Source: Thermoplasmata archaeon (GTDB lineage: Archaea > Thermoplasmatota > Thermoplasmata > Lutacidiplasmatales > UBA184). From it: a stretch of 64,000 bases of DNA. The DNA is taken from positions 98,681 to 162,680 of the forward strand of contig JAKAWX010000003.1 in assembly GCA_021816865.1 (NCBI GenBank), in the 5' to 3' direction. Numbering within the stretch: position 1 is the stretch's first letter; every line of letters starts with the position of its first letter. The notes below the pieces were generated by a model. That model did no database searches, was not told where the DNA came from, and saw nothing but the letters and a program-made list of their open reading frames with translations. Made by a program: the position numbers and the translations under genes. This document shows positions 1 to 64,000 of the stretch, in pieces.

Positions 1-2
1 GG

Positions 3-770
3 CGTAGCCTCGAAGGCCGGGTCGCCACGCTCGGCCGGGGCGGCTCCGACTACGCGGCCGCCGGCATCGGCGCGATCCTCGGCGCCTCGCGCGTGGAGCT
101 CGTCAAGCGCCACGTCGCGGTGCTCTCGGCCGACCCGTCCGAGGTCCCCGACGCGCGCCCGATCCCCGAGCTCTCGTACGAGGAGGCGGAGGAGCTCGCC
201 CAGTTCGGCGCGCGGGTCCTCCACCCGCTCACGATCGAGCCCGCGCGGGCCCAGGGTGTCCTGCTGCGCGTGCGCTCGCTCGACGACCCTTCGGTCGTCA
301 CGACGATCTCGCCGGCCCGCCCGGGTCGTCGCAACCGGGCGCTCACGATGCTGGGGCCGCTTCGCCTGTTGCGCCTGAGGGTCCCCGGCGGCCGCCAGCG
401 GCCCGGGATCGTCGCCGAGGTCTCGCACCGCCTCGCCGACGCCGGCGTGAACCTGGTCCAGCTCTACACCTCGTCCGCGCTCCTCTGCCTCGTCCTCGAA
501 CCGCCGCAGGTCGTCGCCGCGATCCGCGCCCTGGCCCCCGTGACGCGGGAGGCCGCGGCGATGGTCGAGGGGCCGCACGCGGTCACCCTCGTGATCGCGA
601 TCGGTGACGGGATCCTCGACGACCTGGACCGGCTTCCCTCGGCCGCCGTGAAGGGCGCCGAGGGGTTCAGCGCCACGCCGCGGGCCCTCTCGGTGGCCGT
701 GCCCGAGGGCCGCGGTCCCGAGGTCCTCCGGGAGCTGCACCGCGCCCTCGTCTCGGAGGCGCCGCCTTGA
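3..770 (+). CDS. lysC: Aspartate kinase, C-terminal part (5' truncated by window edge), with ACT domains
   Basis: Frame is open from position 3: RSLEGRVATLGRGGSDYAAAGIGAILGASRVELVK...; typical aspartokinase 'TLGRGGSD' motif followed by ACT-like region. Confidence 0.85.
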   Translation, partial: RSLEGRVATLGRGGSDYAAAGIGAILGASRVELVKRHVAVLSADPSEVPDARPIPELSYEEAEELAQFGARVLHPLTIEPARAQGVLLRVRSLDDPSVVTTISPARPGRRNRALTMLGPLRLLRLRVPGGRQRPGIVAEVSHRLADAGVNLVQLYTSSALLCLVLEPPQVVAAIRALAPVTREAAAMVEGPHAVTLVIAIGDGILDDLDRLPSAAVKGAEGFSATPRALSVAVPEGRGPEVLRELHRALVSEAPP

Positions 771-1960
771 GCGATCCCTGGCCGGCGTTCGTCGCGCGCG
801 CCGTCGCGGCCGAGACCGCCGGGTACTTCGAGCGGAGCGCGACGCACGACGCGACCGGTGGCCTCGCGGTCGCGTTCACGCGCGCGGAGGAGATCCGGAC
901 GCTCGGCCCGCGAACGGACCTTGAGGAGCTCTCGCGAGCCACCGAGCGGTTCCTCGGCGGCGGTCGGGGCCGGGCGGTCCTCGGCTACGCCGGGTTCGAG
1001 GCGTTCGGCCTCTTCGAGCCGGCCCTCCGCCGGGTCCCGGGCGGATCGCCGTTCCCTCTCGGCGAGTTCGCGTTCGTCTCCGGCACGACCGTCGGCCGGC
1101 CGCGACGTTCGCGCCCGACACCGCACCCATCCCCGATCGCGATGCGTCCGCTCGAGGACTCGATGCCGCGCCGCCGTTTCGAGGCGAGCGTGCGCCGGCT
1201 CCAGCGAGAGATCCGCGACGGCGAGGCGTACCAGGTCGTCCTCGCCCACCGACGCTCGTGGGCGCGGCCGAACGACCTCCTCGAGCGGGCCGCCCGGCTG
1301 CGCGCGAGCGAGCGGTACGCGTTCTTCTTCTATCTGCGCTTCGGCGACCGCGAGATCGTCGGCGTCTCCCCCGAGTCGGTCGTCGAGGTCGACGGCCCGC
1401 GGGCCGTCATCAACCCGATCGCGGGGACCGTGCCCCTCGGCGCGGGCGCGCGGGGTCGGTTGCCGCTCGAGGTCGACCCGAAGGAGCTCGCCGAGCACCG
1501 GATGCTCGTCGACCTCGCTCGCAACGACCTCGGGCGGATCGCGCGGCCGCGCACGGTCCGACTGCTCTCCCGGGAGCGTCGGGTCCGCTACGCGCGGCTC
1601 GATCACCTCGTGAGCCGCGTCGCGGCCGACCTCGAGCCGAGCGTCGGGCCGTGGGACGCGCTCGCCGCGACGTTCCCCGCGGGGACGGTGAGCGGCGCCC
1701 CCAAGATCCGGGCGACCGAGCTGCTCGAGCGCGAGGAAGGGACGTGGCGGGGCCCGTACGCGGGAGCGGTCGGGCTTCTGCGCCCCGGAGGCCGGGCCGA
1801 TTGGGCCCTCGCCATTCGTACCGGGTTCGCGGTCGGTCCCCGGCTCTACACTGCGGCGGGCGCGGGGATCGTCTACCGCTCGGAGCCGCGGCGCGAGTTC
1901 GCCGAGACGCTCACGAAGCTCGCGCACGTCGAGGAATCCCTCGCGGGGGGCCTCCCGTGA
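767..1960 (+). CDS. trpE: Anthranilate synthase component I
   Basis: Chorismate-binding motifs (PIAGT, ELAEHRMLVDLARNDLGR, FPAGTVSGAPK); overlaps upstream stop; followed by trpG. Confidence 0.93.
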   Translation: MSDPWPAFVARAVAAETAGYFERSATHDATGGLAVAFTRAEEIRTLGPRTDLEELSRATERFLGGGRGRAVLGYAGFEAFGLFEPALRRVPGGSPFPLGEFAFVSGTTVGRPRRSRPTPHPSPIAMRPLEDSMPRRRFEASVRRLQREIRDGEAYQVVLAHRRSWARPNDLLERAARLRASERYAFFFYLRFGDREIVGVSPESVVEVDGPRAVINPIAGTVPLGAGARGRLPLEVDPKELAEHRMLVDLARNDLGRIARPRTVRLLSRERRVRYARLDHLVSRVAADLEPSVGPWDALAATFPAGTVSGAPKIRATELLEREEGTWRGPYAGAVGLLRPGGRADWALAIRTGFAVGPRLYTAAGAGIVYRSEPRREFAETLTKLAHVEESLAGGLP

Positions 1961-2538
1961 AGGTCCTGCTGGTCGACCACGAAGACTCGTTCGTGCACAA
2001 CATCGAGCAGGGGCTCGCGGCCCACGGCGCGCGGGTCGAGTGCCTTCGCGCGACGGTGCCGCTGCGCGATGCCGTGCGCGTCGACCCGGACGCGATCGTC
2101 CTCTCCCCTGGGCCGGGCCACCCGGGGGACCGGCGCATCACGGGCCTCGCGCGCACCCTGCTCGACCGGTGGGACCGCGAGCGGCCGTTCCTCGGCGTCT
2201 GCCTCGGGCACCAGCTGATCGGCGAACACTATGGGGCGACGGTCGGTCGCGCGCCCGCCCCGGTGCATGGGGAGCTCTCCGAGCTCGTGCACGACGGCCG
2301 GGGGATCTTCGCCGGGCTCCCGTCGCCGCTCTCCGCGGCCCGCTACCACTCGCTGGTCGTGCGGCCCTCCACGGTCCCGGCCGCCCTCGAGGTCTCGGCC
2401 CGCGGGACGGACGGCCTGATCATGGGCCTCCGGCACCGCCACCGCCCCGTCGAGTCCGTCCAGTTCCACCCGGAATCGTACCTGACGCGCCACGGCCCGA
2501 GGATGCTCGCGAACTTCCTCGAGGAGGCTCGCCGATGA
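1957..2538 (+). CDS. trpG: Anthranilate synthase component II (glutamine amidotransferase)
   Basis: GTG start overlapping trpE stop; MKVLLVDHEDSFVHNIEQ..., LSPGPGHP, GVCLGHQ, VQFHPES motifs. Confidence 0.95.
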   Translation: MKVLLVDHEDSFVHNIEQGLAAHGARVECLRATVPLRDAVRVDPDAIVLSPGPGHPGDRRITGLARTLLDRWDRERPFLGVCLGHQLIGEHYGATVGRAPAPVHGELSELVHDGRGIFAGLPSPLSAARYHSLVVRPSTVPAALEVSARGTDGLIMGLRHRHRPVESVQFHPESYLTRHGPRMLANFLEEARR

Positions 2539-3569
2539 CCGTCGGCCCGCTCGCCCGCGTCCTCGAGGCCCGGCCGCTCCGGCCCGCGGAGGCGGCCTCC
2601 CTCTTCGACGCGCTCCTCGACCCGGGCGCGACGGACGCGGACCGCGCCGCCCTGCTCGTCGGCCTCGCCGCTCGCCCGCGCACCCCCGCGGAGCTCGCCG
2701 CGTTCGCCCGCGAGATGCGACGGCGCGCCCGGAAGTTCCCCGTCCCGCCGGCCGACGGCGCGGTCGACCTCTGCGGGTCCGGAGGGGCGCGACGCCCGTC
2801 GTTCAACGTCTCGACCGTCAGCGCCTTCGTGGTCGCGGCCGCCGGGACCCCGGTCGTCAAGCACGGTAACCGCAGCGCGAGCGGGCGGTGCGGCTCGAGC
2901 GACCTCCTCGAGGCGCTCGGGCTGCCCGTGACACACTCGGTCGAGTTCGCCCGCGCCTCCTACCGTCGCCACCGCATCGCGTTCCTCCACGCCCCGCTCT
3001 TCCACCCCGCCGCCCACGCGGTCGCACCGGTCCGCAAGCGTCTCGGGATCCCGACGATCTTCAACCGGCTCGGGCCCCTCTCGAACCCGGCGCGCGTTCC
3101 CTACCAGGTCGTGGGCGTCCCCGACCGGGCCTCGGCAGAGGACGTCACGTCGGCCCTCGAGCGGCTCGGCGTGCGTCGGGCGCTCTCGATGGCGTCGGCC
3201 GAAGGATGCGACGAGTTCTCGCCCCGTGCGCTCACGACCGCCGTCGTGCGAGGCGCCGGACGCCGACGCCTCGTCCGCGTGGACCCCCGCCGCCACCTTC
3301 AACCGAGCGAGCGTCGGGGCTCGTGGGACGCGCTCGACCCGCCCGCTGCCGCCGACGAGGCGGAGCGGATCCTCGCCGGGGGCGACGGCGCCCGCCGCGG
3401 CTCGGTCCTGCTCACGAGCGCCGCGGCGCTCTGGGTCGCGGACCGGGTCCCGACGCTCTCGGCCGGGGTCGATTGGGCCCGCGAAGCGCTCGACGGGGGT
3501 CGAGCGGAAGAGCTCCTTCGCTCGCTGCGCGACCTCGCCCGCGGATTCGGGCGCCCGGGAGGCGCGTGA
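2535..3569 (+). CDS. trpD: Anthranilate phosphoribosyltransferase
   Basis: DLCGSGG...FNVSTVSAFVVAAAGTPVVKHGNRSASGRCGSSDLLEALG. Confidence 0.95.
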   Translation: MTVGPLARVLEARPLRPAEAASLFDALLDPGATDADRAALLVGLAARPRTPAELAAFAREMRRRARKFPVPPADGAVDLCGSGGARRPSFNVSTVSAFVVAAAGTPVVKHGNRSASGRCGSSDLLEALGLPVTHSVEFARASYRRHRIAFLHAPLFHPAAHAVAPVRKRLGIPTIFNRLGPLSNPARVPYQVVGVPDRASAEDVTSALERLGVRRALSMASAEGCDEFSPRALTTAVVRGAGRRRLVRVDPRRHLQPSERRGSWDALDPPAAADEAERILAGGDGARRGSVLLTSAAALWVADRVPTLSAGVDWAREALDGGRAEELLRSLRDLARGFGRPGGA

Positions 3570-3571
3570 CG

Positions 3572-4378
3572 ATGGGGTTCATCGAGGAGGTCGTGCGCGC
3601 CGTGCGCGAGGAGGTCGCGCGCCCCACCTACCTCGCGCAGCTGCCCGCGGTCCCGCCCGCCGCCCGGCCGAGCCTTCGCGCCGCGGTCGAGCGCGACGCG
3701 GCCCGCGGCGCGGTGCTCGTGGAGTACAAGCGGGTCTCGCCCGGTCGGACCGACCCGCGGCTTCCCTCGCGTTCGGTCCCTGAGTTCGTCGAATCGATGC
3801 GAGGGGCGGGTGTCACGGGGTACTCCTGCCTCGCGACCCGCTCGCGCTTCGACGGCTCGCCGGCCGACGTGGCGGCGCTGGCCCGGTCCTCCGGTCGGCC
3901 GCTCCTCTTCAAGGACTTCGTCGTCGACCCGCGGCAGGTCGAGGCGGCCCGGCGCGCCGGCGCGAGCGCGGTCCTCCTGATCGCGCGCCTCGCCCGCGAG
4001 GGCCATCTCGATCGCTCCCTCGCGGAGCTTTCGCGCGCCGCCCACGACGCCGGTCTCGAAGTACTGCTCGAGTTCCACGGGAAGGCAGAATTAAGTGAGG
4101 CGGCGGGCGTGGCCGCCGAGATGTACGGAGTGAACGTGCGCGACCTCGACACCCTGCGGCTCGAGCGCGAGACCGCGGAGACGACGATCGCCGCGGCGCG
4201 GGACCGGGGCTTCCGGCCGCTCCTCGGCCTGAGCGGCGTCGAGGGACCCGAGGACGCCGGCCGGTTCTGGCGGGCGGGGGTCGACGGGATCCTCGTCGGC
4301 ACCGCGGTGGCGAGAGCGCCGGATCCCGGGGCCTTCCTCGACACGCTGCGAGCGACCCGTTCCGGAGGCCCCCGGTGA
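3572..4378 (+). CDS. trpC: Indole-3-glycerol phosphate synthase
   Basis: VEYKRVSPG, LFKDFVVDPRQV, GVNVRDLDTL, GLSGVEGPEDA motifs; operon context. Confidence 0.93.
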   Translation: MGFIEEVVRAVREEVARPTYLAQLPAVPPAARPSLRAAVERDAARGAVLVEYKRVSPGRTDPRLPSRSVPEFVESMRGAGVTGYSCLATRSRFDGSPADVAALARSSGRPLLFKDFVVDPRQVEAARRAGASAVLLIARLAREGHLDRSLAELSRAAHDAGLEVLLEFHGKAELSEAAGVAAEMYGVNVRDLDTLRLERETAETTIAAARDRGFRPLLGLSGVEGPEDAGRFWRAGVDGILVGTAVARAPDPGAFLDTLRATRSGGPR

Positions 4379-5022
4379 AGACGTTCGTCAAGTTCTGCGG
4401 TCTCTCCGAGCCGGCACACGTGGCGCTCGCCCCGGCGGGCGGAGCCGCGGGGTTCGTGATCGAGGTCCCGGGCTCTCCCCGCTCCGTCTCCTGCGAGCGG
4501 GCCGCCGAGCTCATCGGTCACCTCCCCTCGGAGGCGGAGGCGTGGGCGGTCGTCGTCCGGCCGACGCCCGAGCTCGTCCGCCGGCTCTTCGAGGAGGTCG
4601 GGGTCGACCGGATCCAGGTTTACGGCGAGGTCCCCGCCGGCCTCGATTTCCTCGAGATCCACCACCTGGTACCGTCGGTCCCGATACCGCCCTCCGCGGG
4701 CGAATCCCCGCCGCCGGCGATCCCGCCCGCCGAGGACTACCCTCGGATCCATCTCGACGCCGCGGGCCAGCCGCTCCCCGGGGGCAGCGGCGTGCGCCCC
4801 GACTGGGAGGTCTGCGCGCGGATCGTCGACGCGCATCCCGGCCGCAAGTTCGTTCTCGCCGGCGGGCTCACGCCGGAATCGGTGGGCGACGCGCTCGCGA
4901 CCGTCCGTCCGTGGGGTGTCGATGTCTCCTCCGGTATCGAAAGCGCCCCCGGCGTGAAGGACCCCGAGAAGATGCGCGCGTTCGTCCGCGCGGTCGAGGA
5001 GTTCGAGCACGGCCATGCCTAG
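4375..5022 (+). CDS. trpF: Phosphoribosylanthranilate isomerase
   Basis: [10 protein letters not shown]-terminus, [34 protein letters not shown]-terminus. Confidence 0.92.
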
Positions 5023-6175
5023 ACGCTACGGCCCGTACGGGGGAGCGTTCGTTCCCGAGACGCTCGTGCCCGCGCTCGACGAGCTCGAGCGGACGTGGCG
5101 CACGGCGCGCCGGGACCCTGGTTTCCGCCGCGAGCTCCGACGGCTCTCCGAGACGCTCGGCGGACGGCCCACGCCCCTCTACTTCGCCCGGAACCTCACC
5201 CGGCGGGGGCGCGGCGCCGAGATCTGGCTGAAGCGCGAGGACCTCCTCCACACCGGGGCCCACAAGTTCAACAACGCCCTGGGCCAGGGCCTGCTCGCCC
5301 GCCGGATGGGCAAGCCCCGCCTCATCGCGGAGACCGGGGCCGGCCAGCACGGGGTGGCGACGGCGATGATCGGCGCGGCGCTCGGGCTCACGACCGAGGT
5401 CTACATGGGCGAGGTCGACATGGAACGACAGAAGCCGAACGTCGAGCGAATGCGATTGCTCGGCGCGACGGTCGTTCCGGTCCGCACCGGGAGCCGGACG
5501 CTCAAGGACGCGATCAACGCCGCGCTGCGCGACTGGATCGCGAACGTCCGGACGACGCACTACCTCCTCGGCTCGGCGGTGGGCCCGTTCCCTTTCCCGG
5601 CGATCGTCGCCGACTTCCAGAGCGTGATCGGCCGCGAGATCCGGTGGCAGTCGGTCCGCGCCTTCGGGCGGCTCCCCGACCTCGCGGTCGCGTGCGTCGG
5701 CGGCGGCTCAAACGCGATCGGGACCTTCCGTCCGCTGCTTCGCACGTCCGTCGAGCTCCTCGGCGTGGAGGCGGGGGGACGGCCGGGATCGGTGGGCGCG
5801 GCGTCGCTCTCCCGAGGCCGTCCGGGCGTCCTGCACGGAACGTACTCCTACCTCCTCCAGGACGAGGAGGGCCAGGTCCGAGAGACCGAGAGCGTCTCGG
5901 CCGGCCTCGATTATGCGGGCGTCGGTCCGGAGCACGCGTTCCTGCACGACTCGGGGCGAGCGCGCTACGTCGCGGTCCACGACCGCGACGCGCTCGCCGC
6001 GTTCCACTGGGTCGCGGAGGACGAGGGGATCCTCCCCGCGCTCGAGCCGTCCCACGCCGTCTATGCGGCGGTCCGGGAGGCCCGCCGGCGGCCGAAGGGA
6101 CAGCACATCGTCGTCACGCTCTCGGGACGGGGCGACAAGGATCTCGGGGTGGTGACCGCGCATGCGGCTCGATAG
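5015..6175 (+). CDS. trpB: Tryptophan synthase beta chain (TrpB1 type)
   Basis: [61 protein letters not shown]. Confidence 0.97.
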
Positions 6176-6944
6176 CGCGCTGCGCGACGCCCGGGAGCGG
6201 GGCGACCCGATCGTCGTTCCGTACCTGGTCGTAGACCGGGCCCGACACGCGGGGCTTTCCGCGACCGTGCGGGCCCTTCGCGGGGCCGGCGCGACGGCGC
6301 TCGAGCTCGGCTTCCCGTTCTCCGACCCGATCGCCGACGGGCCGGTCCTCGAGGCCGCGTCCGACCGGGCGCTCCGGGGAGGCACTCGATGGGAGGACCT
6401 GAGGGCGGCCGCGCGCGCGGCGACCGCCCACCTCCCGAGCGCGGCGATGACGTACGCGAACCCGGTCCTTCGCCGCGGCCGGGAGCGCGCGCTCGCCGAG
6501 CTCGCGTCGGACGGTCTCTCCGGCCTGATCGTCCCCGACCTCTCGCTCGAGGAGGCGGCGCCGTGGCGACGGGCCTCGGACCGCGCCGGGATCTCCCTCG
6601 TCCTGATGGCGGCCCCCGGCGGTTCGGCGGAGCGCGTCCGCTCGATCGCGACGGTCTCCCGCGGTTTCCTCTACGTCGTCTCCCGCTACGGAACGACGGG
6701 CCGCTCGGGAACGGGCTCGGCCGTCAACCTGGCCCCGATCGTCCGGGCCGCCCGCCGGGCCGCCCCCGACCTCCCCGTGCTCGTCGGCTTCGGTATCCGC
6801 GACCGCCGGACCGCCGAGCGGGCGCTCGACTTCGGCGCCGACGGCGTCGTGGTCGGAAGCGCGCTCGAGGAGGCGATCGCCCGGGACCCCGACCCGGAGT
6901 CGGTCGGGAAGTGGTTCGCTGGGCTCGTGCCCCGTCCGCGCTAG
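6162..6944 (+). CDS. trpA: Tryptophan synthase alpha chain
   Basis: [41 protein letters not shown]; overlaps trpB. Confidence 0.95.
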
Positions 6945-7009
6945 GGTCCGGGGGCGGGCCGCCGCGACGCCGGGCCCGGTCGGCTCCCTCCGCGCCCCAT
7001 CGGCGCGGG

Positions 7010-8215
7010 CTAGAGCACGGCGAGGACGCCGCAGGCGACCACCGACGCGAGGCTCGCCCAGTACGCGACCCGCCAGACGCCCGTCGAGGCGTGCGCCCCC
7101 ATGACCTCGAGGTCGGACGCGAGCAGGCCGACCGCGATCCCGGGTCCCGCGAGGACGAAGACGAGCAGGATCATCAGGACGAGGACGATACCGAGGAGGT
7201 GGGGGAAAAGGAACGGCACGACCACCGCGGGCGCGCTCTCGAGCGTGTACACCCAGAACGTCCGGCGACGCGAGATCCCCAGCGCTTCCGCGACGCCCCA
7301 CGCGCTCCCGAGCGAGATCACCACGAGCGCGAGGAACGCCGCGGCGACCAGGCCGATACCGAAGGCGTACGGCAAGAGGCGCCCGCCGACCGCCCCGAGC
7401 GCGTTCGTGAGCCCGTCGGTCGCGAAGAGGTCCGACCCCGCGGGCATCCCGGCCCCGAGGAGGAGGAACGCCACCATGAGAAGCTCGCTCGCGACCGCGC
7501 CGACGAGGGTCCCGACGCGTACGCTCCGCACGCTCACGTTCCCCCTCTCCGCGGTCGCGCTCGACTGGTAGAACAGCATGAACGGCATCACGACCGCCCC
7601 GGCGTTGGCCGCGACCAGGAAGACGAACGAGGGGGTCATCGGGAGCTCGATCGGGCTCGACGGGAGCGGGCCGCGCAGGAGGAGCGCCGAGCCGACCGCG
7701 AGGACGAACGCGATCGACACGCCGACCAGGATCCGCTCGACCCAGACGTACCGGCCCCGGGCGACGAGCCCCACATGGACGAGGAACGCCGTGGGGACCG
7801 AGATCAGGAGCGGGACGCCGAAGATCGATAGGCCGATGGCGATCCCCGCGTACTCGGCGACGTAACTCGCGACGTCCGCGACCGCCACCGGTAGCGCGAG
7901 CGCGAGGCTCGCGGAGCGCGACCTCGTGGCGCGGACGAGCTCGCCGATCCCCCGGCCGGTGACCGCCCCCACCCGCCCGGCGGCCTCCTGGACGAAGAAG
8001 AGCGGGACGACGAGCAGGAGGAGGAACCCGATGAGGTCGTACCGGTACGCGGCCCCCGATTCGAGGCTCGTGAGGATGCTCGCCGCGTCGACGTCCGCGA
8101 TCATCACGAGCCAGGCGGGGCCCCACGACTTGAGCCAGTGCTCAGACGGCCGATCGGCTCTCCCCTCCGGGCCGAAACGGTCGCCATCGGGAACCCTGCC
8201 CCGATCTAGGGTCAT
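7010..8215 (-). CDS. Nramp-family divalent cation transporter (divergent archaeal clade)
   Basis: Hydrophobic multi-TM; GPAWLVMIADVDAASILTSLESGA at TM1 and NAGAVVMPFMLFYQSSA at TM6 align with Nramp 'DPGN' and 'MPH' regions. Confidence 0.8.
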   Translation of the reverse strand: MTLDRGRVPDGDRFGPEGRADRPSEHWLKSWGPAWLVMIADVDAASILTSLESGAAYRYDLIGFLLLLVVPLFFVQEAAGRVGAVTGRGIGELVRATRSRSASLALALPVAVADVASYVAEYAGIAIGLSIFGVPLLISVPTAFLVHVGLVARGRYVWVERILVGVSIAFVLAVGSALLLRGPLPSSPIELPMTPSFVFLVAANAGAVVMPFMLFYQSSATAERGNVSVRSVRVGTLVGAVASELLMVAFLLLGAGMPAGSDLFATDGLTNALGAVGGRLLPYAFGIGLVAAAFLALVVISLGSAWGVAEALGISRRRTFWVYTLESAPAVVVPFLFPHLLGIVLVLMILLVFVLAGPGIAVGLLASDLEVMGAHASTGVWRVAYWASLASVVACGVLAVL

Positions 8216-8369
8216 CGCACCTCCCGGGGGCCCCGAGAGCCCCGCCGGCAGAACCGGCGCCCCGGGAACGGATAACGCGGAGGTTGGGGAGAATCCACTT
8301 CCGCCCGACCGGAGGTCCTCGGGCCGACGGGAGCCCGCCCGGCGCGACCGTCGGCGGTCTTCGGTTCGC

Positions 8370-9434
8370 CTACGGACGGATCCGCTCGAGCGAGAGGAAC
8401 CGCACCCCGGCGTCGGGGGCGACCGCCGCGACGACGAACTCCTTGCGGACCCCCTGGGCGACGCGCACGCCGCCCGCGACCTCGGGCCAGGCGCTCACAT
8501 GGTCGGCCGGCACCGCTTGAACGAGGTAGCGCGCGTGGGCGTTCGACGGGTTGCGGGGATAGGCGCGGAAGTGGGCCCCGTACTTGAACCCCGTCTTGAC
8601 GACGAGGCGGCGGCCGCGCAGGTCGCTGTATGCCGCGAGGCGCTCGAAAAAGCGCGGGTCGAGTCGCCGGGCCCGCCGCTCGAGCTGGGGCCGGGCGACC
8701 TTTCGTCCGCTGCGTGCGTCCCGAAGGACGAGCTGCCCGGTGTCGACGAGGTACGCGGCCTCGAGGAGGCTTAGCTCGAGCCGGTCGCCGACGCGGCTGC
8801 CGTAGGCGAGCTCGCGCCCGAGCTCGCCGACCGCCCCGGCCGCGTGCACCGTGACGCGGTCCTCGTAGAGCCATCCCTCGGTCGGCTCGGGCAGGGGTCG
8901 CGGGGCGAGCGCGCCCGTCGGGAGCGGGCGGCGGACCCGGTAGTACGTGAGGTCCGACTCCTCGTCGACCAGCCCGAGCAGGAGGACCTTCTTCGCCCCC
9001 TGGGCGCGGTCGGCGAGGTCGAAGAGCCGGGCGAGGTCGAACGGGACCCGCTCGCTGAGCGCCTCGACCCAGTAGCGGGACGGCGTCTTGTGGAGCGTTC
9101 CGCCCCGTGGGAGCACGGCGAAGGCGACCGGCGGCGGGCTCGCCCGGACGACGTAGCCGCGCTGGCGTAGGTCCCGGTAAACGAGGTAGCGGACCGGGAA
9201 CCCACGGTCGTGGCGGACCGCGGCCCGGAAGACCGTCGACCAGTCGACCGGGCGCCCCGAGGGGGACCCCACCTGGGCGCGGCCCATCTCCGAGAGGTAG
9301 ACCGCCTCGTACGGGTCGAGGCGAAGGCCCCCGCCCGGGGTCGGCGTGCCGAAGAACCCCTTCGCGTAGATCGCCGACGCTTCGGCGGGGTCGTCGACCC
9401 GCACGCTCGCGTCGCGGTCGAGGAGGCCGCTCAC
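8370..9434 (-). CDS. endA: tRNA-splicing endonuclease EndA (two-domain, ~354 aa)
   Basis: C-terminal catalytic domain VKTGFKYGAHFRAYPRNPSNAHARYLVQAV...VAQGVRKEFVVAAV with Tyr/His/Lys catalytic positions; GTG start overlaps pyrE stop. Confidence 0.9.
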   Translation of the reverse strand: MSGLLDRDASVRVDDPAEASAIYAKGFFGTPTPGGGLRLDPYEAVYLSEMGRAQVGSPSGRPVDWSTVFRAAVRHDRGFPVRYLVYRDLRQRGYVVRASPPPVAFAVLPRGGTLHKTPSRYWVEALSERVPFDLARLFDLADRAQGAKKVLLLGLVDEESDLTYYRVRRPLPTGALAPRPLPEPTEGWLYEDRVTVHAAGAVGELGRELAYGSRVGDRLELSLLEAAYLVDTGQLVLRDARSGRKVARPQLERRARRLDPRFFERLAAYSDLRGRRLVVKTGFKYGAHFRAYPRNPSNAHARYLVQAVPADHVSAWPEVAGGVRVAQGVRKEFVVAAVAPDAGVRFLSLERIRP

Positions 9435-9985
9435 CGGCGGGCGCCCCGCAGGTCCGAGAGGGTGACGAGCGGCTCGAGGCGGACGCCGACGGCCGCGAGA
9501 CGCTCGGCGGCGCCGAGCTCCCGGTCGACGACGACGAGCGCCCGGTCGACGCGTCCGCCGGCCGCGCGCACGATCTCGACCGACCGCACGCTGCTCCCGC
9601 CGGTGGTCGAGACGTCCTCGATCAGGAGGGTGGACGCGTCCTTGGGGATCTCCCCCTCGAACGCCTGGCGCGTCCCGTGCTCCTTCGCCGTCTTGCGCAG
9701 CACGACGTAGCGGTGGCCGGTGAGGAGCGCGGTCGCGACGACGAGCGGAACCGCGCCGAGCTCCATGCCCGCGAGCCGGTCGACCTCCCCGACGCGCGCG
9801 GCGAGCGCGCGGGCGAGGAGGGCGAGGCGATGGGGGTCGGTCCACGCCCGCTTGACGTCCACGTAGACGTCGCTCTTCGCGCCCGACGCGAGCGTGAAGT
9901 CGCCGAACCGCACCGCCTCGGCATCGAGCAGCGTCGCGACGACCTCGGAGCGGGCGGGACCCGGCGCCGGAGATGTTGCGTTCAC
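9431..9985 (-). CDS. pyrE: Orotate phosphoribosyltransferase
   Basis: FTLASGAKSDVYVDVKRA, VVLRKTAKEHGT, STLLIEDVSTTGGSS (PRPP loop); GTG start overlaps carS stop. Confidence 0.92.
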   Translation of the reverse strand: MNATSPAPGPARSEVVATLLDAEAVRFGDFTLASGAKSDVYVDVKRAWTDPHRLALLARALAARVGEVDRLAGMELGAVPLVVATALLTGHRYVVLRKTAKEHGTRQAFEGEIPKDASTLLIEDVSTTGGSSVRSVEIVRAAGGRVDRALVVVDRELGAAERLAAVGVRLEPLVTLSDLRGARR

Positions 9986-10560
9986 CAGGGCACCTTCTTC
10001 AGACCGGCCCAGTACCCGACCCAGTTGAAGGCCGCGTGCAGGCCGAGCGTGAAGATGACGAGCCATAAGACCGCTTGCCAGTCGCCGAACACTCCGAAGA
10101 AGAGCGACGGGTAGACGACGAGCCCGATCGCGATCGGCACGAGGACGAACGGCAGCTGGTCGACGAGCAGCGTGCGCGCCCCGCTCTCGAGGCCGCTCCT
10201 CCGCTTGAAGAACGAGCCGAGCGCGTCGCCGGTCATCGCCCCGAACGTCAGGATCGCCGCGAGCGGGACGGCGCCGAGAACGGTCGGTGCGAGAACCGGA
10301 ACGAGCTTGAGGTCCGGCGGCGCGATCAGGATGAGCCACGCCTCGAGCAGGCAGATCGGCATCGCGGCGAACCCGGCGAAGAGGAACCCCGACCAGCTCT
10401 TGGACGGACCGAAGATGCGCCGCCCGTCCTTCGGCCACGTGCGCCCGAAGTCCATCGGGGGGCCGCGGCCGCGGGGGAGCGTCGCGAAGGCGTTCGCGAC
10501 ATAGGTCGGGAGGAGCAGCCAGAGGACGGCGATCGCGGACGCGACGAGCGGGTCGAGCAC
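9982..10560 (-). CDS. carS: CDP-archaeol synthase
   Basis: Membrane protein with MDFGRTWPKDGRRIFGPSKSWSG...GDALGSFFKRRSGLESGA signature of CarS/DUF46. Confidence 0.9.
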   Translation of the reverse strand: MLDPLVASAIAVLWLLLPTYVANAFATLPRGRGPPMDFGRTWPKDGRRIFGPSKSWSGFLFAGFAAMPICLLEAWLILIAPPDLKLVPVLAPTVLGAVPLAAILTFGAMTGDALGSFFKRRSGLESGARTLLVDQLPFVLVPIAIGLVVYPSLFFGVFGDWQAVLWLVIFTLGLHAAFNWVGYWAGLKKVPW

Positions 10561-10571
10561 CGACCCCTCCG

Positions 10572-12203
10572 TCAGGGTTCCCGCACGAACTGCTCGATCG
10601 CCGCGACCACCCCGCCGATGAGCCGGGGGTCCGCGCTCTCCTCGGCGTCGTGGATGTGGGCCGAAGGGTCCATGCTCCCGAAGACGAGCGCGGGCAGCGG
10701 GCCGCCTTTCGGCGTCGTGAGCCCGCGAAGCGCGCTCGCGTCGGTCCCGCCGTACTCGCCCCGGACCCCGCGGGCGCCGAACGTCGCCCGAAGGATCCGT
10801 TCGAGCTTCACCACCGCCGGGTGGTCGACGGGGATCGCGTAGCCGGGGCGGCAGCGCGCGGGCGGCGCCACGATCGTCGCGGACGGCGAGATTCGCCCCG
10901 CGTTCGCGCGCGCCTCGGCGAGAGTGCGCGCGAGCCCGTCCTCGAGCTCCATCTCGGGGATGAGGCGGAGGTCGACGGTGAACGTCGCCGCCCCCGGTGC
11001 GGTCGGGTCGACGAGCCCGCGCCGCGAGGCGGTCGCGAGGAGTTCGAGCGCGGCCGGCACCGGGTTGTGCCCGCGGTGCGGGTAGCCCCCGTGGCTCGCG
11101 ACCCCGATCACCTGGAGCGCGAGCGTCCCCGGCGGTACGGAGACCGAGCTCGGGCCGGCGGGCTCGAGGCGGAACGGCGGCGCGACGAGGGGTCGAAGGC
11201 GCTCCGCGAGGTGGTTCAGCTCGACGGCGGGGCCGCCGAACACGAGGGTGACGGCGCGCGCGATCTGGTTCGCCGCGTCCGTCTCGGCGTGGCCCACGAG
11301 CAGGCCGACCCGGCTCGGGTGGAGCGCGACGTCCGTCACATCGAACTGCGTCACCGTAGCCCGACCCGTGATCACGGGCTCGGGGGCGTTGCGGTCGGGC
11401 CAGTCCGGGGACCGGTAGGCGGAGCGCCAGGAACGGGCGGTCGCGTGGAGGTCGACCAGCGATTCCCCGAACGCGACGGACTCGGCGAGGGGAACGGACC
11501 GCCCCGTGGCCGCCTCGAGGAAGGCGATCCCGCTCGAGCCGCCGGTCGCTTCGGGGCTACCGTCCGGGATCAGCGCCACGTCGCCGTTCAGGATCCGCTC
11601 GGGGTCCCCTTCCGCGAGCTTCGCGTCGTGGGCTCGGATCGCTTCGATGCCCCCCTCGCCGCCCGTCTCCTCGTCGCAGCAGGCGAGCAGGCGGACGTTG
11701 CGGACCCGGTCGTCCCTTTCGGCGAGGTGGCGCATCGCGGTGAGGGCGCTCACGATCCCACTGCCGAGGTCGTCGTTCGCGCCGCGAGCGTAGAGGCGGC
11801 CGTCCCGCCGGGCCGTCAGGGTGTGCGGGGGACTCTTCCAGCGGGCGCGCTGTTCGACGGGGACCGGCACGACATCGTAATGCGCGAGGATGAGGACCGT
11901 CTCCGCCGCCCCGACGTCGAGGTCAACGAGGACGTTCGGCCGCGGGATCCCGTGCCACTCGTCGGGACGGTCCCCCGCCACGAGCGGGTCGTAGATCCGG
12001 GTCGACAGTCCGGCCGAGCGTGCGGCGGCTACGATCGCGTCGGCCGCGCGCGGGTAGTTCGGCTTCTCCCAGCGGCCGTGCGCCGGGTCCTCGAGGTTCG
12101 TGGGGGCGATGGCGACCAGCTGGGTGAGGAGCCGGAGCGCGCTCGGGTCTCCCATCGCCGAGGAAGGGTCGAGGGGCGATCGGTCGGAAGACGCCGCCGA
12201 CAT
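10572..12203 (-). CDS. M20-family metallopeptidase/deacylase
   Basis: LILAHYDVVPV...LYARGANDDLGSG...CDEETGGEGG; M20 metal-binding arrangement. Confidence 0.85.
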   Translation of the reverse strand: MSAASSDRSPLDPSSAMGDPSALRLLTQLVAIAPTNLEDPAHGRWEKPNYPRAADAIVAAARSAGLSTRIYDPLVAGDRPDEWHGIPRPNVLVDLDVGAAETVLILAHYDVVPVPVEQRARWKSPPHTLTARRDGRLYARGANDDLGSGIVSALTAMRHLAERDDRVRNVRLLACCDEETGGEGGIEAIRAHDAKLAEGDPERILNGDVALIPDGSPEATGGSSGIAFLEAATGRSVPLAESVAFGESLVDLHATARSWRSAYRSPDWPDRNAPEPVITGRATVTQFDVTDVALHPSRVGLLVGHAETDAANQIARAVTLVFGGPAVELNHLAERLRPLVAPPFRLEPAGPSSVSVPPGTLALQVIGVASHGGYPHRGHNPVPAALELLATASRRGLVDPTAPGAATFTVDLRLIPEMELEDGLARTLAEARANAGRISPSATIVAPPARCRPGYAIPVDHPAVVKLERILRATFGARGVRGEYGGTDASALRGLTTPKGGPLPALVFGSMDPSAHIHDAEESADPRLIGGVVAAIEQFVREP

Positions 12204-12211
12204 CTCGACCT

Positions 12212-14029
12212 CTAGCGGAACACGAACGTCACGACGAGCGAACTCGTCAGCAGGAGGAGGAAGGTCGCCGGGAACATGTTCGTGAACATCGACAGGGTGT
12301 CGCCGAGCGAGGTCAAAAGGCGTGCGGTGTGACCCGGTCCAAGGACCTTGACCGAGGGAACGTCCCGCACGCCGAAGCGGACCTCGGCCGGGGCGAGGTC
12401 CGCGACCGCCGCCGCGAGGACGTCATGCGCGTCGCGGGCGAGCGCGTCGACCGAGCGTCGCTCGCCGACCGGGTTGATCCCCCCATCGACCTCGTGGACC
12501 ACGTGGTTATCGGTCGTCATCACCTCGGCGACATCGACCACCGTCTCGAGCGAGCGCACGATCGGTTCGCGCAGGCCGACGACGAGGTTGTTGCCGTCGA
12601 TCAGGACGTACCCCGTGGTCGTGCCCCCACCACGGATCGCGAGCGCGCGCATTCCCTGCGGACCGATCCCGTCGCCTCCGATCGAATAGCCGTCGCGGAC
12701 CGCCGCCCCGACCTCGATGGGTCCGTCCCGGGCGGCGGCGGCCGCGGCACGGACGGCGGCCTTCGCGTCCCGGATCATCTTCTCGGCGGGCGGCGTCCCG
12801 TAGACGATGTCGCCTTTCCCTTCGATGTAGGAGTTGTGGGCGTCGACGAGCACGACCTTCGCGACCCCATCGGCGGTCAGGTCGCGCACCAAGCGGTCGG
12901 CCACGCTGAACGCGATGTCGTCGGTCGGCGCGGGCGCCTGCGAGACCGCGACGAACACCGCATCGCCGAGCACCTGGGCCCGGGCGAGGCTGTCAGGGTA
13001 CGGCCGGACGAGAGGGCTCGCGCGGGACGGGGCGGGGGACGAGAGCGAGGCGAAGAGGTCCCGGCTCGCCGAGACGACCCGGGCCACCTCGGACTCGCTC
13101 GGTAGGTCGAGGTCGTGGTCCGAGGGGGTGTGGGGGACGAGGACCGTCCCCGACGCCGGGCCGAGGCCCTCCGCGAGCTTTCGGGGCAGGTCGCTCGCGC
13201 CGAGCGCGGCGAACGGGCCGGGATGGACGGTCGGGAGGGCGACGGTCACCGGGGGCCGGCCCGTTCGTTCGAAGCGGAGGAGGCGCACCGAAAGGTCGGC
13301 CGGGATCGCCGCCTTGAGGAAGAACTCCTCGAGCGACCGCGTCGCCTCCGGGTCCCGGCTCGCGACGTGGTCGAGCAACGGGCGGATCAGGGCCACCCCG
13401 GAGGTCTGGAACTCGCGCCGGAGCGGTCGGTCGGCCGCCCGAACGAGCGCGACCGCGTAGACGAAAGCGAGGGCGAGGATGACGAGAGCGCTCAGCGCCT
13501 CGGGCGCCGTCGGCGGGCGGACCGCAAAGAGCGCCACGAGGTAGAGCGCCGTGGGGAAGAGCGAGATCCCGACCATCCGAGCGTGGCTCGAGCGGGAAAC
13601 GCCGTAGAGCGTGAGATGCCGGAACCAGAACGCCGGGCCGGCAAGAAAGACCCCGAGGAACACGAGGTCGGGGACCGCCGTGGGCCATGCCTGCCATGCT
13701 CCGCGCCAGACGAGCGCGAGCGGCGCCTGGAGCAAGAGCACCGTGAGCGAGAGGAACGCCGAGCGGTGGAACTCGAACCGGCCGCCGAGAGCGCGCGCGA
13801 GCGGCGGAGTGACGACGGCGGCGAGCAGCGAGGGGATCGCGAAGACGAAGAGGAACCCCTCGAGGAACCGGGGAGTGTCCGGAAGCCAGAGGAGGGCGGC
13901 GAGCGCCGCGCTCGCGACCACGATGAGGCCGACCGTGACGGCCGGTGGGGGGGCCCGAAAGAGGAGGTGCCCCCGGCGCACGTCCCGGTGCGCTTCGCCC
14001 GTCACGGTCTCGGTCGGCTCAGGTCCCAC
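12212..14029 (-). CDS. DUF2070 archaeal membrane protein
   Basis: N-terminal multi-TM followed by soluble HPGPF/DAHNSY region characteristic of archaeal DUF2070; start (GTG 14029) chosen because it overlaps the GGGPS stop. Confidence 0.78.
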   Translation of the reverse strand: MGPEPTETVTGEAHRDVRRGHLLFRAPPPAVTVGLIVVASAALAALLWLPDTPRFLEGFLFVFAIPSLLAAVVTPPLARALGGRFEFHRSAFLSLTVLLLQAPLALVWRGAWQAWPTAVPDLVFLGVFLAGPAFWFRHLTLYGVSRSSHARMVGISLFPTALYLVALFAVRPPTAPEALSALVILALAFVYAVALVRAADRPLRREFQTSGVALIRPLLDHVASRDPEATRSLEEFFLKAAIPADLSVRLLRFERTGRPPVTVALPTVHPGPFAALGASDLPRKLAEGLGPASGTVLVPHTPSDHDLDLPSESEVARVVSASRDLFASLSSPAPSRASPLVRPYPDSLARAQVLGDAVFVAVSQAPAPTDDIAFSVADRLVRDLTADGVAKVVLVDAHNSYIEGKGDIVYGTPPAEKMIRDAKAAVRAAAAAARDGPIEVGAAVRDGYSIGGDGIGPQGMRALAIRGGGTTTGYVLIDGNNLVVGLREPIVRSLETVVDVAEVMTTDNHVVHEVDGGINPVGERRSVDALARDAHDVLAAAVADLAPAEVRFGVRDVPSVKVLGPGHTARLLTSLGDTLSMFTNMFPATFLLLLTSSLVVTFVFR

Positions 14030-14786
14030 GGGCGCGACGCACCTCCTCGAGAATCCCGCGGAAGCCGTCCCCGAGGCCCTCGTCCTCGGTGATCGTCCCG
14101 GTGACGAGCACGCTGGCACCCGCGGCCAGGAGCGGCGCGGCGTCCGCCGCGGATCGGATCCCACCGCCGACGACGATCGGGATCTCGATCGCCTTGCGCA
14201 CGGCCGCCAGCATCGGCACGGGGACCGGGGCGGGAGCACCGGAGCCGGCCTCGAGGTAGACGAACCGCATCCCGAGCAGCTGGGCGGCGAGCGCGTACCC
14301 CGCGGCGAGACTGAGGTCGTCCCTCGCCACCGCGTCGACCTCCCCGACCTCACCGACCCGCATCCCGGGGGCGATCACGAGATAGCCGAGGGGGATCGGC
14401 TCGAGGCCCAGCGCTCGCACCGCGGGGGCCGCGCGGGCGTGGGAGCGGATCACGAAGTCGAGGTTCCGGGAATTGAGGAGGCTCATGAAGAGAAGGCCGT
14501 CCGCCTCGGGGGCGAGCGACGCCGGACCCTCGGGGAAGATCACGACCGGCACCTTCACGCTCGACTTCACGGCCTTCGCCGCGGCGCCGACCACCTCCCG
14601 CGAGATCCCGGTCGAGCCTCCGAGGAGGATCAGGTGGCTCCCGAGCGCGACCGCCCCCCGAGCGATGGCGCCCGCCTTCTCGCCCGGTGACTTGTCCGGG
14701 TCGATCAGGGTGAAGTGGAGCGGTCCCCCGCGAAGCTCGTCGGCGAGGTACTGCTCGACCCGTCCCCGGGTCGTCGGGCCGGTCAC
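14019..14786 (-). CDS. Geranylgeranylglyceryl phosphate synthase
   Basis: FTLIDPDKSPGEKA, LLGGSTGI, YLEAGSGAPAPVP, IVVGGGIRSAADA; archaeal GGGP synthase motifs. Confidence 0.95.
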   Translation of the reverse strand: MTGPTTRGRVEQYLADELRGGPLHFTLIDPDKSPGEKAGAIARGAVALGSHLILLGGSTGISREVVGAAAKAVKSSVKVPVVIFPEGPASLAPEADGLLFMSLLNSRNLDFVIRSHARAAPAVRALGLEPIPLGYLVIAPGMRVGEVGEVDAVARDDLSLAAGYALAAQLLGMRFVYLEAGSGAPAPVPVPMLAAVRKAIEIPIVVGGGIRSAADAAPLLAAGASVLVTGTITEDEGLGDGFRGILEEVRRARGT

Positions 14787-15631
14787 CGGAACGCCACCGC
14801 CAGGAAGGCGAACAACGCCACCGTCATCGCGAGCTTGCTCATCGTCTGCCCGTGGTGGAGCCGTCCGGGGAGGTGCCGCACGGACTCACCGAAGATCAGG
14901 TCGGCGGCCCCGACCAGCACGACGTACATAATCCCCGCGACCGACGCGACCGGAACGAACCAAACCAGCGGCACGACGCTCAGCACGACGGCCGCCCCGA
15001 CGCTCGCCCGCGCGACGCGGGCGCTGAACGGTAGGCCGTGCGTCTTCGGCAGCGTCGTCCGACCGACGTCGCCCGAGACGTCCTCCATATCCTTGATCAC
15101 CTCGCGGCTCAGCGTGGCGAGGAACGCCATTCCGGCGAACGGAAGCAGGATCGCGGCGTTCGAGGCGGCGGCGCCTCCGTAGAGGAACACCATCGCCGTC
15201 AAGAACGCGACCACGAGGTTCCCGACGAATCCGAGCGACTTCAGCCACAACTCGTAGCCGAGAAGGGCCAGGACGGCGACGGCCAGGATCGCTCCCACGA
15301 GCGGCGCGACCGCCACCACGGGCAACGCGACCATGAGCCCCGAGAGGAACAGCACGACGACCAGCGCCCGGGCCGACTCGAACGGGACCTCCCCCGTCAC
15401 GAGCGGGCGGTCGGGATGGTTCGTCCGGTCGATCTCGAGGTCGAGCACGTCGTTGAGGACGTTGCCCGCCGCCGTGACGCACGCGGTCGAGAACCCCGCG
15501 AGCAGCATGAGAGCCCAGAACCCCGCCGAGGGAACGAGCCCCGACCCGCGGGCGACGAGCCCCCCCACGAGCGTCCCGGCGAACGAAACGGCCACGTTCG
15601 CCGGCCTCACCAGCCGGACGGCGGGGTGCAC
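14783..15631 (-). CDS. UbiA-family prenyltransferase, likely digeranylgeranylglyceryl phosphate synthase
   Basis: NVLNDVLDLEIDRTNHPDRPL and SREVIKDMEDVSGD aspartate-rich motifs; multi-TM; overlaps GGGPS gene; GTG start inferred. Confidence 0.9.
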   Translation of the reverse strand: MHPAVRLVRPANVAVSFAGTLVGGLVARGSGLVPSAGFWALMLLAGFSTACVTAAGNVLNDVLDLEIDRTNHPDRPLVTGEVPFESARALVVVLFLSGLMVALPVVAVAPLVGAILAVAVLALLGYELWLKSLGFVGNLVVAFLTAMVFLYGGAAASNAAILLPFAGMAFLATLSREVIKDMEDVSGDVGRTTLPKTHGLPFSARVARASVGAAVVLSVVPLVWFVPVASVAGIMYVVLVGAADLIFGESVRHLPGRLHHGQTMSKLAMTVALFAFLAVAFR

Positions 15632-15754
15632 GACCGGCGATGGCGGCGGAGCGGGGATAACCGTTGTGGTGGGGCGCCGGCGCGAGCCCCGCTTCGGCCG
15701 CACCTCGGGTTCGGCTCCGGTTTCCCGGAACCGGCCGCCGTTCCCGGGGGGAGG

Positions 15755-17146
15755 ATGGCGACGACGGAAGCCGACGACACCGGCTGGATGCGCGTTATAA
15801 GGGAACGCGGTTCGCGTCCGCCGATGGCCCTCCCCACCGTCCCGAGGCCTCGGCTCACGAAGTTCGCGTTGCCGAACGGCCTCTCGGTCGTGCTCGCCCC
15901 CGAGCCGCTCAGCCCCACGACGAGCGTCTGGGTCTGGTACCGGGTCGGCTCGAAGAACGAGTGGCCCGGCATCACCGGTGCGTCGCACTGGGTCGAGCAC
16001 ATGCTTTTCGAGGGCTCGCCACGGTACAAGAAGGGCGATATCGACCGGGCCGTGGTGAGCGTCGGCGGGGAACTGAACGCGTTCACCGACACCGACTTCA
16101 CGGCCTACTTCACGACCGTCCCCCGGGAGCACCTCTCGGTTCCGCTCGACATCGAGTCGGACCGGATGACCCGGGCCCTGATCGCGGACGACGAGGTTGC
16201 CCGCGAGCGGACGGTCATCCATTCCGAGCGGGAGGGCAACGAGAACTGGCCCGAGTTCCGCGTCGAGGAGGAGCTCTACCAGCTCGCCTTCCGCGTCCAC
16301 CCGTACCGCTGGGATGCGCTCGGACGTCGCGAGGATATCGAGCGGATGACCGCCGAGGAACTGCGCGGCTACTACCGGCGGTTCTACGGGACCCGGAACG
16401 CGATCCTCGTGGTCGCGGGCGGGTTCGACCTGGCCGCGACCTCCGCCGACGTCCGCCACCGGTTCTCCCCCCTCCCCGCGACGGGCGATGACGTCCGCGT
16501 CGCCGAGGTCGAGCCCGACCAGCGCGGCGAGCGCCGTGCCGAGCTCTCGGGACCGGGGACGACCCCGTACCTCCAGGTCGGCTGGCGGTCCCCGGCGCTC
16601 CACGACCCCACGACGCCCGCGACGATGGTGCTCGACACCCTGCTCGGAGGGGAGAGCCGCCTCTTCGCGGCCGGCCCCGGTTGGGGACGCGGCGCGCGGG
16701 AGCACCCGAGCGCGCGGCTCTACCGGGCGCTCGTCGATCCGGGGCTCGCGGTGCGCGCCACGAGCGAGTGGCGACCCCGGGAGTATCCGAGCCTCTTCAC
16801 GGTCCAGGCGCTCGCCGCGCGCGGCGTCTCCCTCGACCGCCTCGAGGCGAAGGTCGAGGAGGTCGTGGACCGGCTCGCCCGCACCGGCCCGACGGCGAAG
16901 GAGATGGAAGACGTCCGGACGAAGGTCCGGCGCGGCGCCGCCCTCTCCTACGAAGGGGCGTCCCGGACGGGGTTCCGCCTTGGCTACTTCTCCGTCCTGC
17001 GCTCCCCCGAGTTCGAGGACAAGATCTATCGGGCGGTCCTCCGGACGACGGCCGCCGAGGTGAAGCTGCGGGCACGGGAGCTCTTCCGGCCCGCCCAGCG
17101 CGTCGTCGTCCGGTACGAGCCGATCGGAGGCGACCGCGATGAGTGA
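15755..17146 (+). CDS. M16-family zinc peptidase (active-type subunit)
   Basis: Inverted zinc motif HWVEH in ASHWVEHMLFEGSPRYKKGDID; DTDFTAYFTTV. Confidence 0.9.
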   Translation: MATTEADDTGWMRVIRERGSRPPMALPTVPRPRLTKFALPNGLSVVLAPEPLSPTTSVWVWYRVGSKNEWPGITGASHWVEHMLFEGSPRYKKGDIDRAVVSVGGELNAFTDTDFTAYFTTVPREHLSVPLDIESDRMTRALIADDEVARERTVIHSEREGNENWPEFRVEEELYQLAFRVHPYRWDALGRREDIERMTAEELRGYYRRFYGTRNAILVVAGGFDLAATSADVRHRFSPLPATGDDVRVAEVEPDQRGERRAELSGPGTTPYLQVGWRSPALHDPTTPATMVLDTLLGGESRLFAAGPGWGRGAREHPSARLYRALVDPGLAVRATSEWRPREYPSLFTVQALAARGVSLDRLEAKVEEVVDRLARTGPTAKEMEDVRTKVRRGAALSYEGASRTGFRLGYFSVLRSPEFEDKIYRAVLRTTAAEVKLRARELFRPAQRVVVRYEPIGGDRDE

Positions 17147-18410
17147 GTCGAGCAACCCGCTCGAGATCGAGTACGGGATCGAGCTCGACGGCCTGCGCGT
17201 CGTGCGCCAGGCCTCCCCCGCCGGGGCCGCCAGCTTTTCCGCCTCCTACGTGGGACCTGCCGGCTGGGGGTTCGACCCCAGCGGCCTCGAGGGGACCGCG
17301 CGGCTCGTCAACCAGCTTATCACGAGCGCCGCCGGGGCGCGCGACCGCGTCGAGCTCGCCCGCGCGCTCGACCGGGCCGGGGCGACCCTCTCCCGGCAAA
17401 GCGCGCCCGAATCCGGCGAGGTTACGATCTGGGGCCCCGCGACCGGATGGGAGCGCCTTTTGGGGATCCTCGCGGACGTCGTGCTCCGGCCCCGGTTCGA
17501 CCCGAGCGACGTCGCGCGCGCCCGCCGCCAGATCCGAGAGGTCCAGCTCCGGGAGGCGACGCAGCCGGCGAACCGCGCCGAGCGCGAGCTCTGGCGGACC
17601 GTCTTCCCCGACGGCCACCCGTACCGGGAATCCGGCCTCGGCTCCGCCACGTCGGTCGACCGTATCGCGCGGGCCGACCTCGTTCGCTTCCACCGCCGGC
17701 ACTACACGAGCGGCGACGCGGTCCTCGTCGTGACCGCGCCCGCCCGACGACCGGCGGTCGAGCGGGCCGCGCGACGGCTCTTCGGCACGTTCGCCGAGAC
17801 GCGGGGCCCCCGGCTCGCGCTTCCCAAGGTCCGTGCACCGGCCGTGGCGACGCGCTCGGTCGACCTGCCGGGCCGTTCGCAGGTCGAAGTACGCGTTGGC
17901 GGCGCGTCGATCGCCCGTTCGGCGCCCGAATACCCCGCCGCCGCGCTCGCGAACGAGATCCTCGGGGGCCGCCCGCTCCTGAGCCGGCTCTTCCAGCGCG
18001 TCCGCGAGCACGGCGGGCTCGCCTACCACGCGTCGAGCTCCCTCGAGGCGATGCGGTTCGCCGGCCACTGGGAGGTCCAGGCCGGCACCGGCGCGGACCG
18101 CTACCGCAAGGTCCTCCCGATGCTCCGCGAGGAGCTCGACCGGTTGCGGACCGACACCGTCGGCGCGCGCGAGCTCGCCGCGATCCGCGAGAGCGCGATC
18201 GGCGAGATCCCTCTCGCGCTCGAATCGACCTCGGACGCGCACGAGCTGGCGGTCGACGTCGCCTACCACCGGCTCGCGGGCGACTACTGGCTGAGGTGGC
18301 CCGCGGCGCTGCGAGCCGTCCGTCCGGTCGACGTGAGGGAAGCGGCCGAGGTCGCGATCGACCGCCGGAGCTCGGTGACGGTCCTCGCGGGGCCGCTCGG
18401 TTCGCGCTGA
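17139..18410 (+). CDS. M16-family peptidase-like partner subunit (no HXXEH)
   Basis: M16-like fold sequence (NEILGG-RPLLSRLFQRVREHGGLAYHASSSLEAM); overlaps upstream M16 gene; HXXEH replaced by GLEGTARLVNQLI. Confidence 0.85.
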   Translation: MSESSNPLEIEYGIELDGLRVVRQASPAGAASFSASYVGPAGWGFDPSGLEGTARLVNQLITSAAGARDRVELARALDRAGATLSRQSAPESGEVTIWGPATGWERLLGILADVVLRPRFDPSDVARARRQIREVQLREATQPANRAERELWRTVFPDGHPYRESGLGSATSVDRIARADLVRFHRRHYTSGDAVLVVTAPARRPAVERAARRLFGTFAETRGPRLALPKVRAPAVATRSVDLPGRSQVEVRVGGASIARSAPEYPAAALANEILGGRPLLSRLFQRVREHGGLAYHASSSLEAMRFAGHWEVQAGTGADRYRKVLPMLREELDRLRTDTVGARELAAIRESAIGEIPLALESTSDAHELAVDVAYHRLAGDYWLRWPAALRAVRPVDVREAAEVAIDRRSSVTVLAGPLGSR

Positions 18411-18470
18411 GTCTTCGGCGCCGGGCGGCGGAGGGGACGGGCCGCTAGCGGTTCGGGGAAGCGACGACCG

Positions 18471-19316
18471 CTACGGGCCGTCGCGCACCCGCTCCGGATG
18501 GGCGTAGAGGCTCAACCGGTCGCCTCGGACGAACGCGGCGAGCGTGATCCCGAATCGGTCGGCGGCCGTGACGGCAAGGCTCGACGGCGCGGAGACCGCA
18601 GCGACCACCGGGACGCCGGCCGCGTGGGCCTTTTGGACGATCTCGAAGCTCACGCGTCCGCTCACCTGGAGGAGAAGGCCCGACGCCGGCAGACGGCCGT
18701 CGAGGAAGAGGCGGCCGACGACCTTGTCGACGGCGTTGTGCCGTCCGATATCCTCGGCGACCGCCACCGCCCGATCGTCCGCGTCGAAGAGGCCCGCGGC
18801 GTGCAAGCCACCGGTCCGCTCGAAGAGGCGCTGGTGGGCGCGCAGCGCCTCGGGGAGCGCGGCGAGGCGGCGCGCGCTCACCACGAGGTCGCTCTTCACC
18901 GGTCCCCCGCGCTCGGCGTAGATCCCCTTCACGAGCGCTCGGCCGCACACCCCGCAGCTCGAGTTCGTCAGGAACTGTCGACGGGCGCCCGCGTCGACCG
19001 TCACGGGGCGGCGCGTGTGGACGTCGACGATCTGGTCCCCGTTCGCGGCGTGCGACTCGATCCGGTCGACCTCGGCCCGGTCGGAGAGAACCCCTTCCGC
19101 GAACAGGAACCCGGCGGCGAGGCTCTCGTCGTCGGTCGGGGTGCGCATCGTGACGCTCACCGTTTCGGCGCGGCCCGCGCACACCAGGCGGATCTCGAGC
19201 GGCTCCTCCGTCACGACCGTCTCGGGCGCCGGGTAGGAGAGGGGCCCGCGGCCGTCCGGGACCGACCACTTCACGCTGTCGACCGTCGTGACGCTCGCGA
19301 GCTCGCCCGACCTCAT
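18471..19316 (-). CDS. fdhD: Formate dehydrogenase accessory sulfurtransferase FdhD
   Basis: NSSCGVCGRA (CXXC), GGLHAAGLFD, EDIGRHNAVDKVVG, SGRVSFEIVQKA. Confidence 0.93.
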   Translation of the reverse strand: MRSGELASVTTVDSVKWSVPDGRGPLSYPAPETVVTEEPLEIRLVCAGRAETVSVTMRTPTDDESLAAGFLFAEGVLSDRAEVDRIESHAANGDQIVDVHTRRPVTVDAGARRQFLTNSSCGVCGRALVKGIYAERGGPVKSDLVVSARRLAALPEALRAHQRLFERTGGLHAAGLFDADDRAVAVAEDIGRHNAVDKVVGRLFLDGRLPASGLLLQVSGRVSFEIVQKAHAAGVPVVAAVSAPSSLAVTAADRFGITLAAFVRGDRLSLYAHPERVRDGP

Positions 19317-19317
19317 C

Positions 19318-19785
19318 TCACGGCCCGGGAGATCGACCGGCGCCCCTCAGGAACCCGAGGGTCATGCGCACCCCTCGGTTGACGTCCGGGTCGTTCAGCG
19401 CGGCGAGCACCTCGATCGGCCCGATCGGCGGGCCGGCGGCGGCGCGCTCGGCCTCGGCGAGGGCGCGCGGGACCCGTGCGGTCCAAGAGGCGAGCGCGGC
19501 GGGGTCGACGTCGCGGAACGCCGCCGCGAGCGCGGTCGCCGCGCGCATCGCGCCGCGGACGTCGGAGGCGGGCAGCCTCTGGGTGAGCACCTCGACCACC
19601 CGGTCCTCCTCGCGGAGGAGGTCGGAGCCGAACCGCAAGAACCCTTTCTCGTCCAGGAGGCGCAGGAGGGCGAGGAACGCTCGCAGGGAGTCGGCGGAGG
19701 CAACGAGATCGGTCCCGAACGCCCCGGACGCGGCGACCGGGGAGGTAGCGCTCGCCGGCGGTCGGGACCGGATCGGGCGCGCCAT
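19318..19785 (-). CDS. DUF1641-like protein, formate dehydrogenase-associated
   Basis: Small helical protein with LAALNDPDVNRGVRMTLGFLRG C-terminus; between fdhD and fdhA as in known fdh loci. Confidence 0.65.
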   Translation of the reverse strand: MARPIRSRPPASATSPVAASGAFGTDLVASADSLRAFLALLRLLDEKGFLRFGSDLLREEDRVVEVLTQRLPASDVRGAMRAATALAAAFRDVDPAALASWTARVPRALAEAERAAAGPPIGPIEVLAALNDPDVNRGVRMTLGFLRGAGRSPGP

Positions 19786-19786
19786 G

Positions 19787-22705
19787 CTAGCTCCCCGGCG
19801 GGCGGTAGTCGGGGCGGGCCCACTTCTTGGCGACCTCCACCCCGTGCTGGGGGCGGCGGAGCTTGCCGCGCGGGTTCGAGGGGCGGACGGGCGATTCGAG
19901 CGGACCCGCCGGGTCGATCCGCTCGAGGCGCACCCGGGTCCCCTTGTAGTCGGGCGTCGACGTCGGGGGGTCCCGGACGTCGCTCGTGAGCCGGTTGACG
20001 GCCGCCTCCCCGCGGTCGTTCAGGGAAAGGAACAGCGTGCGGCCACGGACGCGGTCGGTGACATGGACCCGCGTCCGGACCGCGCCCGACGCGGAGACGA
20101 GGCGCACCGTGTCGCCCTCGCGGAGGCCCCGCTCGTCGGCGAGCACGCTCGACACCTCGACGTACGAACCGGGCACTTTCGCGGAGATCCCGGGGGTCTC
20201 GTACGTGAGGTTCCCCCAGTGGAAGTGCTCCAGGACCCGGCCGTTGTCGAGCGAGAGGTCGAACTCGGGGTCGACCGGCGCGGGCTCGGTCGTGTCGACC
20301 GGGAAGAAGTGCGCCTTCCCCTCGGGAAGGTTGAACCGTTCGAGGTGGAGTACCGGCGTGTCGGTGCCGTCGGCGCGGATCGGCCAGAGCAGGCTCCGGA
20401 ATCCCTCGAGCCGGGCGAAGCTCGCCCCGGCGAAGGCGGGCGTGACCCGCGCGACCTCGTCGAGCACGTCGGACGGCGACGTCGCGGTCCATCGGGCGCC
20501 GAGCCGGTTCGCGAGCGCGGTGAGGATCTCCCCGTCGGTCTTCGTCCCCTCGAGCGGAGGGAAAGCGCGGTAGAGGCGCTGGAGGCGGCGCTCGGTGTTG
20601 ACGAACGATCCCTCCTTTTCGAGGCTCGCCGCGACGGGCAGCACGACGTCCGCGTACTCGGCGGTGCGGGTCAGGAAGAGGTCCTGGACGACCAGGAGGT
20701 CGAGGCGCTCGAACGCCCGGGCTACCTTCGCCTCGTCCGCGTCGGCGAGCAGCTTGTCCTCCCCGAGGATGTAAAGGGCGTGGAGGCGCCCGTCGAGGAT
20801 CGCGTCGACAAGCTCCGTGCTCGTGAGTCCCTTCGTCGACGGAAGGGGTGTGGCCCACTCCCGTTCGACGCGCGCCCGCGCGTCGGCGTTGTCGACGCGC
20901 TCGTACCCCGGAAGGAACGCGGGCAGGCATCCGAAGTCGCTCACGCCCTGCACGTTCGCATGACCGCGCAGCGGGTACCCCCCGGTGGAGGGGCGCCCAA
21001 AGTTGCCGGTGACGAGGAGGAGGTTGCAGATCGCGGTCGAGGTGTCGCTGCCGTTCTGGTGCTGGGTCACGCCCATCGCCCAGAGGATGCACGCGGTGCG
21101 GGCGGCATGGAACATCTCGGCCGTGCGGACGATCTCGGCCCGAGGGATCCCGGTCGCCTCCTCCGCGAACTCGAGCGTGAACTTCGCGAGACTCTCTTTC
21201 CATCGGTCGAAACCCTGCGTCCGCTCGGCGATGAAGCGACGGTCCTCCCACCCCTGGTCGACGAGGTACCGGGCGACGGCGTTGAGGAGCACGAGGTCGG
21301 TCCCGGCGCGGGGCGAGAGGAAGAGGTCCGCGCGGGCGGCGAGCTCGTGGCGCCGAGGGTCGACGACGAGCAGCTTCAGGCGGCCCTGCTTTTGCGCCCG
21401 TTTGATCCGTCCCGCGAGGACCGGGTGGGCCTCGGCGGCGTTCGACCCGATCGTCATCACGAGCTCCGCGCTCTCGATGTCGGCGAAGGTCCCGGGGTCG
21501 GCGCCGACGCCGACCGTGCGGAACAGGCCGGTCGTGGCCGGGGCCTGGCAGTAGCGCGCGCAGTTGTCGACGTTGTTCGTGCCGAGGACCTGGCGGGCGA
21601 ACTTCTGGGTGAGGTACGCCTCCTCGTTCGTCCCGGTGCACGTGGCGATGATCCCGATCGAGTCGGGGCCGTAGCGCTCACGGATCTCGCGGAGGCGGGA
21701 GGCGACCCGGTCGAGCGCGTCGTCCCACCCCGTCGTACGGAAGCGGTCGCCGTCGCGCACGAGCGGCTCAGTAAGACGATTCGGGCTGTTGACGAACCCG
21801 AGACCGAACTTCCCTTTCACGCAGGTCGCGATCCCGTTCGCCGGCGACTCGGCGCGCGGGAGCACCTTGAGGATCTCGCGGCCGCGGGTCCAGACCTCGA
21901 ACGAGCACCCGACGCCGCAGAACGGGCAGACGGTCTTGGTGCGCGCGATCGAGCCCGCGCGCGACGCGGCCTCGATCTCGCTCGACAGCCAGAGCGGTTC
22001 GAGGTCGGGCGAGGCCTCCTTGACCCACGAGACGAGGTGCGAGCGCGCGGGAGCCGAGAGCCCCGAGAAGTGCGCCGCTCGTCCCTTCATCGACTTCTCG
22101 AGGAGGGCGTCGACGGGGCAGACGGTCGCGCACGTCCCGCACGAGACGCAGGACGAGCGGTCGATCTCCGCGCCGTCGTCCCAGACGACCCGGGGCGGCT
22201 CGAGCGACCAGTCGATGTGGAGGACCTCGTGGACGACGACCTCCTGGCAGGCCTCGACGCAGCGGCCGCAGAGAATGCACTGGCTCGGGTTGTAGGAGTA
22301 GAACGGGCTAGAGTCGTCGACCGGGTACGGCTTCGGCCGGAACGACTGGATCTGGATTCCCATGCGGAGCGCGGTGTTGTGGAGCTCGCAGTCGCCGTTG
22401 TTGCGGTCGCAGATCGTGCACGCGAGCTCGTGGTTCTCGAGCAGGCGGCCCATCGCGGCCTCGCGGGCGGCGACGACCGTCGGGCTCGAGGCGTCCACCT
22501 GCATACCTTCCTCGAGCTGCGTCGCGCACGACCGCACGACGCGCCCGTCGACGACGACGAGGCAGGTATCGCACGTCGCGAGCGGGCCGAGCTTCGGGTG
22601 ATAGCAGACGCTCGGAACGCTGCGCCCCGTGGCACGCAAGAACTCGAGGAGGGACCCGCTCGGCGGGGCCTCTCGCGGCTCCCCGTCGAGAACGACCCGA
22701 ACCAT
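19787..22705 (-). CDS. fdhA: Formate dehydrogenase catalytic subunit with N-terminal 2Fe-2S/4Fe-4S domains (NuoG-like)
   Basis: CDTCLV, CTICDRNNGDCELHNTA, CILCGRCVEACQE, CVSCGTCATVCPVDAL, CPFCGVGCSF; molybdopterin domain; NCARYCQAPATTGL with Cys (not Sec). Confidence 0.92.
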   Translation of the reverse strand: MVRVVLDGEPREAPPSGSLLEFLRATGRSVPSVCYHPKLGPLATCDTCLVVVDGRVVRSCATQLEEGMQVDASSPTVVAAREAAMGRLLENHELACTICDRNNGDCELHNTALRMGIQIQSFRPKPYPVDDSSPFYSYNPSQCILCGRCVEACQEVVVHEVLHIDWSLEPPRVVWDDGAEIDRSSCVSCGTCATVCPVDALLEKSMKGRAAHFSGLSAPARSHLVSWVKEASPDLEPLWLSSEIEAASRAGSIARTKTVCPFCGVGCSFEVWTRGREILKVLPRAESPANGIATCVKGKFGLGFVNSPNRLTEPLVRDGDRFRTTGWDDALDRVASRLREIRERYGPDSIGIIATCTGTNEEAYLTQKFARQVLGTNNVDNCARYCQAPATTGLFRTVGVGADPGTFADIESAELVMTIGSNAAEAHPVLAGRIKRAQKQGRLKLLVVDPRRHELAARADLFLSPRAGTDLVLLNAVARYLVDQGWEDRRFIAERTQGFDRWKESLAKFTLEFAEEATGIPRAEIVRTAEMFHAARTACILWAMGVTQHQNGSDTSTAICNLLLVTGNFGRPSTGGYPLRGHANVQGVSDFGCLPAFLPGYERVDNADARARVEREWATPLPSTKGLTSTELVDAILDGRLHALYILGEDKLLADADEAKVARAFERLDLLVVQDLFLTRTAEYADVVLPVAASLEKEGSFVNTERRLQRLYRAFPPLEGTKTDGEILTALANRLGARWTATSPSDVLDEVARVTPAFAGASFARLEGFRSLLWPIRADGTDTPVLHLERFNLPEGKAHFFPVDTTEPAPVDPEFDLSLDNGRVLEHFHWGNLTYETPGISAKVPGSYVEVSSVLADERGLREGDTVRLVSASGAVRTRVHVTDRVRGRTLFLSLNDRGEAAVNRLTSDVRDPPTSTPDYKGTRVRLERIDPAGPLESPVRPSNPRGKLRRPQHGVEVAKKWARPDYRPPGS

Positions 22706-22754
22706 GTCCAGCGACCGACGTACGCGGTTGCACGTCCGTAGGGGACCCGGCTAT

Positions 22755-23384
22755 TTAGCCGCCCCCAGAATCGGACCGGCGGCGCCCGGAGGACCCGAGC
22801 GCCGGGTCGGTCGACCACCGACGGTACGCTTCGACCGTGTCGACGTCCCGGAACGACCGCGGTTCGATCGTGCCGGCGGGGAGGAACCGCACCCCACCGG
22901 CGCGGTCGAGCTCCGCGACGAGATCCTTCAAGCCGCGACCCTCCCTTCGCAGCGCCCCGACCCGGCGCGAGTCGACCCCCGCGTAGATGGCGTGAAGGAC
23001 CTCCCACTCGCCGTCGGGTCCGACCGGTACGATCGTCCGTCCGTCGAACTCCCCCCGCATCGTTCGGATCCCGGCGACATCGAGGAACGGCATGTCGCCA
23101 CCGAACAGGAAGAACGGCGCGTCCGTCCGCGAACGCGCGACCTCGAGGCCTCCGAGCGGTCCCGCGTCGAACGGGTCGGTCACGACCCGGACCCCGCCGA
23201 GGTCGCAGGGAAGGACGCTCACGACCGTCACCTCGAGGCCCGCGTCCGTGAGGAGACGCACCTCCCTCCGGACGATCGGCTCGCCGTCGACCACGAGGTG
23301 GAACTTCCCGGGGAGGCGCGTCGCGCGACCGAGGAGGACGAACGCGTGCCGGACCGGCGCGAGCGTGGGACCCGGTCGCGTCAC
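22755..23384 (-). CDS. mobA: Molybdenum cofactor guanylyltransferase MobA-like
   Basis: NTP-transferase-like with GPLGGLEVARS, FLFGGDMPFLD; adjacent to mobB and fdhA. Confidence 0.82.
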   Translation of the reverse strand: MTRPGPTLAPVRHAFVLLGRATRLPGKFHLVVDGEPIVRREVRLLTDAGLEVTVVSVLPCDLGGVRVVTDPFDAGPLGGLEVARSRTDAPFFLFGGDMPFLDVAGIRTMRGEFDGRTIVPVGPDGEWEVLHAIYAGVDSRRVGALRREGRGLKDLVAELDRAGGVRFLPAGTIEPRSFRDVDTVEAYRRWSTDPALGSSGRRRSDSGGG

Positions 23385-23929
23385 GAGCGTCGGACCTCGC
23401 GAACGTTTTGGGCGGACATCAGATGGCCCACGAACGTCCAGAGCGGGTCCGCGGTCCGGGCTCGACCATCGAGCTCGAGCGTCATCCGGCCCCGGCGGAG
23501 GGGCGCCCGGGCGAGAACCTGCCGAACGAGCCCCGGCGCCTCGCCCGGTTCGCGGATCCTCAGACGGAGGCCGCCGAACGAGCGACGCGTGTAGCCCTCG
23601 ACGAGGACCACGTCCACCGGGAGAAGATGCACGAACGTCCGCGGGGTGTCGCGAAGGTAGAAGAGCGACTCGGTCGAGTCGAAGACCACCACGTCCGCCC
23701 CCGCCGCGCGGTAGCGTCCGGTGTCCTTCCGGGGAAGGTCGGGCGGGTGGTGGGAGTGCTTGACGACCCCCACTCTCAGTCCGCGCGCGACCAGCCGGCG
23801 CACGCTCTCTTCCACCACCGTCGTCTTGCCGGACCCGCTCCGGCCCACGACCTGGATCACCACCGGGAGGTCGGGATCGGCCGCGGCGGGCCTCCGCACG
23901 GCCCCTTTACCCCCCCGCTCCGCGGGCAT
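23381..23929 (-). CDS. mobB: Molybdopterin-guanine dinucleotide biosynthesis protein MobB (start uncertain; ORF extends to 24058)
   Basis: VIQVVGRSGSGKTTVVE P-loop, VGVVKHSHH, DTGRYRAAGADVVVF, VDVVLVEGYTR. Confidence 0.88.
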   Translation of the reverse strand: MPAERGGKGAVRRPAAADPDLPVVIQVVGRSGSGKTTVVEESVRRLVARGLRVGVVKHSHHPPDLPRKDTGRYRAAGADVVVFDSTESLFYLRDTPRTFVHLLPVDVVLVEGYTRRSFGGLRLRIREPGEAPGLVRQVLARAPLRRGRMTLELDGRARTADPLWTFVGHLMSAQNVREVRRS

Positions 23930-24083
23930 GTTCAGTCGCCCCGGTCGGCCATTGGCCCCGGCCCCACCGGCCCCGACCGAGCCGAACCGGGGCTCGGTGG
24001 AGCTGACCTCGAACGGGGTTCGGCCGCCCCGCGCGGAGGCCTCCGACCCAAGTCGCACCGCTTTTCCCTCGCAACAATACGCA

Positions 24084-24091
24084 CTTATACA
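24084..24091 (+). promoter_or_regulatory. TATA-box-like element for the RHH-like gene (leaderless spacing)
   Basis: cttataca centred ~24 nt upstream of ATG 24111 in an otherwise GC-rich context. Confidence 0.55.
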
Positions 24092-24110
24092 CCCTCTCTA
24101 TCGGGAAGGT

Positions 24111-24368
24111 ATGCGGTCTCGCGCCAAAGCCGAACTCCCGGCCCAGGGTATGTTGAGGAAGAACATCACCATCACGCCCGACGAAGCGGAGTTCCTCGAA
24201 CGCCACCCCGAGATCAACCAGAGCGCCCTCTTCCGCCAGATTGTCGAGAGCCTCATGCTCGCGGAGCGCGCGCCGGGAGTCGCCTCCACGCAGGCGGTCC
24301 GCCTCGGAAAGGCGGTCTACCGGTCGGGCGCGATCATGTTCCAGCAGCCGGCCCAGCGTCGTCCGTAG
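24111..24368 (+). CDS. Small ribbon-helix-helix-like putative DNA-binding protein (85 aa)
   Basis: LRKNITITPDEAEFLERHPEINQSALFRQIVESLM resembles RHH N-terminus; TATA-like element ~24 nt upstream of ATG. Confidence 0.6.
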   Translation: MRSRAKAELPAQGMLRKNITITPDEAEFLERHPEINQSALFRQIVESLMLAERAPGVASTQAVRLGKAVYRSGAIMFQQPAQRRP

Positions 24369-25197
24369 GCGCCCCCTCGGCGTCGCCCCTTCGGGGAGCC
24401 TCCTTCTCGCGAAGCCGCGGGGCGAGGCCCGCGAAGCTGGGGTGGCGCGCGTCCTCGGACCGGATGTAGAGGATTCCCTCCGCCCCGGGGGTCCGGGCGT
24501 ACGCGGACTCGGCCGTGGCCCGGTCCAGCCCGACGAGCGCATGCCGGGAGATGAGGTGGCCGAACGCCCAACGTCTCCTCAAGGCGAGTTCCGTGAAGCG
24601 GGGTGCGTAGTGTCCTCCACCCACCCCGACCGCGACCCGGTCGCCGGGCGTGACGGCGAGCGCCGGCAGGACGCGGGCGAGCAGCCGGACCTCTTCCTCG
24701 GAGGGCGCCGACCGTTCGCCGAAGCCGATCTCCACGAAGAATGAGGGCAGACCGAGCTCGGGTCCGTGATGGGTCGACTCGTAGGTGGCGGGAACCCCCG
24801 CACCGGGAGCCCCTTCGGCCAGCGCCCGTAGGGCGGCCGCCATCCGCGGCGGGTCGGTCGGGACGAGGGTTCGGGGCCGACCGCCGACGTCCGCCGTATC
24901 GCCCGGGTTGCCGAGCGGGTGCACCGTGAGGCACTCGACGCCCTCTCCGCTGCGGTGGATGGAAGGGAAGACGAGGGTCGGCGCTTCGGCCCGGAGCGGA
25001 GCGGGCAGCCGGAGGTCGAGCCGCTCGTCATGGATGTGCCGGACCCCGCGCTTGAGCAATCCGGCGCCGGGCCCGAGACGGCGTATCGGCGCCCCCTCGA
25101 CGTGTCCCTCGGCGGCGGGCGGGGTTCCCCAAAGCCCCGCGACCCGGACGGCGACCGGGTCCGTTTCCGAGACCACGACCAGGTACTCGAAGGCCAT
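24334..25197 (-). CDS. dtdA: D-aminoacyl-tRNA deacylase, DtdA/GEK1 family
   Basis: PATYESTHHGPELGLPSFFVEIG, VGVGGGHYAPRFTELAL, GHLISRHAL. Confidence 0.88.
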   Translation of the reverse strand: MAFEYLVVVSETDPVAVRVAGLWGTPPAAEGHVEGAPIRRLGPGAGLLKRGVRHIHDERLDLRLPAPLRAEAPTLVFPSIHRSGEGVECLTVHPLGNPGDTADVGGRPRTLVPTDPPRMAAALRALAEGAPGAGVPATYESTHHGPELGLPSFFVEIGFGERSAPSEEEVRLLARVLPALAVTPGDRVAVGVGGGHYAPRFTELALRRRWAFGHLISRHALVGLDRATAESAYARTPGAEGILYIRSEDARHPSFAGLAPRLREKEAPRRGDAEGAPTDDAGPAAGT

Positions 25198-25290
25198 CCC
25201 GGGCGCGGGAAGCGCGGGCACGCATAGGTCTTCTCCCCGCACCGGAGGAGAGTCGCCTCTCTGCCGAGCGGGGCCGGGGCCGGAGCCCGC

Positions 25291-25893
25291 TCACGCCATA
25301 GCGGTGGTCGGCGACGGAGGCACCGCGGCCGGAGTTGCCGCGGCGGCGACGTACCTGACGACCTCGGCCGAAAGTTCGCGGAGGATCTCCCTCGCCTGTC
25401 GAAGGGCCTCCTCGGCCCGCCCCTGGAGGGGTGGGGCGATCGGGCGAACGAGGCAGTGGTCGGCGTACTCCTCCTCGTACGCGGCCCAGGCCCGATCCGA
25501 GGCACTGGCCCCCCGGAGCATTCCGGCCAGCTTCGGCCGACCGCCGAACCGGCCCGTGGAGTAGTACCCGAGCATTCGCTCGAGCGACGGAATCCGGGTG
25601 TTCTCGAGGATCTGCTGCTCGCGGAGCTCTCGAATCCGGGAGGCGCACGTCGGGATCTCCTCCGCTATCGGGAAGGCACCGAACAGTTCGCGGATGCGGG
25701 GGGCCCGAACCTGGGTGAGGTAGCGGGACCAGAGGGTGAGCCCGGCTCGGACCTCGTCCGCCGTCACCGCCTCGCCCTCTTCGAGGCGATCGGCGATCCC
25801 GTCCATCTTCTTCACCAGGGGAAACAATACCGACCCGTGCTCCTCTCGCACGAATCCGCGAATCTCGTCTACGAGGAAAGGGTTCGTCGCCAT
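25291..25893 (-). CDS. Conserved-looking helical protein of unknown function
   Basis: 200-aa ORF with plausible amphipathic composition and normal start; no motif recognised. Confidence 0.6.
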   Translation of the reverse strand: MATNPFLVDEIRGFVREEHGSVLFPLVKKMDGIADRLEEGEAVTADEVRAGLTLWSRYLTQVRAPRIRELFGAFPIAEEIPTCASRIRELREQQILENTRIPSLERMLGYYSTGRFGGRPKLAGMLRGASASDRAWAAYEEEYADHCLVRPIAPPLQGRAEEALRQAREILRELSAEVVRYVAAAATPAAVPPSPTTAMA

Positions 25894-26076
25894 CCGGCGC
25901 CTCCTTCATCTCGTTCTTGGCGGCCCGCCAGATAAGGGGAGGGTGAAACCGCTTTGACACCTCCGAGCCCCGAAAAGGAGGATCCGAAGGCCGGGGTCCG
26001 GCCGGAACGCTTCGAAACGGGAACCTCCCACGCTGAAGAGGTATTACCCCGTCCGGCCTGAGGCACCGAACGGACC

Positions 26077-28095
26077 ATGACAACCGAAGGATCGTTGTTC
26101 CCGGAGTCCCTTGTGGGCCGCGGAGCCGCCCCTCATCCCCTCCCGGTCCGGCGATTCTCGGTCGACCTCATGGACCGGACTGCCGACCCGTCGACCGATT
26201 TCTACGCGTACGCGACCGGCGGGTGGCGGAAGTCGAACCCCGTGCCGGCCGACAAGGCGATCTGGACAGGATTCGACGAGCTGCGCGACCGGAATCGGAC
26301 CCTTCTGCGGGCGATCCTCGAGGAGTGCGCCGCCCGTTCCGACGCGGACCCGGTGCGTCGGATGTTGGGCGACCTCTACACCGCGGCCGTCGATACTTCG
26401 ACGCGGGACCGTCTCGGGCTCGCCCCCGTTCGGGAGGACCTCGACCGGATCGCCTCGGCCGGGAACGTCACCGAGCTGGTCCGTATCGTCGCCCGGCTTC
26501 ATGACGACGGGATCTCGGGCCTCTTCCATGCGTTCGTGCGCCCCGACCGTCGCAACAGTAAGGTCTACTCGCTCTACATTTGGCAGGGCGGTCTCGCGCT
26601 GCCGGACCGGGACTACTACCTGCTCGACGAATTCGCGCAACTGAGGGGGCGCTACCGCCGTCACGTCGCCCGGCTGCTCGCGCTCGCGGGGTCCTCGGTC
26701 GAAGAGGGCGAGCGAGAAGCCGACACGGTCCTCGAGATCGAGACGGAGCTCGCTCGGGCGAGCCGGACCGCCGCCGAACAGCGGGACGAGATCAAGAACT
26801 ACAATCGGTTCGAACGGCTCGACCTCACCCGGACGAACCCGAACCTCGGGTGGAACGAGTACCTCTCGGGGCGGGACCAGGCGAACGTCGCGTACGTCGT
26901 CGTCGGCCAGCCCGAGTTCTTCGCCGCGCTCGACGGGCTTCTCGCCGGGCGGCCGCTCTCCGACTGGAAGACCTATCTCCGGTGGCACCTCCTGCACTCG
27001 GCCGCACCGACCCTTCACGACGCCGCGGAGTCCGAGGACTTCGACTTCTTCCACCGTACGTTGCGCGGCCAGCTGGAGCCGGAGCCGATCGGCACGCGTG
27101 CGGTCGAGGCCGTCGACCTCCTGGTCGGGGAGGCCCTCGGCCGGGAGTTCGTCCGCGCGTACTTCCCGTCCGAAAGCCGGGAACGCGTCCGTGCGCTCGT
27201 CGCCGACCTTCGCGAGGTCTTCGCGGACCGGCTGCGCTCGCTCGAGTGGATGAGCGAGGCGACGCGCGAGCGGGCCCTCGCGAAGTTCGCCCGTTTCCGC
27301 GTCAAGATCGGCCACCCCGACCGGTTCCGCGACTACTCGGGCCTTCGCGTGCGGCCCGACGACCACCACGGGAACGTGCGACGGGCGGCGGCCTTCGAAT
27401 CGCGCCGGAGGATGGTCCGGGTCGGCGGGCCGGTCGACCCGGACGAGTGGGAGATGACCCCACCGACCGTCAACGCGTACTTCGACGCCTCCCGCAACGA
27501 GATAGTCTTTCCGGCCGGGATCCTCCAGCCTCCGTTTTTCGACCCGGGGGCCGACGACGCGGTCAACTACGGCGCGATCGGATGCGTGATCGGCCACGAG
27601 ATCACCCACGGGTACGACGACCAGGGACGACGGTACGATGCGGACGGGAACCTCAACGACTGGTGGACCCAGCGGGATTCGGCCGAGTTCGCGCGCCGAG
27701 CGCGTTCGGTCGTCGAACGGTACGCGGCGGTCGAGCCGCTCCCGGGGGTCCACATCAACGGCGAGTTGACCCTCGGCGAGAACATTGCCGATTTCGGCGG
27801 CGTGAGCATTGCCTTCGAAGCGCTCGAGCGACGGCTCGCCCGGGAGCCGTCCGCGCGGGCGCCGGTCGACGGCCTGACGCCCCAACAGCGGTTCTTTATC
27901 GCCTACGGGCAGATCTGGAGGGCGAACTACCGCGAGCCCGAGCTACGTCGTCGGCTCGCCGTCGACCCCCACTCGCCCGCGCCGTACCGCGTCGCGCTGC
28001 CCGTTCGCCAACTGGACGGATTCCACGCCGCATTCCCGGCCGCGAGTACCCCCCCGGACGGTCCCGGTGCAACTCCCCCGTTACGGATCTGGTAG
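26077..28095 (+). CDS. M13-family (neprilysin/PepO-like) metallopeptidase
   Basis: CVIGHEITHGYDDQGRRYDADGN (HEXXH), NGELTLGENIADFGG, VNAYFDASRNEIVFPAGILQPPF. Confidence 0.96.
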   Translation: MTTEGSLFPESLVGRGAAPHPLPVRRFSVDLMDRTADPSTDFYAYATGGWRKSNPVPADKAIWTGFDELRDRNRTLLRAILEECAARSDADPVRRMLGDLYTAAVDTSTRDRLGLAPVREDLDRIASAGNVTELVRIVARLHDDGISGLFHAFVRPDRRNSKVYSLYIWQGGLALPDRDYYLLDEFAQLRGRYRRHVARLLALAGSSVEEGEREADTVLEIETELARASRTAAEQRDEIKNYNRFERLDLTRTNPNLGWNEYLSGRDQANVAYVVVGQPEFFAALDGLLAGRPLSDWKTYLRWHLLHSAAPTLHDAAESEDFDFFHRTLRGQLEPEPIGTRAVEAVDLLVGEALGREFVRAYFPSESRERVRALVADLREVFADRLRSLEWMSEATRERALAKFARFRVKIGHPDRFRDYSGLRVRPDDHHGNVRRAAAFESRRRMVRVGGPVDPDEWEMTPPTVNAYFDASRNEIVFPAGILQPPFFDPGADDAVNYGAIGCVIGHEITHGYDDQGRRYDADGNLNDWWTQRDSAEFARRARSVVERYAAVEPLPGVHINGELTLGENIADFGGVSIAFEALERRLAREPSARAPVDGLTPQQRFFIAYGQIWRANYREPELRRRLAVDPHSPAPYRVALPVRQLDGFHAAFPAASTPPDGPGATPPLRIW

Positions 28096-28245
28096 CGGCG
28101 CTCGACGCGGGGCCCGTCGGACCAGCTACCGCCCGGAGCCAGGGGTACCTGGCCCGTGCACCGCGCGGACACTGGCGTGTCGGCCGCTCCCGGCCACCCT
28201 CCTCGGTGGGAAGGGCCGTGCCGTGCGCTTCGGATGAATTGCTAC

Positions 28246-28254
28246 GTTTAATTA
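28246..28254 (+). promoter_or_regulatory. TATA-box-like element (gtttaatta)
   Basis: AT-rich box centred ~27 nt upstream of GTG 28277, consistent with a leaderless archaeal transcript. Confidence 0.5.
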
Positions 28255-28276
28255 GCCCGACACCGACGGACCGTTT

Positions 28277-29011
28277 GTGAGTCGTGCGTCCCTGACCGCA
28301 GGTATCGTCGGCGATCGGGGCTCGCCCTCCTCGCCTCCGCCCGGGCTCCCGGTTCCCCGCGATGGTATCGAAGACGAGGTCGTGCGCGACCGCTCGGTCC
28401 GTAGCTGCACGTGCTGCTCCGGTACCCTCTCCGTCGGCGAGAGGATGTTCTACTTCCTGGAAGGCGTCGACGCGCCGCCCGTCTGCCGGGCCTGCCTCTC
28501 CCGCGCCGAGGGTGCGTCCGACGGGTCGCCCGAGACGCGGCGGAGCGAGAGCCCGACGGTCGTTCCCGAATTCTCCCGGGCGGCGGTCGCGGCCGAGGCG
28601 GCCGCGCGCGACCCCCCCGAGCTGAGCCGGGCCGTCCGACAGTATCTCGACGAGGAGCTCGCTCGTTCCGAGCGCCTCCTCGATAGCGCTCCCCCCGGAT
28701 CCCTCGACACCGACCGAGCCCGCGAGCTCCACCGGGCCGCGATGGACGAATCCGCGAAGGACCGCCTTCCCGAAGCCGTGTTGCTCGCCGCCGACCTGCG
28801 GCGGACGCTCTCGCGGGTCGAGAACCCGCCGCCGCGATCGACCGCCCCCGCGTTCTGGAGCGCCGAGGTGGACGAAATGCTCCGCGAGGTTCTCGAACGA
28901 GCCCGGGCGATCGCCGCCCGGTCGAGGGCCGACGCGTCGGAGCCCGACTCCCCGTCCGGGGAGGTCGTCTCCGCCCAGAACGAAAACTCCGATTCGATCG
29001 GTTCGGCATGA
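28277..29011 (+). CDS. Zinc-ribbon-containing helical protein of unknown function
   Basis: CTCCSGTLSVGERMFYFLEGVDAPPVCRACLSRAE (two CXXC pairs) followed by a long helical region; GTG start. Confidence 0.65.
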   Translation: MSRASLTAGIVGDRGSPSSPPPGLPVPRDGIEDEVVRDRSVRSCTCCSGTLSVGERMFYFLEGVDAPPVCRACLSRAEGASDGSPETRRSESPTVVPEFSRAAVAAEAAARDPPELSRAVRQYLDEELARSERLLDSAPPGSLDTDRARELHRAAMDESAKDRLPEAVLLAADLRRTLSRVENPPPRSTAPAFWSAEVDEMLREVLERARAIAARSRADASEPDSPSGEVVSAQNENSDSIGSA

Positions 29012-29078
29012 CGGACGGCGGCTTGGCGACGGCCGTCGCGCGGCCGACCCGAGCTCTCGAGGGGCCGGGAGAGGCCCG

Positions 29079-30620
29079 GTGACGGACGCCTTCTACGAGA
29101 TCGTCACGGCCTGGGAGATCGCGTCGATCTCGCTCACCCTCCTTATCAGCGCCTACTTGATCGTCGACCTGGTCGCCGCGGTCCTTTCCCGACCGTTGGC
29201 GAGGAGGTTCCCGCGCGACCCGCGCTTCCCGCTCGTGAGCGTCGTGATCCCGGCCTACAACGAGCCCACCGACATCGTTCGCGCGACGCTCGCGTCGTGG
29301 AAGGCGGTCCGCTACCCGTCGTTCGAGCTTATCCTGGCGGACGATTCCGAGGTCCCGATCGAGGTCGACGACCCATCGGTCCGCGTCTTCCGACGCTCGA
29401 ACCGGGAGGGGTTCAAGGGAGGGGCGCTGCGCGAGGCGTTCGAGCGCCTCCATCCCGAATCCGAGTGGATGGTCGTGTTCGACGCTGACTTCCTGGTCGA
29501 CCCCGATATCCTCGTCCGATTCTCCGAGCATTACCGGGCGGGCGTCGGCGCCATCCAGGGATACCAGGCGATGGGGCGGAACGATCCCCCCACGTACCTC
29601 ACCCGGTACTCCGAATCGTTCCACGCCGTGGCCAACACGCTGCTCACGGGGCGCTACCGGTTGGGGGGGTTCGTGGGGGTGCAGGGTACGGTCCAGGCGT
29701 ACCGCGTCGAAGCGATCCGCGCGCTCGGAGGGATCGCCCCCTACACGACCGCGAACGAGGACCTCGATACGACGTTCCGGCTCCGCAAGGCGGGTTGGAA
29801 GATCGTCTACGACCCGGCGCTCGTCGGACGCGGGATCGCCCCCGAGCGCTACCGCACTCTCTTCACCCAGGTCACCCGATGGACGTCCACCACCGTGCGA
29901 GAGTACCGTAGGCACTACGGGTCGTTCGTCCGGTCGCCCGAGGTGCCCGCGCTCGAGAAGTTCGACGCGTTGCTGTTCCTGCTCACGTGGATCAATTCGC
30001 TCGTCGTGACCCCGACGCTCGTCTTCCTTCCCTGGGCGATCGCGGACCTCCACCTCATCCCGCTCTGGCTTTCGATCCTCATCACGGCCCTCCCGATCGT
30101 CCTCTTCACCCTCCCCATGCTGAAGGGAACACCCGCACGCCTCGGGATGACCGGCTGGCTCGGCTACTACGTCCTCCTCGTTCCGGGCTACTTCGTGATG
30201 TTTCGCGCCTCGTTGCTCGGGTTCTTCACCGACCCCGGGTTCGTCCGCACCCCGAAAACGCGCCGGTCCCCCATCGACACGGGTCGAGCGACGGCTCCGA
30301 CCTCACGAGGGCTGTTCCCCGGTGTCGGGGCCCGGTCCGCTAGTGTCGGAGCCGTTCAGGTCGCGGCCTGTTCGGGCTGCGGACGTCGGCTCTCCCACCG
30401 GGAGACCCTGTTCTATGCGGTCGGCGCGCTCGACGTGGGCACACTCACCTGCCGGCGGTGCCTTCGGGCCACCGAGTGGGAGCGGTTCGGGCGCGGTCGG
30501 CCGATCCCTGCCCCGGCGGCCCCGGTCCCCTCCCCGGCGGGGCATTGGGGGCTCCGGCCGCGACACACGGTCGTCGGCGCCGCGGGAGTACGATACCGCC
30601 GACGCCGTGGATCACCCTGA
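29079..30620 (+). CDS. Membrane glycosyltransferase family 2 (processive type) with C-terminal zinc-ribbon-like domain
   Basis: VSVVIPAYNEP, ADDSE, FDADF, NEDLDTTFRL, TQVTRW motifs, multiple TMs; C-terminal CSGCGRRLSHRETLFYAVGALDVGTLTCRRCL. Confidence 0.88.
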   Translation: MTDAFYEIVTAWEIASISLTLLISAYLIVDLVAAVLSRPLARRFPRDPRFPLVSVVIPAYNEPTDIVRATLASWKAVRYPSFELILADDSEVPIEVDDPSVRVFRRSNREGFKGGALREAFERLHPESEWMVVFDADFLVDPDILVRFSEHYRAGVGAIQGYQAMGRNDPPTYLTRYSESFHAVANTLLTGRYRLGGFVGVQGTVQAYRVEAIRALGGIAPYTTANEDLDTTFRLRKAGWKIVYDPALVGRGIAPERYRTLFTQVTRWTSTTVREYRRHYGSFVRSPEVPALEKFDALLFLLTWINSLVVTPTLVFLPWAIADLHLIPLWLSILITALPIVLFTLPMLKGTPARLGMTGWLGYYVLLVPGYFVMFRASLLGFFTDPGFVRTPKTRRSPIDTGRATAPTSRGLFPGVGARSASVGAVQVAACSGCGRRLSHRETLFYAVGALDVGTLTCRRCLRATEWERFGRGRPIPAPAAPVPSPAGHWGLRPRHTVVGAAGVRYRRRRGSP

Positions 30621-30767
30621 AGCGGGACAGCGGACGGCGCGGCCGAGGATCCTGCTCCGAGACTTGGGGCGTCCCTGATTGTCGGACGCGGAGTGAGGGT
30701 GGTTTCGCGCGGTCTTCGGCCTCTCGCGCAGGGGCAGGCTCTCCCGGAAGGATTCATCTCATTGATC

Positions 30768-30786
30768 GGATTGGCCCCGCCAATCC
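30768..30786. repeat. Inverted repeat GGATTGGC-CCC-GCCAATCC (8-bp stem)
   Basis: Perfect 8-nt arms read directly in the gap downstream of the glycosyltransferase. Confidence 0.7.
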
Positions 30787-31195
30787 TACCAGGCTCCGTC
30801 GTCGGTGGGACGGGTACTGGCCGCTCGTGGAATCGTAGAGCCGGCCCGCCGCCGTTGGGCCGGGTAGAGAAGCTTCGGGCCCGGGCCGATCTCGAACGGT
30901 TCGAACCGGAACTCAAGCCCGACCGCATGATCGCGAGCTCGAGCGCCCGCCGGGCCGGACATAGCGGCCGCGCGGCCCATTTCGACCCGGCCGGACCGAG
31001 GTTCGGACGCTCGCGGCCCCGGTCGCCGGCGCGCTCGGGGCCGGTGCCGCGGCCGGAGGACCGGTTCGAGGGTCGCGTCGGCGACCTCGGCGCCCCTCCC
31101 GCGCTATTCCCGGTCGGGGGGCCGGGACCGCGCTCGTGTTCGCGGACGGGCCCCGGAGGGGCGGGCCCGGGCGACCCCGGATCGCGAACGACGCG

Positions 31196-34100
31196 CTAGG
31201 GGGGAGGGGGCGATGGGGGGTCCCCTCGGCCGCTTCGCCGTCGCGACCGGACGAGAAGTGAAGCGACGGCCCCCACCGCGACGACCGTCCCGATCACGAT
31301 CCAGTCGAGGTCGGGCAGGCCAACCAGCGAGGCTGTCCCTGTGCCGCCGGGCGCCACCCGCGCGAAGCTCACCGAGACGTTCGTCGGCGACCCCGATACC
31401 CGGACCGAACCCGAGCTGAGGTTGGAACGGTACCCCGGGACCGAGGCGATCGCGTAGGAGTAGGTGGCATTGACCTCGCGGAACTGGATCGAGTTCGTGG
31501 ACGAGCTCCCGAGAGTTCCGTTGAGCGTGACGGACCAGGTCTCCCCTCCCGGAAGCCCGGTCTCGACGAACGTGACCGGGTACGTCGTCCCGGGGCTCGA
31601 GACCGGCACGAAGGCGATCGGGATCCGGACGGCGGCGCCGCTCACGTTCAGCGTTCCGGAAGCCGGGGTGGCGAGATACCCCGACACCGGGCCCATCGAG
31701 TACGCATACGACCCGTTCGGCTCTAAGAAGGCTAGCGTGCCGGTCGTGGCCGCCTGTGTTGCCCCTCCCAGCGTGACAGACCAAGCTTGCCCAGTCGGCA
31801 GGCCGGCCTCCGAGAACGTCACGGCGAAGGCCGACGGCGCGCGGGAGGAGAACGCAATCGACACCGAGACGGGGGTGCCGGCGACCGTGATCGATCCCGA
31901 TCCGGGGGATCCGGTGTAACCCCCCGCCGCTCCGACGGTGAACGCGTAGGTCCCGTTGGTCTCCGCAAAGCCGATCGTCGGGGATGTAGAGTTCGTCGTG
32001 GTCCCGTTGAGATCGACCGACCAGTTCGTTCCGACCGGCAGGCCGGATGCGTCGAACGTCACCGAGTAGTTCCCCTTCGACACCGCAACGAACCGGATCG
32101 AGACCGTGCTCCCCGAGGAGTTCACGAGGAGGGTGCCGCCGCTCGGAGTCGCAGCGAATCCGTTGACGGCCCCGACCGAGTAGTGATAGGTCCCGTTCGG
32201 CTCGACGAACCCCACCGCGGGGCCCGTCGACGTCGCGGTCGATCCGTTCAGCGTCACCGACCAAGCGGTGCCCGACGGCAACCCCGACTCCGCGAAGGTG
32301 ATCGCGTACTGCCCTGGGGGGATCGCACGGAACGCCACCGAAATGTTCACGCTGTGGCCGCGCACGGTGACGTTCCCGGTGCTGGGGGTGGAGAGATATC
32401 CCGCCGGTGGAACGATGGCGAACGAGTAGGTCCCGTTCGGTTCGGAGAATCCGACCCGGGGGGTCGCGCTCGTCTCGGTCGTCCCGTTCATCGAGACCGA
32501 CCACGTCGTTCCCGAGGGCAGGCCCGTCTCGTTGAAGCCGACGTCGAACGTCGTCGCCGGAAGGATCGCGACCGGCGATTGCCCGAACGTGGTGTAGGCG
32601 TACAGGTTCCCGTTCTCGGCCGAGAAGTAGAGCGCGGAGTCCACCCAGACGGTCGAACCCGCGAGGTTCGCACCGACGTTGTGGTTCCAGGCGAGGACGC
32701 CCCCGTAGGTGCGGGCCGCGTACACGGTTCCCGAGCTCGTGTCCCCCACGGCGACCCCGTCCAGAGAGGAGACGCCGATCACCGTCCCCCCGATCGGCAT
32801 CGAGTACAGGAGCTGCCCGTTCGTCGCCGCCAGGAAGTACAGGTTCCCGTCGCCCGAGCCGATGACGAACTCGGGCTGACCGTGCTGGGTGCCCGCGGTG
32901 ACCAGCGCGCCGGTGTCGGAAACCGGCCCTCCCGTCGCGTACGACCAGACGGGCGCCCCGGTCGACTCCGAGAGCGCGTAGACCGAGTCGTCGGTGGACC
33001 CGACGAGGACCGTTCCGCTCCAGATGGTGGCCGCCGCGGGGAGGGAACCGCCGAGGGACCGCGTCCAGGCGATGGCCCCAGTGCTCGCGTTGAGCGCCAC
33101 CAGCTCCCCGTTCGCCTCCCCCTCGACGAGGAGGTGTTCGGTGGGGTCGACCGCGGGCGCGGCGGTAAGCGCGCTCCCGAGCGAGACGCTCCAGACCGAC
33201 GCGCCGGTCGACTCGTTGAACGCCGCGAGGGTGTCCAGGGTCGACGCCACGTAGACCACGCCGTCCGCGAAGACCGGTGCGGAGAGGCCGCCGGCGATCG
33301 ACGCGTTCCATACCTGGGACGTGCCGGACGTCGAAATTGCGGTCAGGAGACCGCCGGTGGTCGACACGAAGACCAGTCCCCGCGCGGGGTCGACGGCGAC
33401 CCCCGAATCGACCACGGAACCGTTCGGGAGGCTGTAGTTCCACAGAAGACCGCCGTACGCGAGGTCGACCGCCGAGAGGACCCCGGACGTATCCGCGACG
33501 TAGGCGACGCCGTTCGCGATCGCCGGCGTGCCGTCGATCGGAGCCCCCGCGTAGAAGTTCCACGCGAGCTCGAGCCACGTGCCCCCGCCCACGTTCGTGT
33601 GGGCGTAGAGATTCGGGTCGTTCGGCTCGAAGTTCGTGTGCGTCGAGTTGTACCCGCCCTGCGCCCAGCTGTTCTCGACGTTGACCGGACCGGTCGCGAT
33701 GTCCCCGGACGCGGCCTGGTCGGCCGTGAGCGTCGTAAGGCCGAACGCCTCCGAGACAGGGATCGTCACGGCGAGGACCGGGAGATCGCCGGAAGAGTCC
33801 GTGCTCGCGGAACCTACCGTCGTGGTCCCCAGGGTGAACGTGACGGACTCCGAAGCGGAGAATCCCGCGCCGGTCACCGTGAGCGTCGCGCCGGGGCCGG
33901 CATCGCTCGGGCTGACAGAAAGACGCGGGCCCGACGCGACCGGAAGGACCGCGAACGCTGACTGCACGGCCGGATCGCTCGACTGCCCGGCCGAGGAGAT
34001 GGCGTAGGCCGTGACCGTGTAGGTCCCTCCGTACGCGGGCGTCGGGAACGGCAGGGACCAGTTACTGGACGCGGTCCCGGCCGCCGTCAGCGTCGCCGCG

Positions 34101-35740
34101 TTGCCGATCGGCCCGGACGACCACGACCGGGTCGAGGCATCCCACCAGGGCCCGGTGGCTCCGCCCGACTGCACCGCGACGTCCACCCCCGCAACCCCGC
34201 CGGCGTCGCCCGCCGTTCCGGAGAGCGGGAGGGAACCGGCCGGGTTCGCGATGGTCGCTCCGCCGGCTGGATAGTCGATCGCGACGGCAGGGACGATCGC
34301 ACTGTTTCCACCCCCGACGGCAAAGTCGTAGAGGAATCCGTCCGTCGAGGCGATCAGGATATTGCCGTCACTGACGGCGGGCGAGGCCGTGATGAAGCCG
34401 GCGGTCGGATAGGTGTAGAGCTGCGCTCCCGTCGCCAGGGAGACCACGTCGAACGCGCCCGCGACGTCGCCGCCGGCGACGACCGCCGAGCCGAGCGGAC
34501 CCGCGATCGCCGGCGAGGAGATCATCTCGGAACCGGACGGATCCTGGTAGCTCCAGAGGACCGAGCCGGAGGTGGCGTTCAAGTCGACGAGCCCGTGCGC
34601 GTAGCCGAAGACGACGTTCGTTCCGTCGAGCGCCGCGCTGGATCGCGGGGGCCCGGTCACTCCCAGGATCTGGTTGAAGTTGGTCGCCCAGATCTGCCGG
34701 CCCGTGGTCAGATTGAGGGCGAAGGTGATGCCGAGCTTGCTGACGACATACGCCACGCCGCCGGCGAACCCGAAGCTTCCCGGCGCACCGACGGCCGCCC
34801 CGGCCCCCACGTCGTTGTCTCCGCAGGCGCTGCCCGTGTAGGTCTGGAACCTCCAGAGCTCGGTTCCGGTAAGCGCGTTGACCGCGTAGACCGAGCAGTC
34901 CGGATCCGCCGTGCCCAAGACGATCAGAGGGACTCCGTTCGCATCGAACGTGTAGGCGAGGGGCGCCCATGTCCCCGAGACGACGGGGTATCCGCTCCAC
35001 TCCCACTCGACGTGACAGTTCGCGGCGTCGACCGCGTACAACGGCCCGCTCGTGCCCCCGTCGTTGTCCCCGAAGTAGACCGTGGGAACGCCGCCGGGCG
35101 GGGTGGCGATGACGGGGCTCGATTCGAGGCCGTGGGCGACCGGCACCGAGCAGTCGATCGCGCCGGTCGAGGCGTTCAGCTTGAAGATCGCCGGATTCAC
35201 GAACGTGCCGATCCAGAGCGAGCCGTTGCTCACGTCCGGGGTCGGGCGGATGGGGGAGCCGAGCCAGGTCGACCATACAGTCTGTCCGTTCGCCACGTCG
35301 ATCGCGAGCACGTTCCCGGTCTCGGTCCCGATGTAGGTGAGGGTCGCGCCCAGCGTCGCGTCGTACGCGACCACCGGGGAGTCGAGTGCCGCCCCATAGA
35401 GGTCCGACGCCCAGACCACCCCGAGCCGGGTGGCGTTCGAAGTGGTGATCGGGCTGTTGCTCGCGACTCCCGTGAGATTGCTGTTCCCGTGAAACTCGGC
35501 CCAGTCGTACGCCGGGGTGGGCGGAGCGGTCGCGAGCGGAGCGACGGTGTGCGTCGGACCGGTGGCCGAGCCCGGGGGAGCCAGTCCTCCCGGGACGGAG
35601 ACGTTCCACAAGAGCAGTAGAACGAGGGCGACCACTGCGACGGTCGACGTGAGCGATCGCAACGCCGGCCGCCTCCGGACCCTGCCCGGCCCGCCCCGAC
35701 GAGGGGCGCTTTCCCGGTGGGCGAGTCTCGGCCCTCGCAT
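31196..35740 (-). CDS. Giant secreted/cell-surface protein: PQQ-like beta-propeller domains, five ~80-aa C-terminal repeats, C-terminal TM anchor
   Basis: N-terminal hydrophobic signal; many 'W.....G....P.V..G.VYV.S' PQQ-like blades; repeated 'F.E.GLP.GT.WSV.LNGTT' units; C-terminal DLDWIVIGTVVAVGAVASLLVRSRRR. Confidence 0.9.
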   Translation of the reverse strand: MRGPRLAHRESAPRRGGPGRVRRRPALRSLTSTVAVVALVLLLLWNVSVPGGLAPPGSATGPTHTVAPLATAPPTPAYDWAEFHGNSNLTGVASNSPITTSNATRLGVVWASDLYGAALDSPVVAYDATLGATLTYIGTETGNVLAIDVANGQTVWSTWLGSPIRPTPDVSNGSLWIGTFVNPAIFKLNASTGAIDCSVPVAHGLESSPVIATPPGGVPTVYFGDNDGGTSGPLYAVDAANCHVEWEWSGYPVVSGTWAPLAYTFDANGVPLIVLGTADPDCSVYAVNALTGTELWRFQTYTGSACGDNDVGAGAAVGAPGSFGFAGGVAYVVSKLGITFALNLTTGRQIWATNFNQILGVTGPPRSSAALDGTNVVFGYAHGLVDLNATSGSVLWSYQDPSGSEMISSPAIAGPLGSAVVAGGDVAGAFDVVSLATGAQLYTYPTAGFITASPAVSDGNILIASTDGFLYDFAVGGGNSAIVPAVAIDYPAGGATIANPAGSLPLSGTAGDAGGVAGVDVAVQSGGATGPWWDASTRSWSSGPIGNAATLTAAGTASSNWSLPFPTPAYGGTYTVTAYAISSAGQSSDPAVQSAFAVLPVASGPRLSVSPSDAGPGATLTVTGAGFSASESVTFTLGTTTVGSASTDSSGDLPVLAVTIPVSEAFGLTTLTADQAASGDIATGPVNVENSWAQGGYNSTHTNFEPNDPNLYAHTNVGGGTWLELAWNFYAGAPIDGTPAIANGVAYVADTSGVLSAVDLAYGGLLWNYSLPNGSVVDSGVAVDPARGLVFVSTTGGLLTAISTSGTSQVWNASIAGGLSAPVFADGVVYVASTLDTLAAFNESTGASVWSVSLGSALTAAPAVDPTEHLLVEGEANGELVALNASTGAIAWTRSLGGSLPAAATIWSGTVLVGSTDDSVYALSESTGAPVWSYATGGPVSDTGALVTAGTQHGQPEFVIGSGDGNLYFLAATNGQLLYSMPIGGTVIGVSSLDGVAVGDTSSGTVYAARTYGGVLAWNHNVGANLAGSTVWVDSALYFSAENGNLYAYTTFGQSPVAILPATTFDVGFNETGLPSGTTWSVSMNGTTETSATPRVGFSEPNGTYSFAIVPPAGYLSTPSTGNVTVRGHSVNISVAFRAIPPGQYAITFAESGLPSGTAWSVTLNGSTATSTGPAVGFVEPNGTYHYSVGAVNGFAATPSGGTLLVNSSGSTVSIRFVAVSKGNYSVTFDASGLPVGTNWSVDLNGTTTNSTSPTIGFAETNGTYAFTVGAAGGYTGSPGSGSITVAGTPVSVSIAFSSRAPSAFAVTFSEAGLPTGQAWSVTLGGATQAATTGTLAFLEPNGSYAYSMGPVSGYLATPASGTLNVSGAAVRIPIAFVPVSSPGTTYPVTFVETGLPGGETWSVTLNGTLGSSSTNSIQFREVNATYSYAIASVPGYRSNLSSGSVRVSGSPTNVSVSFARVAPGGTGTASLVGLPDLDWIVIGTVVAVGAVASLLVRSRRRSGRGDPPSPPPP
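31345..32550 (-). repeat. Five tandem degenerate ~80-aa protein repeats within the surface protein
   Basis: GLPSGTTWSV/GLPSGTAWSV/GLPVGTNWSV/GLPTGQAWSV/GLPGGETWSV each followed by a NGTY/NGSY/NATY block. Confidence 0.85.
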
Positions 35741-35763
35741 TCTGAACCGCCGGCTCGGAGCCT

Positions 35764-35777
35764 CCCGCGTACGCGGG
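35764..35777. repeat. Perfect palindrome CCCGCGTACGCGGG in the surface-protein leader
   Basis: Direct reading, 14 bp. Confidence 0.8.
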
Positions 35778-35789
35778 CTCGAGTCTCGG

Positions 35790-35821
35790 CCGCGGATATC
35801 GCTAACTCGTCGTATCCGCGG
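35790..35821. repeat. Inverted repeat CCGCGGATA-N14-TATCCGCGG near the predicted transcription start
   Basis: Perfect 9-nt arms at 35790-35798 and 35813-35821. Confidence 0.8.
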
Positions 35822-35832
35822 GTTTATAAACC
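35821..35832. promoter_or_regulatory. Palindromic TATA box GGTTTATAAACC upstream of surface-protein gene
   Basis: Perfect 12-bp palindrome ~80-90 nt upstream of ATG 35740 (minus strand). Confidence 0.55.
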
Positions 35833-36685
35833 TATGTCAGTGGATAACCTGTCCGCGTTCCCGTTCGGGCGGAATCCTGGGGCGGTAGCGGCACGGACGC
35901 ACGGCCGGAAGCGCCCTCCGGCCCTCCCTGCAGCGCCCTGCATCCGCGCACTCGGGCTCACCCATCGCACCGAGGGCCGCGCCCGAGCGTACCTCCCCGT
36001 CACCTTCGTGCGTCTTCCGCTCGAGGGGAACTTTTGGTTCGGGGCCCGAATCGAGGTCGAAACGCAACCGGCTCTTGGGAGGCTTCGGAGCGTCCATCTG
36101 CAGTACGAAGATGCGGGGACCCCGGCCGTCGGGATCGACGTTCGCCACGCCCCGCCCGGAGGACGGATCCCCCGCGGTGCGGGGAACGCGTCCCGGGGGC
36201 CAAAGCCTGCCGGAGGATCCGGATCCGCCTGGCGCACGGCCCCGGCACAGGACGTGGGGAGGTCGTCCGGGTCTCGGCAGTCGAACAAGATTCGAACCTT
36301 TCCTCTCGCCACGACGACGATCGGCCACCGTGCGGGCAGCCGAAGGTATCGAGGTCCCGGGATCGACGGCACCACCGGGCCCCCGTGGGGCCTACCCGAA
36401 GAGCCACCGTGAGCGTCGCCCCCGGGGTTCCGAACACCGAACGATGGGGCGAACGCCTTACCTCGACTCGAACGGGCGCGGAGGGACCCGCCGCACCAAC
36501 TCAATTGCCCGGCCCGGGTGGGTAAGGACCAGAACGAGGTCGCGAGACCCGCTTGCTGAGCTCTGCCGTTTCGTCCGGCGCATACGGCGGCACTCGAAGA
36601 GCCTTGGCCGTTCTAGCGATGCAGTCGCTGTACGTAAACGAAATCGAGGCCGCCGTCGACGTAGGGTCTCGCCCAACGAATTAGG

Positions 36686-36788
36686 TGCTCCCGGCGGGAG
36701 TCTCCCCGGTCGGCTCGGTCCCGACCGGCTTTGAACCCGCGTCAGAGGCTCGAGAGGCCTCTATCCTTGACCACTAGACTACGGGAGC
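36686..36788 (-). tRNA. tRNA-Glu (anticodon CUC) containing a 30-nt intron in the T-loop (exon1 36730..36788, intron 36700..36729, exon2 36686..36699)
   Basis: Joined sequence GCTCCCGTAGTCTAGTGGTCAAGGATAGAGGCCTCTCGAGCCTCTGACGCGGGTTCAAAT|CCCGCCGGGAGCA folds as a 73-nt cloverleaf: perfect acceptor GCTCCCG/CGGGAGC, anticodon stem GAGGC/GCCTC with loop CTCTCGA, T-stem GCGGG/CCCGC with canonical TTCAAAT loop. Unspliced 3' side does not pair properly. Confidence 0.85.
36700..36729 (-). other. Predicted archaeal tRNA intron, position 59/60, BHB-like
   Basis: Intron GCCGGTCGGGACCGAGCCGACCGGGGAGAC: 8-bp inner helix CCGGTCGG/CCGACCGG, 7-nt loop GACCGAG, 3-nt bulges AAG and ACT, central helix TTCA/GGAG (3 of 4 pairs), outer helix = T-stem. 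Confidence 0.75.
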
Positions 36789-37013
36789 GCCACGCGCCCG
36801 TAGGGGAACGCCTCTTTGAGGCTTTCGCCGTTCCGGGTCTCCGCGCGGTAAGAATCTCCGGCTCCCGGCGCCCGCCGAGGGGCCCGGTCCGCAGCGGGGG
36901 GGTCGAGGCCGGCGAGCGACGCCGGTCCGTGGGAGGAGGGGGCGCAGGGGCCCTCCGACCGCGCGCTCGCGCGCCGGGAGAAGCGCTAAGAGCCGGCGGG
37001 GGCTCGTTCGAAC

Positions 37014-37469
37014 GTGACCCCACCGGTCAAAGCGCGCAGCGGCCACATCCTTCTCGACTCGAAGCGTTCGTACCGGGACCTGGTGCGCGTGTACCCCGAG
37101 ATCCACAAACGCGTGGTGGAGATGAACCGGCCCTTCGTGAAGGAGTCGGACCCCCTTCTCCCGGAGGTCCTGCTCGATGAGAACCTGCGGGACCTCAAGG
37201 CGAACCGGAAACCGGTCGGCTACAACCGCCAGGACGCGTTCGGCCTCCGCCTGATCTTCCCTATCGTCGAGGAGCGCCGGGCGGAATTCTACTTCACGAA
37301 GCCCGCGCGCTGCCAGGAGGTCGTCCAGATCACCGAGCAGGTCTCGGTGCTCCTGCGCCGCCGGGGGATCCGCCACCAGGTCGAGTACGACCGGCTGACG
37401 CTCGGGCCGCCGCGGGGCCTCCCGCCGGGACCGGTGTCGGGCGTCGGCTCGGGATTCCTCTCGTCGTAG
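37014..37469 (+). CDS. Conserved-looking protein of unknown function (151 aa)
   Basis: MTPPVKARSGHILLDSKRSYRDLVRVYPEIHKRVVEMNRPFV...; good protein-like composition, GTG start. Confidence 0.6.
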   Translation: MTPPVKARSGHILLDSKRSYRDLVRVYPEIHKRVVEMNRPFVKESDPLLPEVLLDENLRDLKANRKPVGYNRQDAFGLRLIFPIVEERRAEFYFTKPARCQEVVQITEQVSVLLRRRGIRHQVEYDRLTLGPPRGLPPGPVSGVGSGFLSS

Positions 37470-37480
37470 GCGCGGAGGCG

Positions 37481-40400
37481 CTAGGGCGCGCTCGGGGGCC
37501 GGCGGAACGGCCAGAACGGGGCCGCGGCCGAGACCCCCGGACTCTCGCTCGTCCCCGTCTCCTGGAGCTTCTTCAGCGCTTCGCGGGCCTTCGCGAGCGC
37601 CGCGGGGTAGCCCTGGTCCCGGAGGCGGATCGACTCGACGAGCAGCGCCCGGGCCTCGGTCGTGTCGACGTGCCGCTCGTGCGCCCGCACGAGCCCGGCG
37701 TCGATGAGGTAGTGGAGGTTCATGAGCTCGCGATGGAGGGATTTGCGGAGGCTGAGCTCTTCCTCCGTGGAGATGAGGAGCCGCGCCGCGTCGAGGAGCC
37801 GACCCGACCGGTCGAGCTCCTCGATCTCCTTCAGGCGCTCGCGGACCGGGCCGACCGTCACGTGGAGACCTTCCTCGGCGAACGTCACCTCGGCGCCGAG
37901 CTCCTTGCGCCGGGCGACGAACGGTTCGTGGATCGCCGGCTCGAGGGCCGCGCTCGCGCGGGCGAGGCCCGCCTCGGCCTCCGGGAGGTGGTGGGCGTCG
38001 AGCGCCGCGCGGGCCTCGCTGAAGGTCTGCATCATGGGCGTCGTGTCGACGCCGAGCCGCTCTCCGATCCACAGGCGGTCCTTGAACACCGCCATCTTCG
38101 CTTCGAGCTCCTCCGCCCGACGGCGTCGCGCGACCTCGAGCTCGGCGCGGAGAAGGACGAGCGCGCCGCCGAAGTCCCGACGCTCGCGTAGGGTCGCGAG
38201 CTGCCCAACGACCTCCTCGCGTCGCGCCGTCTCCGCCGCGCTCGGAGGGCCCGAGCGCGCGTACTCGGCCTCGACCTCGCGGTAGCGGCCGTCGATCACC
38301 GATTCGAAAAGGCGCCGGCTCGCCACCGTGCCCCGGTCGAGCGCTTCGCGGACCCGGCCCCAATCGCGCGTTCGCAGCGCCGCCTCGGCCTCCCCCGCGA
38401 TCGCGTCGATCGCATCGACCTCGCCCGTGAGACCCTCCTTGCGGGCCGACTCGATCTGGCGGCGGAGCTCGCCGAGCGGCGTCGCGACCAGGCGTTCGAT
38501 CGCCCATCGGGCCATCTCGGTCGCCTCGCGGCCGATGCGGATCGCCTCCGAGTACTGGCCGAGTTCGAGGAAGTGCCGTCCCTGGCCGAGGTGGCCGGCG
38601 GCCTCCGCCACGTCGGCGTGGTTCTCGATCGCTTCCGCGATCTGGCGGTCGGCCCCCCCGACCGCCTCGCGAGCGCGGCGGTGCGCTTCGCGGGCGACGC
38701 CGAGGGCATCGATCGCGGCCATCGCGCGCTCGAGGACGTCCGGATAGGCATGCTGCTGGAGGGCGGCCTTCGCGGCCTCGAACTCCTGGGAAGCGACGGG
38801 CGCGAGGATCCCCTCCGCGACGGTCCGGGCGATCGCGGCGCCGGTCGCCTCGACCGACCCTTCGGCGAGGCGGCGCTGGAGCTCGACGCGCTCGAGTTCG
38901 GTCTCGCTCTTCGCGGCGAGCTGCAGCGCCTCGACCGACCGACCCTCGTCGAGGGCCATCCGGGCCTGGTGGAGGAGGTTCTCGGCGAGCGAAGTGTCCG
39001 CGCCGGTGTTGCGGAGACGCGACAGGATCGCCTGGAAGCCCGCGAGGTTCTTCGAAACGTGCTGGTACGTCGCTTGGAGCAGGTCGCGCTCGAGCGGCCC
39101 GCCGAGTTCGATGACCCGCGCGAACTGCTTCTCGCCGAGCAACTGTTCGAGCCGGTCCATCGCCCCGCGGAGCGCGACCGTGTCGACGTGCAGGAGCTCC
39201 GCTTCGGCGAACGCCTCGCGGGCGCGCTTCGCCACGCGCTGCCCGTGTTCGACCAGGCCTCGGGTGGAGACGAACTCGCGGCGCGCCTCGTCGAGGAGCG
39301 TCGCGGCCCCAATCGGCACCGGGAGCCCGATGCGCCGCCGCGCCTCGCCGAGCGGCTCGAGGATCGGGACCAGGTCGACGCCCGCGGCTCGCGCGATGTC
39401 GAGGTCGCGCTCGAGCGCGCGCAGGTTCTCCTCGAGCACGGGTCGCAGGACGGCCGTCAGCTCGTCATGGAGGAGACGCGCGCCCGTGCGCGTCGCGCCG
39501 GCCGGGGCGGTCGTGCGCTCGGTCTTCAACTGGTGCGCGCGCGCGGCGAACGGCTCCATCGGCGCGGCGAGCCGCCGCCCGTCTTCGACGAGCTGATCGA
39601 TCTCGGCCAGGAGGCGACCGGTCTCGAGACGGGCATCTTCTTCGCCGAGCTGTGTCTCGGTCGTCTCGAGGATCTCGCGCGCCCGGTCGAACTCGAGCGC
39701 CTGGAACGCGAGCCGTGCGTTGCGCAGCGCCTCGTAGTACGGCCCCGGGTCCGCGCCCGCGCTGCGCAATCGGCCAAGATGCTCCTGACCGTGGGAGATC
39801 CCTTCGAGGATCTGCTGGGCGGCGGCCCGAGCACGGCTCGCCGACTCCTCGAGACGGGCCGCGGTCTCGTATGCGGTGAGGTGCTCGGAGGCCCGCGCCG
39901 CCGTCTGCGCGGCATCGAGCTGCGTGCGGAATTCGCGGAGGTCGAGGCCCATCGTCTCGAGTTCGACGAGCGAGAGCTTCGCGTGCGAGACCGCTTCCTC
40001 GCTGCGCAGCAGCTGTTGCTGGAGCGCGCGCGTCCGGATTTCCTGGGAGGCCCGCGACGCCTTCACGAAGTCGCCCATGTTGAAGATTTGCTGGACCTCA
40101 TCGATCTGGTGCTGGACTTCGTCACTCGGGCCGCCCATCGACTCGAGGACCCGGCGCTCGGCCTCGAGCCCCTCGACGAGCGCGGAGGCGTGGGCCGCGA
40201 AGACCGCCGAGAAGTCGCGCTCGGCCCGGCGCAGGCTATCGAGCGACCCGATGAGGTCTTCCTTGACCCGGAGGCCAACGTCCGCATCGGCGAGCAAGCG
40301 CCGGACGGGGGCCGTCAGAGCCTCGTCGGGGATGTCGGCGAGCCCCTGCTCCATCTCTTCCACCCGGTGCGCGACGTGCGGAGCGGCCGCGGTCCTCAGT

Positions 40401-41941
40401 TCGACCTCGGACCGAGCGATTCGCTCGGCGGCGTCCGCGAGGTCGCCACGGTCGAGGAGCTCGCGCGCCTCGGTGAGGCTCCCGTCGACGGACGGCGGGA
40501 GGAACTCCCGTTCCCGGGCGTACTCGCGGACCTTGTCGAGCGCCGTCCATCGACTGAGGTAGAACTGGAGCGCTTCGCGGCCGAGACGAACGACCGTCTC
40601 GCGCAGGAGCTCGCGCGCCGGTGCGACCTCCGCCCGCTCGACATGCTGGCGGAGCCGAGCGAGAACCCCGTCGAACGACTCGACGGCGAAGCCCGACCGT
40701 CGGAACCGCTCGGCCATCTCCTCGAGCGACTGGAGCTCCTCGGTGACCGTGTCGAGATCCTCGGTGAGCCGCCCGACCCGGTCGAGCGCCTCTTGGCTCG
40801 CCGCGAACGCTTCGGAGTAGATCTTGAGTCGGATCGCCTCGCGGGCCCGGTTCATCGACGCGAAGACCTCGCTCGGGTCCCGACCGAGCCGACGGGCGTT
40901 TGAGATCCGGGGCCGGATCTCGTCGAGGATGCCGGCGATCACGGTGACGACGGGCTCCTCGGCGGAGCGACGCGCCTCGACGAACAAGGGGCCGATCTCG
41001 AGCGCCGGGGCCTTGGTGATCCTCGCGAGCGCTTCGGCGATCGTCTGGCGGGCCGCCGACGGGTCGATCCCGTAGTCGACCGTCTGGTCCAGCGACGTCT
41101 TCAGCGCCTCGAGCGCGAGGGCGCACCGCTCCCGCAGGGCTTCGGTGACTTCCTCGGCGGCCCTCTCCGTCGCGGGGACCGTGTCGGGCCATTGTTCGGG
41201 CGAGACGTCGGCGCCCCGGTCGAGCGCCGCCTCGAGCCCCGAGGTCGGGGCCCCGTGCTCCTTCGCCTGGGCCATCAGGGCCGCCGCCCGGTCGCGCACC
41301 GACCGCCGCTTCTCGGCGGCCTCGGGGAGTCCTTCGCGCACGAGGCGGTGGACCGCATCGAGCGCTTCGGCGAGCCGTCCTTCCCGCGCCGGGTCGACCG
41401 CGGCGTCGAGCTGGCGCTCGAACTCCGCGAGCCGGTCCGGGGAAAGGCCGCCCCACTGTGCGGTGCGCAACGCCCGCGTCCGGGCCCGGGCGACCTGTTC
41501 GGCCTCGGCGGCGCGTAGCGCCTCCTCAACGCGGGCGAGCCGACCGATTGAGGTCGACCAGCTCTCGTCGGGGGGGAGTTGCGCGAGGGCGTCGAGCTCC
41601 GCCTTGACCTCCGTCGGGATCGCGACCCCGATCCCCGAGAGGCGTCCGAGGGCCTCGACGGTGCGGGCGCGTCGCCCCTCGAAGCTGAGCGGGACGGTCT
41701 TAGACAGATACTCGAGGAGGGCTTTCGACTCGCGGTCCACGCCGTCCCAGTCGGAGCGACGCTGGAGCTCGCGGATCGCCTGGGCCCGGTCGCTCGTCCC
41801 CGGCGGGCTCAACCCGAGCTCTCCCAGCCGCGCCAGCTGCTCCTCGACCTCCTTGAACGACGCCTCGGCGACCTGCCGCTGGCGCTTGAGCGCCTCGGCC
41901 TTCTCCTGAAGGATTCGAGTCAGGCGGGAGGACGGCAGCAC
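37481..41941 (-). CDS. Giant all-helical repeat protein (1486 aa), unknown function
   Basis: Single uninterrupted ORF with recurring '[GH]xD...ARxAL..G...EA..LA..A..EL' units at roughly 70-aa spacing; no TM or catalytic motif. Confidence 0.88.
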   Translation of the reverse strand: MLPSSRLTRILQEKAEALKRQRQVAEASFKEVEEQLARLGELGLSPPGTSDRAQAIRELQRRSDWDGVDRESKALLEYLSKTVPLSFEGRRARTVEALGRLSGIGVAIPTEVKAELDALAQLPPDESWSTSIGRLARVEEALRAAEAEQVARARTRALRTAQWGGLSPDRLAEFERQLDAAVDPAREGRLAEALDAVHRLVREGLPEAAEKRRSVRDRAAALMAQAKEHGAPTSGLEAALDRGADVSPEQWPDTVPATERAAEEVTEALRERCALALEALKTSLDQTVDYGIDPSAARQTIAEALARITKAPALEIGPLFVEARRSAEEPVVTVIAGILDEIRPRISNARRLGRDPSEVFASMNRAREAIRLKIYSEAFAASQEALDRVGRLTEDLDTVTEELQSLEEMAERFRRSGFAVESFDGVLARLRQHVERAEVAPARELLRETVVRLGREALQFYLSRWTALDKVREYAREREFLPPSVDGSLTEARELLDRGDLADAAERIARSEVELRTAAAPHVAHRVEEMEQGLADIPDEALTAPVRRLLADADVGLRVKEDLIGSLDSLRRAERDFSAVFAAHASALVEGLEAERRVLESMGGPSDEVQHQIDEVQQIFNMGDFVKASRASQEIRTRALQQQLLRSEEAVSHAKLSLVELETMGLDLREFRTQLDAAQTAARASEHLTAYETAARLEESASRARAAAQQILEGISHGQEHLGRLRSAGADPGPYYEALRNARLAFQALEFDRAREILETTETQLGEEDARLETGRLLAEIDQLVEDGRRLAAPMEPFAARAHQLKTERTTAPAGATRTGARLLHDELTAVLRPVLEENLRALERDLDIARAAGVDLVPILEPLGEARRRIGLPVPIGAATLLDEARREFVSTRGLVEHGQRVAKRAREAFAEAELLHVDTVALRGAMDRLEQLLGEKQFARVIELGGPLERDLLQATYQHVSKNLAGFQAILSRLRNTGADTSLAENLLHQARMALDEGRSVEALQLAAKSETELERVELQRRLAEGSVEATGAAIARTVAEGILAPVASQEFEAAKAALQQHAYPDVLERAMAAIDALGVAREAHRRAREAVGGADRQIAEAIENHADVAEAAGHLGQGRHFLELGQYSEAIRIGREATEMARWAIERLVATPLGELRRQIESARKEGLTGEVDAIDAIAGEAEAALRTRDWGRVREALDRGTVASRRLFESVIDGRYREVEAEYARSGPPSAAETARREEVVGQLATLRERRDFGGALVLLRAELEVARRRRAEELEAKMAVFKDRLWIGERLGVDTTPMMQTFSEARAALDAHHLPEAEAGLARASAALEPAIHEPFVARRKELGAEVTFAEEGLHVTVGPVRERLKEIEELDRSGRLLDAARLLISTEEELSLRKSLHRELMNLHYLIDAGLVRAHERHVDTTEARALLVESIRLRDQGYPAALAKAREALKKLQETGTSESPGVSAAAPFWPFRRPPSAP

Positions 41942-42097
41942 CCCGACACCCCCCGGGCCCGTCGTACGTCCCCCTCCTAATCCCGGGTCTCCCGGCCTGG
42001 TCGGACCGGTGTCGCGGGTATCCGTTTCATGCGTGGTCCCCTTTATTAACCAAGCGAGGGACGGAACGGTCTGGCCCCCGCCGGGGAACCTCGGGCT

Positions 42098-42484
42098 CTA
42101 GGTCCGGGTGATCCGTCGCTTTCCCATCGCGTCGAGATATTGGACCTCGGCGCCCGGACTGAGCTGGCCTTTCATCTCGGCATCGATCGGAAGGCTGAAC
42201 GTCTCGTAGGTCTCGAGGTCCATCAGCTGCACTTCGACATCGGTCATCGAAAGGACCTGGGCCTGGCGCTTGCCGATCATCGGCACCAGCACCTTGTGCT
42301 TTACCGGGAACACGACGCTGCGCTTCCCGCCGTCGAAGAGGCCCACCGCATCGATGCGAGCCTTCGCCTCCCCGTGCTTTCCCGGTTTCGAGGTCTGGAT
42401 GCTGATGATACGGCACGGCTCCTCCTCGATCAGCATGTACCGGCCCTCCTTCAGCTCGCGGACCTCCTGCTGCGTCCAGGCCAT
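42098..42484 (-). CDS. Translation initiation factor aIF-5A (hypusine-containing)
   Basis: [25 protein letters not shown] hypusination loop. Confidence 0.96.
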
Positions 42485-42623
42485 CGGGGTGTTCCTCGAG
42501 GTCCGGGGAGAGTCGGGACGGGATAAGAGTTGCCCCGGATTCCGGGGCGGGACGCGACGAGCGGCCAAGGGTTTATTCCCCACGACCCCCCTCGTTCTCC
42601 GTGGGTTCTCCCGGGCGCTAGGT

Positions 42624-45600
42624 ATGGCATCGCTCCCCGACGAGTACCGGCCCGCGCAAGTCGAGCAGGAGGTCCGGGCGCTCTGGAAGGCGCACGGCCT
42701 TCCCCCGACGACCGGGAGCCTCGGCCCGGCCGGGGGACCGACGGTCCGCCAGTTCGTCGGGACGTTCACGTCCGGAGACGCGGTCGCGATGGTGGCCCAG
42801 CGCGCGTTGGCCGCGGACGTCGATGCGCGGTATCTCGCGCTCACGGGACGCCGGACGCTCGCCACCTTGCGACGGGAGGGGCGGCCCGATAGCGATCCGG
42901 CGGGCCCGGTCGAGCGAGCCCTCGTGCGACTTGGGGTCTGGGTCGGGGGCAGCGGAGGGGGTCCCTCCGACTCCGAGGACCGCCACGCCCGCGTTGAGCG
43001 GATCGTGGGTCAGCTCGCGCGGCGGGGAATCATCGCGACCCGCGACCTCCCGCTCCGCGTCTGCCCATCGTGCGCGGCCCCCCGGAGCCCCGAGCGGATC
43101 ATCTACCAGGAGGAGGACGGCGACACGTACCTCGTCCGATTCGACCTGCCGCTCGACGGCCGGGTCGCCCGGGCCCTCGTCTGGGTCGACGCACCGTGGC
43201 GGCTCCTCGCCACCAGCGCGATCCTTGTGAATCCCGACCTTCCCTACGTCGTCGCGCGCTACCGCCGTCGGGACACCGAAGAGCTCGTCTTTACGTCGCG
43301 CTCCTCGCTCGAACGGTTCCGTTCCTGGATCCCCGGTGCGACGTTCGAGGTACTGGAGGAGCGACCGGGGCGGGAGTACGCCGGGCGTGCCTACGGCTAC
43401 CCGCTCGCGCACGAGTTCCCGATGGGCGGCGCGCTCGCCCCTCCGGCCGGCACGATCCTCGAGGTGCCGGACGTTACCGATACGGGCACGGGCCTCGTCC
43501 CGCTCGTCCCCGGACACGGGGCGACCGACGCCGTGATCGCCGAGGCCCACGGGATTCCCGGGTGGCCGCTCGTCACGCCGACCGGCCAGCTCGATGTCAC
43601 GCTGAAGCACAAGTACGCCGGCCTCGACCTGCGCACGGCCACGGAGTTCATCGTCCGCGACCTCAGCGAGAGCGGCGCAATATTCGCGCAGCTGAGGGTT
43701 CGCCGGGGCGTCCCGCATTGCGCGCTTTGCGGGAGCGCCCTCGTCTGGACGCCGGGGCGCGCCTGGTGCCTCGAGCCGGGACGGCTCAGCGCGGAGCTCG
43801 CCGAAATGTACCGTCGCCTCCTCCCGGCCGCTCCGGCGTTGCCGCAGGTCGAGGTCGCACCTTGGCCGGTCAGCGAGACGACCACGAACTCGGATCCCTC
43901 GGCGGTGGCGCTGCTCGAGTGTCCGTCCTGCGAGAGCCTGGACAGCCTCGACGCCTCTCCGTCGTGCCGATGCGGCGGCACCCGCTACCCGGTCCGCCGG
44001 CGCCTAGTTCCGTCCGCCGCCGGTGTTTTGGCCGCATGGGCACGCTCGGACCCGTTCCCCGGCGCGGACACCGCCCGGCTCTACGTGGGGGAGCGGCGGG
44101 CCGTGCCGACGGTCGTCCACCACCTCACGGCGCTCGCGGGCGTGGACGGCCTACCGGCGGAGGTCGGCGTGACGCTCCTGCCGACGGTGACGGAGATCGA
44201 CCTTGTCGCGCTCGCGGACCAGCACGGCGCGGACGCCGTGCGGACCGCTCTCGTCCGGACCGACGCCTCGGGTCGGGCGAGCGAGACGTTCGTCGAGCGG
44301 TGCACGCAGGAGCGGGGCCGGCTCGACCACCTCTGGCGGTTCGCCCGCGAACTCTCGGAGCGACTCGACCCGGCGCTGCTCGCCGCGTTCGGTTCCCCGG
44401 TCTCGGGGGTCCTCGGGGAGCTTGAGGTCGAGGACCGCGCCCTCCTCGCGCGGTGGGAACGAGCGCGGGTCCGGGCACTGGCCGACTACGACCGATGGTC
44501 CGCCGCGTCGGCGCACCGTCGGGTCTTCCGGTTCCTCGAGACCGACCTCGCCGAGTACCGCGAGTGGGTCCGACCGAGGATCGCCCTCGTGGGGAGCCCC
44601 CCGTCGAAGCGCGCGGCTCTGCGCACGTTGGTCCACGTCCTCTCCGGCGCCGTCGGCCTCCTCGCGCCGGTCGCCCCCTTCACCGCCGAAAGGATCCGCC
44701 GCGCCCTCGTGCCCGACCGCACGAGCCTCTACGACGGACGCCTCGCGCCGGTCGACCGGGGGCTGATGGGCGACGATCTCACGGTGGCGTGGGACCGATG
44801 GAGGTCGGTCCTCGCGGCACTCCGTTCGTTCCGACGGGCGAACGGGCTCTCGAGCGACGTTCCGATCCCGTCGGTGGCGCTCGTCGTCGGCACGGAGGAG
44901 GTCGGGACGACGTTGCGCGGCGACCGCCCTTTGCTCGAACGTCTGGGGAACGTCGCCAAGGTCGTCGTCGGCTCCCCTTCGGACCCGTGGGCGGGGCGCC
45001 AGCACCAGATCCGGCCGAACGAGCCCGAGATCCAGCGGGTCTACGGTTCGCAGGCCTCGCAGATCGCCCACCTGCTTCGGCGCATGCCCCCGCGGCGGGT
45101 CCGCGACCCGGGCGGCGGTTCCGACCTCTCCGTCGTCATCCAGGGCCAGCCGCGCACGCTCGCACCGTCGATGGTCTCCTACTCCGAGAGCCTGCCCGAG
45201 CGGGTCGTCCCCACCCCGTGGAGCCTCGGCGAAATGTACGCGGAACGCCCCGTAGCCGGCCGCTCGTCCGCGAGCCCACCGCCCCTCTCGCCCGACGCGT
45301 TCTGGCTCGTGCGCCGGCTCGATCGCCGCCTGCGGCGTGGGCGCGCTTCCGGGTCGGTGCCCACGGTCGCCGTCATCGCGACCTCGGACCCGCTCGCCGC
45401 CGAACTGAGCTCGGCCTCCGGTCCGCTCGCAGCCTACCTTGGGCTCGGGGAGGTCCGGGTGAGCGATCGGATCGAGGAGCCTGCCCCCTCCGGGGCGGTC
45501 ACCGGGCGCGCGAAAACGGGCGTCCGCTGGTGGGTCGACGTCCCGGGGCTCACGCGCCCCCCGCGCCGAACGAAAGTCCGCGCGTCCCGACGGCACCGGC

Positions 45601-47384
45601 GCCGGTTCCCGAGCGGGTTCGTTCCCGTCGGGGGTGTTCCCGTCGAGGTCGACTACGCGGCCGAGGAGGTCGTTTCTCGGGAGCAGGCCATCCGGGCGCT
45701 CAACCAGGAGCTGGACGCCGTCCTCGGCGTCCCGGTGCTGGGCCCGACCAAGGTCGCGGCGGCCTGGGACAAAGGCCTACGACGTGTCGAACAGTTCCGC
45801 GACGTTCCGTTCGAGGACCTATCGGCCCTGCCCGGGTTCGGCCGGGCGGTGGTCGAGCTCCTCTTCGGCCGGTTCGGGGTTGCCGGGTCGGTCCCGGCGA
45901 CGCCCGGACCGGCCCCCGTCGCTCCGTCGCGCCGACGCCGAGCCCACGCGCCACCGGCCCTACCGGTCGGGCCGGCGACCGCCGATCTCTCGGCGGTCGG
46001 CCCCGCCGCCGCAGAGACCCGGTCGCCACCGTTGGCCATGGGCTCCTTGGCCGCCGCGCCCGACTCGTCCGAGCTCCCCGCGGCGAGCCCTGTATCGACG
46101 GCGGAGGCTCCCGCATCGCTCGTTCCCCCATCGGGGTGCGCGCAAGGGGCCGGGACCCCCTCTCTCTCAACCTCGCTCGTGCCGGTCCCGACGTCGTCCC
46201 CGCTCGTTCCGTCGGACCTCCGGGACCGCCCGCGCGCCCTCGTCGAGACGGACGCTGTCGTCCCGGAGGAAAGACCACAGGACGAACCCGGGCCCGAGTC
46301 CCCGGAGGCGCTCCCGATCCCTCCGTCGCCCGGCTCTCCGGCCCACGACGGCGTGGCGGCCGATGGAGCCGAAGCGGCGGGGACGGGCGCCGTACTCCCT
46401 CTAGCCCTCGAGGCCGCGATCGAGGCCGACGCCCAAAACGCTGGAGCCCTGACGGAGACGCCGGGACGGGAGACCGAACCGGCCGCGGGGAGCGCGGTCG
46501 ATCGGGGCTCGCTTCCCGCACCCGCGTCGCCGGCGGTAGCGGAGGAGTCCCCGACAACCGCTCCCAGCGGTCCCGCGGCCGGTCCTGCCTCCACCACCGG
46601 GCCTGTGGGAGGCGTCGGGACCACGGATGCCCCTGTGGGCGGGCCGGCCCGTCCGGTCGGGGGCGACGCGGCCGTTTTCCCGGGGGCCGAGCCTCGTATC
46701 TCGCTCGATCCCGTGACGCCGACGTCCATTAAGGCGTCCGGTGCGACGGACCCACGTTCGCCCCCGGGCTCGCCACCCGAGCCGCCGATCCCTCCCGAAG
46801 GAACCACGACCCGAGGGCCTCCGGCCCCCGCCGGTTCAGCCTCGTCGTCGCGTTCCCTTGAGGCCCCCCCTATCGCGCTCCCGGCCGTGCCGCCGGAGGA
46901 GCCGGCGCGGGGATCGGTTTCCGCGCCTCCGAGGGCCGGTGTGGAACTCGAAGTGGGAAGCTCGATCCTGACGTCCCTCCAGCCGTTCCTTGATGCGACG
47001 GCCGCCGGGCACCCCGGGCTGTGTCTCGTGCGAGAGTCGCCGGAGCGCATCTCGGCCCAGGTCGGCCGCCGCCCCGTCGATGTCTACTGGCTTACGAACC
47101 TCGGGCGGGGGCGGACCCTCAAGCCGAACGACCTTCCCGCGGTCTTCGCGTCGCTGACGCGCGCGATCACCGGGGAAGGCCGGACGGTCGTCTTCGTCGA
47201 GGGGCTCGAGTACCTGGTCCGGCTCCACGGGGTCGACGCCGTGGTCGACCGACTCGCAGAGTTCGACCGGTTCGCGAAGGAGCACGACGTCCGGGTGTGG
47301 ACGCACGTGAGCCCCGAACTCCTGCGGCCCACCGACCTCGAGCGGTTCGTCCGCCGCTTCACTCGGTCCGGACCGTCCGCGTAG
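42624..47384 (+). CDS. IleRS-like pseudo-aminoacyl-tRNA synthetase fused to HhH, low-complexity linker and DUF835-like domain (1586 aa)
   Basis: Editing-domain ([17 protein letters not shown]), Zn-binding cysteines (CPSC, CALC, CPSC/CRC) and anticodon-domain ([13 protein letters not shown]...[13 protein letters not shown]) similarity to class Ia IleRS; HIGH and KMSKS absent; HhH-like [10 protein letters not shown]...[13 protein letters not shown]-terminal [26 protein letters not shown] as in DUF835. Confidence 0.85.
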
Positions 47385-47459
47385 ACGCGCGGTCGCCGCC
47401 TCGAGGTCGGGAGCTCCCCGTCCCGGAGAGGGGCGGGCGGGCTAACGAACGGTTAGCGT

Positions 47460-47468
47460 GATTAGATA
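47460..47468 (+). promoter_or_regulatory. TATA-like element (gattagata)
   Basis: ~30 nt upstream of ATG 47496. Confidence 0.5.
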
Positions 47469-47495
47469 TCATCGGACGGTGGTCCCGTCGAAGAG

Positions 47496-48221
47496 ATGGG
47501 GACCGTGCGTACCTCCGCCGAGCGGGCCCGCCGGCGGACGGCCCCGCTCGCGGTCCTGCTCGTCGTCGTTCTGCTCCTCGGTGCGGCCGGGGCGTTCGCC
47601 CCCGGCGCGGCGCGGGCCGCCGCGATCGGATGCTCGAACGTGAGCGCGAAGTACGGTGTGAACGCCACGGTCACGTGGAACGGCGTGAACGTGTGTTCGG
47701 GCGGTTCCGCCTCGTCGGCGTTCTCGGTCGACCTCACCCAGTCGATCGGCCTGCGCTACAACTGGTCCGGACCGCTGGGCCATCCGCTGTCGCTGAACGA
47801 CGCTCGACTCCAGATGTTCTACTTCGGCTTCCCGCTCGCGACCCGGGACGTCACGACGGTCGGGGGCGTCCAGGGGCCCTCCGGGAGCTTCGTCATGAAC
47901 TGGACCCCCGGAGTGATCGCCTACGTCCTCGAGGGGCTCTACGGGCTGACCGCGAGCCTCCTCGCGACGAACGGCACGACAGTTTTCAGCGAGGATTTCT
48001 TCGTCCATGCGAACGCCCCCTACGGGATCCTTGCGGCCCTTCCGATCCTCCTCGTCGTCCTCGGGATCTACGAGGTCTACAACGTCGCGCGTTCGGGACG
48101 GCAGGCCGCGCTCCCGAAGCGGGCAGCGCCGGCAGGCCCCCCGCCGCCGCCGCCGGAGCCGGGCGCGGGACCCGGTCCGGACGGCGCGGGTACTCCCCCT
48201 CCGGGAGCCGGAGGACCATGA
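47496..48221 (+). CDS. Secreted/membrane-anchored protein with signal peptide, C-terminal TM and proline-rich tail
   Basis: Hydrophobic N-terminus ending AAGAFAPGAARA; TM NAPYGILAALPILLVVLGIYEVYNVA; tail PPPPPPEPGAGP. Confidence 0.75.
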   Translation: MGTVRTSAERARRRTAPLAVLLVVVLLLGAAGAFAPGAARAAAIGCSNVSAKYGVNATVTWNGVNVCSGGSASSAFSVDLTQSIGLRYNWSGPLGHPLSLNDARLQMFYFGFPLATRDVTTVGGVQGPSGSFVMNWTPGVIAYVLEGLYGLTASLLATNGTTVFSEDFFVHANAPYGILAALPILLVVLGIYEVYNVARSGRQAALPKRAAPAGPPPPPPEPGAGPGPDGAGTPPPGAGGP

Positions 48222-48442
48222 GCGCGACCAGCCACGGGGCGGCCGCGGGCGCGGTGCTCGGGATCGTTGCGGTCCTCCTCGCGCAGCAGCTGGGTCTCTG
48301 GAGCCTTAGCGACCTTGTGACGAGCGTCGTCTACCTCGTCCTCGGCATTGTCGTCGGCGCCGCGGTCTGCGGCGCGATCGGCATGGCCCTCGGTCGACGG
48401 TGGGTCGCCTCGCACCCGGCCGAGCCGCCGGCCCACGGCTGA
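48218..48442 (+). CDS. Small two-TM membrane protein
   Basis: MSATSHGAAAGAVLGIVAVLLAQQLGLWSLSDLVTSVVYLVLGIVVGAAVCGAIGMALG; ATGA overlap with upstream gene. Confidence 0.65.
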   Translation: MSATSHGAAAGAVLGIVAVLLAQQLGLWSLSDLVTSVVYLVLGIVVGAAVCGAIGMALGRRWVASHPAEPPAHG

Positions 48443-48457
48443 CGGATCGCCGGTCCG

Positions 48458-48670
48458 CTACGGACCGGGCCCGCGGCGCGAGAGCGCTCCGACCATCTCG
48501 TCCGGCGTCACGACCGGGCGGCACTCGATCTCGCGCGCCCCCGCGAACTCTTGGATCACGAGGTCGTAGAAGGCCCGGGCCCGCTGCGAAGGGAGGTCGG
48601 CGGGGCCGTCGGGGCTTCCGACGCCCTTGCGGAGGACGGCGGGCCGACGTTCGGTACGCGCAGGGGTCAT
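48458..48670 (-). CDS. Small protein (70 aa) overlapping hemE stop, unknown function
   Basis: ATG at 48670 overlaps the hemE stop codon in the coupled heme cluster; protein-like C-terminal half (RARAFYDLVIQEFAGAREIECRPVVTPDEMVGAL). Confidence 0.45.
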   Translation of the reverse strand: MTPARTERRPAVLRKGVGSPDGPADLPSQRARAFYDLVIQEFAGAREIECRPVVTPDEMVGALSRRGPGP

Positions 48671-49707
48671 CGTCGAGCTCGCGGGAGGCCCTGGGAGTGG
48701 ACGAAGTCGACGAGGTCGGCCACGTGCGCGGGGTCGGTCTCGGGCAACACGCCGTGCCCCAGGTTGAAGACGTGCGAACGATGGTCCGGGATCTCCTCGA
48801 GCACCTCCCGGGCCTCCCGACGTAGCGTGGCGACGGGGCCGAGGAGCGCCCCCGGGTCGAGGTTCCCCTGGAGGGCGAGCCGGGTCCCGACGCGCCGTCG
48901 CACGCGGTGGAGGGGCTCGCGCCAGTCGACCGAGAGCGCGTCCGGACCGGTCCGGGCCAGCCCCTCGAGGAGGTGGGACGACCCGGTCGAGAAGAGGATC
49001 GTCGGTCGCCCGAGGGACCGCACCCCCTCGAAGATGGTGGCGAGCGGCTCGCGCAGGTGCCGCTCGAAGGTGGCCGGGCCGACGGCCCCGATCCAGGTGT
49101 CGAACACCTGGAGCGCGGCGGCGCCGCTCTCGGCCTGCATCGTGAGGTAGTCGACCGCCAGCGTCGCGAGCCGATCGACAAGGCGGTCGAACGTCCCCGG
49201 GTCCCGGTAGATCATGCGCCGGGTCGCCGAGAACTCCCGGTCGGCCCGCCCTTCGATAAGGTAGGACGCGAGCGTGAACGGGCCGCCCGCGAAGCCGATG
49301 ATCGGGCGCTCGTGCTCGAGCTCGAGGTACCGCTCGATCGCCCGGCCCACGAACGGCACGCTGTCGCGCGCCGAGAACGCGCCGAGCGCTTCGACGTCCC
49401 GCCGGGTCCGGATCGGGCGCGGCACGACCGGTCCTACGCCCGGATCGATCGAGAAGTCGATGCCGAGCCCGGCGAAGGGGAGCGTGATGTCGGCAAAGAC
49501 GACGGCGGCGTCGACGTCGTAGCGGTGGATCGGCTCGAGGGTGACCTGGGCCGCGAGCTCCGGCGTCCGGGCGATCTCGAGGATCGGGTGCTCCCGTCGA
49601 AGCGCCCGGTACCCGGGCAGGTGGCGCCCGGCCTGTCGCATGAGCCAGATCGGGACGGTGTCGGTCTCCTCGCCCCAGAGCGCCCGGGTCAGGCGGTCGC
49701 GGGTCAC
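48667..49707 (-). CDS. hemE: Uroporphyrinogen decarboxylase
   Basis: PIWLMRQAGRHLPGYR, VVFADITLPFAGLG, GNLDPGALL, FNLGHGVLPETDP. Confidence 0.95.
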   Translation of the reverse strand: MTRDRLTRALWGEETDTVPIWLMRQAGRHLPGYRALRREHPILEIARTPELAAQVTLEPIHRYDVDAAVVFADITLPFAGLGIDFSIDPGVGPVVPRPIRTRRDVEALGAFSARDSVPFVGRAIERYLELEHERPIIGFAGGPFTLASYLIEGRADREFSATRRMIYRDPGTFDRLVDRLATLAVDYLTMQAESGAAALQVFDTWIGAVGPATFERHLREPLATIFEGVRSLGRPTILFSTGSSHLLEGLARTGPDALSVDWREPLHRVRRRVGTRLALQGNLDPGALLGPVATLRREAREVLEEIPDHRSHVFNLGHGVLPETDPAHVADLVDFVHSQGLPRARR

Positions 49708-51011
49708 GGGGAACCCTCCCGGCAAGCCCGGAACGCCGCCCGGAGCGCCGGCGCCGCCCGTTCGACCTCGGCGGGTCCCGTCGCCATCGAGACGAACGCG
49801 GTCTCGAGGGCCGACGGCGGCAGGTAGATCCCGCGGTCGAGCGCGACATGGAAGAACCGGGCGTAGCGGGCGCGGTCGGTCGTCTCGGCCCCCTCCACGT
49901 TCGTGATCGGTCCCGGCGCGAAGAAGAGCCCGAGCATCGAGCCGGCCCGCTGGAGCGTGAACGGCTCGGCGCGGAGTTCGGCGGCCGACTCGACGAGCAC
50001 GCGCTCGAGAAGGCGAGAGGTCTCCTCAAGCCTGCGGTAGCGCGAGTCCGTGAGCGCGTCGAGGGTGGCGATGCCGGCGGCCATCGCGACCGGGTTGCCG
50101 GCGAGCGTGCCGGCCTGGTAGACGGGTCCGACGGGGGCGACGACCTCCATCACCGCCCGTCGGCCGCCGTACGCCGCCACGGGCATCCCGCCCCCGATCA
50201 CCTTGCCGAGCGTGACGAGGTCCGGGCGCAATCCGAGCGTCTCGCCGATGGTTCCCCGGCGCAGACGGAAGCCCGTGATCACCTCGTCCGCGATGACGAG
50301 CGCCCCGGCTCGGTGCGCGAGGTCCGAGACCGCCGCGAGAAACCCGGGGCGCGGAGGGACCACCCCCATGTTGCCGGCGACCGGCTCGACCACGACCGCG
50401 GCGACCGATTCACCCCAGCGCTCGAAGAGCCGGCGGAGTGCGTCGGGGTCGTTGTACCGCGCCACCAGAGTCTCCCCCGCGATCGCCCGCGGGACCCCGG
50501 CGGAATCCGGGAGCGACCCCGCGGCAACTCCCGAACCGGCTCGGGCGAGCAGGCCGTCCGAATGTCCGTGGTACCCGCCCGCGAACTTGACGATCTTGGA
50601 GCGGCCCGTGCGGCCTCGCGCCGCCCGGATCGCGCTCATCACCGCCTCGGTCCCCGAGCTCACGAAGCGCAACCGTTCCAAGGTCGGGACCGCGCCCTTG
50701 ATCCGCTCGCCGAGCTCGTGCTCGAGGACGCTCGGCGCCCCGAACGAGAGCCCTCGGGACGCGGCCCGTTGGACCGCTCCCACGACCGACCGGGGCGCGT
50801 TGCCGAGGAGGTTCGCCCCCCACGAGCCGACGAGGTCGAGGTAGCGTCGGCCGTCCTCGTCGACGAGATACGGCCCGCGGCCGCGCACAAAGAAGACCGG
50901 GCTCCCGCCGACCGCGGCGAACGACCGGACCGGGCTGTCGACCCCGCCGACGAGCGTGCGCGCGGCCCTCCGGAACAGGGCCCGGGACCGGGGGCCGGCG
51001 CCCCGGCTCAC
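49704..51011 (-). CDS. hemL: Glutamate-1-semialdehyde 2,1-aminomutase
   Basis: VGGVDSPVRSFAAVGG, FVSSGTEAVMSAIRAARG, KFAGGYHGHSDG, LVTLGKVIGGGMP. Confidence 0.95.
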   Translation of the reverse strand: MSRGAGPRSRALFRRAARTLVGGVDSPVRSFAAVGGSPVFFVRGRGPYLVDEDGRRYLDLVGSWGANLLGNAPRSVVGAVQRAASRGLSFGAPSVLEHELGERIKGAVPTLERLRFVSSGTEAVMSAIRAARGRTGRSKIVKFAGGYHGHSDGLLARAGSGVAAGSLPDSAGVPRAIAGETLVARYNDPDALRRLFERWGESVAAVVVEPVAGNMGVVPPRPGFLAAVSDLAHRAGALVIADEVITGFRLRRGTIGETLGLRPDLVTLGKVIGGGMPVAAYGGRRAVMEVVAPVGPVYQAGTLAGNPVAMAAGIATLDALTDSRYRRLEETSRLLERVLVESAAELRAEPFTLQRAGSMLGLFFAPGPITNVEGAETTDRARYARFFHVALDRGIYLPPSALETAFVSMATGPAEVERAAPALRAAFRACREGSP

Positions 51012-51754
51012 GGGAGGCCGTCCGCGAGGTCGAGCGCCCGCCTCGGGGAGGTCCGGACGCACGTGAAGATCGGGGTCTCGAGGGCCGTGTACCGGCTCGC
51101 TTCCGACGGCCGGAGGTCGTTCACGAGGTCGAGGAACTCGTCCGGGCGGTCGGCCTCGAACGCGAGGATGAATTCCATGTCGTCGAGACCGAACGAGTAA
51201 CCGGTGTGGATGTCGACACGGGGGTACTTGTGGCCGATGCGGAAGTGCTCGCCCATGATGCGGCGGCGCTCCTCGAACGGAAGGCCGTACCACTCCCGCT
51301 TCTTCACGAACGGGTAGACGAAGAGGTACGGCCGATCGCCGGGGCGACGCCGGGTGCCGGTCCCCTCGCCTCCGTGCGCGTGCGCGCCGAGGTACTCCGA
51401 CTTTCGGGCCATCCCGAGGTAGGAGTAGGGGGTCGCGAGGAACGGCCCGAGCCCGGTGCCGAGGACGCGGGCGTGAAGCGTCTGGACCGGCTCGAGCGCC
51501 GGCGCGACCGACCAGACGAGGAAGTCGACCCCGGCCTTCAGCCCGACCGTCGAGTAGGTGCCTACGAGGACGTTCTCGGGGGGGTGCTCGAGCACTTCGA
51601 CGAGCGCGGCCTTTCCCGCCTCCCGCTCCGGTCGGGGGAGGCGCCGCCACCCCGGCTCCACGCGGTAGAAGGTGTACTTGACGACGTCCCGGGGCTCCTC
51701 CGTCCCGGGAGCGTCATCGGCCGCGCCCGGTCGGGACGGGGTCGGGTCGGTCAC
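51008..51754 (-). CDS. hemQ: Chlorite-dismutase-family heme protein (HemQ/ChdC-like)
   Basis: YPFVKKREWYGLPFEERRRIMGEHFRIGHKYPRVDIHTGYSFGLDDMEFILAFE. Confidence 0.88.
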   Translation of the reverse strand: MTDPTPSRPGAADDAPGTEEPRDVVKYTFYRVEPGWRRLPRPEREAGKAALVEVLEHPPENVLVGTYSTVGLKAGVDFLVWSVAPALEPVQTLHARVLGTGLGPFLATPYSYLGMARKSEYLGAHAHGGEGTGTRRRPGDRPYLFVYPFVKKREWYGLPFEERRRIMGEHFRIGHKYPRVDIHTGYSFGLDDMEFILAFEADRPDEFLDLVNDLRPSEASRYTALETPIFTCVRTSPRRALDLADGLP

Positions 51755-52770
51755 CGGTCCTCCCGGAGCCAGCGGACCGCGTCGCGCGCGAAGTAGGTGA
51801 CGATGAGGTCGGCGCCGGCTCGGCGGATAGCGACGAGCGTCTCGCGGGCGGCCTTCTCGAGGTCGACGATCCCGCGGGCGGCGGCGGCGTGGATCGTCGC
51901 GTACTCGCCGCTTACCTGGTACGCCGCGAGCGGGAGGTCGAAGCGGTCCCGCGCCCTCGCGAGCAGGTCGAGGCTCGTGAGGGCGGGCTTCACCATCAGG
52001 ATGTCCGCTCCCTCGGCGGCGTCGAGCGCCATCTCCCGGAGGGCTTCGCGGCCGTTGCGGGCGTCCATCTGGTAGCCGGCACGGTCACCGAATTCGGGGG
52101 CCGACCCCTCGATCTCCCGGAACGGCCCGTAGAAGGCCGAGGCGTGCTTGGTCGAGTACGCCAGGACGCCGGTCCCCTCGTAGCCGGCATCGTCGAGGGC
52201 GTGCCGGATCGCACCGACCTGGCCGTCCATCATGGCGCTCGGGGCCACGACGTCGGCGCCCGCGCGCGCGTGCGCGAGCGCGACGCGCTGAAGCCGTTCG
52301 ACGGACGCGTCGTTCGCCACATCGCCGTCCTTCACGACCCCGCAATGGCCGTGGGTCGTGTAGGCGCACAGGCAGACGTCGGTCGCCACCACCAGGTCCG
52401 GAGCCGCCTTCTTGAGCGCCCGAACCGCCTCGGGGACGAGGCCGGTGTCGGACCACGCGTCGCTTCCCTCGGCATCCTTCGTGCGGGCGACCCCGAAGAG
52501 CAGGACGGACCGCACCCCCTCCGAGGCGAGCGTGCGGCCGAAGGGGCCGATCCGTCCGAGCGGGTACCTCGCAACGCCCGGGCACGACGGGACCGGGGTC
52601 GGGCCCCCTCCGCCCGGTCGGACGAACAGCGGGAGCACCCATCGGTGGCTCTCGAGATCGGTCTCGGCGATCCAGTCCCGAAGGGCGGCCGTGCGACGCA
52701 TGCGTCGAGGCCGGACGACGGCCGAGGGGCGCGCGGGCCGGCCACCGTGCTCGATGACTCGGGAGTTCAT
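51751..52770 (-). CDS. hemB: Porphobilinogen synthase (delta-aminolevulinic acid dehydratase)
   Basis: DVCLCAYTTHGHCGVV, VAPSAMMDGQVGAIR, STKHASAFYGPFRE, MVKPALTSLD. Confidence 0.96.
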   Translation of the reverse strand: MNSRVIEHGGRPARPSAVVRPRRMRRTAALRDWIAETDLESHRWVLPLFVRPGGGGPTPVPSCPGVARYPLGRIGPFGRTLASEGVRSVLLFGVARTKDAEGSDAWSDTGLVPEAVRALKKAAPDLVVATDVCLCAYTTHGHCGVVKDGDVANDASVERLQRVALAHARAGADVVAPSAMMDGQVGAIRHALDDAGYEGTGVLAYSTKHASAFYGPFREIEGSAPEFGDRAGYQMDARNGREALREMALDAAEGADILMVKPALTSLDLLARARDRFDLPLAAYQVSGEYATIHAAAARGIVDLEKAARETLVAIRRAGADLIVTYFARDAVRWLREDR

Positions 52771-53513
52771 TCGATCCCCGCGGGGAGAAGTGGGCGCGTA
52801 AAGCGTTGTGCCGTCAGCGAGGGCGTGACGGAGATGCGGACAAAGCCGGCGGCCCGTGCGGCTCGGGCCGAGCGCGGTCCGATCACGACCAGCCGGACGC
52901 GGCGGGCGAGCCGGGCGAGCGAGGGCGGGTCGAGGGCGGCGACCAGCGCGCGGAGGGCGGAGGGGCTGCTCGCAACGATCAGGTCCGCGCGCGCGAGACG
53001 GGCGCGTTCCGCCCGCCCGAACCGGGCCCGCAGCCTCGTCCGATAGACGACGACGTCCGTTACCGTGTGGCCGCGAGCGCGAAGGGCGCGAGCCAGGGAC
53101 GGCCCCGCCCGGTCGGAGCGGAACCGCAAGATCCGCCGCCGCCCCCGGCCGATTGCCCGGGCGACGGCCGCCCCACCGAGCCCCGGCGGCTCCCGCACGT
53201 TCGTGACCCCGACCGACCGCAGCGTCGCGGCGGTTGCGGGTCCGCTCGACCAGTACCGCACGCGGCGGGCCCGTCGGCCCTCCTCGCGCCACGGGACCAC
53301 GCCGGCAAGGACGCCGGATCGGCTCGTGACCACGACGTCGTCGACCGCGCCGAGCGCCGAGAGGGGCGGGCGCCACGCGGACGGGGGGAGCGGTACCGGT
53401 TCGACCACCACGAGGCGAGTGACCTTGGCCCCCCCGACGCGAAGCGCTTCGACGATCGGCTCGAGGGCGTTCGGTCCGGTGAGCAGCACGACCCGCACGC
53501 GACCGTGAGGCAC
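52767..53513 (-). CDS. hemD: Uroporphyrinogen-III synthase
   Basis: Divergent HemD-like sequence (DVVVTSRSGV..., FRSDRAG, VVVYRTR, VASSPSALRAL) between hemB and hemC. Confidence 0.85.
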   Translation of the reverse strand: MPHGRVRVVLLTGPNALEPIVEALRVGGAKVTRLVVVEPVPLPPSAWRPPLSALGAVDDVVVTSRSGVLAGVVPWREEGRRARRVRYWSSGPATAATLRSVGVTNVREPPGLGGAAVARAIGRGRRRILRFRSDRAGPSLARALRARGHTVTDVVVYRTRLRARFGRAERARLARADLIVASSPSALRALVAALDPPSLARLARRVRLVVIGPRSARAARAAGFVRISVTPSLTAQRFTRPLLPAGIE

Positions 53514-53522
53514 GAGCTCCTC

Positions 53523-54428
53523 CTACCGGGTCTGGGCCAGGATCTCGTCCCCCCCGGCGGAGAGCACGGCGCGGCCCAACGAGCGGCCGATCGCCTCCGC
53601 GTTCGAGGTCGGTCCCCGGCGGCTGGCGCGAACGCTCCGTCGACCGTCCGGCGCGAGGACCTCGCCCACGAGCGAGAGCCTCGCTCCCCGAACGGTCCCG
53701 AGGGCGGCGAGCGGAGACCGACAGTCCCCGCCGAGCTCGGCGGAGAACGACCGTTCGGCGAGGACGGCCGCGCGGGTGGCAGGGTGGTCGAGGGCCGCGG
53801 CGACCCGTTCGGACGGACCGTCCCCCTCCCGAACGGCCACGACCAGCGCTCCCTGGCCGGGCGCCGGCAGGTACTCCCGGGTGGGAAGGACCCGACCGAT
53901 CGACCGGGTTCGGTGGAGGCGGGCGAGACCGGCGACGGCCAGCACGATCGCATCGACGCTCCCGTCCCGGACGAGCCCGAGGCGCGTTCCGACGTTGCCG
54001 CGCACTTCCTCCACGACGAGGTCGGGGCGGCGTCGGAGGAGCTGGGCCCGGCGCCGCACGCTGCTCGAGCCGACACGCGCGCCTTTCGGGAGCCGGCCGG
54101 GCGCCACTCCGCGGCGGACGACGAGGCAGTCGCGGGGGTCGGCCCGACGTACGAAGGCCGCGAGGCGGAGGCCGGAAGGGAGGATCGACTCCACGTCCTT
54201 GGCGCTGTGCACCGCGAGGTCGATCTCGCCGCGTGCGAGCGCGAGGTCGATCGCATCGGTGAAGTCGGGCGAGCCGCCCGCCGCGGTCTCCCGGTCCCCG
54301 CTCGTCACGATCGGGACCGGGCGGAACCGCATCTCGGGGAACCGCCGAACGAGTCGACGCACCACCTCGTCCGTCTGGAGGAGCGCGAGCGGGCTGCGAC
54401 GCGTCCCGATCCTCACCCGCTCGGTCAC
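53523..54428 (-). CDS. hemC: Porphobilinogen deaminase (hydroxymethylbilane synthase)
   Basis: RIGTRRSPLALLQTDEV, LAVHSAKDVES, GSSSVRRRAQLLRRRPDL, LPAPGQGALVV, ELGGDCRSPLAA. Confidence 0.96.
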   Translation of the reverse strand: MTERVRIGTRRSPLALLQTDEVVRRLVRRFPEMRFRPVPIVTSGDRETAAGGSPDFTDAIDLALARGEIDLAVHSAKDVESILPSGLRLAAFVRRADPRDCLVVRRGVAPGRLPKGARVGSSSVRRRAQLLRRRPDLVVEEVRGNVGTRLGLVRDGSVDAIVLAVAGLARLHRTRSIGRVLPTREYLPAPGQGALVVAVREGDGPSERVAAALDHPATRAAVLAERSFSAELGGDCRSPLAALGTVRGARLSLVGEVLAPDGRRSVRASRRGPTSNAEAIGRSLGRAVLSAGGDEILAQTR

Positions 54429-55702
54429 GGGTCGAGCGTCGCGGGATCGAACAGCTCGAGGGCGAACCGCCGCAGCCGTTCCCCCTCCGGACCGGGCGGC
54501 AACGAGCGCAGCCGCTCGGTGGGCGAGAGGAGGAGTCGCGCGACCAAGCGGCGCGTCAGGCGGTCGACCGCCACCTCCTGTTCGGCCGTAAGCGTCCCGA
54601 GGAACGGGCGGGCGCGCTCCAGCTCGGAGCGCCGGAGGGTCTCGATCGCGCTCCTCAACACGTCGATCCACGATTCGAGGGCCCGACGTTCGAACTCGCG
54701 GTAGTGCCGGTCGACCGCCTCGTCCAGACGGACGTCGGAGTCAACGTCCGTGGGTCCCGGGTGGCGGTGGGCGCCCAGTTCTCCAAGGTCGACCAGCTGG
54801 ACGTTCGGGGCTCCCCGGACCGCGGGGTCGATGTTTCGGGGCACTCCGAGGTCGATCAGGACGAGCGGCCGGGAGGAGGGAAGGTCGCCCCCATCGAGGC
54901 ACCGCTCGCCGCTCTTCGCGGCCGCGATGACGCCGTCGGCGACGGCGAGCTCATCGGCGAGCTCCGGGACTCGGACGGCCCGGGCACCGGTCCCGCGGAG
55001 GAACCGGTCGTCCGGGACTCGTTCGCGATAGACGACCGTGACACGGGCGGAGCTCGCGAGGCACTCGGTGACCTGGCGGCCCACTGTCCCGGCACCGATG
55101 ACGACGACCCGGGGGAACGGCCGGGCGACTCGCTCGAGGAGGGCCGTCGCGGCGATCGCCGCGATCGACTGCGACGACGGCACCGAAGGCGCGAGCTCGT
55201 CCGCGGTCGCCGCCGCCGACTCGAGGAGCTCGCGAAGGAGGGGCCGGGGGTGTCGGCTCCAGGTCCGGCGCGCGGCCGACCGTACCTGGTCCCGCACTTC
55301 ACGTTCGCCGACCGCGAGCGACCGGCGGCCCGCCGCGACCTCGAACAGGTGATGAGCGGCCTCGCGGCCGGAGCGAATCCTCCACGCCGTCGGATCCCCC
55401 GGAAGTCGTCCCAGCCACCGGTCCGCTTCCTTCGGGTCGCAAGTGACCCCGTAGAGCTCTACTCGGTGGCACGTGACGAGCAGCGCCACCTCCCCGGTCG
55501 GGGCCGGGTCGTCGAACCAACCGTCGACCCGTTGGGCACTGACGGCCCTCGCCACGGCTTCGAGCTCGTCGATCGAGGTCGTGTCCAGGCTGAGCTCGAG
55601 ATTGAACAGACGGAGCCGGGTCGGCGCCAAAGGGACGGTGACCGCGGACGCCGGCGTCGGATGAGGGACCGCGGCCACCCCATCGACGGGAGCAGAGACC
55701 AC
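54425..55702 (-). CDS. hemA: Glutamyl-tRNA reductase
   Basis: LVTCHRVELYG, LFEVAAGRRSLAVGEREVRDQVR, VVIGAGTVGRQV, LIDLGVPRNIDP; GTG start inferred. Confidence 0.9.
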   Translation of the reverse strand: MVSAPVDGVAAVPHPTPASAVTVPLAPTRLRLFNLELSLDTTSIDELEAVARAVSAQRVDGWFDDPAPTGEVALLVTCHRVELYGVTCDPKEADRWLGRLPGDPTAWRIRSGREAAHHLFEVAAGRRSLAVGEREVRDQVRSAARRTWSRHPRPLLRELLESAAATADELAPSVPSSQSIAAIAATALLERVARPFPRVVVIGAGTVGRQVTECLASSARVTVVYRERVPDDRFLRGTGARAVRVPELADELAVADGVIAAAKSGERCLDGGDLPSSRPLVLIDLGVPRNIDPAVRGAPNVQLVDLGELGAHRHPGPTDVDSDVRLDEAVDRHYREFERRALESWIDVLRSAIETLRRSELERARPFLGTLTAEQEVAVDRLTRRLVARLLLSPTERLRSLPPGPEGERLRRFALELFDPATLDP

Positions 55703-55951
55703 GGGCCCTCGACCGGCAGGGAACGCCCGCCCGACTTTAAGTGTCGAGGTACGAACGACGAAACCTCGTGCCCGGGGTGGGCCGCCGGGAACCTGGGGGC
55801 CGACCGGTCCGAGGCTCCGTATTCCGCCTTCCCCGCCGGGGTTCCTTCCCTCGCCACCGGAGCGAAAACACCCCTCGCCTCTACCTCCACGGCCCGGCGG
55901 CCCAACTTCGGGAACCCTCTTACTTTCCGAGAGCATGGACATGAGACGGCG

Positions 55952-57202
55952 ATGTCGGAGCCGGCCGCGCCGCGATCCCCGAACGCCCCGCCCGGGACTC
56001 CCCCGTCTCCGTCGCCCCGGGTCGCCCCGACAGGGAGAGCGCGGACGGCTCACGGGTTGCCGTTCTTCACCGCGGTCGGGTCGGCGCTGGTGATGCTGCT
56101 CCTCGTGCTGGCGATCGTGCTCGCCCCCTTCCTCGGGCCCCCCGGCGGCGCCCCAGGCTCGGGGGACCTACTTTCGTTCACGGAGGCGAGGGGCATCGCC
56201 GACCGGCTCCTCGGGGGCATCGGGAGCGTCCCGTGGAACCTTCTGGACGCCGGTGGAGTGCTTTCCTCTACGGTCCTGACCTTGCCTTCGAGCTTCGCCG
56301 TGCTCGAAAATGCCACGCTGGGAGGGCTTTCGTGCAGCACGGTCCCGGGTCCCACCAACCTCTCGGTACCGGGGAGCAACGCGAGCCGAAGCGACGGAAT
56401 CGCACCGATCTGGCTGTTCACGTACGGGGAGGCTTCCGCTTTCGCCGAGGTCGCGGTCGTCGGCGGCGTCGCACATCTCTTGCTCGACTACAGCGGACCT
56501 TGCGGGTCCTTGCTCGCGGGATCGGAACGGACGGTGCCCCCGCAAGCGATCGACAGCACCCGGGCCGCGAGAGATGCGGCTCCCTTCGTCACGCCGTATC
56601 TCCGGCTGCATCCGTACGCCAACGAAGTCATCAGCCTCTTCGGGGGGTTCAACTCTTCCGCGAACCTGTCGAGTCCAGCCACCTGGTCGATCCTCCTCAC
56701 GACCTGCCCGCTCTCCTCGAGCGGCCCGGCATCGGGGTCGGTGGCCTACGCCAGCCTGAACGCGACCTCCGGCGCGCCGCTCGGCAACTCGACCCTCGAC
56801 CAGACCTCGTGCCCGGGCGCTCCCCTGCTGGCTTCGGCGCTCTCCTTCGGTTCCCCGGTGACCGTCCCCTCGGGAAACCTCACGACCGTCTCGTTCGCGG
56901 TCACGTCCGCCGCCGACGGAGTCCGCTGGGCGAACCTCTCGGCCCAGCTCCAGAACAGCGTCGGTGCGACGGTCTCTTCGGGGTGGAACCTTACGGCCGT
57001 CACGGCCGACGGGCGAACGATCTCGACGTACAACGTGGCGACAGGACTCTGGTCGAGCGGAGGCACCCAGCCGATCGAGGTCGGGGACTCCCTGGTGCTG
57101 GTGACCCTGATCGGCCTGGTGAGCGGGCCGGTCGGATTGCAGGGATTCCTCATCCTCAACGGGGTCGGGGGATTCGGCGGGTCGATCGCGCTGTTCCTTT
57201 GA
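55952..57202 (+). CDS. Membrane-anchored secreted protein of unknown function, N-glycosylation-sequon rich
   Basis: N-terminal TM FFTAVGSALVMLLLVLAIVLAPFL; many NXS/T sequons; C-terminal hydrophobic segment. Confidence 0.75.
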   Translation: MSEPAAPRSPNAPPGTPPSPSPRVAPTGRARTAHGLPFFTAVGSALVMLLLVLAIVLAPFLGPPGGAPGSGDLLSFTEARGIADRLLGGIGSVPWNLLDAGGVLSSTVLTLPSSFAVLENATLGGLSCSTVPGPTNLSVPGSNASRSDGIAPIWLFTYGEASAFAEVAVVGGVAHLLLDYSGPCGSLLAGSERTVPPQAIDSTRAARDAAPFVTPYLRLHPYANEVISLFGGFNSSANLSSPATWSILLTTCPLSSSGPASGSVAYASLNATSGAPLGNSTLDQTSCPGAPLLASALSFGSPVTVPSGNLTTVSFAVTSAADGVRWANLSAQLQNSVGATVSSGWNLTAVTADGRTISTYNVATGLWSSGGTQPIEVGDSLVLVTLIGLVSGPVGLQGFLILNGVGGFGGSIALFL

Positions 57203-57438
57203 CCCATCGGTCCGATGGGGTCGGGAGAACGCGGGGAGGCCGAAGGTCGGTTCGGCCCCTCGTCCAGCCGGAAGGCCCGGGGACCACCCGATGGCGCCGC
57301 CCGGGACAGCTTCTCCCGGGGGTACCGCCACCGCCGGTTCGGTTCGGTGCGGGCTCAGGACCGGGGCGCGACACGTCCGGAGTCCGGGTCCCAACAGCAG
57401 GTTTTTATCCCCATCCATGCGTATCAACGTCCACGGAC

Positions 57439-57453
57439 CCCGCGTCACGCGGG
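57439..57453. repeat. Inverted repeat CCCGCGT-C-ACGCGGG in leader upstream of SPFH gene
   Basis: Perfect 7-nt arms, ~30-50 nt downstream of TATA-like gtttttatcc (57401-57410). Confidence 0.7.
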
Positions 57454-57649
57454 AGCCGGCCGAAAGGGAGGGGGAACGATTGACCCGCACGCATCGACAG
57501 GGTTCGGGGACGTCGGGCCACCCTTCGTTCGGCGATTTTTCGGCAGAGTCGGTTGAGATCGCTAGCCCCGCCCGGGTCGACGGCTGGCCACCGGAGCGCG
57601 ACACGTTTGCCGTGCGTCGCGCGCCGTTCGGTCCTCGGCAGGGCGGAGC

Positions 57650-58648
57650 ATGGGGATCCCAGACCTAGCGTTTCCGCTCCTGGCCTCGTCCGCGGTCGCG
57701 GCGACCGTGGGAATCGCGCTCTATGCGCTCTACGCCCGATGCTATCTGGCCGTTCCCCCAAACCGGGCCCTTGTCCTCTACGGGCGGCGGGCCCCGGCGC
57801 GCCGCCGCGACCTCGTGGGCCGGGCCGAGGGGATCGAAGTGCGTTCGCCGCGCGTCGTGGTCGGTGGCGGAGCGTTCGTGGCGCCCTGGGAAAAGGGAGT
57901 GGGCCACCTCTCCCTCGACCCGGTGGCCGTGGACGTCCCCGTACGCACCGTGCACGCCCTCGAGGGGATCCACGCCACCGGCTGGGAGGCCCGCCTCGCG
58001 ATCGAAGCGAAGATACCCGCCGAGCCCGCGCTCCTCGCGACCGCGGCCGAGAACTTGCTCGGCCGCAGCGAGGACGAGGTCCGCGCGATCGTCCGACGGG
58101 CGGTCGAAGACGTGGTGCCGGGACTGCTCGCCCGCTTAGGACCGGGGGACGGCGAGCCGGACTGGGATCATCTCGCCGCCGAGGTCGAGGCGTCGGTCGC
58201 CGCGGACCTGGTCGGGTGGGGGCTTATCGTCCGGCGGCTCAGCTTCACCCAGCTCCACCGCATCCTCCCCGCCGAGCCCGCGTCGGCGAGCGGGCCCGCG
58301 AAGACGGTCCCGGTCCTCCCCTCGACGCCCGGTCCGAGGGAGCTCGCGGCGGCCGTGGGCCGGCTCGAGGCCCGGCTCGTCCGGGCCGAGCGCAGCCTCG
58401 GGCTCGTCGGGGCCGAGGTCCTGCGCCTGCGCCAGGAGGCGCCCGGCGCGTTCGATGGGATCCCGCGGCCGTCCGTCCTCGACCTTCCCCTCGGGTACGG
58501 GATTCCGGTGGACCTCGGAGGGACGGAGGGGACCTTCGTCTCCGATCACGATTCGATGGGGGGCGAGCCTTCGCTCCGACCCCGCCCGGCACCGATCGGT
58601 GCCGGACCGGGGGAGGGAGGGCGCGGGCCGCGACCCCTGTTGGATTGA
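57650..58648 (+). CDS. SPFH/flotillin-like membrane protein
   Basis: N-terminal TM then YLAVPPNRALVLYGRR, VPVRTVHALEGIHATGWEARLAIEAKIP; coiled C-terminus. Confidence 0.7.
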   Translation: MGIPDLAFPLLASSAVAATVGIALYALYARCYLAVPPNRALVLYGRRAPARRRDLVGRAEGIEVRSPRVVVGGGAFVAPWEKGVGHLSLDPVAVDVPVRTVHALEGIHATGWEARLAIEAKIPAEPALLATAAENLLGRSEDEVRAIVRRAVEDVVPGLLARLGPGDGEPDWDHLAAEVEASVAADLVGWGLIVRRLSFTQLHRILPAEPASASGPAKTVPVLPSTPGPRELAAAVGRLEARLVRAERSLGLVGAEVLRLRQEAPGAFDGIPRPSVLDLPLGYGIPVDLGGTEGTFVSDHDSMGGEPSLRPRPAPIGAGPGEGGRGPRPLLD

Positions 58649-58673
58649 ACCGAGCAAGGAGAGAACGAGAACC

Positions 58674-59693
58674 ATGTGTCCAGCAGCGATCTTGGGCGAC
58701 CGAGCGTGCGGAAAGACGACCTTCCTGGGACTGCTGTACGCGGCCCAGGTAAAGTACGGAACGCGGGTCATCGACTCGTTCCGGTTTCACGCGCCGCTCG
58801 CATCGCTCCGGTTGATGAGCCAGGTCTACGAGGGAATGAAGGACGCCCGCTTCCCGGGCGCGACGCTCAAGGACGAGATGACCGAGATCGGGTTCGTCTT
58901 CGGCTACAGGAAGCCGATCGCCGGCCGCCTGCCGGCGTCGCTCAAGGACAAGAACTGGGTGAATCCGTTCGCGAAGCTCTCGTTCGCGGCCTACGATGTC
59001 TCGGGCGAGGACGTCCAGGAGTTCATCGAAACGGGGGTCGCCGCGAGCCCGATCATCCAGCAGCTCCTGAAGAGCCACGTCGTCGTGATCCTGGTCGACT
59101 GCAGCAAGATGACGACCGAGATCGATTCCCCGATCTTCCGGCAGATGCTGAAGTACGACAGCGAGGTCGCGTCGCTGCTCGTCTCGCTGCAGACCTACAA
59201 GAAGCAGGAGTTCTCGCGGATGAAGACGCAGGGCTTGAGCGTCGGCAACCCCGTGATCTACCCCGCGATCGTGCTGTCGAAGTTCGACAGCGTCCGGGAC
59301 GAGGTCCTCGTCAAGCTGGGCCTCCACCGCGGCGTGCCGAACGGCGACCAGAAGCGCAAGCGCAAGGAGTACGCGGAAGCCCTCCTGCGGGTCTTCATGC
59401 CGCAGACGCTCAGCCAGATCCGGGGCGGGAAGGTCGCCGGGGTCAACTTCGACCAAGCGGCGTACTTCTTCAGCTGGGTCCGGACCGAGACCGCGGAAGC
59501 CGGCATGCAGCCGGTCGGCGCGCCGCGGATCGTCCGCAAGGGGTTCTCGGCGGACGGCGGGGCGGAGCCGGACTTCTCCTACGACGACTACGTCGCGTTC
59601 ATCGAGCACTTCCGAGATGTGGCGAACAAGGTCCCGGACGAGATCGTCGAGCAGACGACCCTCCAGACCCCTCCCACGGCCGCGACGGCCTAG
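58674..59693 (+). CDS. P-loop GTPase/ATPase, catalytically intact paralogue (GTPase A)
   Basis: Walker A GDRACGKTTF, DXXG-like FAAYDVSGED, NKXD-like VLSKFDS. Confidence 0.75.
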   Translation: MCPAAILGDRACGKTTFLGLLYAAQVKYGTRVIDSFRFHAPLASLRLMSQVYEGMKDARFPGATLKDEMTEIGFVFGYRKPIAGRLPASLKDKNWVNPFAKLSFAAYDVSGEDVQEFIETGVAASPIIQQLLKSHVVVILVDCSKMTTEIDSPIFRQMLKYDSEVASLLVSLQTYKKQEFSRMKTQGLSVGNPVIYPAIVLSKFDSVRDEVLVKLGLHRGVPNGDQKRKRKEYAEALLRVFMPQTLSQIRGGKVAGVNFDQAAYFFSWVRTETAEAGMQPVGAPRIVRKGFSADGGAEPDFSYDDYVAFIEHFRDVANKVPDEIVEQTTLQTPPTAATA

Positions 59694-59742
59694 GCCGCGG
59701 GCCGCGGGCGGTCACGGACGACGCACTACGGAGGGAACCACG

Positions 59743-60555
59743 ATGGACGACGAGACGACGCTCGCGCTCGAGCACTGGATCTACGGCGCGAGCCACGAGA
59801 AAGGGTACGGGGTCAAGGCGGAGTCGCACGGATTGAACGGGCCGCTCTACATGCGCTACCTCGAGAACCACCTGACCCCGGTGCGGGTCGAGAAGACGGC
59901 GAACGGGGGAACGCTCATCGACGCGCGGATGGTCCACCCCGCGCCGGCGAACGACGAGGTGCTCCTCTCGATCCTCGGGCGCGGGGTCGCGGACGAGTAC
60001 AATCGACCGACGATCGCGAACCACACGGTCGTGATCCCGGCGAGCGCCCTGCGCGCGGGCCGGCTGACCCTCGCCGACGTCGAGGCCGCTGCGATCGACT
60101 ACGACCGTCGGTACCCGAAGGCGGCGGGCCGGATCGACGCGATCCCGGTGCGCCTGAGGGGCCCCGAGGCGCCCCGCGACCCCGCCGGCGTCGGGATCCG
60201 CCGCCTCATCACGAAGGCGGCGGTCGACACGCTCGCGAGCCGATTCCTGGGCGACCGGCAGGGCCGCATGCTCGTGCTCTGCCGCGGGTCCACGAACCAG
60301 TACCGCAACGAGCTCCTCTACTGTCTCGTCGAGCTCCTCCACGCCGGCGGAGAGATCCCGCTCTTCCCCGCGATCAGCGATGCGCCGACGCTGAGCGCCA
60401 TGAATCACTTCCGGCTCGCGATCTCCTCCCGCGGGGTCCGGGCCGACGGTTCGTGGACGCTCCTCGACGCGAGCATCGACGAGCCCGCGCTGCCGCCCGT
60501 TCGGGGGAAGAACCCCCTCTACGGTAGGATCGCGGAGGCGTTCGCGGCCGCGTAA
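59743..60555 (+). CDS. GTPase-associated protein (GAP1-N-like) of unknown function
   Basis: ALEHWIYGASHEKGYGVKAESHGL ... GVADEYNRPTIANHTVVIPASAL; between two related GTPase genes. Confidence 0.6.
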   Translation: MDDETTLALEHWIYGASHEKGYGVKAESHGLNGPLYMRYLENHLTPVRVEKTANGGTLIDARMVHPAPANDEVLLSILGRGVADEYNRPTIANHTVVIPASALRAGRLTLADVEAAAIDYDRRYPKAAGRIDAIPVRLRGPEAPRDPAGVGIRRLITKAAVDTLASRFLGDRQGRMLVLCRGSTNQYRNELLYCLVELLHAGGEIPLFPAISDAPTLSAMNHFRLAISSRGVRADGSWTLLDASIDEPALPPVRGKNPLYGRIAEAFAAA

Positions 60556-60619
60556 CGGCCCGACGGGAGATCGTTCGGAGAGCCGGGCCCGCATCGTCGT
60601 CGCGCACGGAGGGTCCGAC

Positions 60620-61558
60620 GTGGGGAGCGCGCTCGTGGTCGGCGACCCCGGCGCGGGGCTCACGACCTTCGTGGGACTCCTCTACACCGCCGAGCTTCGC
60701 TTGGGGACCCAGGTCGAGGACCGGTTCCGCTTCTCGGCCGAACGGGAGACGATCCGTCAGCTCGAGGGGATCTACGGGGAGCTCGTCGCCGGGCGCTTTC
60801 CCGAACGGGACGTGAACTGGGAGACGCACCCCGTGTCGTTCACGCTCGGCTTCCGGGGCGGACGCCTGAGGCGGGGGGGACGGGGCGGAGGGGTGCGCGA
60901 CGAGGGGTTCGATACCGTGCGGGTCCAGGTCGGTGGCATCTCGGCGCAGGAGATCTCGGAGCTCGCCGACCGGGACGCGATCCTCGAGGATTCGACTCGG
61001 CGACTCCTGCGGAGCCCGGTGGTCCTGCCGCTGATCGACGCGTCGCGGCTGGAGGACGACCCGGAAGACGCGACGCGCCGGATCCGGGCGCGCTACGACC
61101 GGCTGCTCGCCACGACGCTCGAGGTCATCGGTCGCTTCCTCGCCGCCGAGCCCGACCGTCGGTCCCGCACGATGCACCCGTTGTTCGTGGTGACGAAGTT
61201 CGACCGGTGCCCTCCGGCCACCCGGTCCGCGCTGGAGGTCCCCGACGGCGATCCGGCCACGTGGTCGGCCGACGCCCGCGCCCGACTCGGCGATCGGATG
61301 CTCGCCCGTTTCTTCCCCCGGGCGGCCTCGTCGCTCGCCGCGCGGTCGACGGGGGGGAAGCTCCGCGTGGCCCGCCCGAAGTGGTACTTCAGCAGCCTCG
61401 AAGTGACCTCGGGTCCACAAGGCCCCCGGGTCGTACGACGGTCGCTCGCGCCGTTCGGAGGTTGGGAGCCGGTCTACCCGTTCGAGGAGTACCGCGCCTT
61501 GATCGAGGAGCTCGCGGAGCTCGCCCACCAGCTCCCGGGCCTCGACTTCGGGGAATAG
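60620..61558 (+). CDS. P-loop GTPase-like protein, degenerate paralogue (GTPase B)
   Basis: GDPGAGLTTFVGLLYTAELRLGTQVEDRFRFSAE aligns with GTPase A, but Walker A Lys is Leu and the DXXG Asp is lost (VRVQVGGISAQEI); VVTKFDR retained; GTG start. Confidence 0.75.
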   Translation: MGSALVVGDPGAGLTTFVGLLYTAELRLGTQVEDRFRFSAERETIRQLEGIYGELVAGRFPERDVNWETHPVSFTLGFRGGRLRRGGRGGGVRDEGFDTVRVQVGGISAQEISELADRDAILEDSTRRLLRSPVVLPLIDASRLEDDPEDATRRIRARYDRLLATTLEVIGRFLAAEPDRRSRTMHPLFVVTKFDRCPPATRSALEVPDGDPATWSADARARLGDRMLARFFPRAASSLAARSTGGKLRVARPKWYFSSLEVTSGPQGPRVVRRSLAPFGGWEPVYPFEEYRALIEELAELAHQLPGLDFGE

Positions 61559-61651
61559 CCGCAGGAGATCGTCGCGAGGCCCCCCGAAGCGGGACGGAGC
61601 CCGCGTTCGGTCCCTCCGGCCGGCCCCTGGGGACGTCCGCGCCGGGGACGA

Positions 61652-63208
61652 TCAACGCGGGGGCTCGGCCCGGAAACTGAACCCCTGCCGGTGGTCCCCC
61701 TCTCGGACGACGATCCAGCCCGGGAGCTCCCAGCGCCCGTCCTCGGGGTGCCACTGTGGGTCCCCCTGAGCGAGCTCTCCCAGCTCCGCCTCGAGGTACT
61801 CGTGGTCCGTGGAGACTTCCGGCACGAGCGCGCCTTTTTGGAGAAGGGAGACGAGAAGCGGAAGGCCGGTGGGGCGACCCCGCCACTTCACCGACAGGAA
61901 CGACTTCCGTACGCTGCCGTCGAGGAGGAGCAGGGTCCTTAGGGCGGCGTAGGCGGGCCGGCTTCGAGCGTCCTTCGGAGGGGAATCGAGGCGTCGCCGC
62001 TCCCGCCGGTGTTCTTCGAGGAGACCCCGCCAGGTCTCCGGCTCGACCTCTTCCGCACCCCAGATCGAGCTCGCGTCGACCTCTTCGGGCGGGGGCTCCG
62101 ACGGGGTCCCCCCTTCGGACGTCCGATCGTCGCCCGACCTTCGGGTCCGTCCCGACGCGGTGCGGGCGGCCCGACCGATGACGAGGCTGTACGCGAGGGC
62201 CGCCCCCGTCGCCCCCGCGGCCGGAGGGCGCAGAACGACCTCGTCGCAGTCCGGATATCGGTTCGGGTGGAGCAACACGAACGGACCGGTCTCCGGCGCG
62301 CTGAACAGGAGAGCGAGCGAGTCGTTGATGGTGGGCACTTGACGCCGCACCGCGAGCTCGCTCAGGCGGACGAGCGGCACGGACGGTTCGGCCGGACGCG
62401 GGCGGGCGGCCAGGTCGTCCAGGAGTGCCTGGGCGACCTCCGCCAGGATCTGCTGGTGCGCGGTGCGTCCGAGGGACGCCTCCGCGGCGCGATCGCGCGT
62501 GAGGCCGCGTTTGAGCTTCTGGCGCAAGGGGCCCGCGCGGGCCGCTTCCTCGCGCACGGCCCAGAGGCGAAAGTTGATCCAAGGCTGGAGGCGACCGCCG
62601 CCGACCCGTGAGTCCGCGAACAGTCCGGCCCAACGCTCGGCCATCTTCGAGCTCCACGCCGGATCGTTCGGACTGTCCCGGAACCAGCGGAGCACCTGCT
62701 CGCGCAGGATCGCCCCCGCGCTGAGGGGGTCGTCGACCTCGTTCTTGATCCGTACCATGAGCGCGGCCGTCCGCCGGACGATCGCGGTCAGCGTCGTCGC
62801 GTCCGGTTCCGCGGCCTCGACCAGTCCCGTGAGCCGGAGGGTGTTGAGCAGTTCGAGATCGAAGCGCTCGGTCGGGTCGGTCTTCAGGAACTGCGCTACC
62901 ACCGGGGAGGTGACCGAGCCGCCGATCTCCCGCGTCGCGTCGTTCCCGTACGCGATCGGTTTCGGGTCCGGCGAGCCGCCGGACCCTGCCTCGGCCGGGG
63001 GGTCCGGTCCCTTTCGGTCGATGACCACCTTGGGCACCGAGCCGTCGGGGCGATCGCCGCGCTCCCCGGCGTCGTCGCTCCCGAAAAGACCAAGGCGCAC
63101 CAGTTCGCGTTGCCGATCGCTACGCTCGTGCGCGATGCGCGCCCGCTCGGCCGCCCTCCGCGCTTCGCGGTCCTTCCAGATGCGGTCGGCGTCCGACTCT
63201 TCTGCCAT
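61652..63208 (-). CDS. Unknown ~518-aa protein convergent with the GTPase operon
   Basis: Long ORF, chosen start MAEESDADRIWKDREARRAAERARIAHE; no recognisable catalytic motif. Confidence 0.65.
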   Translation of the reverse strand: MAEESDADRIWKDREARRAAERARIAHERSDRQRELVRLGLFGSDDAGERGDRPDGSVPKVVIDRKGPDPPAEAGSGGSPDPKPIAYGNDATREIGGSVTSPVVAQFLKTDPTERFDLELLNTLRLTGLVEAAEPDATTLTAIVRRTAALMVRIKNEVDDPLSAGAILREQVLRWFRDSPNDPAWSSKMAERWAGLFADSRVGGGRLQPWINFRLWAVREEAARAGPLRQKLKRGLTRDRAAEASLGRTAHQQILAEVAQALLDDLAARPRPAEPSVPLVRLSELAVRRQVPTINDSLALLFSAPETGPFVLLHPNRYPDCDEVVLRPPAAGATGAALAYSLVIGRAARTASGRTRRSGDDRTSEGGTPSEPPPEEVDASSIWGAEEVEPETWRGLLEEHRRERRRLDSPPKDARSRPAYAALRTLLLLDGSVRKSFLSVKWRGRPTGLPLLVSLLQKGALVPEVSTDHEYLEAELGELAQGDPQWHPEDGRWELPGWIVVREGDHRQGFSFRAEPPR

Positions 63209-63449
63209 CGACAGGGGCGAGGCCGTTCCCCATCGAGAAAAAGTGGAGCCTCGGAGCATTAACGGTTTCGGAACTGCGCGGGGGAGCCCGTGCCTCGGGC
63301 CGAGCCCCGGTCGCCGCGCTCGGGACGGCGACCGGGCGCCGGTGCCTTCGACCTAGGGAAGCAGCGACAGCGCACGCGGCCGCTCCGGCCCCCCCAGAAC
63401 CCGAGTAGGACCATGACGTTCGGCGCACCCTTTTCTACCCTGGCGGCCG

Positions 63450-63467
63450 CTCCAATGCGCATTGGAG
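63450..63467. promoter_or_regulatory. Perfect 18-bp palindrome CTCCAATGCGCATTGGAG upstream of TATA-like cgtataac
   Basis: Direct reading; lies immediately upstream of an AT-rich box (63471-63478) and the start of the 63544 gene. Confidence 0.75.
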
Positions 63468-63543
63468 TGTCGTATAACCGTAGTGATTTTTGTAGTGGCA
63501 TGCTTTCACACGGGGCGGGCGGCCAACCGCCCGGGAAAGCGAA

Positions 63544-64000
63544 ATGAGACTCAGAGGGAGAGGAGTTTTAGCGAGAGACCTCGCCGTGGCCTTGGTGGCC
63601 CTGTCGATGCTCCTGCTCAGTGGGAGCACCCTAGCCGCCCCGGTCCAGGGGGCGGGGGCGGCAACGGCGACGGCGCCCGTGGCGTCGTTGGGACACGCGC
63701 CGACGTACGTAGGTCCGGCCAGCAAGTTCATGCTGGCCACGGGACCGATCCGGGTCACCCCGACCCTCGGTCTCTCGATCGCGGGCGGGGCGGCGGCGGG
63801 GTCGAATGCTGCCCAGTATCCGTCGTTCAATCCGCGTCCCGCGCTCGACCACCCGGTCGCGGGATCGGTGGGCCTTGCGGCGACCGGGAACACCGCGACG
63901 CTGACCGTTCCGCCCGTCGTGAGTTGCCAACCGATGGGACCGGGGTGCGACGCCATCAGCACGTACAACGGTGGCGCGAAGACCAACGGCGCCGGGCTCA
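63544..64000 (+). CDS. Secreted protein, N-terminal part (truncated at window end)
   Basis: ATG AGA CTC AGA... = MRLRGRGVLARDLAVALVALSMLLLSGSTLAAPVQGAGAATATAPVASLGHAPTYVGPASKFML...; signal peptide; frame open to 64000 (absent from supplied track because it lacks a stop). Confidence 0.75.
   Translation, partial: MRLRGRGVLARDLAVALVALSMLLLSGSTLAAPVQGAGAATATAPVASLGHAPTYVGPASKFMLATGPIRVTPTLGLSIAGGAAAGSNAAQYPSFNPRPALDHPVAGSVGLAATGNTATLTVPPVVSCQPMGPGCDAISTYNGGAKTNGAGL

Follow-up and report, generated by a model that had tools for sequence, protein, structure and literature searches.

A putative pseudo-isoleucyl-tRNA synthetase ending in DUF835, the apparent end point of a decay series of fused synthetases in Thermoplasmata

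The window analyzed here, a 64,000-nt stretch of a Thermoplasmata archaeon genome (GCA_021816865.1, contig JAKAWX010000003.1, positions 98,681-162,680 of the forward strand), encodes a 1586-aa protein whose evolutionary identity as a pseudo-synthetase derived from isoleucyl-tRNA synthetase (IleRS) is well supported by sequence comparisons. What sets this protein apart appears to be that catalysis was lost in the presence of a second IleRS, and the dead IleRS probably has a regulatory second role.

Domain layout and loss of the synthetic site

The gene, its parts and its two neighbors are as follows.

42624..47384, + strand: pseudo-isoleucyl-tRNA synthetase gene, a stop-free ORF of 1586 aa
42624..42983, + strand: remnant of the first Rossmann half (aa 1-120), with the HIGH position at 42762-42794
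42984..43808, + strand: CP1 editing domain (aa 121-395), matched by structures; lowest dN/dS of the body
within 42984..43808, + strand: CP1 zinc cysteine pairs C147/C150 and C366/C369
from 43182, + strand: WVDAPW pocket motif of CP1
43527-43529, + strand: invariant D302 of CP1
43809..44243, + strand: eroded second Rossmann half (aa 396-540), RYWG and KMSKS segments lost
within aa 396-540, + strand: retained zinc-type cysteines 433/436/448/450
44244..44903, + strand: stem-contact fold and anticodon-binding domain (aa 541-760)
44904..45548, + strand: archaeal-type IleRS C-terminal region (aa 761-975), missing from the second IleRS of carrier genomes
45690..45893, + strand: helix-hairpin-helix (HhH, aa 1023-1090)
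45894..46928, + strand: low-complexity linker (aa 1091-1435), near-neutral in the closest pair
46929..47384, + strand: DUF835 (aa 1436-1586), KaiC/FlaH-like fold without Walker A
42098..42484, - strand: aIF-5A gene, divergent neighbor
37481..41941, - strand: gene immediately downstream of aIF-5A; its 1486-aa product has no Pfam match and reads as coiled-coil-like

Similarity to IleRS is significant over the CP1 and anticodon-binding regions, indicating that the protein is an IleRS homolog by descent, as a reading of the sequence without database searches (the sequence-only reading) had proposed. NCBIfam TIGR00392 (ileS) matches at E=8e-30 with 103.7 bits, below its curated cut-off of 621 bits. 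The protein alone matches solved IleRS structures at E=2e-16 through its editing domain, and a profile of its orthologs matches the solved IleRS 8c9d at E=1.7e-48 over positions 94-395 and 531-866 (CP1 and anticodon region).

The tail of HhH, disordered linker and DUF835 described in that reading was likewise recovered. In Pfam, Anticodon_1 (604-747) and DUF835 (PF05763; 1457-1577, E=9e-14, 51.8 bits against a gathering score of 33.1) lie above cut-off and HHH_5 is weak (1032-1078, E=0.014); these are the only matches, and a kinase domain is absent. The linker of 345 aa consists to 67% of P/A/S/T/G. The AlphaFold2 model of the IleRS-like body (aa 1-1092, three sequences) reached a pLDDT of 42 and was left unused. 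DUF835 was modeled with a pLDDT of 88.6, and a fold search with this model matched FlaH and KaiC, a relation seen in the fold search only; the DUF835 sequence itself matched no solved structure. A Walker A motif was looked for in DUF835 and is absent. In archaeal response regulators DUF835 is termed an inactive KaiC (PMC5847659). A KaiC/FlaH fold without Walker A, together with this description, would make a role in binding or oligomerization likelier than ATP hydrolysis.

The motifs HIGH, SRxRYWG, DQTRGWF and KMSKS are gone in the window protein and in all aligned orthologs of its family (f1), so that the loss of HIGH and KMSKS, noticed earlier in the one protein, extends to its relatives. 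Also missing from both are about 55 aa after HIGH and the whole W(A)LSRxRYWG and DQTRGWF segments. The protein thus neither reaches the TIGR00392 cut-off nor carries the HIGH and KMSKS of a functional IleRS. At the level of sequence its synthetic activity is gone, and the loss of all synthetic motifs makes aminoacyl-adenylate formation unlikely. The zinc-ligand cysteines of the sequence-only reading are present at 147/150, 366/369 and 433/436/448/450. A zinc knuckle at C433-C450 was considered as a novelty of the pseudo form and rejected, since live archaeal IleRSs have cysteines 433, 448 and 450.

Orthologs, the ordinary IleRS and the aIF-5A neighborhood

Among 41 genomes of the window's family, orthologs were found in 20 besides the window's own, in genera g1, g5 and g6. 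They share 33-63% identity with the window protein over its first 846 aa and 31-59% over the body; a fragment in G034 is 84% identical over 120 aa. Complete copies are open frames of ~1300-2070 aa across the three genera. The named ortholog loci belong to Thermoplasmata archaeon MAGs. The presence of orthologs in 20 further genomes and purifying selection outside the linker exclude a chance origin of the ORF. Genera g2, g3, g4 and g7 and six g1 genomes of the sample yielded no pseudo-IleRS, and a profile search of these genera and the six g1 non-carriers for a diverged copy beside aIF-5A found none. Thus, the pseudo-IleRS is dispensable over evolutionary time.

Exactly one ordinary IleRS (751-797 bits, ~1000 aa) is encoded in 19 of the 21 carriers, and HIGH and KMSKS were found by pattern in most of these enzymes. 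The sequence-only reading had called for a separate functional ileS; a functional-looking one is present in those 19 genomes and missing from the window's own assembly (83% complete), and G016 (94% complete, 90 contigs) likewise shows none. When an 8-kb stretch around ileS of the sister genome G036 was compared with the window genome, only two short matches were obtained, and an ileS-flanking gene that is 63-79% conserved within the genus has a best match of just 27% there. As the flanking genes of the locus are also missing, the ordinary ileS locus of the window genome most likely fell into an assembly gap. A 926-aa hit in G026 with a near-twin in G033, considered as another IleRS, turned out to be a valyl-tRNA synthetase.

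The divergent placement next to aIF-5A, already seen in the window, recurs in all 19 carrier loci with upstream sequence, usually at less than 0.4 kb, with L055 and L063 (~2 kb) as exceptions. A protein of ~1490 aa follows aIF-5A in 18 of these 19 loci, and no sampled carrier of the window family lacks the 1486-aa gene. A gene of this type also adjoins aIF-5A without a pseudo-IleRS in g2, g3, g4 and g7; the g3 loci of this kind include G008, G014 and G002. The six g1 non-carriers have neither the pseudo-IleRS nor the 1486-aa protein and keep aIF-5A. In a tree of ordinary IleRSs four of these six group as two distinct, supported pairs without a supported placement, and the co-absence may represent one or few events. 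Fusions outside the window family do not share the aIF-5A linkage, indicating that it is not general to the function.

IleRS-DUF835 fusions in other families and their descent

When 390 genomes of the phylum were searched with a profile, IleRSs of ~1240-1825 aa ending in DUF835 turned up in many families of the class. HhH-like motifs lie between IleRS and DUF835 in five of the six fusions inspected at full length; none is clear in L149 (1239 aa). Fusions with complete or almost complete synthetic motifs occur in f4(g24), f7, f9, f10, f11, f12, f15, f16, f17 and f19; those of f2, f14 and f18 have lost the motifs in part, and those of f3 and f20 have lost them. In eight of the ten families with an intact fusion (f4(g24), f7, f9, f10, f12, f15, f16 and f17) it is the sole IleRS, and f11 and f19 have a second one besides. 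The decayed fusions are accompanied by a second, strong IleRS in every case. With f1 included, a second IleRS is therefore found in 6/6 families with a decayed fusion versus 2/10 with an intact one (Fisher p=0.007, uncorrected for kinship among families that are not independent, f1, f2 and f3 belonging to one order and f14 and f18 being sisters in the tree). Decay may therefore have set in independently only two or three times.

Scores against TIGR00392 fall from 908-987 bits in intact fusions to 706-736 in f2, f14 and f18, 308-348 in f3 and f20, and 104 in the window protein, and on this sequence scale the window family appears as the most eroded step of the series. Among the decayed or dead forms examined, each complete one still has DUF835. 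Twenty unfused IleRSs without DUF835 all have the synthetic motifs. The fused arrangement, taken for a candidate new system when the window was first read, is instead by all appearances an old architecture of catalytically intact IleRSs, which predates the window protein. A description of IleRS-DUF835 proteins, or of the window pseudo-IleRS, was not found in the open-access literature.

Intact fusions (L137-L144, L146, L149, L151-L153, L172) share with the window protein the order IleRS - HhH - (zinc ribbon) - linker - DUF835 and the archaeal-type C-terminal region. Unlike it, they keep YTTGxIHLGT, SRQRYWG, DQTRGWF and MSKS with small variations, all four of which the window protein has lost, and they are mostly the sole IleRS of their genome.

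In a tree of 71 IleRS bodies, a fully supported branch separates a group made up of the window clade and the fusions, both decayed and intact, the latter interspersed with six unfused relatives, from the remaining unfused IleRSs and the second IleRSs. These second IleRSs join the ordinary IleRS of the window family in one 100% clade, most members of which carry TANGxPHxGH motifs. With the long branches involved, AU tests rejected neither a window clade constrained to this IleRS2 type (p-AU 0.27) nor fused IleRSs constrained together without the window clade (p-AU 0.36), and sites discriminating archaeal IleRS from IleRS2 are mostly altered to neither in the window clade. Profile-profile comparison of the window protein gave scores of 569 with fused archaeal IleRS, 549 with unfused archaeal IleRS and 382 with IleRS2; its C-terminal region (aa 761-975) scores 127.9 bits against fused IleRS and 29.3 against IleRS2. 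The DUF835 of g6 orthologs reaches 97-101 bits against a model built solely from fusions outside the window family. Common descent of the fusion best accounts for the profile comparison, the DUF835 scores and the shared domain order, short of proof.

Selection on the editing domain and possible functions

Of the positions that 90% or more of live archaeal IleRSs have in common, the window clade retains 53% within CP1 and 35% within the anticodon region; in the Rossmann halves the share is 22% (first) and 19% (second). The window gene was also compared with two full-length relatives by Nei-Gojobori dN/dS, where synonymous sites show partial saturation in the more distant pairs. Values are lowest of the body in CP1 (0.21-0.24) and reach 0.59-0.84 for the first Rossmann part. 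For the closest pair (window gene and L008) the value is 0.16 for DUF835 and 0.85 for the linker. These values point to purifying selection on the pseudo-IleRS outside the linker. A redundant IleRS drifting to loss as a decaying pseudogene is disfavored by the sequences and very improbable, because all complete copies are open frames of ~1300-2070 aa in three genera at 31-59% identity, with invariant residues and a dN/dS of 0.16-0.31 across CP1, the second Rossmann part and, in the closest pair, DUF835, even though the linker and N-terminus evolve fast and several genera and six g1 genomes have no detected copy.

Within CP1, five residues (T289, G290, H298, G299 and D302) each occur in 85% or more of the live IleRSs and likewise of the window clade. 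H298 and D302 are present in 16/16 rows of alignment A1, and D302 is invariant in the aligned f1 orthologs, so that the conserved aspartate of a trans-editing factor is there and the editing-site conservation asked about in the sequence-only reading is found at this residue. In the IleRSs of yeast and Streptomyces, the matching aspartate holds the tRNA-bound amino acid by its amino group, and without this residue deacylation drops 10^4-fold (PMC4861432). The middle threonine of WTTTPW (T189) is D in 18/19 and E in 1/19 of the window clade; the motif reads WVDAPW in the window protein, which thus lacks the threonine-rich pocket, and the histidine of GTGxVH is P/G/T/A in the window family. Judged by the retention of D302 and H298 and the near-invariant T189 to D change, the pocket seems to have been re-tuned and not given up. 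Retention of the anticodon-binding domain is no more than moderate, and specificity for tRNA-Ile may therefore have been lost.

We favor, with middling confidence, a pseudo-synthetase that arose by synthetase displacement and was kept as a tRNA-state-dependent adaptor or regulator. The ancestor would have been an archaeal-type IleRS already bearing the C-terminal HhH and DUF835. A second, eukaryote-like IleRS (IleRS2 type) would then have taken over charging of tRNA-Ile, after which the synthetic site was presumably lost and the remainder kept by purifying selection. The CP1 pocket with its D302 anchor, the anticodon-binding domain and the C-terminal domains may still bind tRNA-Ile or (mis)aminoacyl-tRNA, and the flexible linker might present the inactive KaiC-like DUF835 to a partner, a job that the bifunctional ancestor would already have done beside charging. 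Of the functions suggested in the sequence-only reading, those of a tRNA-linked regulator and of a trans-editing factor agree best with the data, since the editing domain is the best-kept part; a Gcn2-type kinase fusion does not fit, no kinase being present.

Trans-editing is a possible but doubtful alternative. The protein would hydrolyze mischarged aminoacyl-tRNA (tRNA-Ile or other) through its re-tuned CP1 and back up the second IleRS. Conservation is highest in CP1, where D302, H298, T289 and G290 are kept and a near-invariant aspartate in place of the pocket threonine resembles re-tuning more than decay. However, the pocket-lining threonines and the GTGxVH histidine are replaced, the f2 decayed form has glutamate at the position of the editing aspartate, the ordinary IleRS2 of carrier genomes has an intact editing site, and free-standing editing leaves DUF835 unexplained. 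Somewhat less probable still, and unlikely on the whole, is a protein that acts only through DUF835, HhH and a protein scaffold (e.g., the 1486-aa protein or a KaiC-like ATPase), its IleRS body being structural and making no contact with tRNA or amino acid. While DUF835 is retained in every complete decayed form and the 1486-aa gene accompanies every sampled carrier and is missing from the six g1 non-carriers, the most constrained part of the body is CP1 with its substrate-contacting aspartate, the 1486-aa gene also occurs without a pseudo-IleRS in four genera, and the six joint absences may go back to a small number of events.

The closest described cases for the displaced, regulatory synthetase that we favor appear, by analogy, to be LeuRS-I of Sulfolobaceae and LeuRS2 of Halobacteria, likewise second class I archaeal paralogs with poor or no charging and a role in tRNA binding or growth (PMC9437257). 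As with LeuRS-I, an ordinary synthetase of the same specificity coexists in 19/21 carriers. LeuRS-I still forms the adenylate while its CP1 is disrupted, whereas the window protein seems to have lost the synthetic site and kept CP1, and no DUF835 is mentioned for either LeuRS (PMC9437257). IleRS2 and mupirocin-resistant second IleRSs also stand beside an original gene, but there both enzymes are active, and here the second IleRS is ordinary and the original apparently dead (PMC4861432, PMC9437257). SbzA of altemicidin biosynthesis is IleRS-derived with a non-charging role, as proposed here, but moves Ile from Ile-tRNA to a metabolite, (PMC9437257); a biosynthetic cluster was not seen near the window gene. 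The considered passages on inactive-KaiC response regulators place DUF835 at the C-terminus of archaeal proteins, Thermoplasmata included; these are receiver/PAS proteins, and the passages mention no synthetase fusion (PMC5847659).

The fusions form a natural decay series in which an essential enzyme goes from sole to redundant to dead and the extra domain is always retained. Tentatively, the Thermoplasmata fusions may be bifunctional, charging tRNA-Ile and reporting its charging state or editing to a KaiC-like partner; the charging half would have been shed repeatedly and independently beside a second IleRS, with the window protein as the most derived tRNA-state receptor. We know of no Gcn2 or stringent-type equivalent established in archaea. 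The series separates the second function of the synthetase from charging, and the pseudo-synthetase should retain the non-charging job of the intact fusions. If true, this would provide an archaeal candidate for tRNA-state sensing.

Genes around the pseudo-IleRS

Features of the window flanking the pseudo-IleRS gene and its divergent neighbour aIF-5A
31196-35740, minus strand: 1514-aa protein with several matches of PQQ-type beta-propeller
37481-41941, minus strand: 1486-aa protein, read from its sequence as coiled-coil-like
47496-48221, plus strand: 241-aa protein, read likewise as membrane-type

Neither the 1486-aa nor the 241-aa protein has a match in Pfam. The 1486-aa gene, which sits directly downstream of aIF-5A in the window's family, encodes a protein with 24-68% identity between genera, and six genomes of genus g1 lack both this protein and the pseudo-IleRS. 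The 241-aa gene directly follows the pseudo-IleRS, an order found with its homologue in some relatives only.

Decay of IleRS-DUF835 fusions

Two partly decayed fusions, L145 (genome G347, 1774 aa) and L148 (G377, 1825 aa), each have a second IleRS alongside and represent intermediates of the decay series. Long acidic stretches lie between the HhH motifs and DUF835 of L145.

Loci L136 and L171 of family f2 have lost KMSKS and retained HIGH and RYWG; their altered editing pocket reads WTPYPW, with E at the catalytic aspartate position. Decay follows a different route in these two.

Follow-up and report, generated by a model that had tools for sequence, protein, structure and literature searches.

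Does a flotillin-like gene, followed by two related P-loop genes with a third gene between them, form a functional unit, and if so, to which kind of system does it belong? The question arises from a locus in a 64,000-nucleotide stretch of Thermoplasmata archaeon DNA (the whole stretch is referred to here as the window). A sequence-only reading had proposed a four-gene operon related to the double-GTPase/GAP1 systems, possibly serving biological conflict or signaling.

A five-gene set in Thermoplasmata

All four proposed open reading frames are present and co-oriented, in the order SPFH, GTPase A, GAP1-like and GTPase B, with gaps of ~25–64 bp. This order is conserved in the genus. The start of GTPase A was corrected to ATG 58674 (a longer frame from 58455 would overlap the SPFH gene), and those of the GAP1-like protein and GTPase B to ATG 59743 and GTG 60620, respectively. 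The proposed operon thus stands as far as it went, but it was incomplete, as a fifth gene on the opposite strand also belongs to the set:

57650–58648, plus strand: SPFH/Band-7 (flotillin-like) protein, 332 aa, single N-terminal transmembrane (TM) segment
58674–59693, plus strand: GTPase A, 339 aa, DO-GTPase-related; P-loop GDRACGKTT, Walker B DVSGED, SKFD
59743–60555, plus strand: GAP1-like protein, 270 aa; GAP1-N2-like domain (longin-like in the model) and GAP1-M-like part; Arg88/His94 motif
60620–61558, plus strand: GTPase B, 312 aa, pseudo-GTPase paralogue; GDPGAGLTT, DxxGE absent, TKFD retained
61652–63259, minus strand: convergent helical protein of a new family, 535 aa

The five genes co-occur in an all-or-none manner in 19 of the 61 genomes of the genus, the gene for the helical protein being present in exactly the same genomes as the GAP1-like gene. 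Elsewhere in the class, GTPase A and the GAP1-like gene are adjacent in 17 of the 20 neighborhoods fetched, and in these, as in the window and the genus, the GAP1-like gene lies downstream of the GTPase gene. The helical protein gene adjoins this pair in other families too. The co-occurrence expected by the sequence-only reading is therefore borne out. Conserved order within the genus, together with adjacency of the GTPase A/GAP1-like pair across the class, shows that the arrangement is not due to chance.

Within the genus the set has a patchy distribution, and it extends across many Thermoplasmata. Even close relatives differ: one genome (G002) has the operon and its sister (G001) lacks it. 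The genomic neighbors of the set change between genomes as well. Origin of the co-occurrence in a single clade was rejected, as operon-bearing genomes do not group together on the EF-1alpha tree, in which many branches are weakly supported. An ordinary housekeeping role was likewise rejected, the set being missing from nearly complete congeners.

Among orthologs of the SPFH protein, Band_7 was found in 13 of 18 (best E-value 8.2e-11), whereas the window copy scores below the curated cut-offs of both Pfam Band_7 (19.2 bits, E-value 0.0013) and NCBIfam FloT (1.6e-10 over residues 16–200). Its N-terminal anchor, residues 6–24, is the sole TM segment among the proteins of the set. Since the SPFH protein accompanies the set only in family f1, membrane anchoring is not a general property. 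The fifth protein has a predicted helical structure, for which Foldseek returned no match. Pfam, PADLOC and NCBIfam scans gave nothing usable, and a PDB sequence search with its profile yielded chance-level matches only. In G002 it is fused to an SPFH remnant. A convergent 430-aa gene at the same position in family f22 was considered as a homolog and rejected (hhalign probability 0.5%).

One intact and one degenerate GTPase

Profile comparison with the DO-GTPase and GAP1 families had been named beforehand as the test of the proposed relationship. Against genuine archaeal DO-GTPases, hhalign gave probabilities of 98.9% for the GTPase A profile and 97.5% for that of GTPase B, with unrelated controls at or below 0.2%. 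In Pfam, GTPase A is closest to DO-GTPase2 (E-value 4.4e-5, 23.7 bits, against a curated cut-off of 27) and DO-GTPase1; DO-GTPase2 is matched by all 19 GTPase A homologs. The corresponding match of GTPase B is to DO-GTPase1 (0.006). Moreover, the profile of each protein detects the other. The two are thus homologous, as the claim of a paralogous P-loop pair required, and both belong with the DO-GTPases (PF19993/PF19975). A PDB sequence search with the GTPase A profile produced only chance-level matches.

The two paralogs differ sharply in their motifs. The Walker B glutamate typical of DO-GTPases is retained in GTPase A, DxxGE being present in 25 of 25 entries, but is absent from GTPase B in all 17 readable copies, which lack Walker B altogether. 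In addition, the P-loop lysine is gone from 11 of 18 GTPase B copies, over several families, including the copy in the window. It is retained in families f25 and f3, where, judging by this motif, GTPase B may still bind nucleotide. Side-by-side paralogous copies, a feature of 38% of known DO-GTPase systems, are found in the window, in the genus and in most other families examined. The N-terminal zinc ribbon or TM segment that is frequent, although not universal, in DO-GTPases is absent, as both proteins begin at the P-loop. Neither matches a C-terminal roadblock domain, a Rag feature, in Pfam.

GTPase A is intact wherever it occurs, and its rate of evolution is as low as that of EF-1alpha, with dN values of 0.030 and 0.037, respectively, in the same genomes. 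Recent transfer as the cause of this low divergence was rejected, because at synonymous sites GTPase A (pS 0.39) is no less diverged than EF-1alpha (0.33).

The GAP1-like protein and related regulators

The block on which the resemblance to GAP1 had originally been noticed, WIYGASHEKGYG...RPTIANHTVVIP, sits in the best-conserved stretch of the GAP1-like family. Over its full length, the family profile aligned with genuine archaeal proteins of the GAP1-N2+GAP1-M type at an hhalign probability of 93% (E-value 3.4e-7), all controls staying at or below 0.6%, so that the resemblance is upheld. Membership in GAP1-N2 (PF20013) is evident from profile–profile comparison only: the window protein has no single-sequence Pfam match, and 2 of 20 diverse members match GAP1-N2 at an E-value of 0.17. 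From the N2 domain the alignment runs on colinearly through the M region, for 219 columns, with no direct Pfam match to GAP1-M. The GAP1-C domain is absent; the protein stops after the M-like part, at 270 aa compared with ~550–800 aa in genuine archaeal GAP1. Pfam, PADLOC and NCBIfam scans gave nothing usable, a PDB sequence search with the profile gave chance-level matches only, and tblastn searches of plasmids with either this protein or genuine GAP1 found none. The double-GTPase/GAP1 interpretation is therefore supported by profile matches and co-occurrence, with the caveats that GAP1-C is absent and that GTPase B is a pseudo-GTPase.

In the structural model (pLDDT 78, pTM 0.82), the order of elements fits longin domain topology. 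The best fold match in Foldseek is TagF, a regulator of type VI secretion (E-value 3.4e-5, but a TM-score of only 0.45); eukaryotic longin-domain GAPs and other longin domains match weakly, the former at 0.006 or worse. Similarity of TagF to longin domains has been published (PMC3325213), and a kinase and a phosphatase of the PP2C type act alongside TagF (PMC5995506). Unlike TagF, however, the GAP1-like protein has no match to the TagF sequence family, and no type VI secretion genes were seen beside the operon.

Arg88 does not vary within the genus family, and the fixed Arg...His motif (Arg88/His94) is shared with genuine GAP1-N2. A longin GAP with an Arg finger has been published (PMC8213707). 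GAP activity through Arg88 would be the simplest role, although the residue could be structural instead. It is also possible, though we consider it the less probable option, that the protein is an exchange factor or static scaffold and that GTPase B controls hydrolysis by GTPase A. Longin/DENN modules can be GEFs (PMC3521125), and the usual retention of B beside A despite its lost motifs fits a regulatory pseudoenzyme. Yet a loop arginine that is invariant in both GAP1-N2 and the GAP1-like family is easier to read as a putative finger.

Comparison with known systems places the operon closest to the DO-GTPase/GAP1-N2 systems (Kaur et al. 2020, PMC7159879; PF19993, PF19975, PF20013, PF20014). 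Shared features are two paralogous GTPases of that family, a GAP1-like gene directly downstream of a GTPase, the Walker B glutamate in GTPase A, GAP1-N2+M profile homology with the Arg/His motif, mobile neighborhoods and, in some relatives, vWA, PP2C and kinase genes. In contrast to those systems, the operon lacks GAP1-C, an FNIII component and a recognizable effector; its GTPases have neither zinc ribbon nor TM segment, one of them is a pseudoenzyme, and its partners are SPFH and a new helical protein. With eukaryotic longin-DENN GAPs of Rag/Arf (FLCN-FNIP, NPRL2-NPRL3, C9orf72-SMCR8) it shares a possible longin fold containing an invariant arginine, an asymmetric GTPase pair and a membrane scaffold, but the fold similarity is weak, the GTPases are DO-type without a roadblock match, and one regulator takes the place of a longin heterodimer. 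MglA/MglB likewise has a small prokaryotic GTPase next to a regulator of the roadblock/longin class, yet differs in GTPase family, GTPase number, SPFH partner and regulator architecture.

A proposed membrane-associated GTP switch

Our best reading is an asymmetric GTPase switch that is anchored at the membrane, is controlled by a longin-type regulator and constitutes a new DO-GTPase/GAP1 variant. GTPase A would be the working switch, and GTPase B, keeping the G-domain without the catalytic motifs, probably forms an asymmetric pair with it. The GAP1-like protein, combining a GAP1-N2-like longin fold with GAP1-M, would bind the pair and control its nucleotide state; the simplest mechanism would be GAP activity by way of the loop in the longin-like domain that carries Arg88. 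The SPFH protein would hold the complex at a membrane microdomain, while the helical protein would connect the switch to SPFH or to an output. Gene content and order, co-occurrence, motif states, profile homology and the strength of selection are direct observations, whereas we infer the A–B pair, GAP activity, membrane recruitment and signaling output alike; inference from canonical systems is limited here because GAP1-C and FNIII components are missing. That these parts together make up a compact archaeal branch of DO-GTPase/GAP1 systems, a five-gene GTP switch at the membrane, seems to us an evenly balanced proposition.

DO-GTPases have been tied to membrane stress (PMC11237479). As no effector is recognizable, membrane or envelope stress is a more likely output than suicidal defense. 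The conflict role suggested by the sequence-only reading, and proposed for DO-GTPase/GAP1 loci generally, would give the GAP1-like and helical proteins the task of sensing an invader and the GTPases that of setting a threshold, with SPFH or the helical protein acting on the membrane. The patchy presence and changing neighbors recall mobile defense loci, and the vWA + PP2C + kinase, cyclase or ATPase partners in relatives resemble GAP1-N2 system themes (PMC7159879). On the other hand, there is no PADLOC match, neither an FNIII-repeat component nor variable effectors were recognized among the five genes, and none of the five proteins has a recognized effector domain. Moreover, the constraint on GTPase A equals that on EF-1alpha, unlike that of arms-race genes. 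We regard an anti-virus function as rather unlikely, and no recognizable effector supports it in the operon of the window. More doubtful still is a module for polarity, division or membrane domain assembly, similar to MglA/MglB or flotillin assemblies and free of any stress or defense link: A-like GTPases in conserved membrane-associated pairs, SPFH scaffolds that organize membranes and the very slow evolution of GTPase A would suit it, but many near-complete genomes within the genus lack the set, which is therefore dispensable for basic cell organization.

As for the proposed membrane-anchored switch, an archaeal, SPFH-anchored version had been put forward as new. Because DO-GTPase systems had already been reported in "a few archaea" (PMC7159879), what is new is confined to the compact form linked to SPFH. 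DO-GTPase/GAP1 systems are poorly understood, and this small form without recognizable effectors allows the core switch to be studied alone. It also provides a concrete hypothesis for GAP1-N, namely that it regulates GTPases as longin-type proteins do, and singles out one residue for mutation. It further shows, across several families of one archaeal class, that a "double" system can combine a working GTPase with a pseudoenzyme. A bolder and improbable extension takes GAP1-N to be a longin domain. Common ancestry would then unite DO-GTPase/GAP1 systems and TagF with the longin-DENN GAPs that act on Rag/Arf GTPases in eukaryotes, and the operon would be the equivalent, in archaea outside the Asgard group, of a Rag-type asymmetric GTPase pair controlled at a membrane scaffold by a longin GAP with an Arg finger. 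If the longin link is true, the regulation of asymmetric GTPase pairs by longin proteins, familiar chiefly from eukaryotes, would gain a prokaryotic counterpart outside Asgard archaea.

Composition and mobility of the five-gene set

The sequence-only reading had seen, in this region, SPFH, GTPase A, GAP1-like and GTPase B genes forming a possible archaeal double-GTPase conflict or signalling module. We found the four genes to be consecutive indeed, with short gaps between them, and followed by a convergent fifth gene whose end lies 93 bp past GTPase B:

57650-58648, SPFH gene, first in operon order
58674-59693, GTPase A gene, second
59743-60555, GAP1-like gene, third
60620-61558, GTPase B gene, fourth
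61652-63259, minus strand, fifth gene (535 aa), convergent

The genome is 1.5 Mb in size, and nearly all of the closest named homologs of its GAP1-like gene come from Thermoplasmata MAGs; on this basis we take the host to be a member of the Thermoplasmata.

We then asked how consistently these genes occur together. Among the 101 genomes searched, the GAP1-like gene is present in 19 of 61 genus members (its own genome counted) and in two more distant genomes. It turned out that the fifth gene occurs in the identical 19 genus genomes. SPFH matches come from 18 of these 19 genomes and from nowhere else in the genus. The chance of two sets of 19 in 61 coinciding at random is 3e-16, a figure weakened by the relatedness of the genomes. 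On an EF-1alpha tree the operon-bearing genomes do not group together; for example, G002, which has the operon, and G001, which lacks it, are sisters. Gene order is identical in most congeners, and in genus g36 the fifth gene is relocated upstream of SPFH, still close by. Moreover, none of the operon-flanking genes of the window, including a heme-synthesis cluster, was detected close to the operon in other genomes, as far as the available flanks extend. That cluster, upstream on the minus strand (51751-56053), comprises hemB, hemD, hemC and hemA-like ORFs, named from sequence only. The five-gene set behaves as a single mobile unit.

Homology and fold of the GAP1-like protein

No member of the GAP1-like family scores above a Pfam cut-off, and only two of 20 diverse members hit GAP1-N2 (best E 0.17). 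Therefore, we gathered genuine GAP1-N2 proteins adjoining DO-GTPases in the same class and aligned the two families profile to profile. The GAP1-like family matched GAP1-N2 plus GAP1-M over 219 columns (93%, E 3.4e-7), and at 86% when a more diverse alignment was used. Controls did not align: scores were 0.1% for unrelated family profiles and for the reversed alignment, and never exceeded 0.6% in 40 column shuffles. Both families conserve, at the same place, an Arg with a His a few positions after it (R88 and H94 in the window protein). Homology of the GAP1-like protein to GAP1-N2 and GAP1-M is well supported; GAP1-C is absent.

In the structural model (pLDDT 78, pTM 0.82), the elements of residues 6–123 are arranged in the same order as in a longin domain, and an alpha/beta part comes next. 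The single strong Foldseek match in PDB was TagF (E 3.4e-5), whose likeness to longin has been published (PMC3325213). Further matches were weak (E 0.006 and above), many of them longin domains, such as those of C9orf72:SMCR8, Lst4, the SEA and GATOR1 complexes and a Loki roadblock-longin protein. The longin domain of SMCR8 inserts an Arg finger into the ARF1 active site, which serves as a model for the action of FLCN and NPRL2 on Rag GTPases (PMC8213707), and a prokaryotic origin of longin domains, from MglB-type GAPs, has been proposed (PMC3521125). Longin is not mentioned in the original GAP1 paper. We regard the longin nature suggested by the model as a lead, not a proof.

The two GTPases and the fifth protein

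The top Pfam families for GTPase A are DO-GTPase2 and DO-GTPase1, both below cut-off, and all 19 GTPase A homologs match DO-GTPase2. In profile comparison with genuine archaeal DO-GTPases, A scored 98.9% and B 97.5%. Profile matches and conserved co-occurrence, the tests named in the sequence-only reading, thus both support its GAP1/double-GTPase interpretation.

The motifs split cleanly between the two proteins. GTPase A has DxxGE in all entries and GxxxxGK(S/T) wherever readable. GTPase B has DxxGE in 0 of 17 readable entries, and Leu, Arg or Val replaces its P-loop lysine in 11 of 18, including every entry from family f1; Met and Gln also occupy this position in the genus alignment. A TKxD-type motif is retained. 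We therefore read A as the probable switch and B as its putative pseudo-GTPase partner. In the tree, GTPase B proteins from f1 group with those from f25 (support 0.96), and those of families f22 and f3 are long branches outside this clade.

Median amino-acid identity between seven congeners is 95.3% for GTPase A, 93.7% for EF-1alpha, 78.5% for the GAP1-like protein, 57% for GTPase B, 46% for SPFH and 55% for the fifth protein (three pairs only). GTPase A has a median dN of 0.030, against 0.037 for EF-1alpha, at comparable synonymous divergence (pS 0.39 vs 0.33). GTPase A is thus constrained like a core translation factor despite belonging to an optional, patchy operon, and its neighbors evolve fast.

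The fifth protein is modeled as helical (pLDDT 80, pTM 0.51), with neither sequence matches nor fold matches by Foldseek; an adaptor role seems likelier for it than an enzymatic one. In G002 it shares one open frame with the C-terminal part of SPFH, and this remnant, devoid of the TM segment, accounts for the SPFH match in that genome (locus L037, 11405-13474, minus strand); no separate SPFH gene stands at the usual position. The G004 homolog (L072) has a similar long N-terminus. Elsewhere, the fifth protein forms one protein with a cyclase-like part and DUF835 (L118) or is preceded by a zinc-ribbon-like stretch (L120).

Variants across the class and proposed role

The GTPase A profile matched 60 of 400 class genomes, in 15 genera. 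The GAP1-like gene directly follows GTPase A in 17 of 20 fetched neighborhoods; the others comprise a contig-end break, one without a detected GAP1-like gene and one canonical GAP1 system. A second, divergent GTPase is usually close. The fifth family also adjoins the pair in families f25 and f26, and SPFH was found with the set in f1 only. In three f22 loci (L110, L111, L112), a different conserved protein of ~430 aa, helical first and then apparently a beta-sandwich, occupies the fifth position, convergent to the GAP1-like gene; profile comparison showed no homology to the fifth protein, and we rejected it as a homolog.

The GAP1-like protein is fused to a HerA-type ATPase in L040 and to an AAA ATPase with a winged helix in L039 and L118. 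In L118 (G286, 4996-14999), this fusion lies beside the cyclase-(fifth family)-DUF835 protein, and vWA, PP2C and kinase genes adjoin GTPase A, a trio described as one theme of GAP1-N2 systems (PMC7159879). The canonical system, in L121 (G128, 1960-9128, minus strand), is a full archaeal GAP1-N2 system consisting of a TM-DO-GTPase, a 556-aa GAP1, a helical protein and another, larger TM-DO-GTPase; a Cdc48-like AAA gene lies nearby in divergent orientation. In L041 (G062, 3887-11586), the GAP1-like gene and the two GTPase genes, A then B, precede an Arm/HEAT-repeat protein kinase; recombinase-like and TnpB-like genes lie upstream, and a mobile element possibly carries this set.

Whereas canonical DO-GTPase/GAP1 systems have GAP1-C, FNIII and effectors, our tests found all three missing from the set. 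It is therefore best classed among these systems as a new variant rather than a canonical member. We propose that SPFH would keep the set at the membrane, where GTPase A would alternate between GTP and GDP, with GTPase B, a regulatory pseudoenzyme, as its pairing partner. Control of GTPase A would fall to the GAP1-like protein, possibly with Arg 88 as a finger, and the helical fifth protein may relay the state.

The DO-GTPase family has been predicted to act in conflict systems (PMC7159879), and the patchy distribution of the set keeps such a role alive here. However, there is no recognizable effector and GTPase A is under strong constraint; for these reasons we favor signalling or stress, rather than suicidal defence, as the role of the set. 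A role in membrane-related stress has been predicted for a DO-GTPase protein (PMC11237479).
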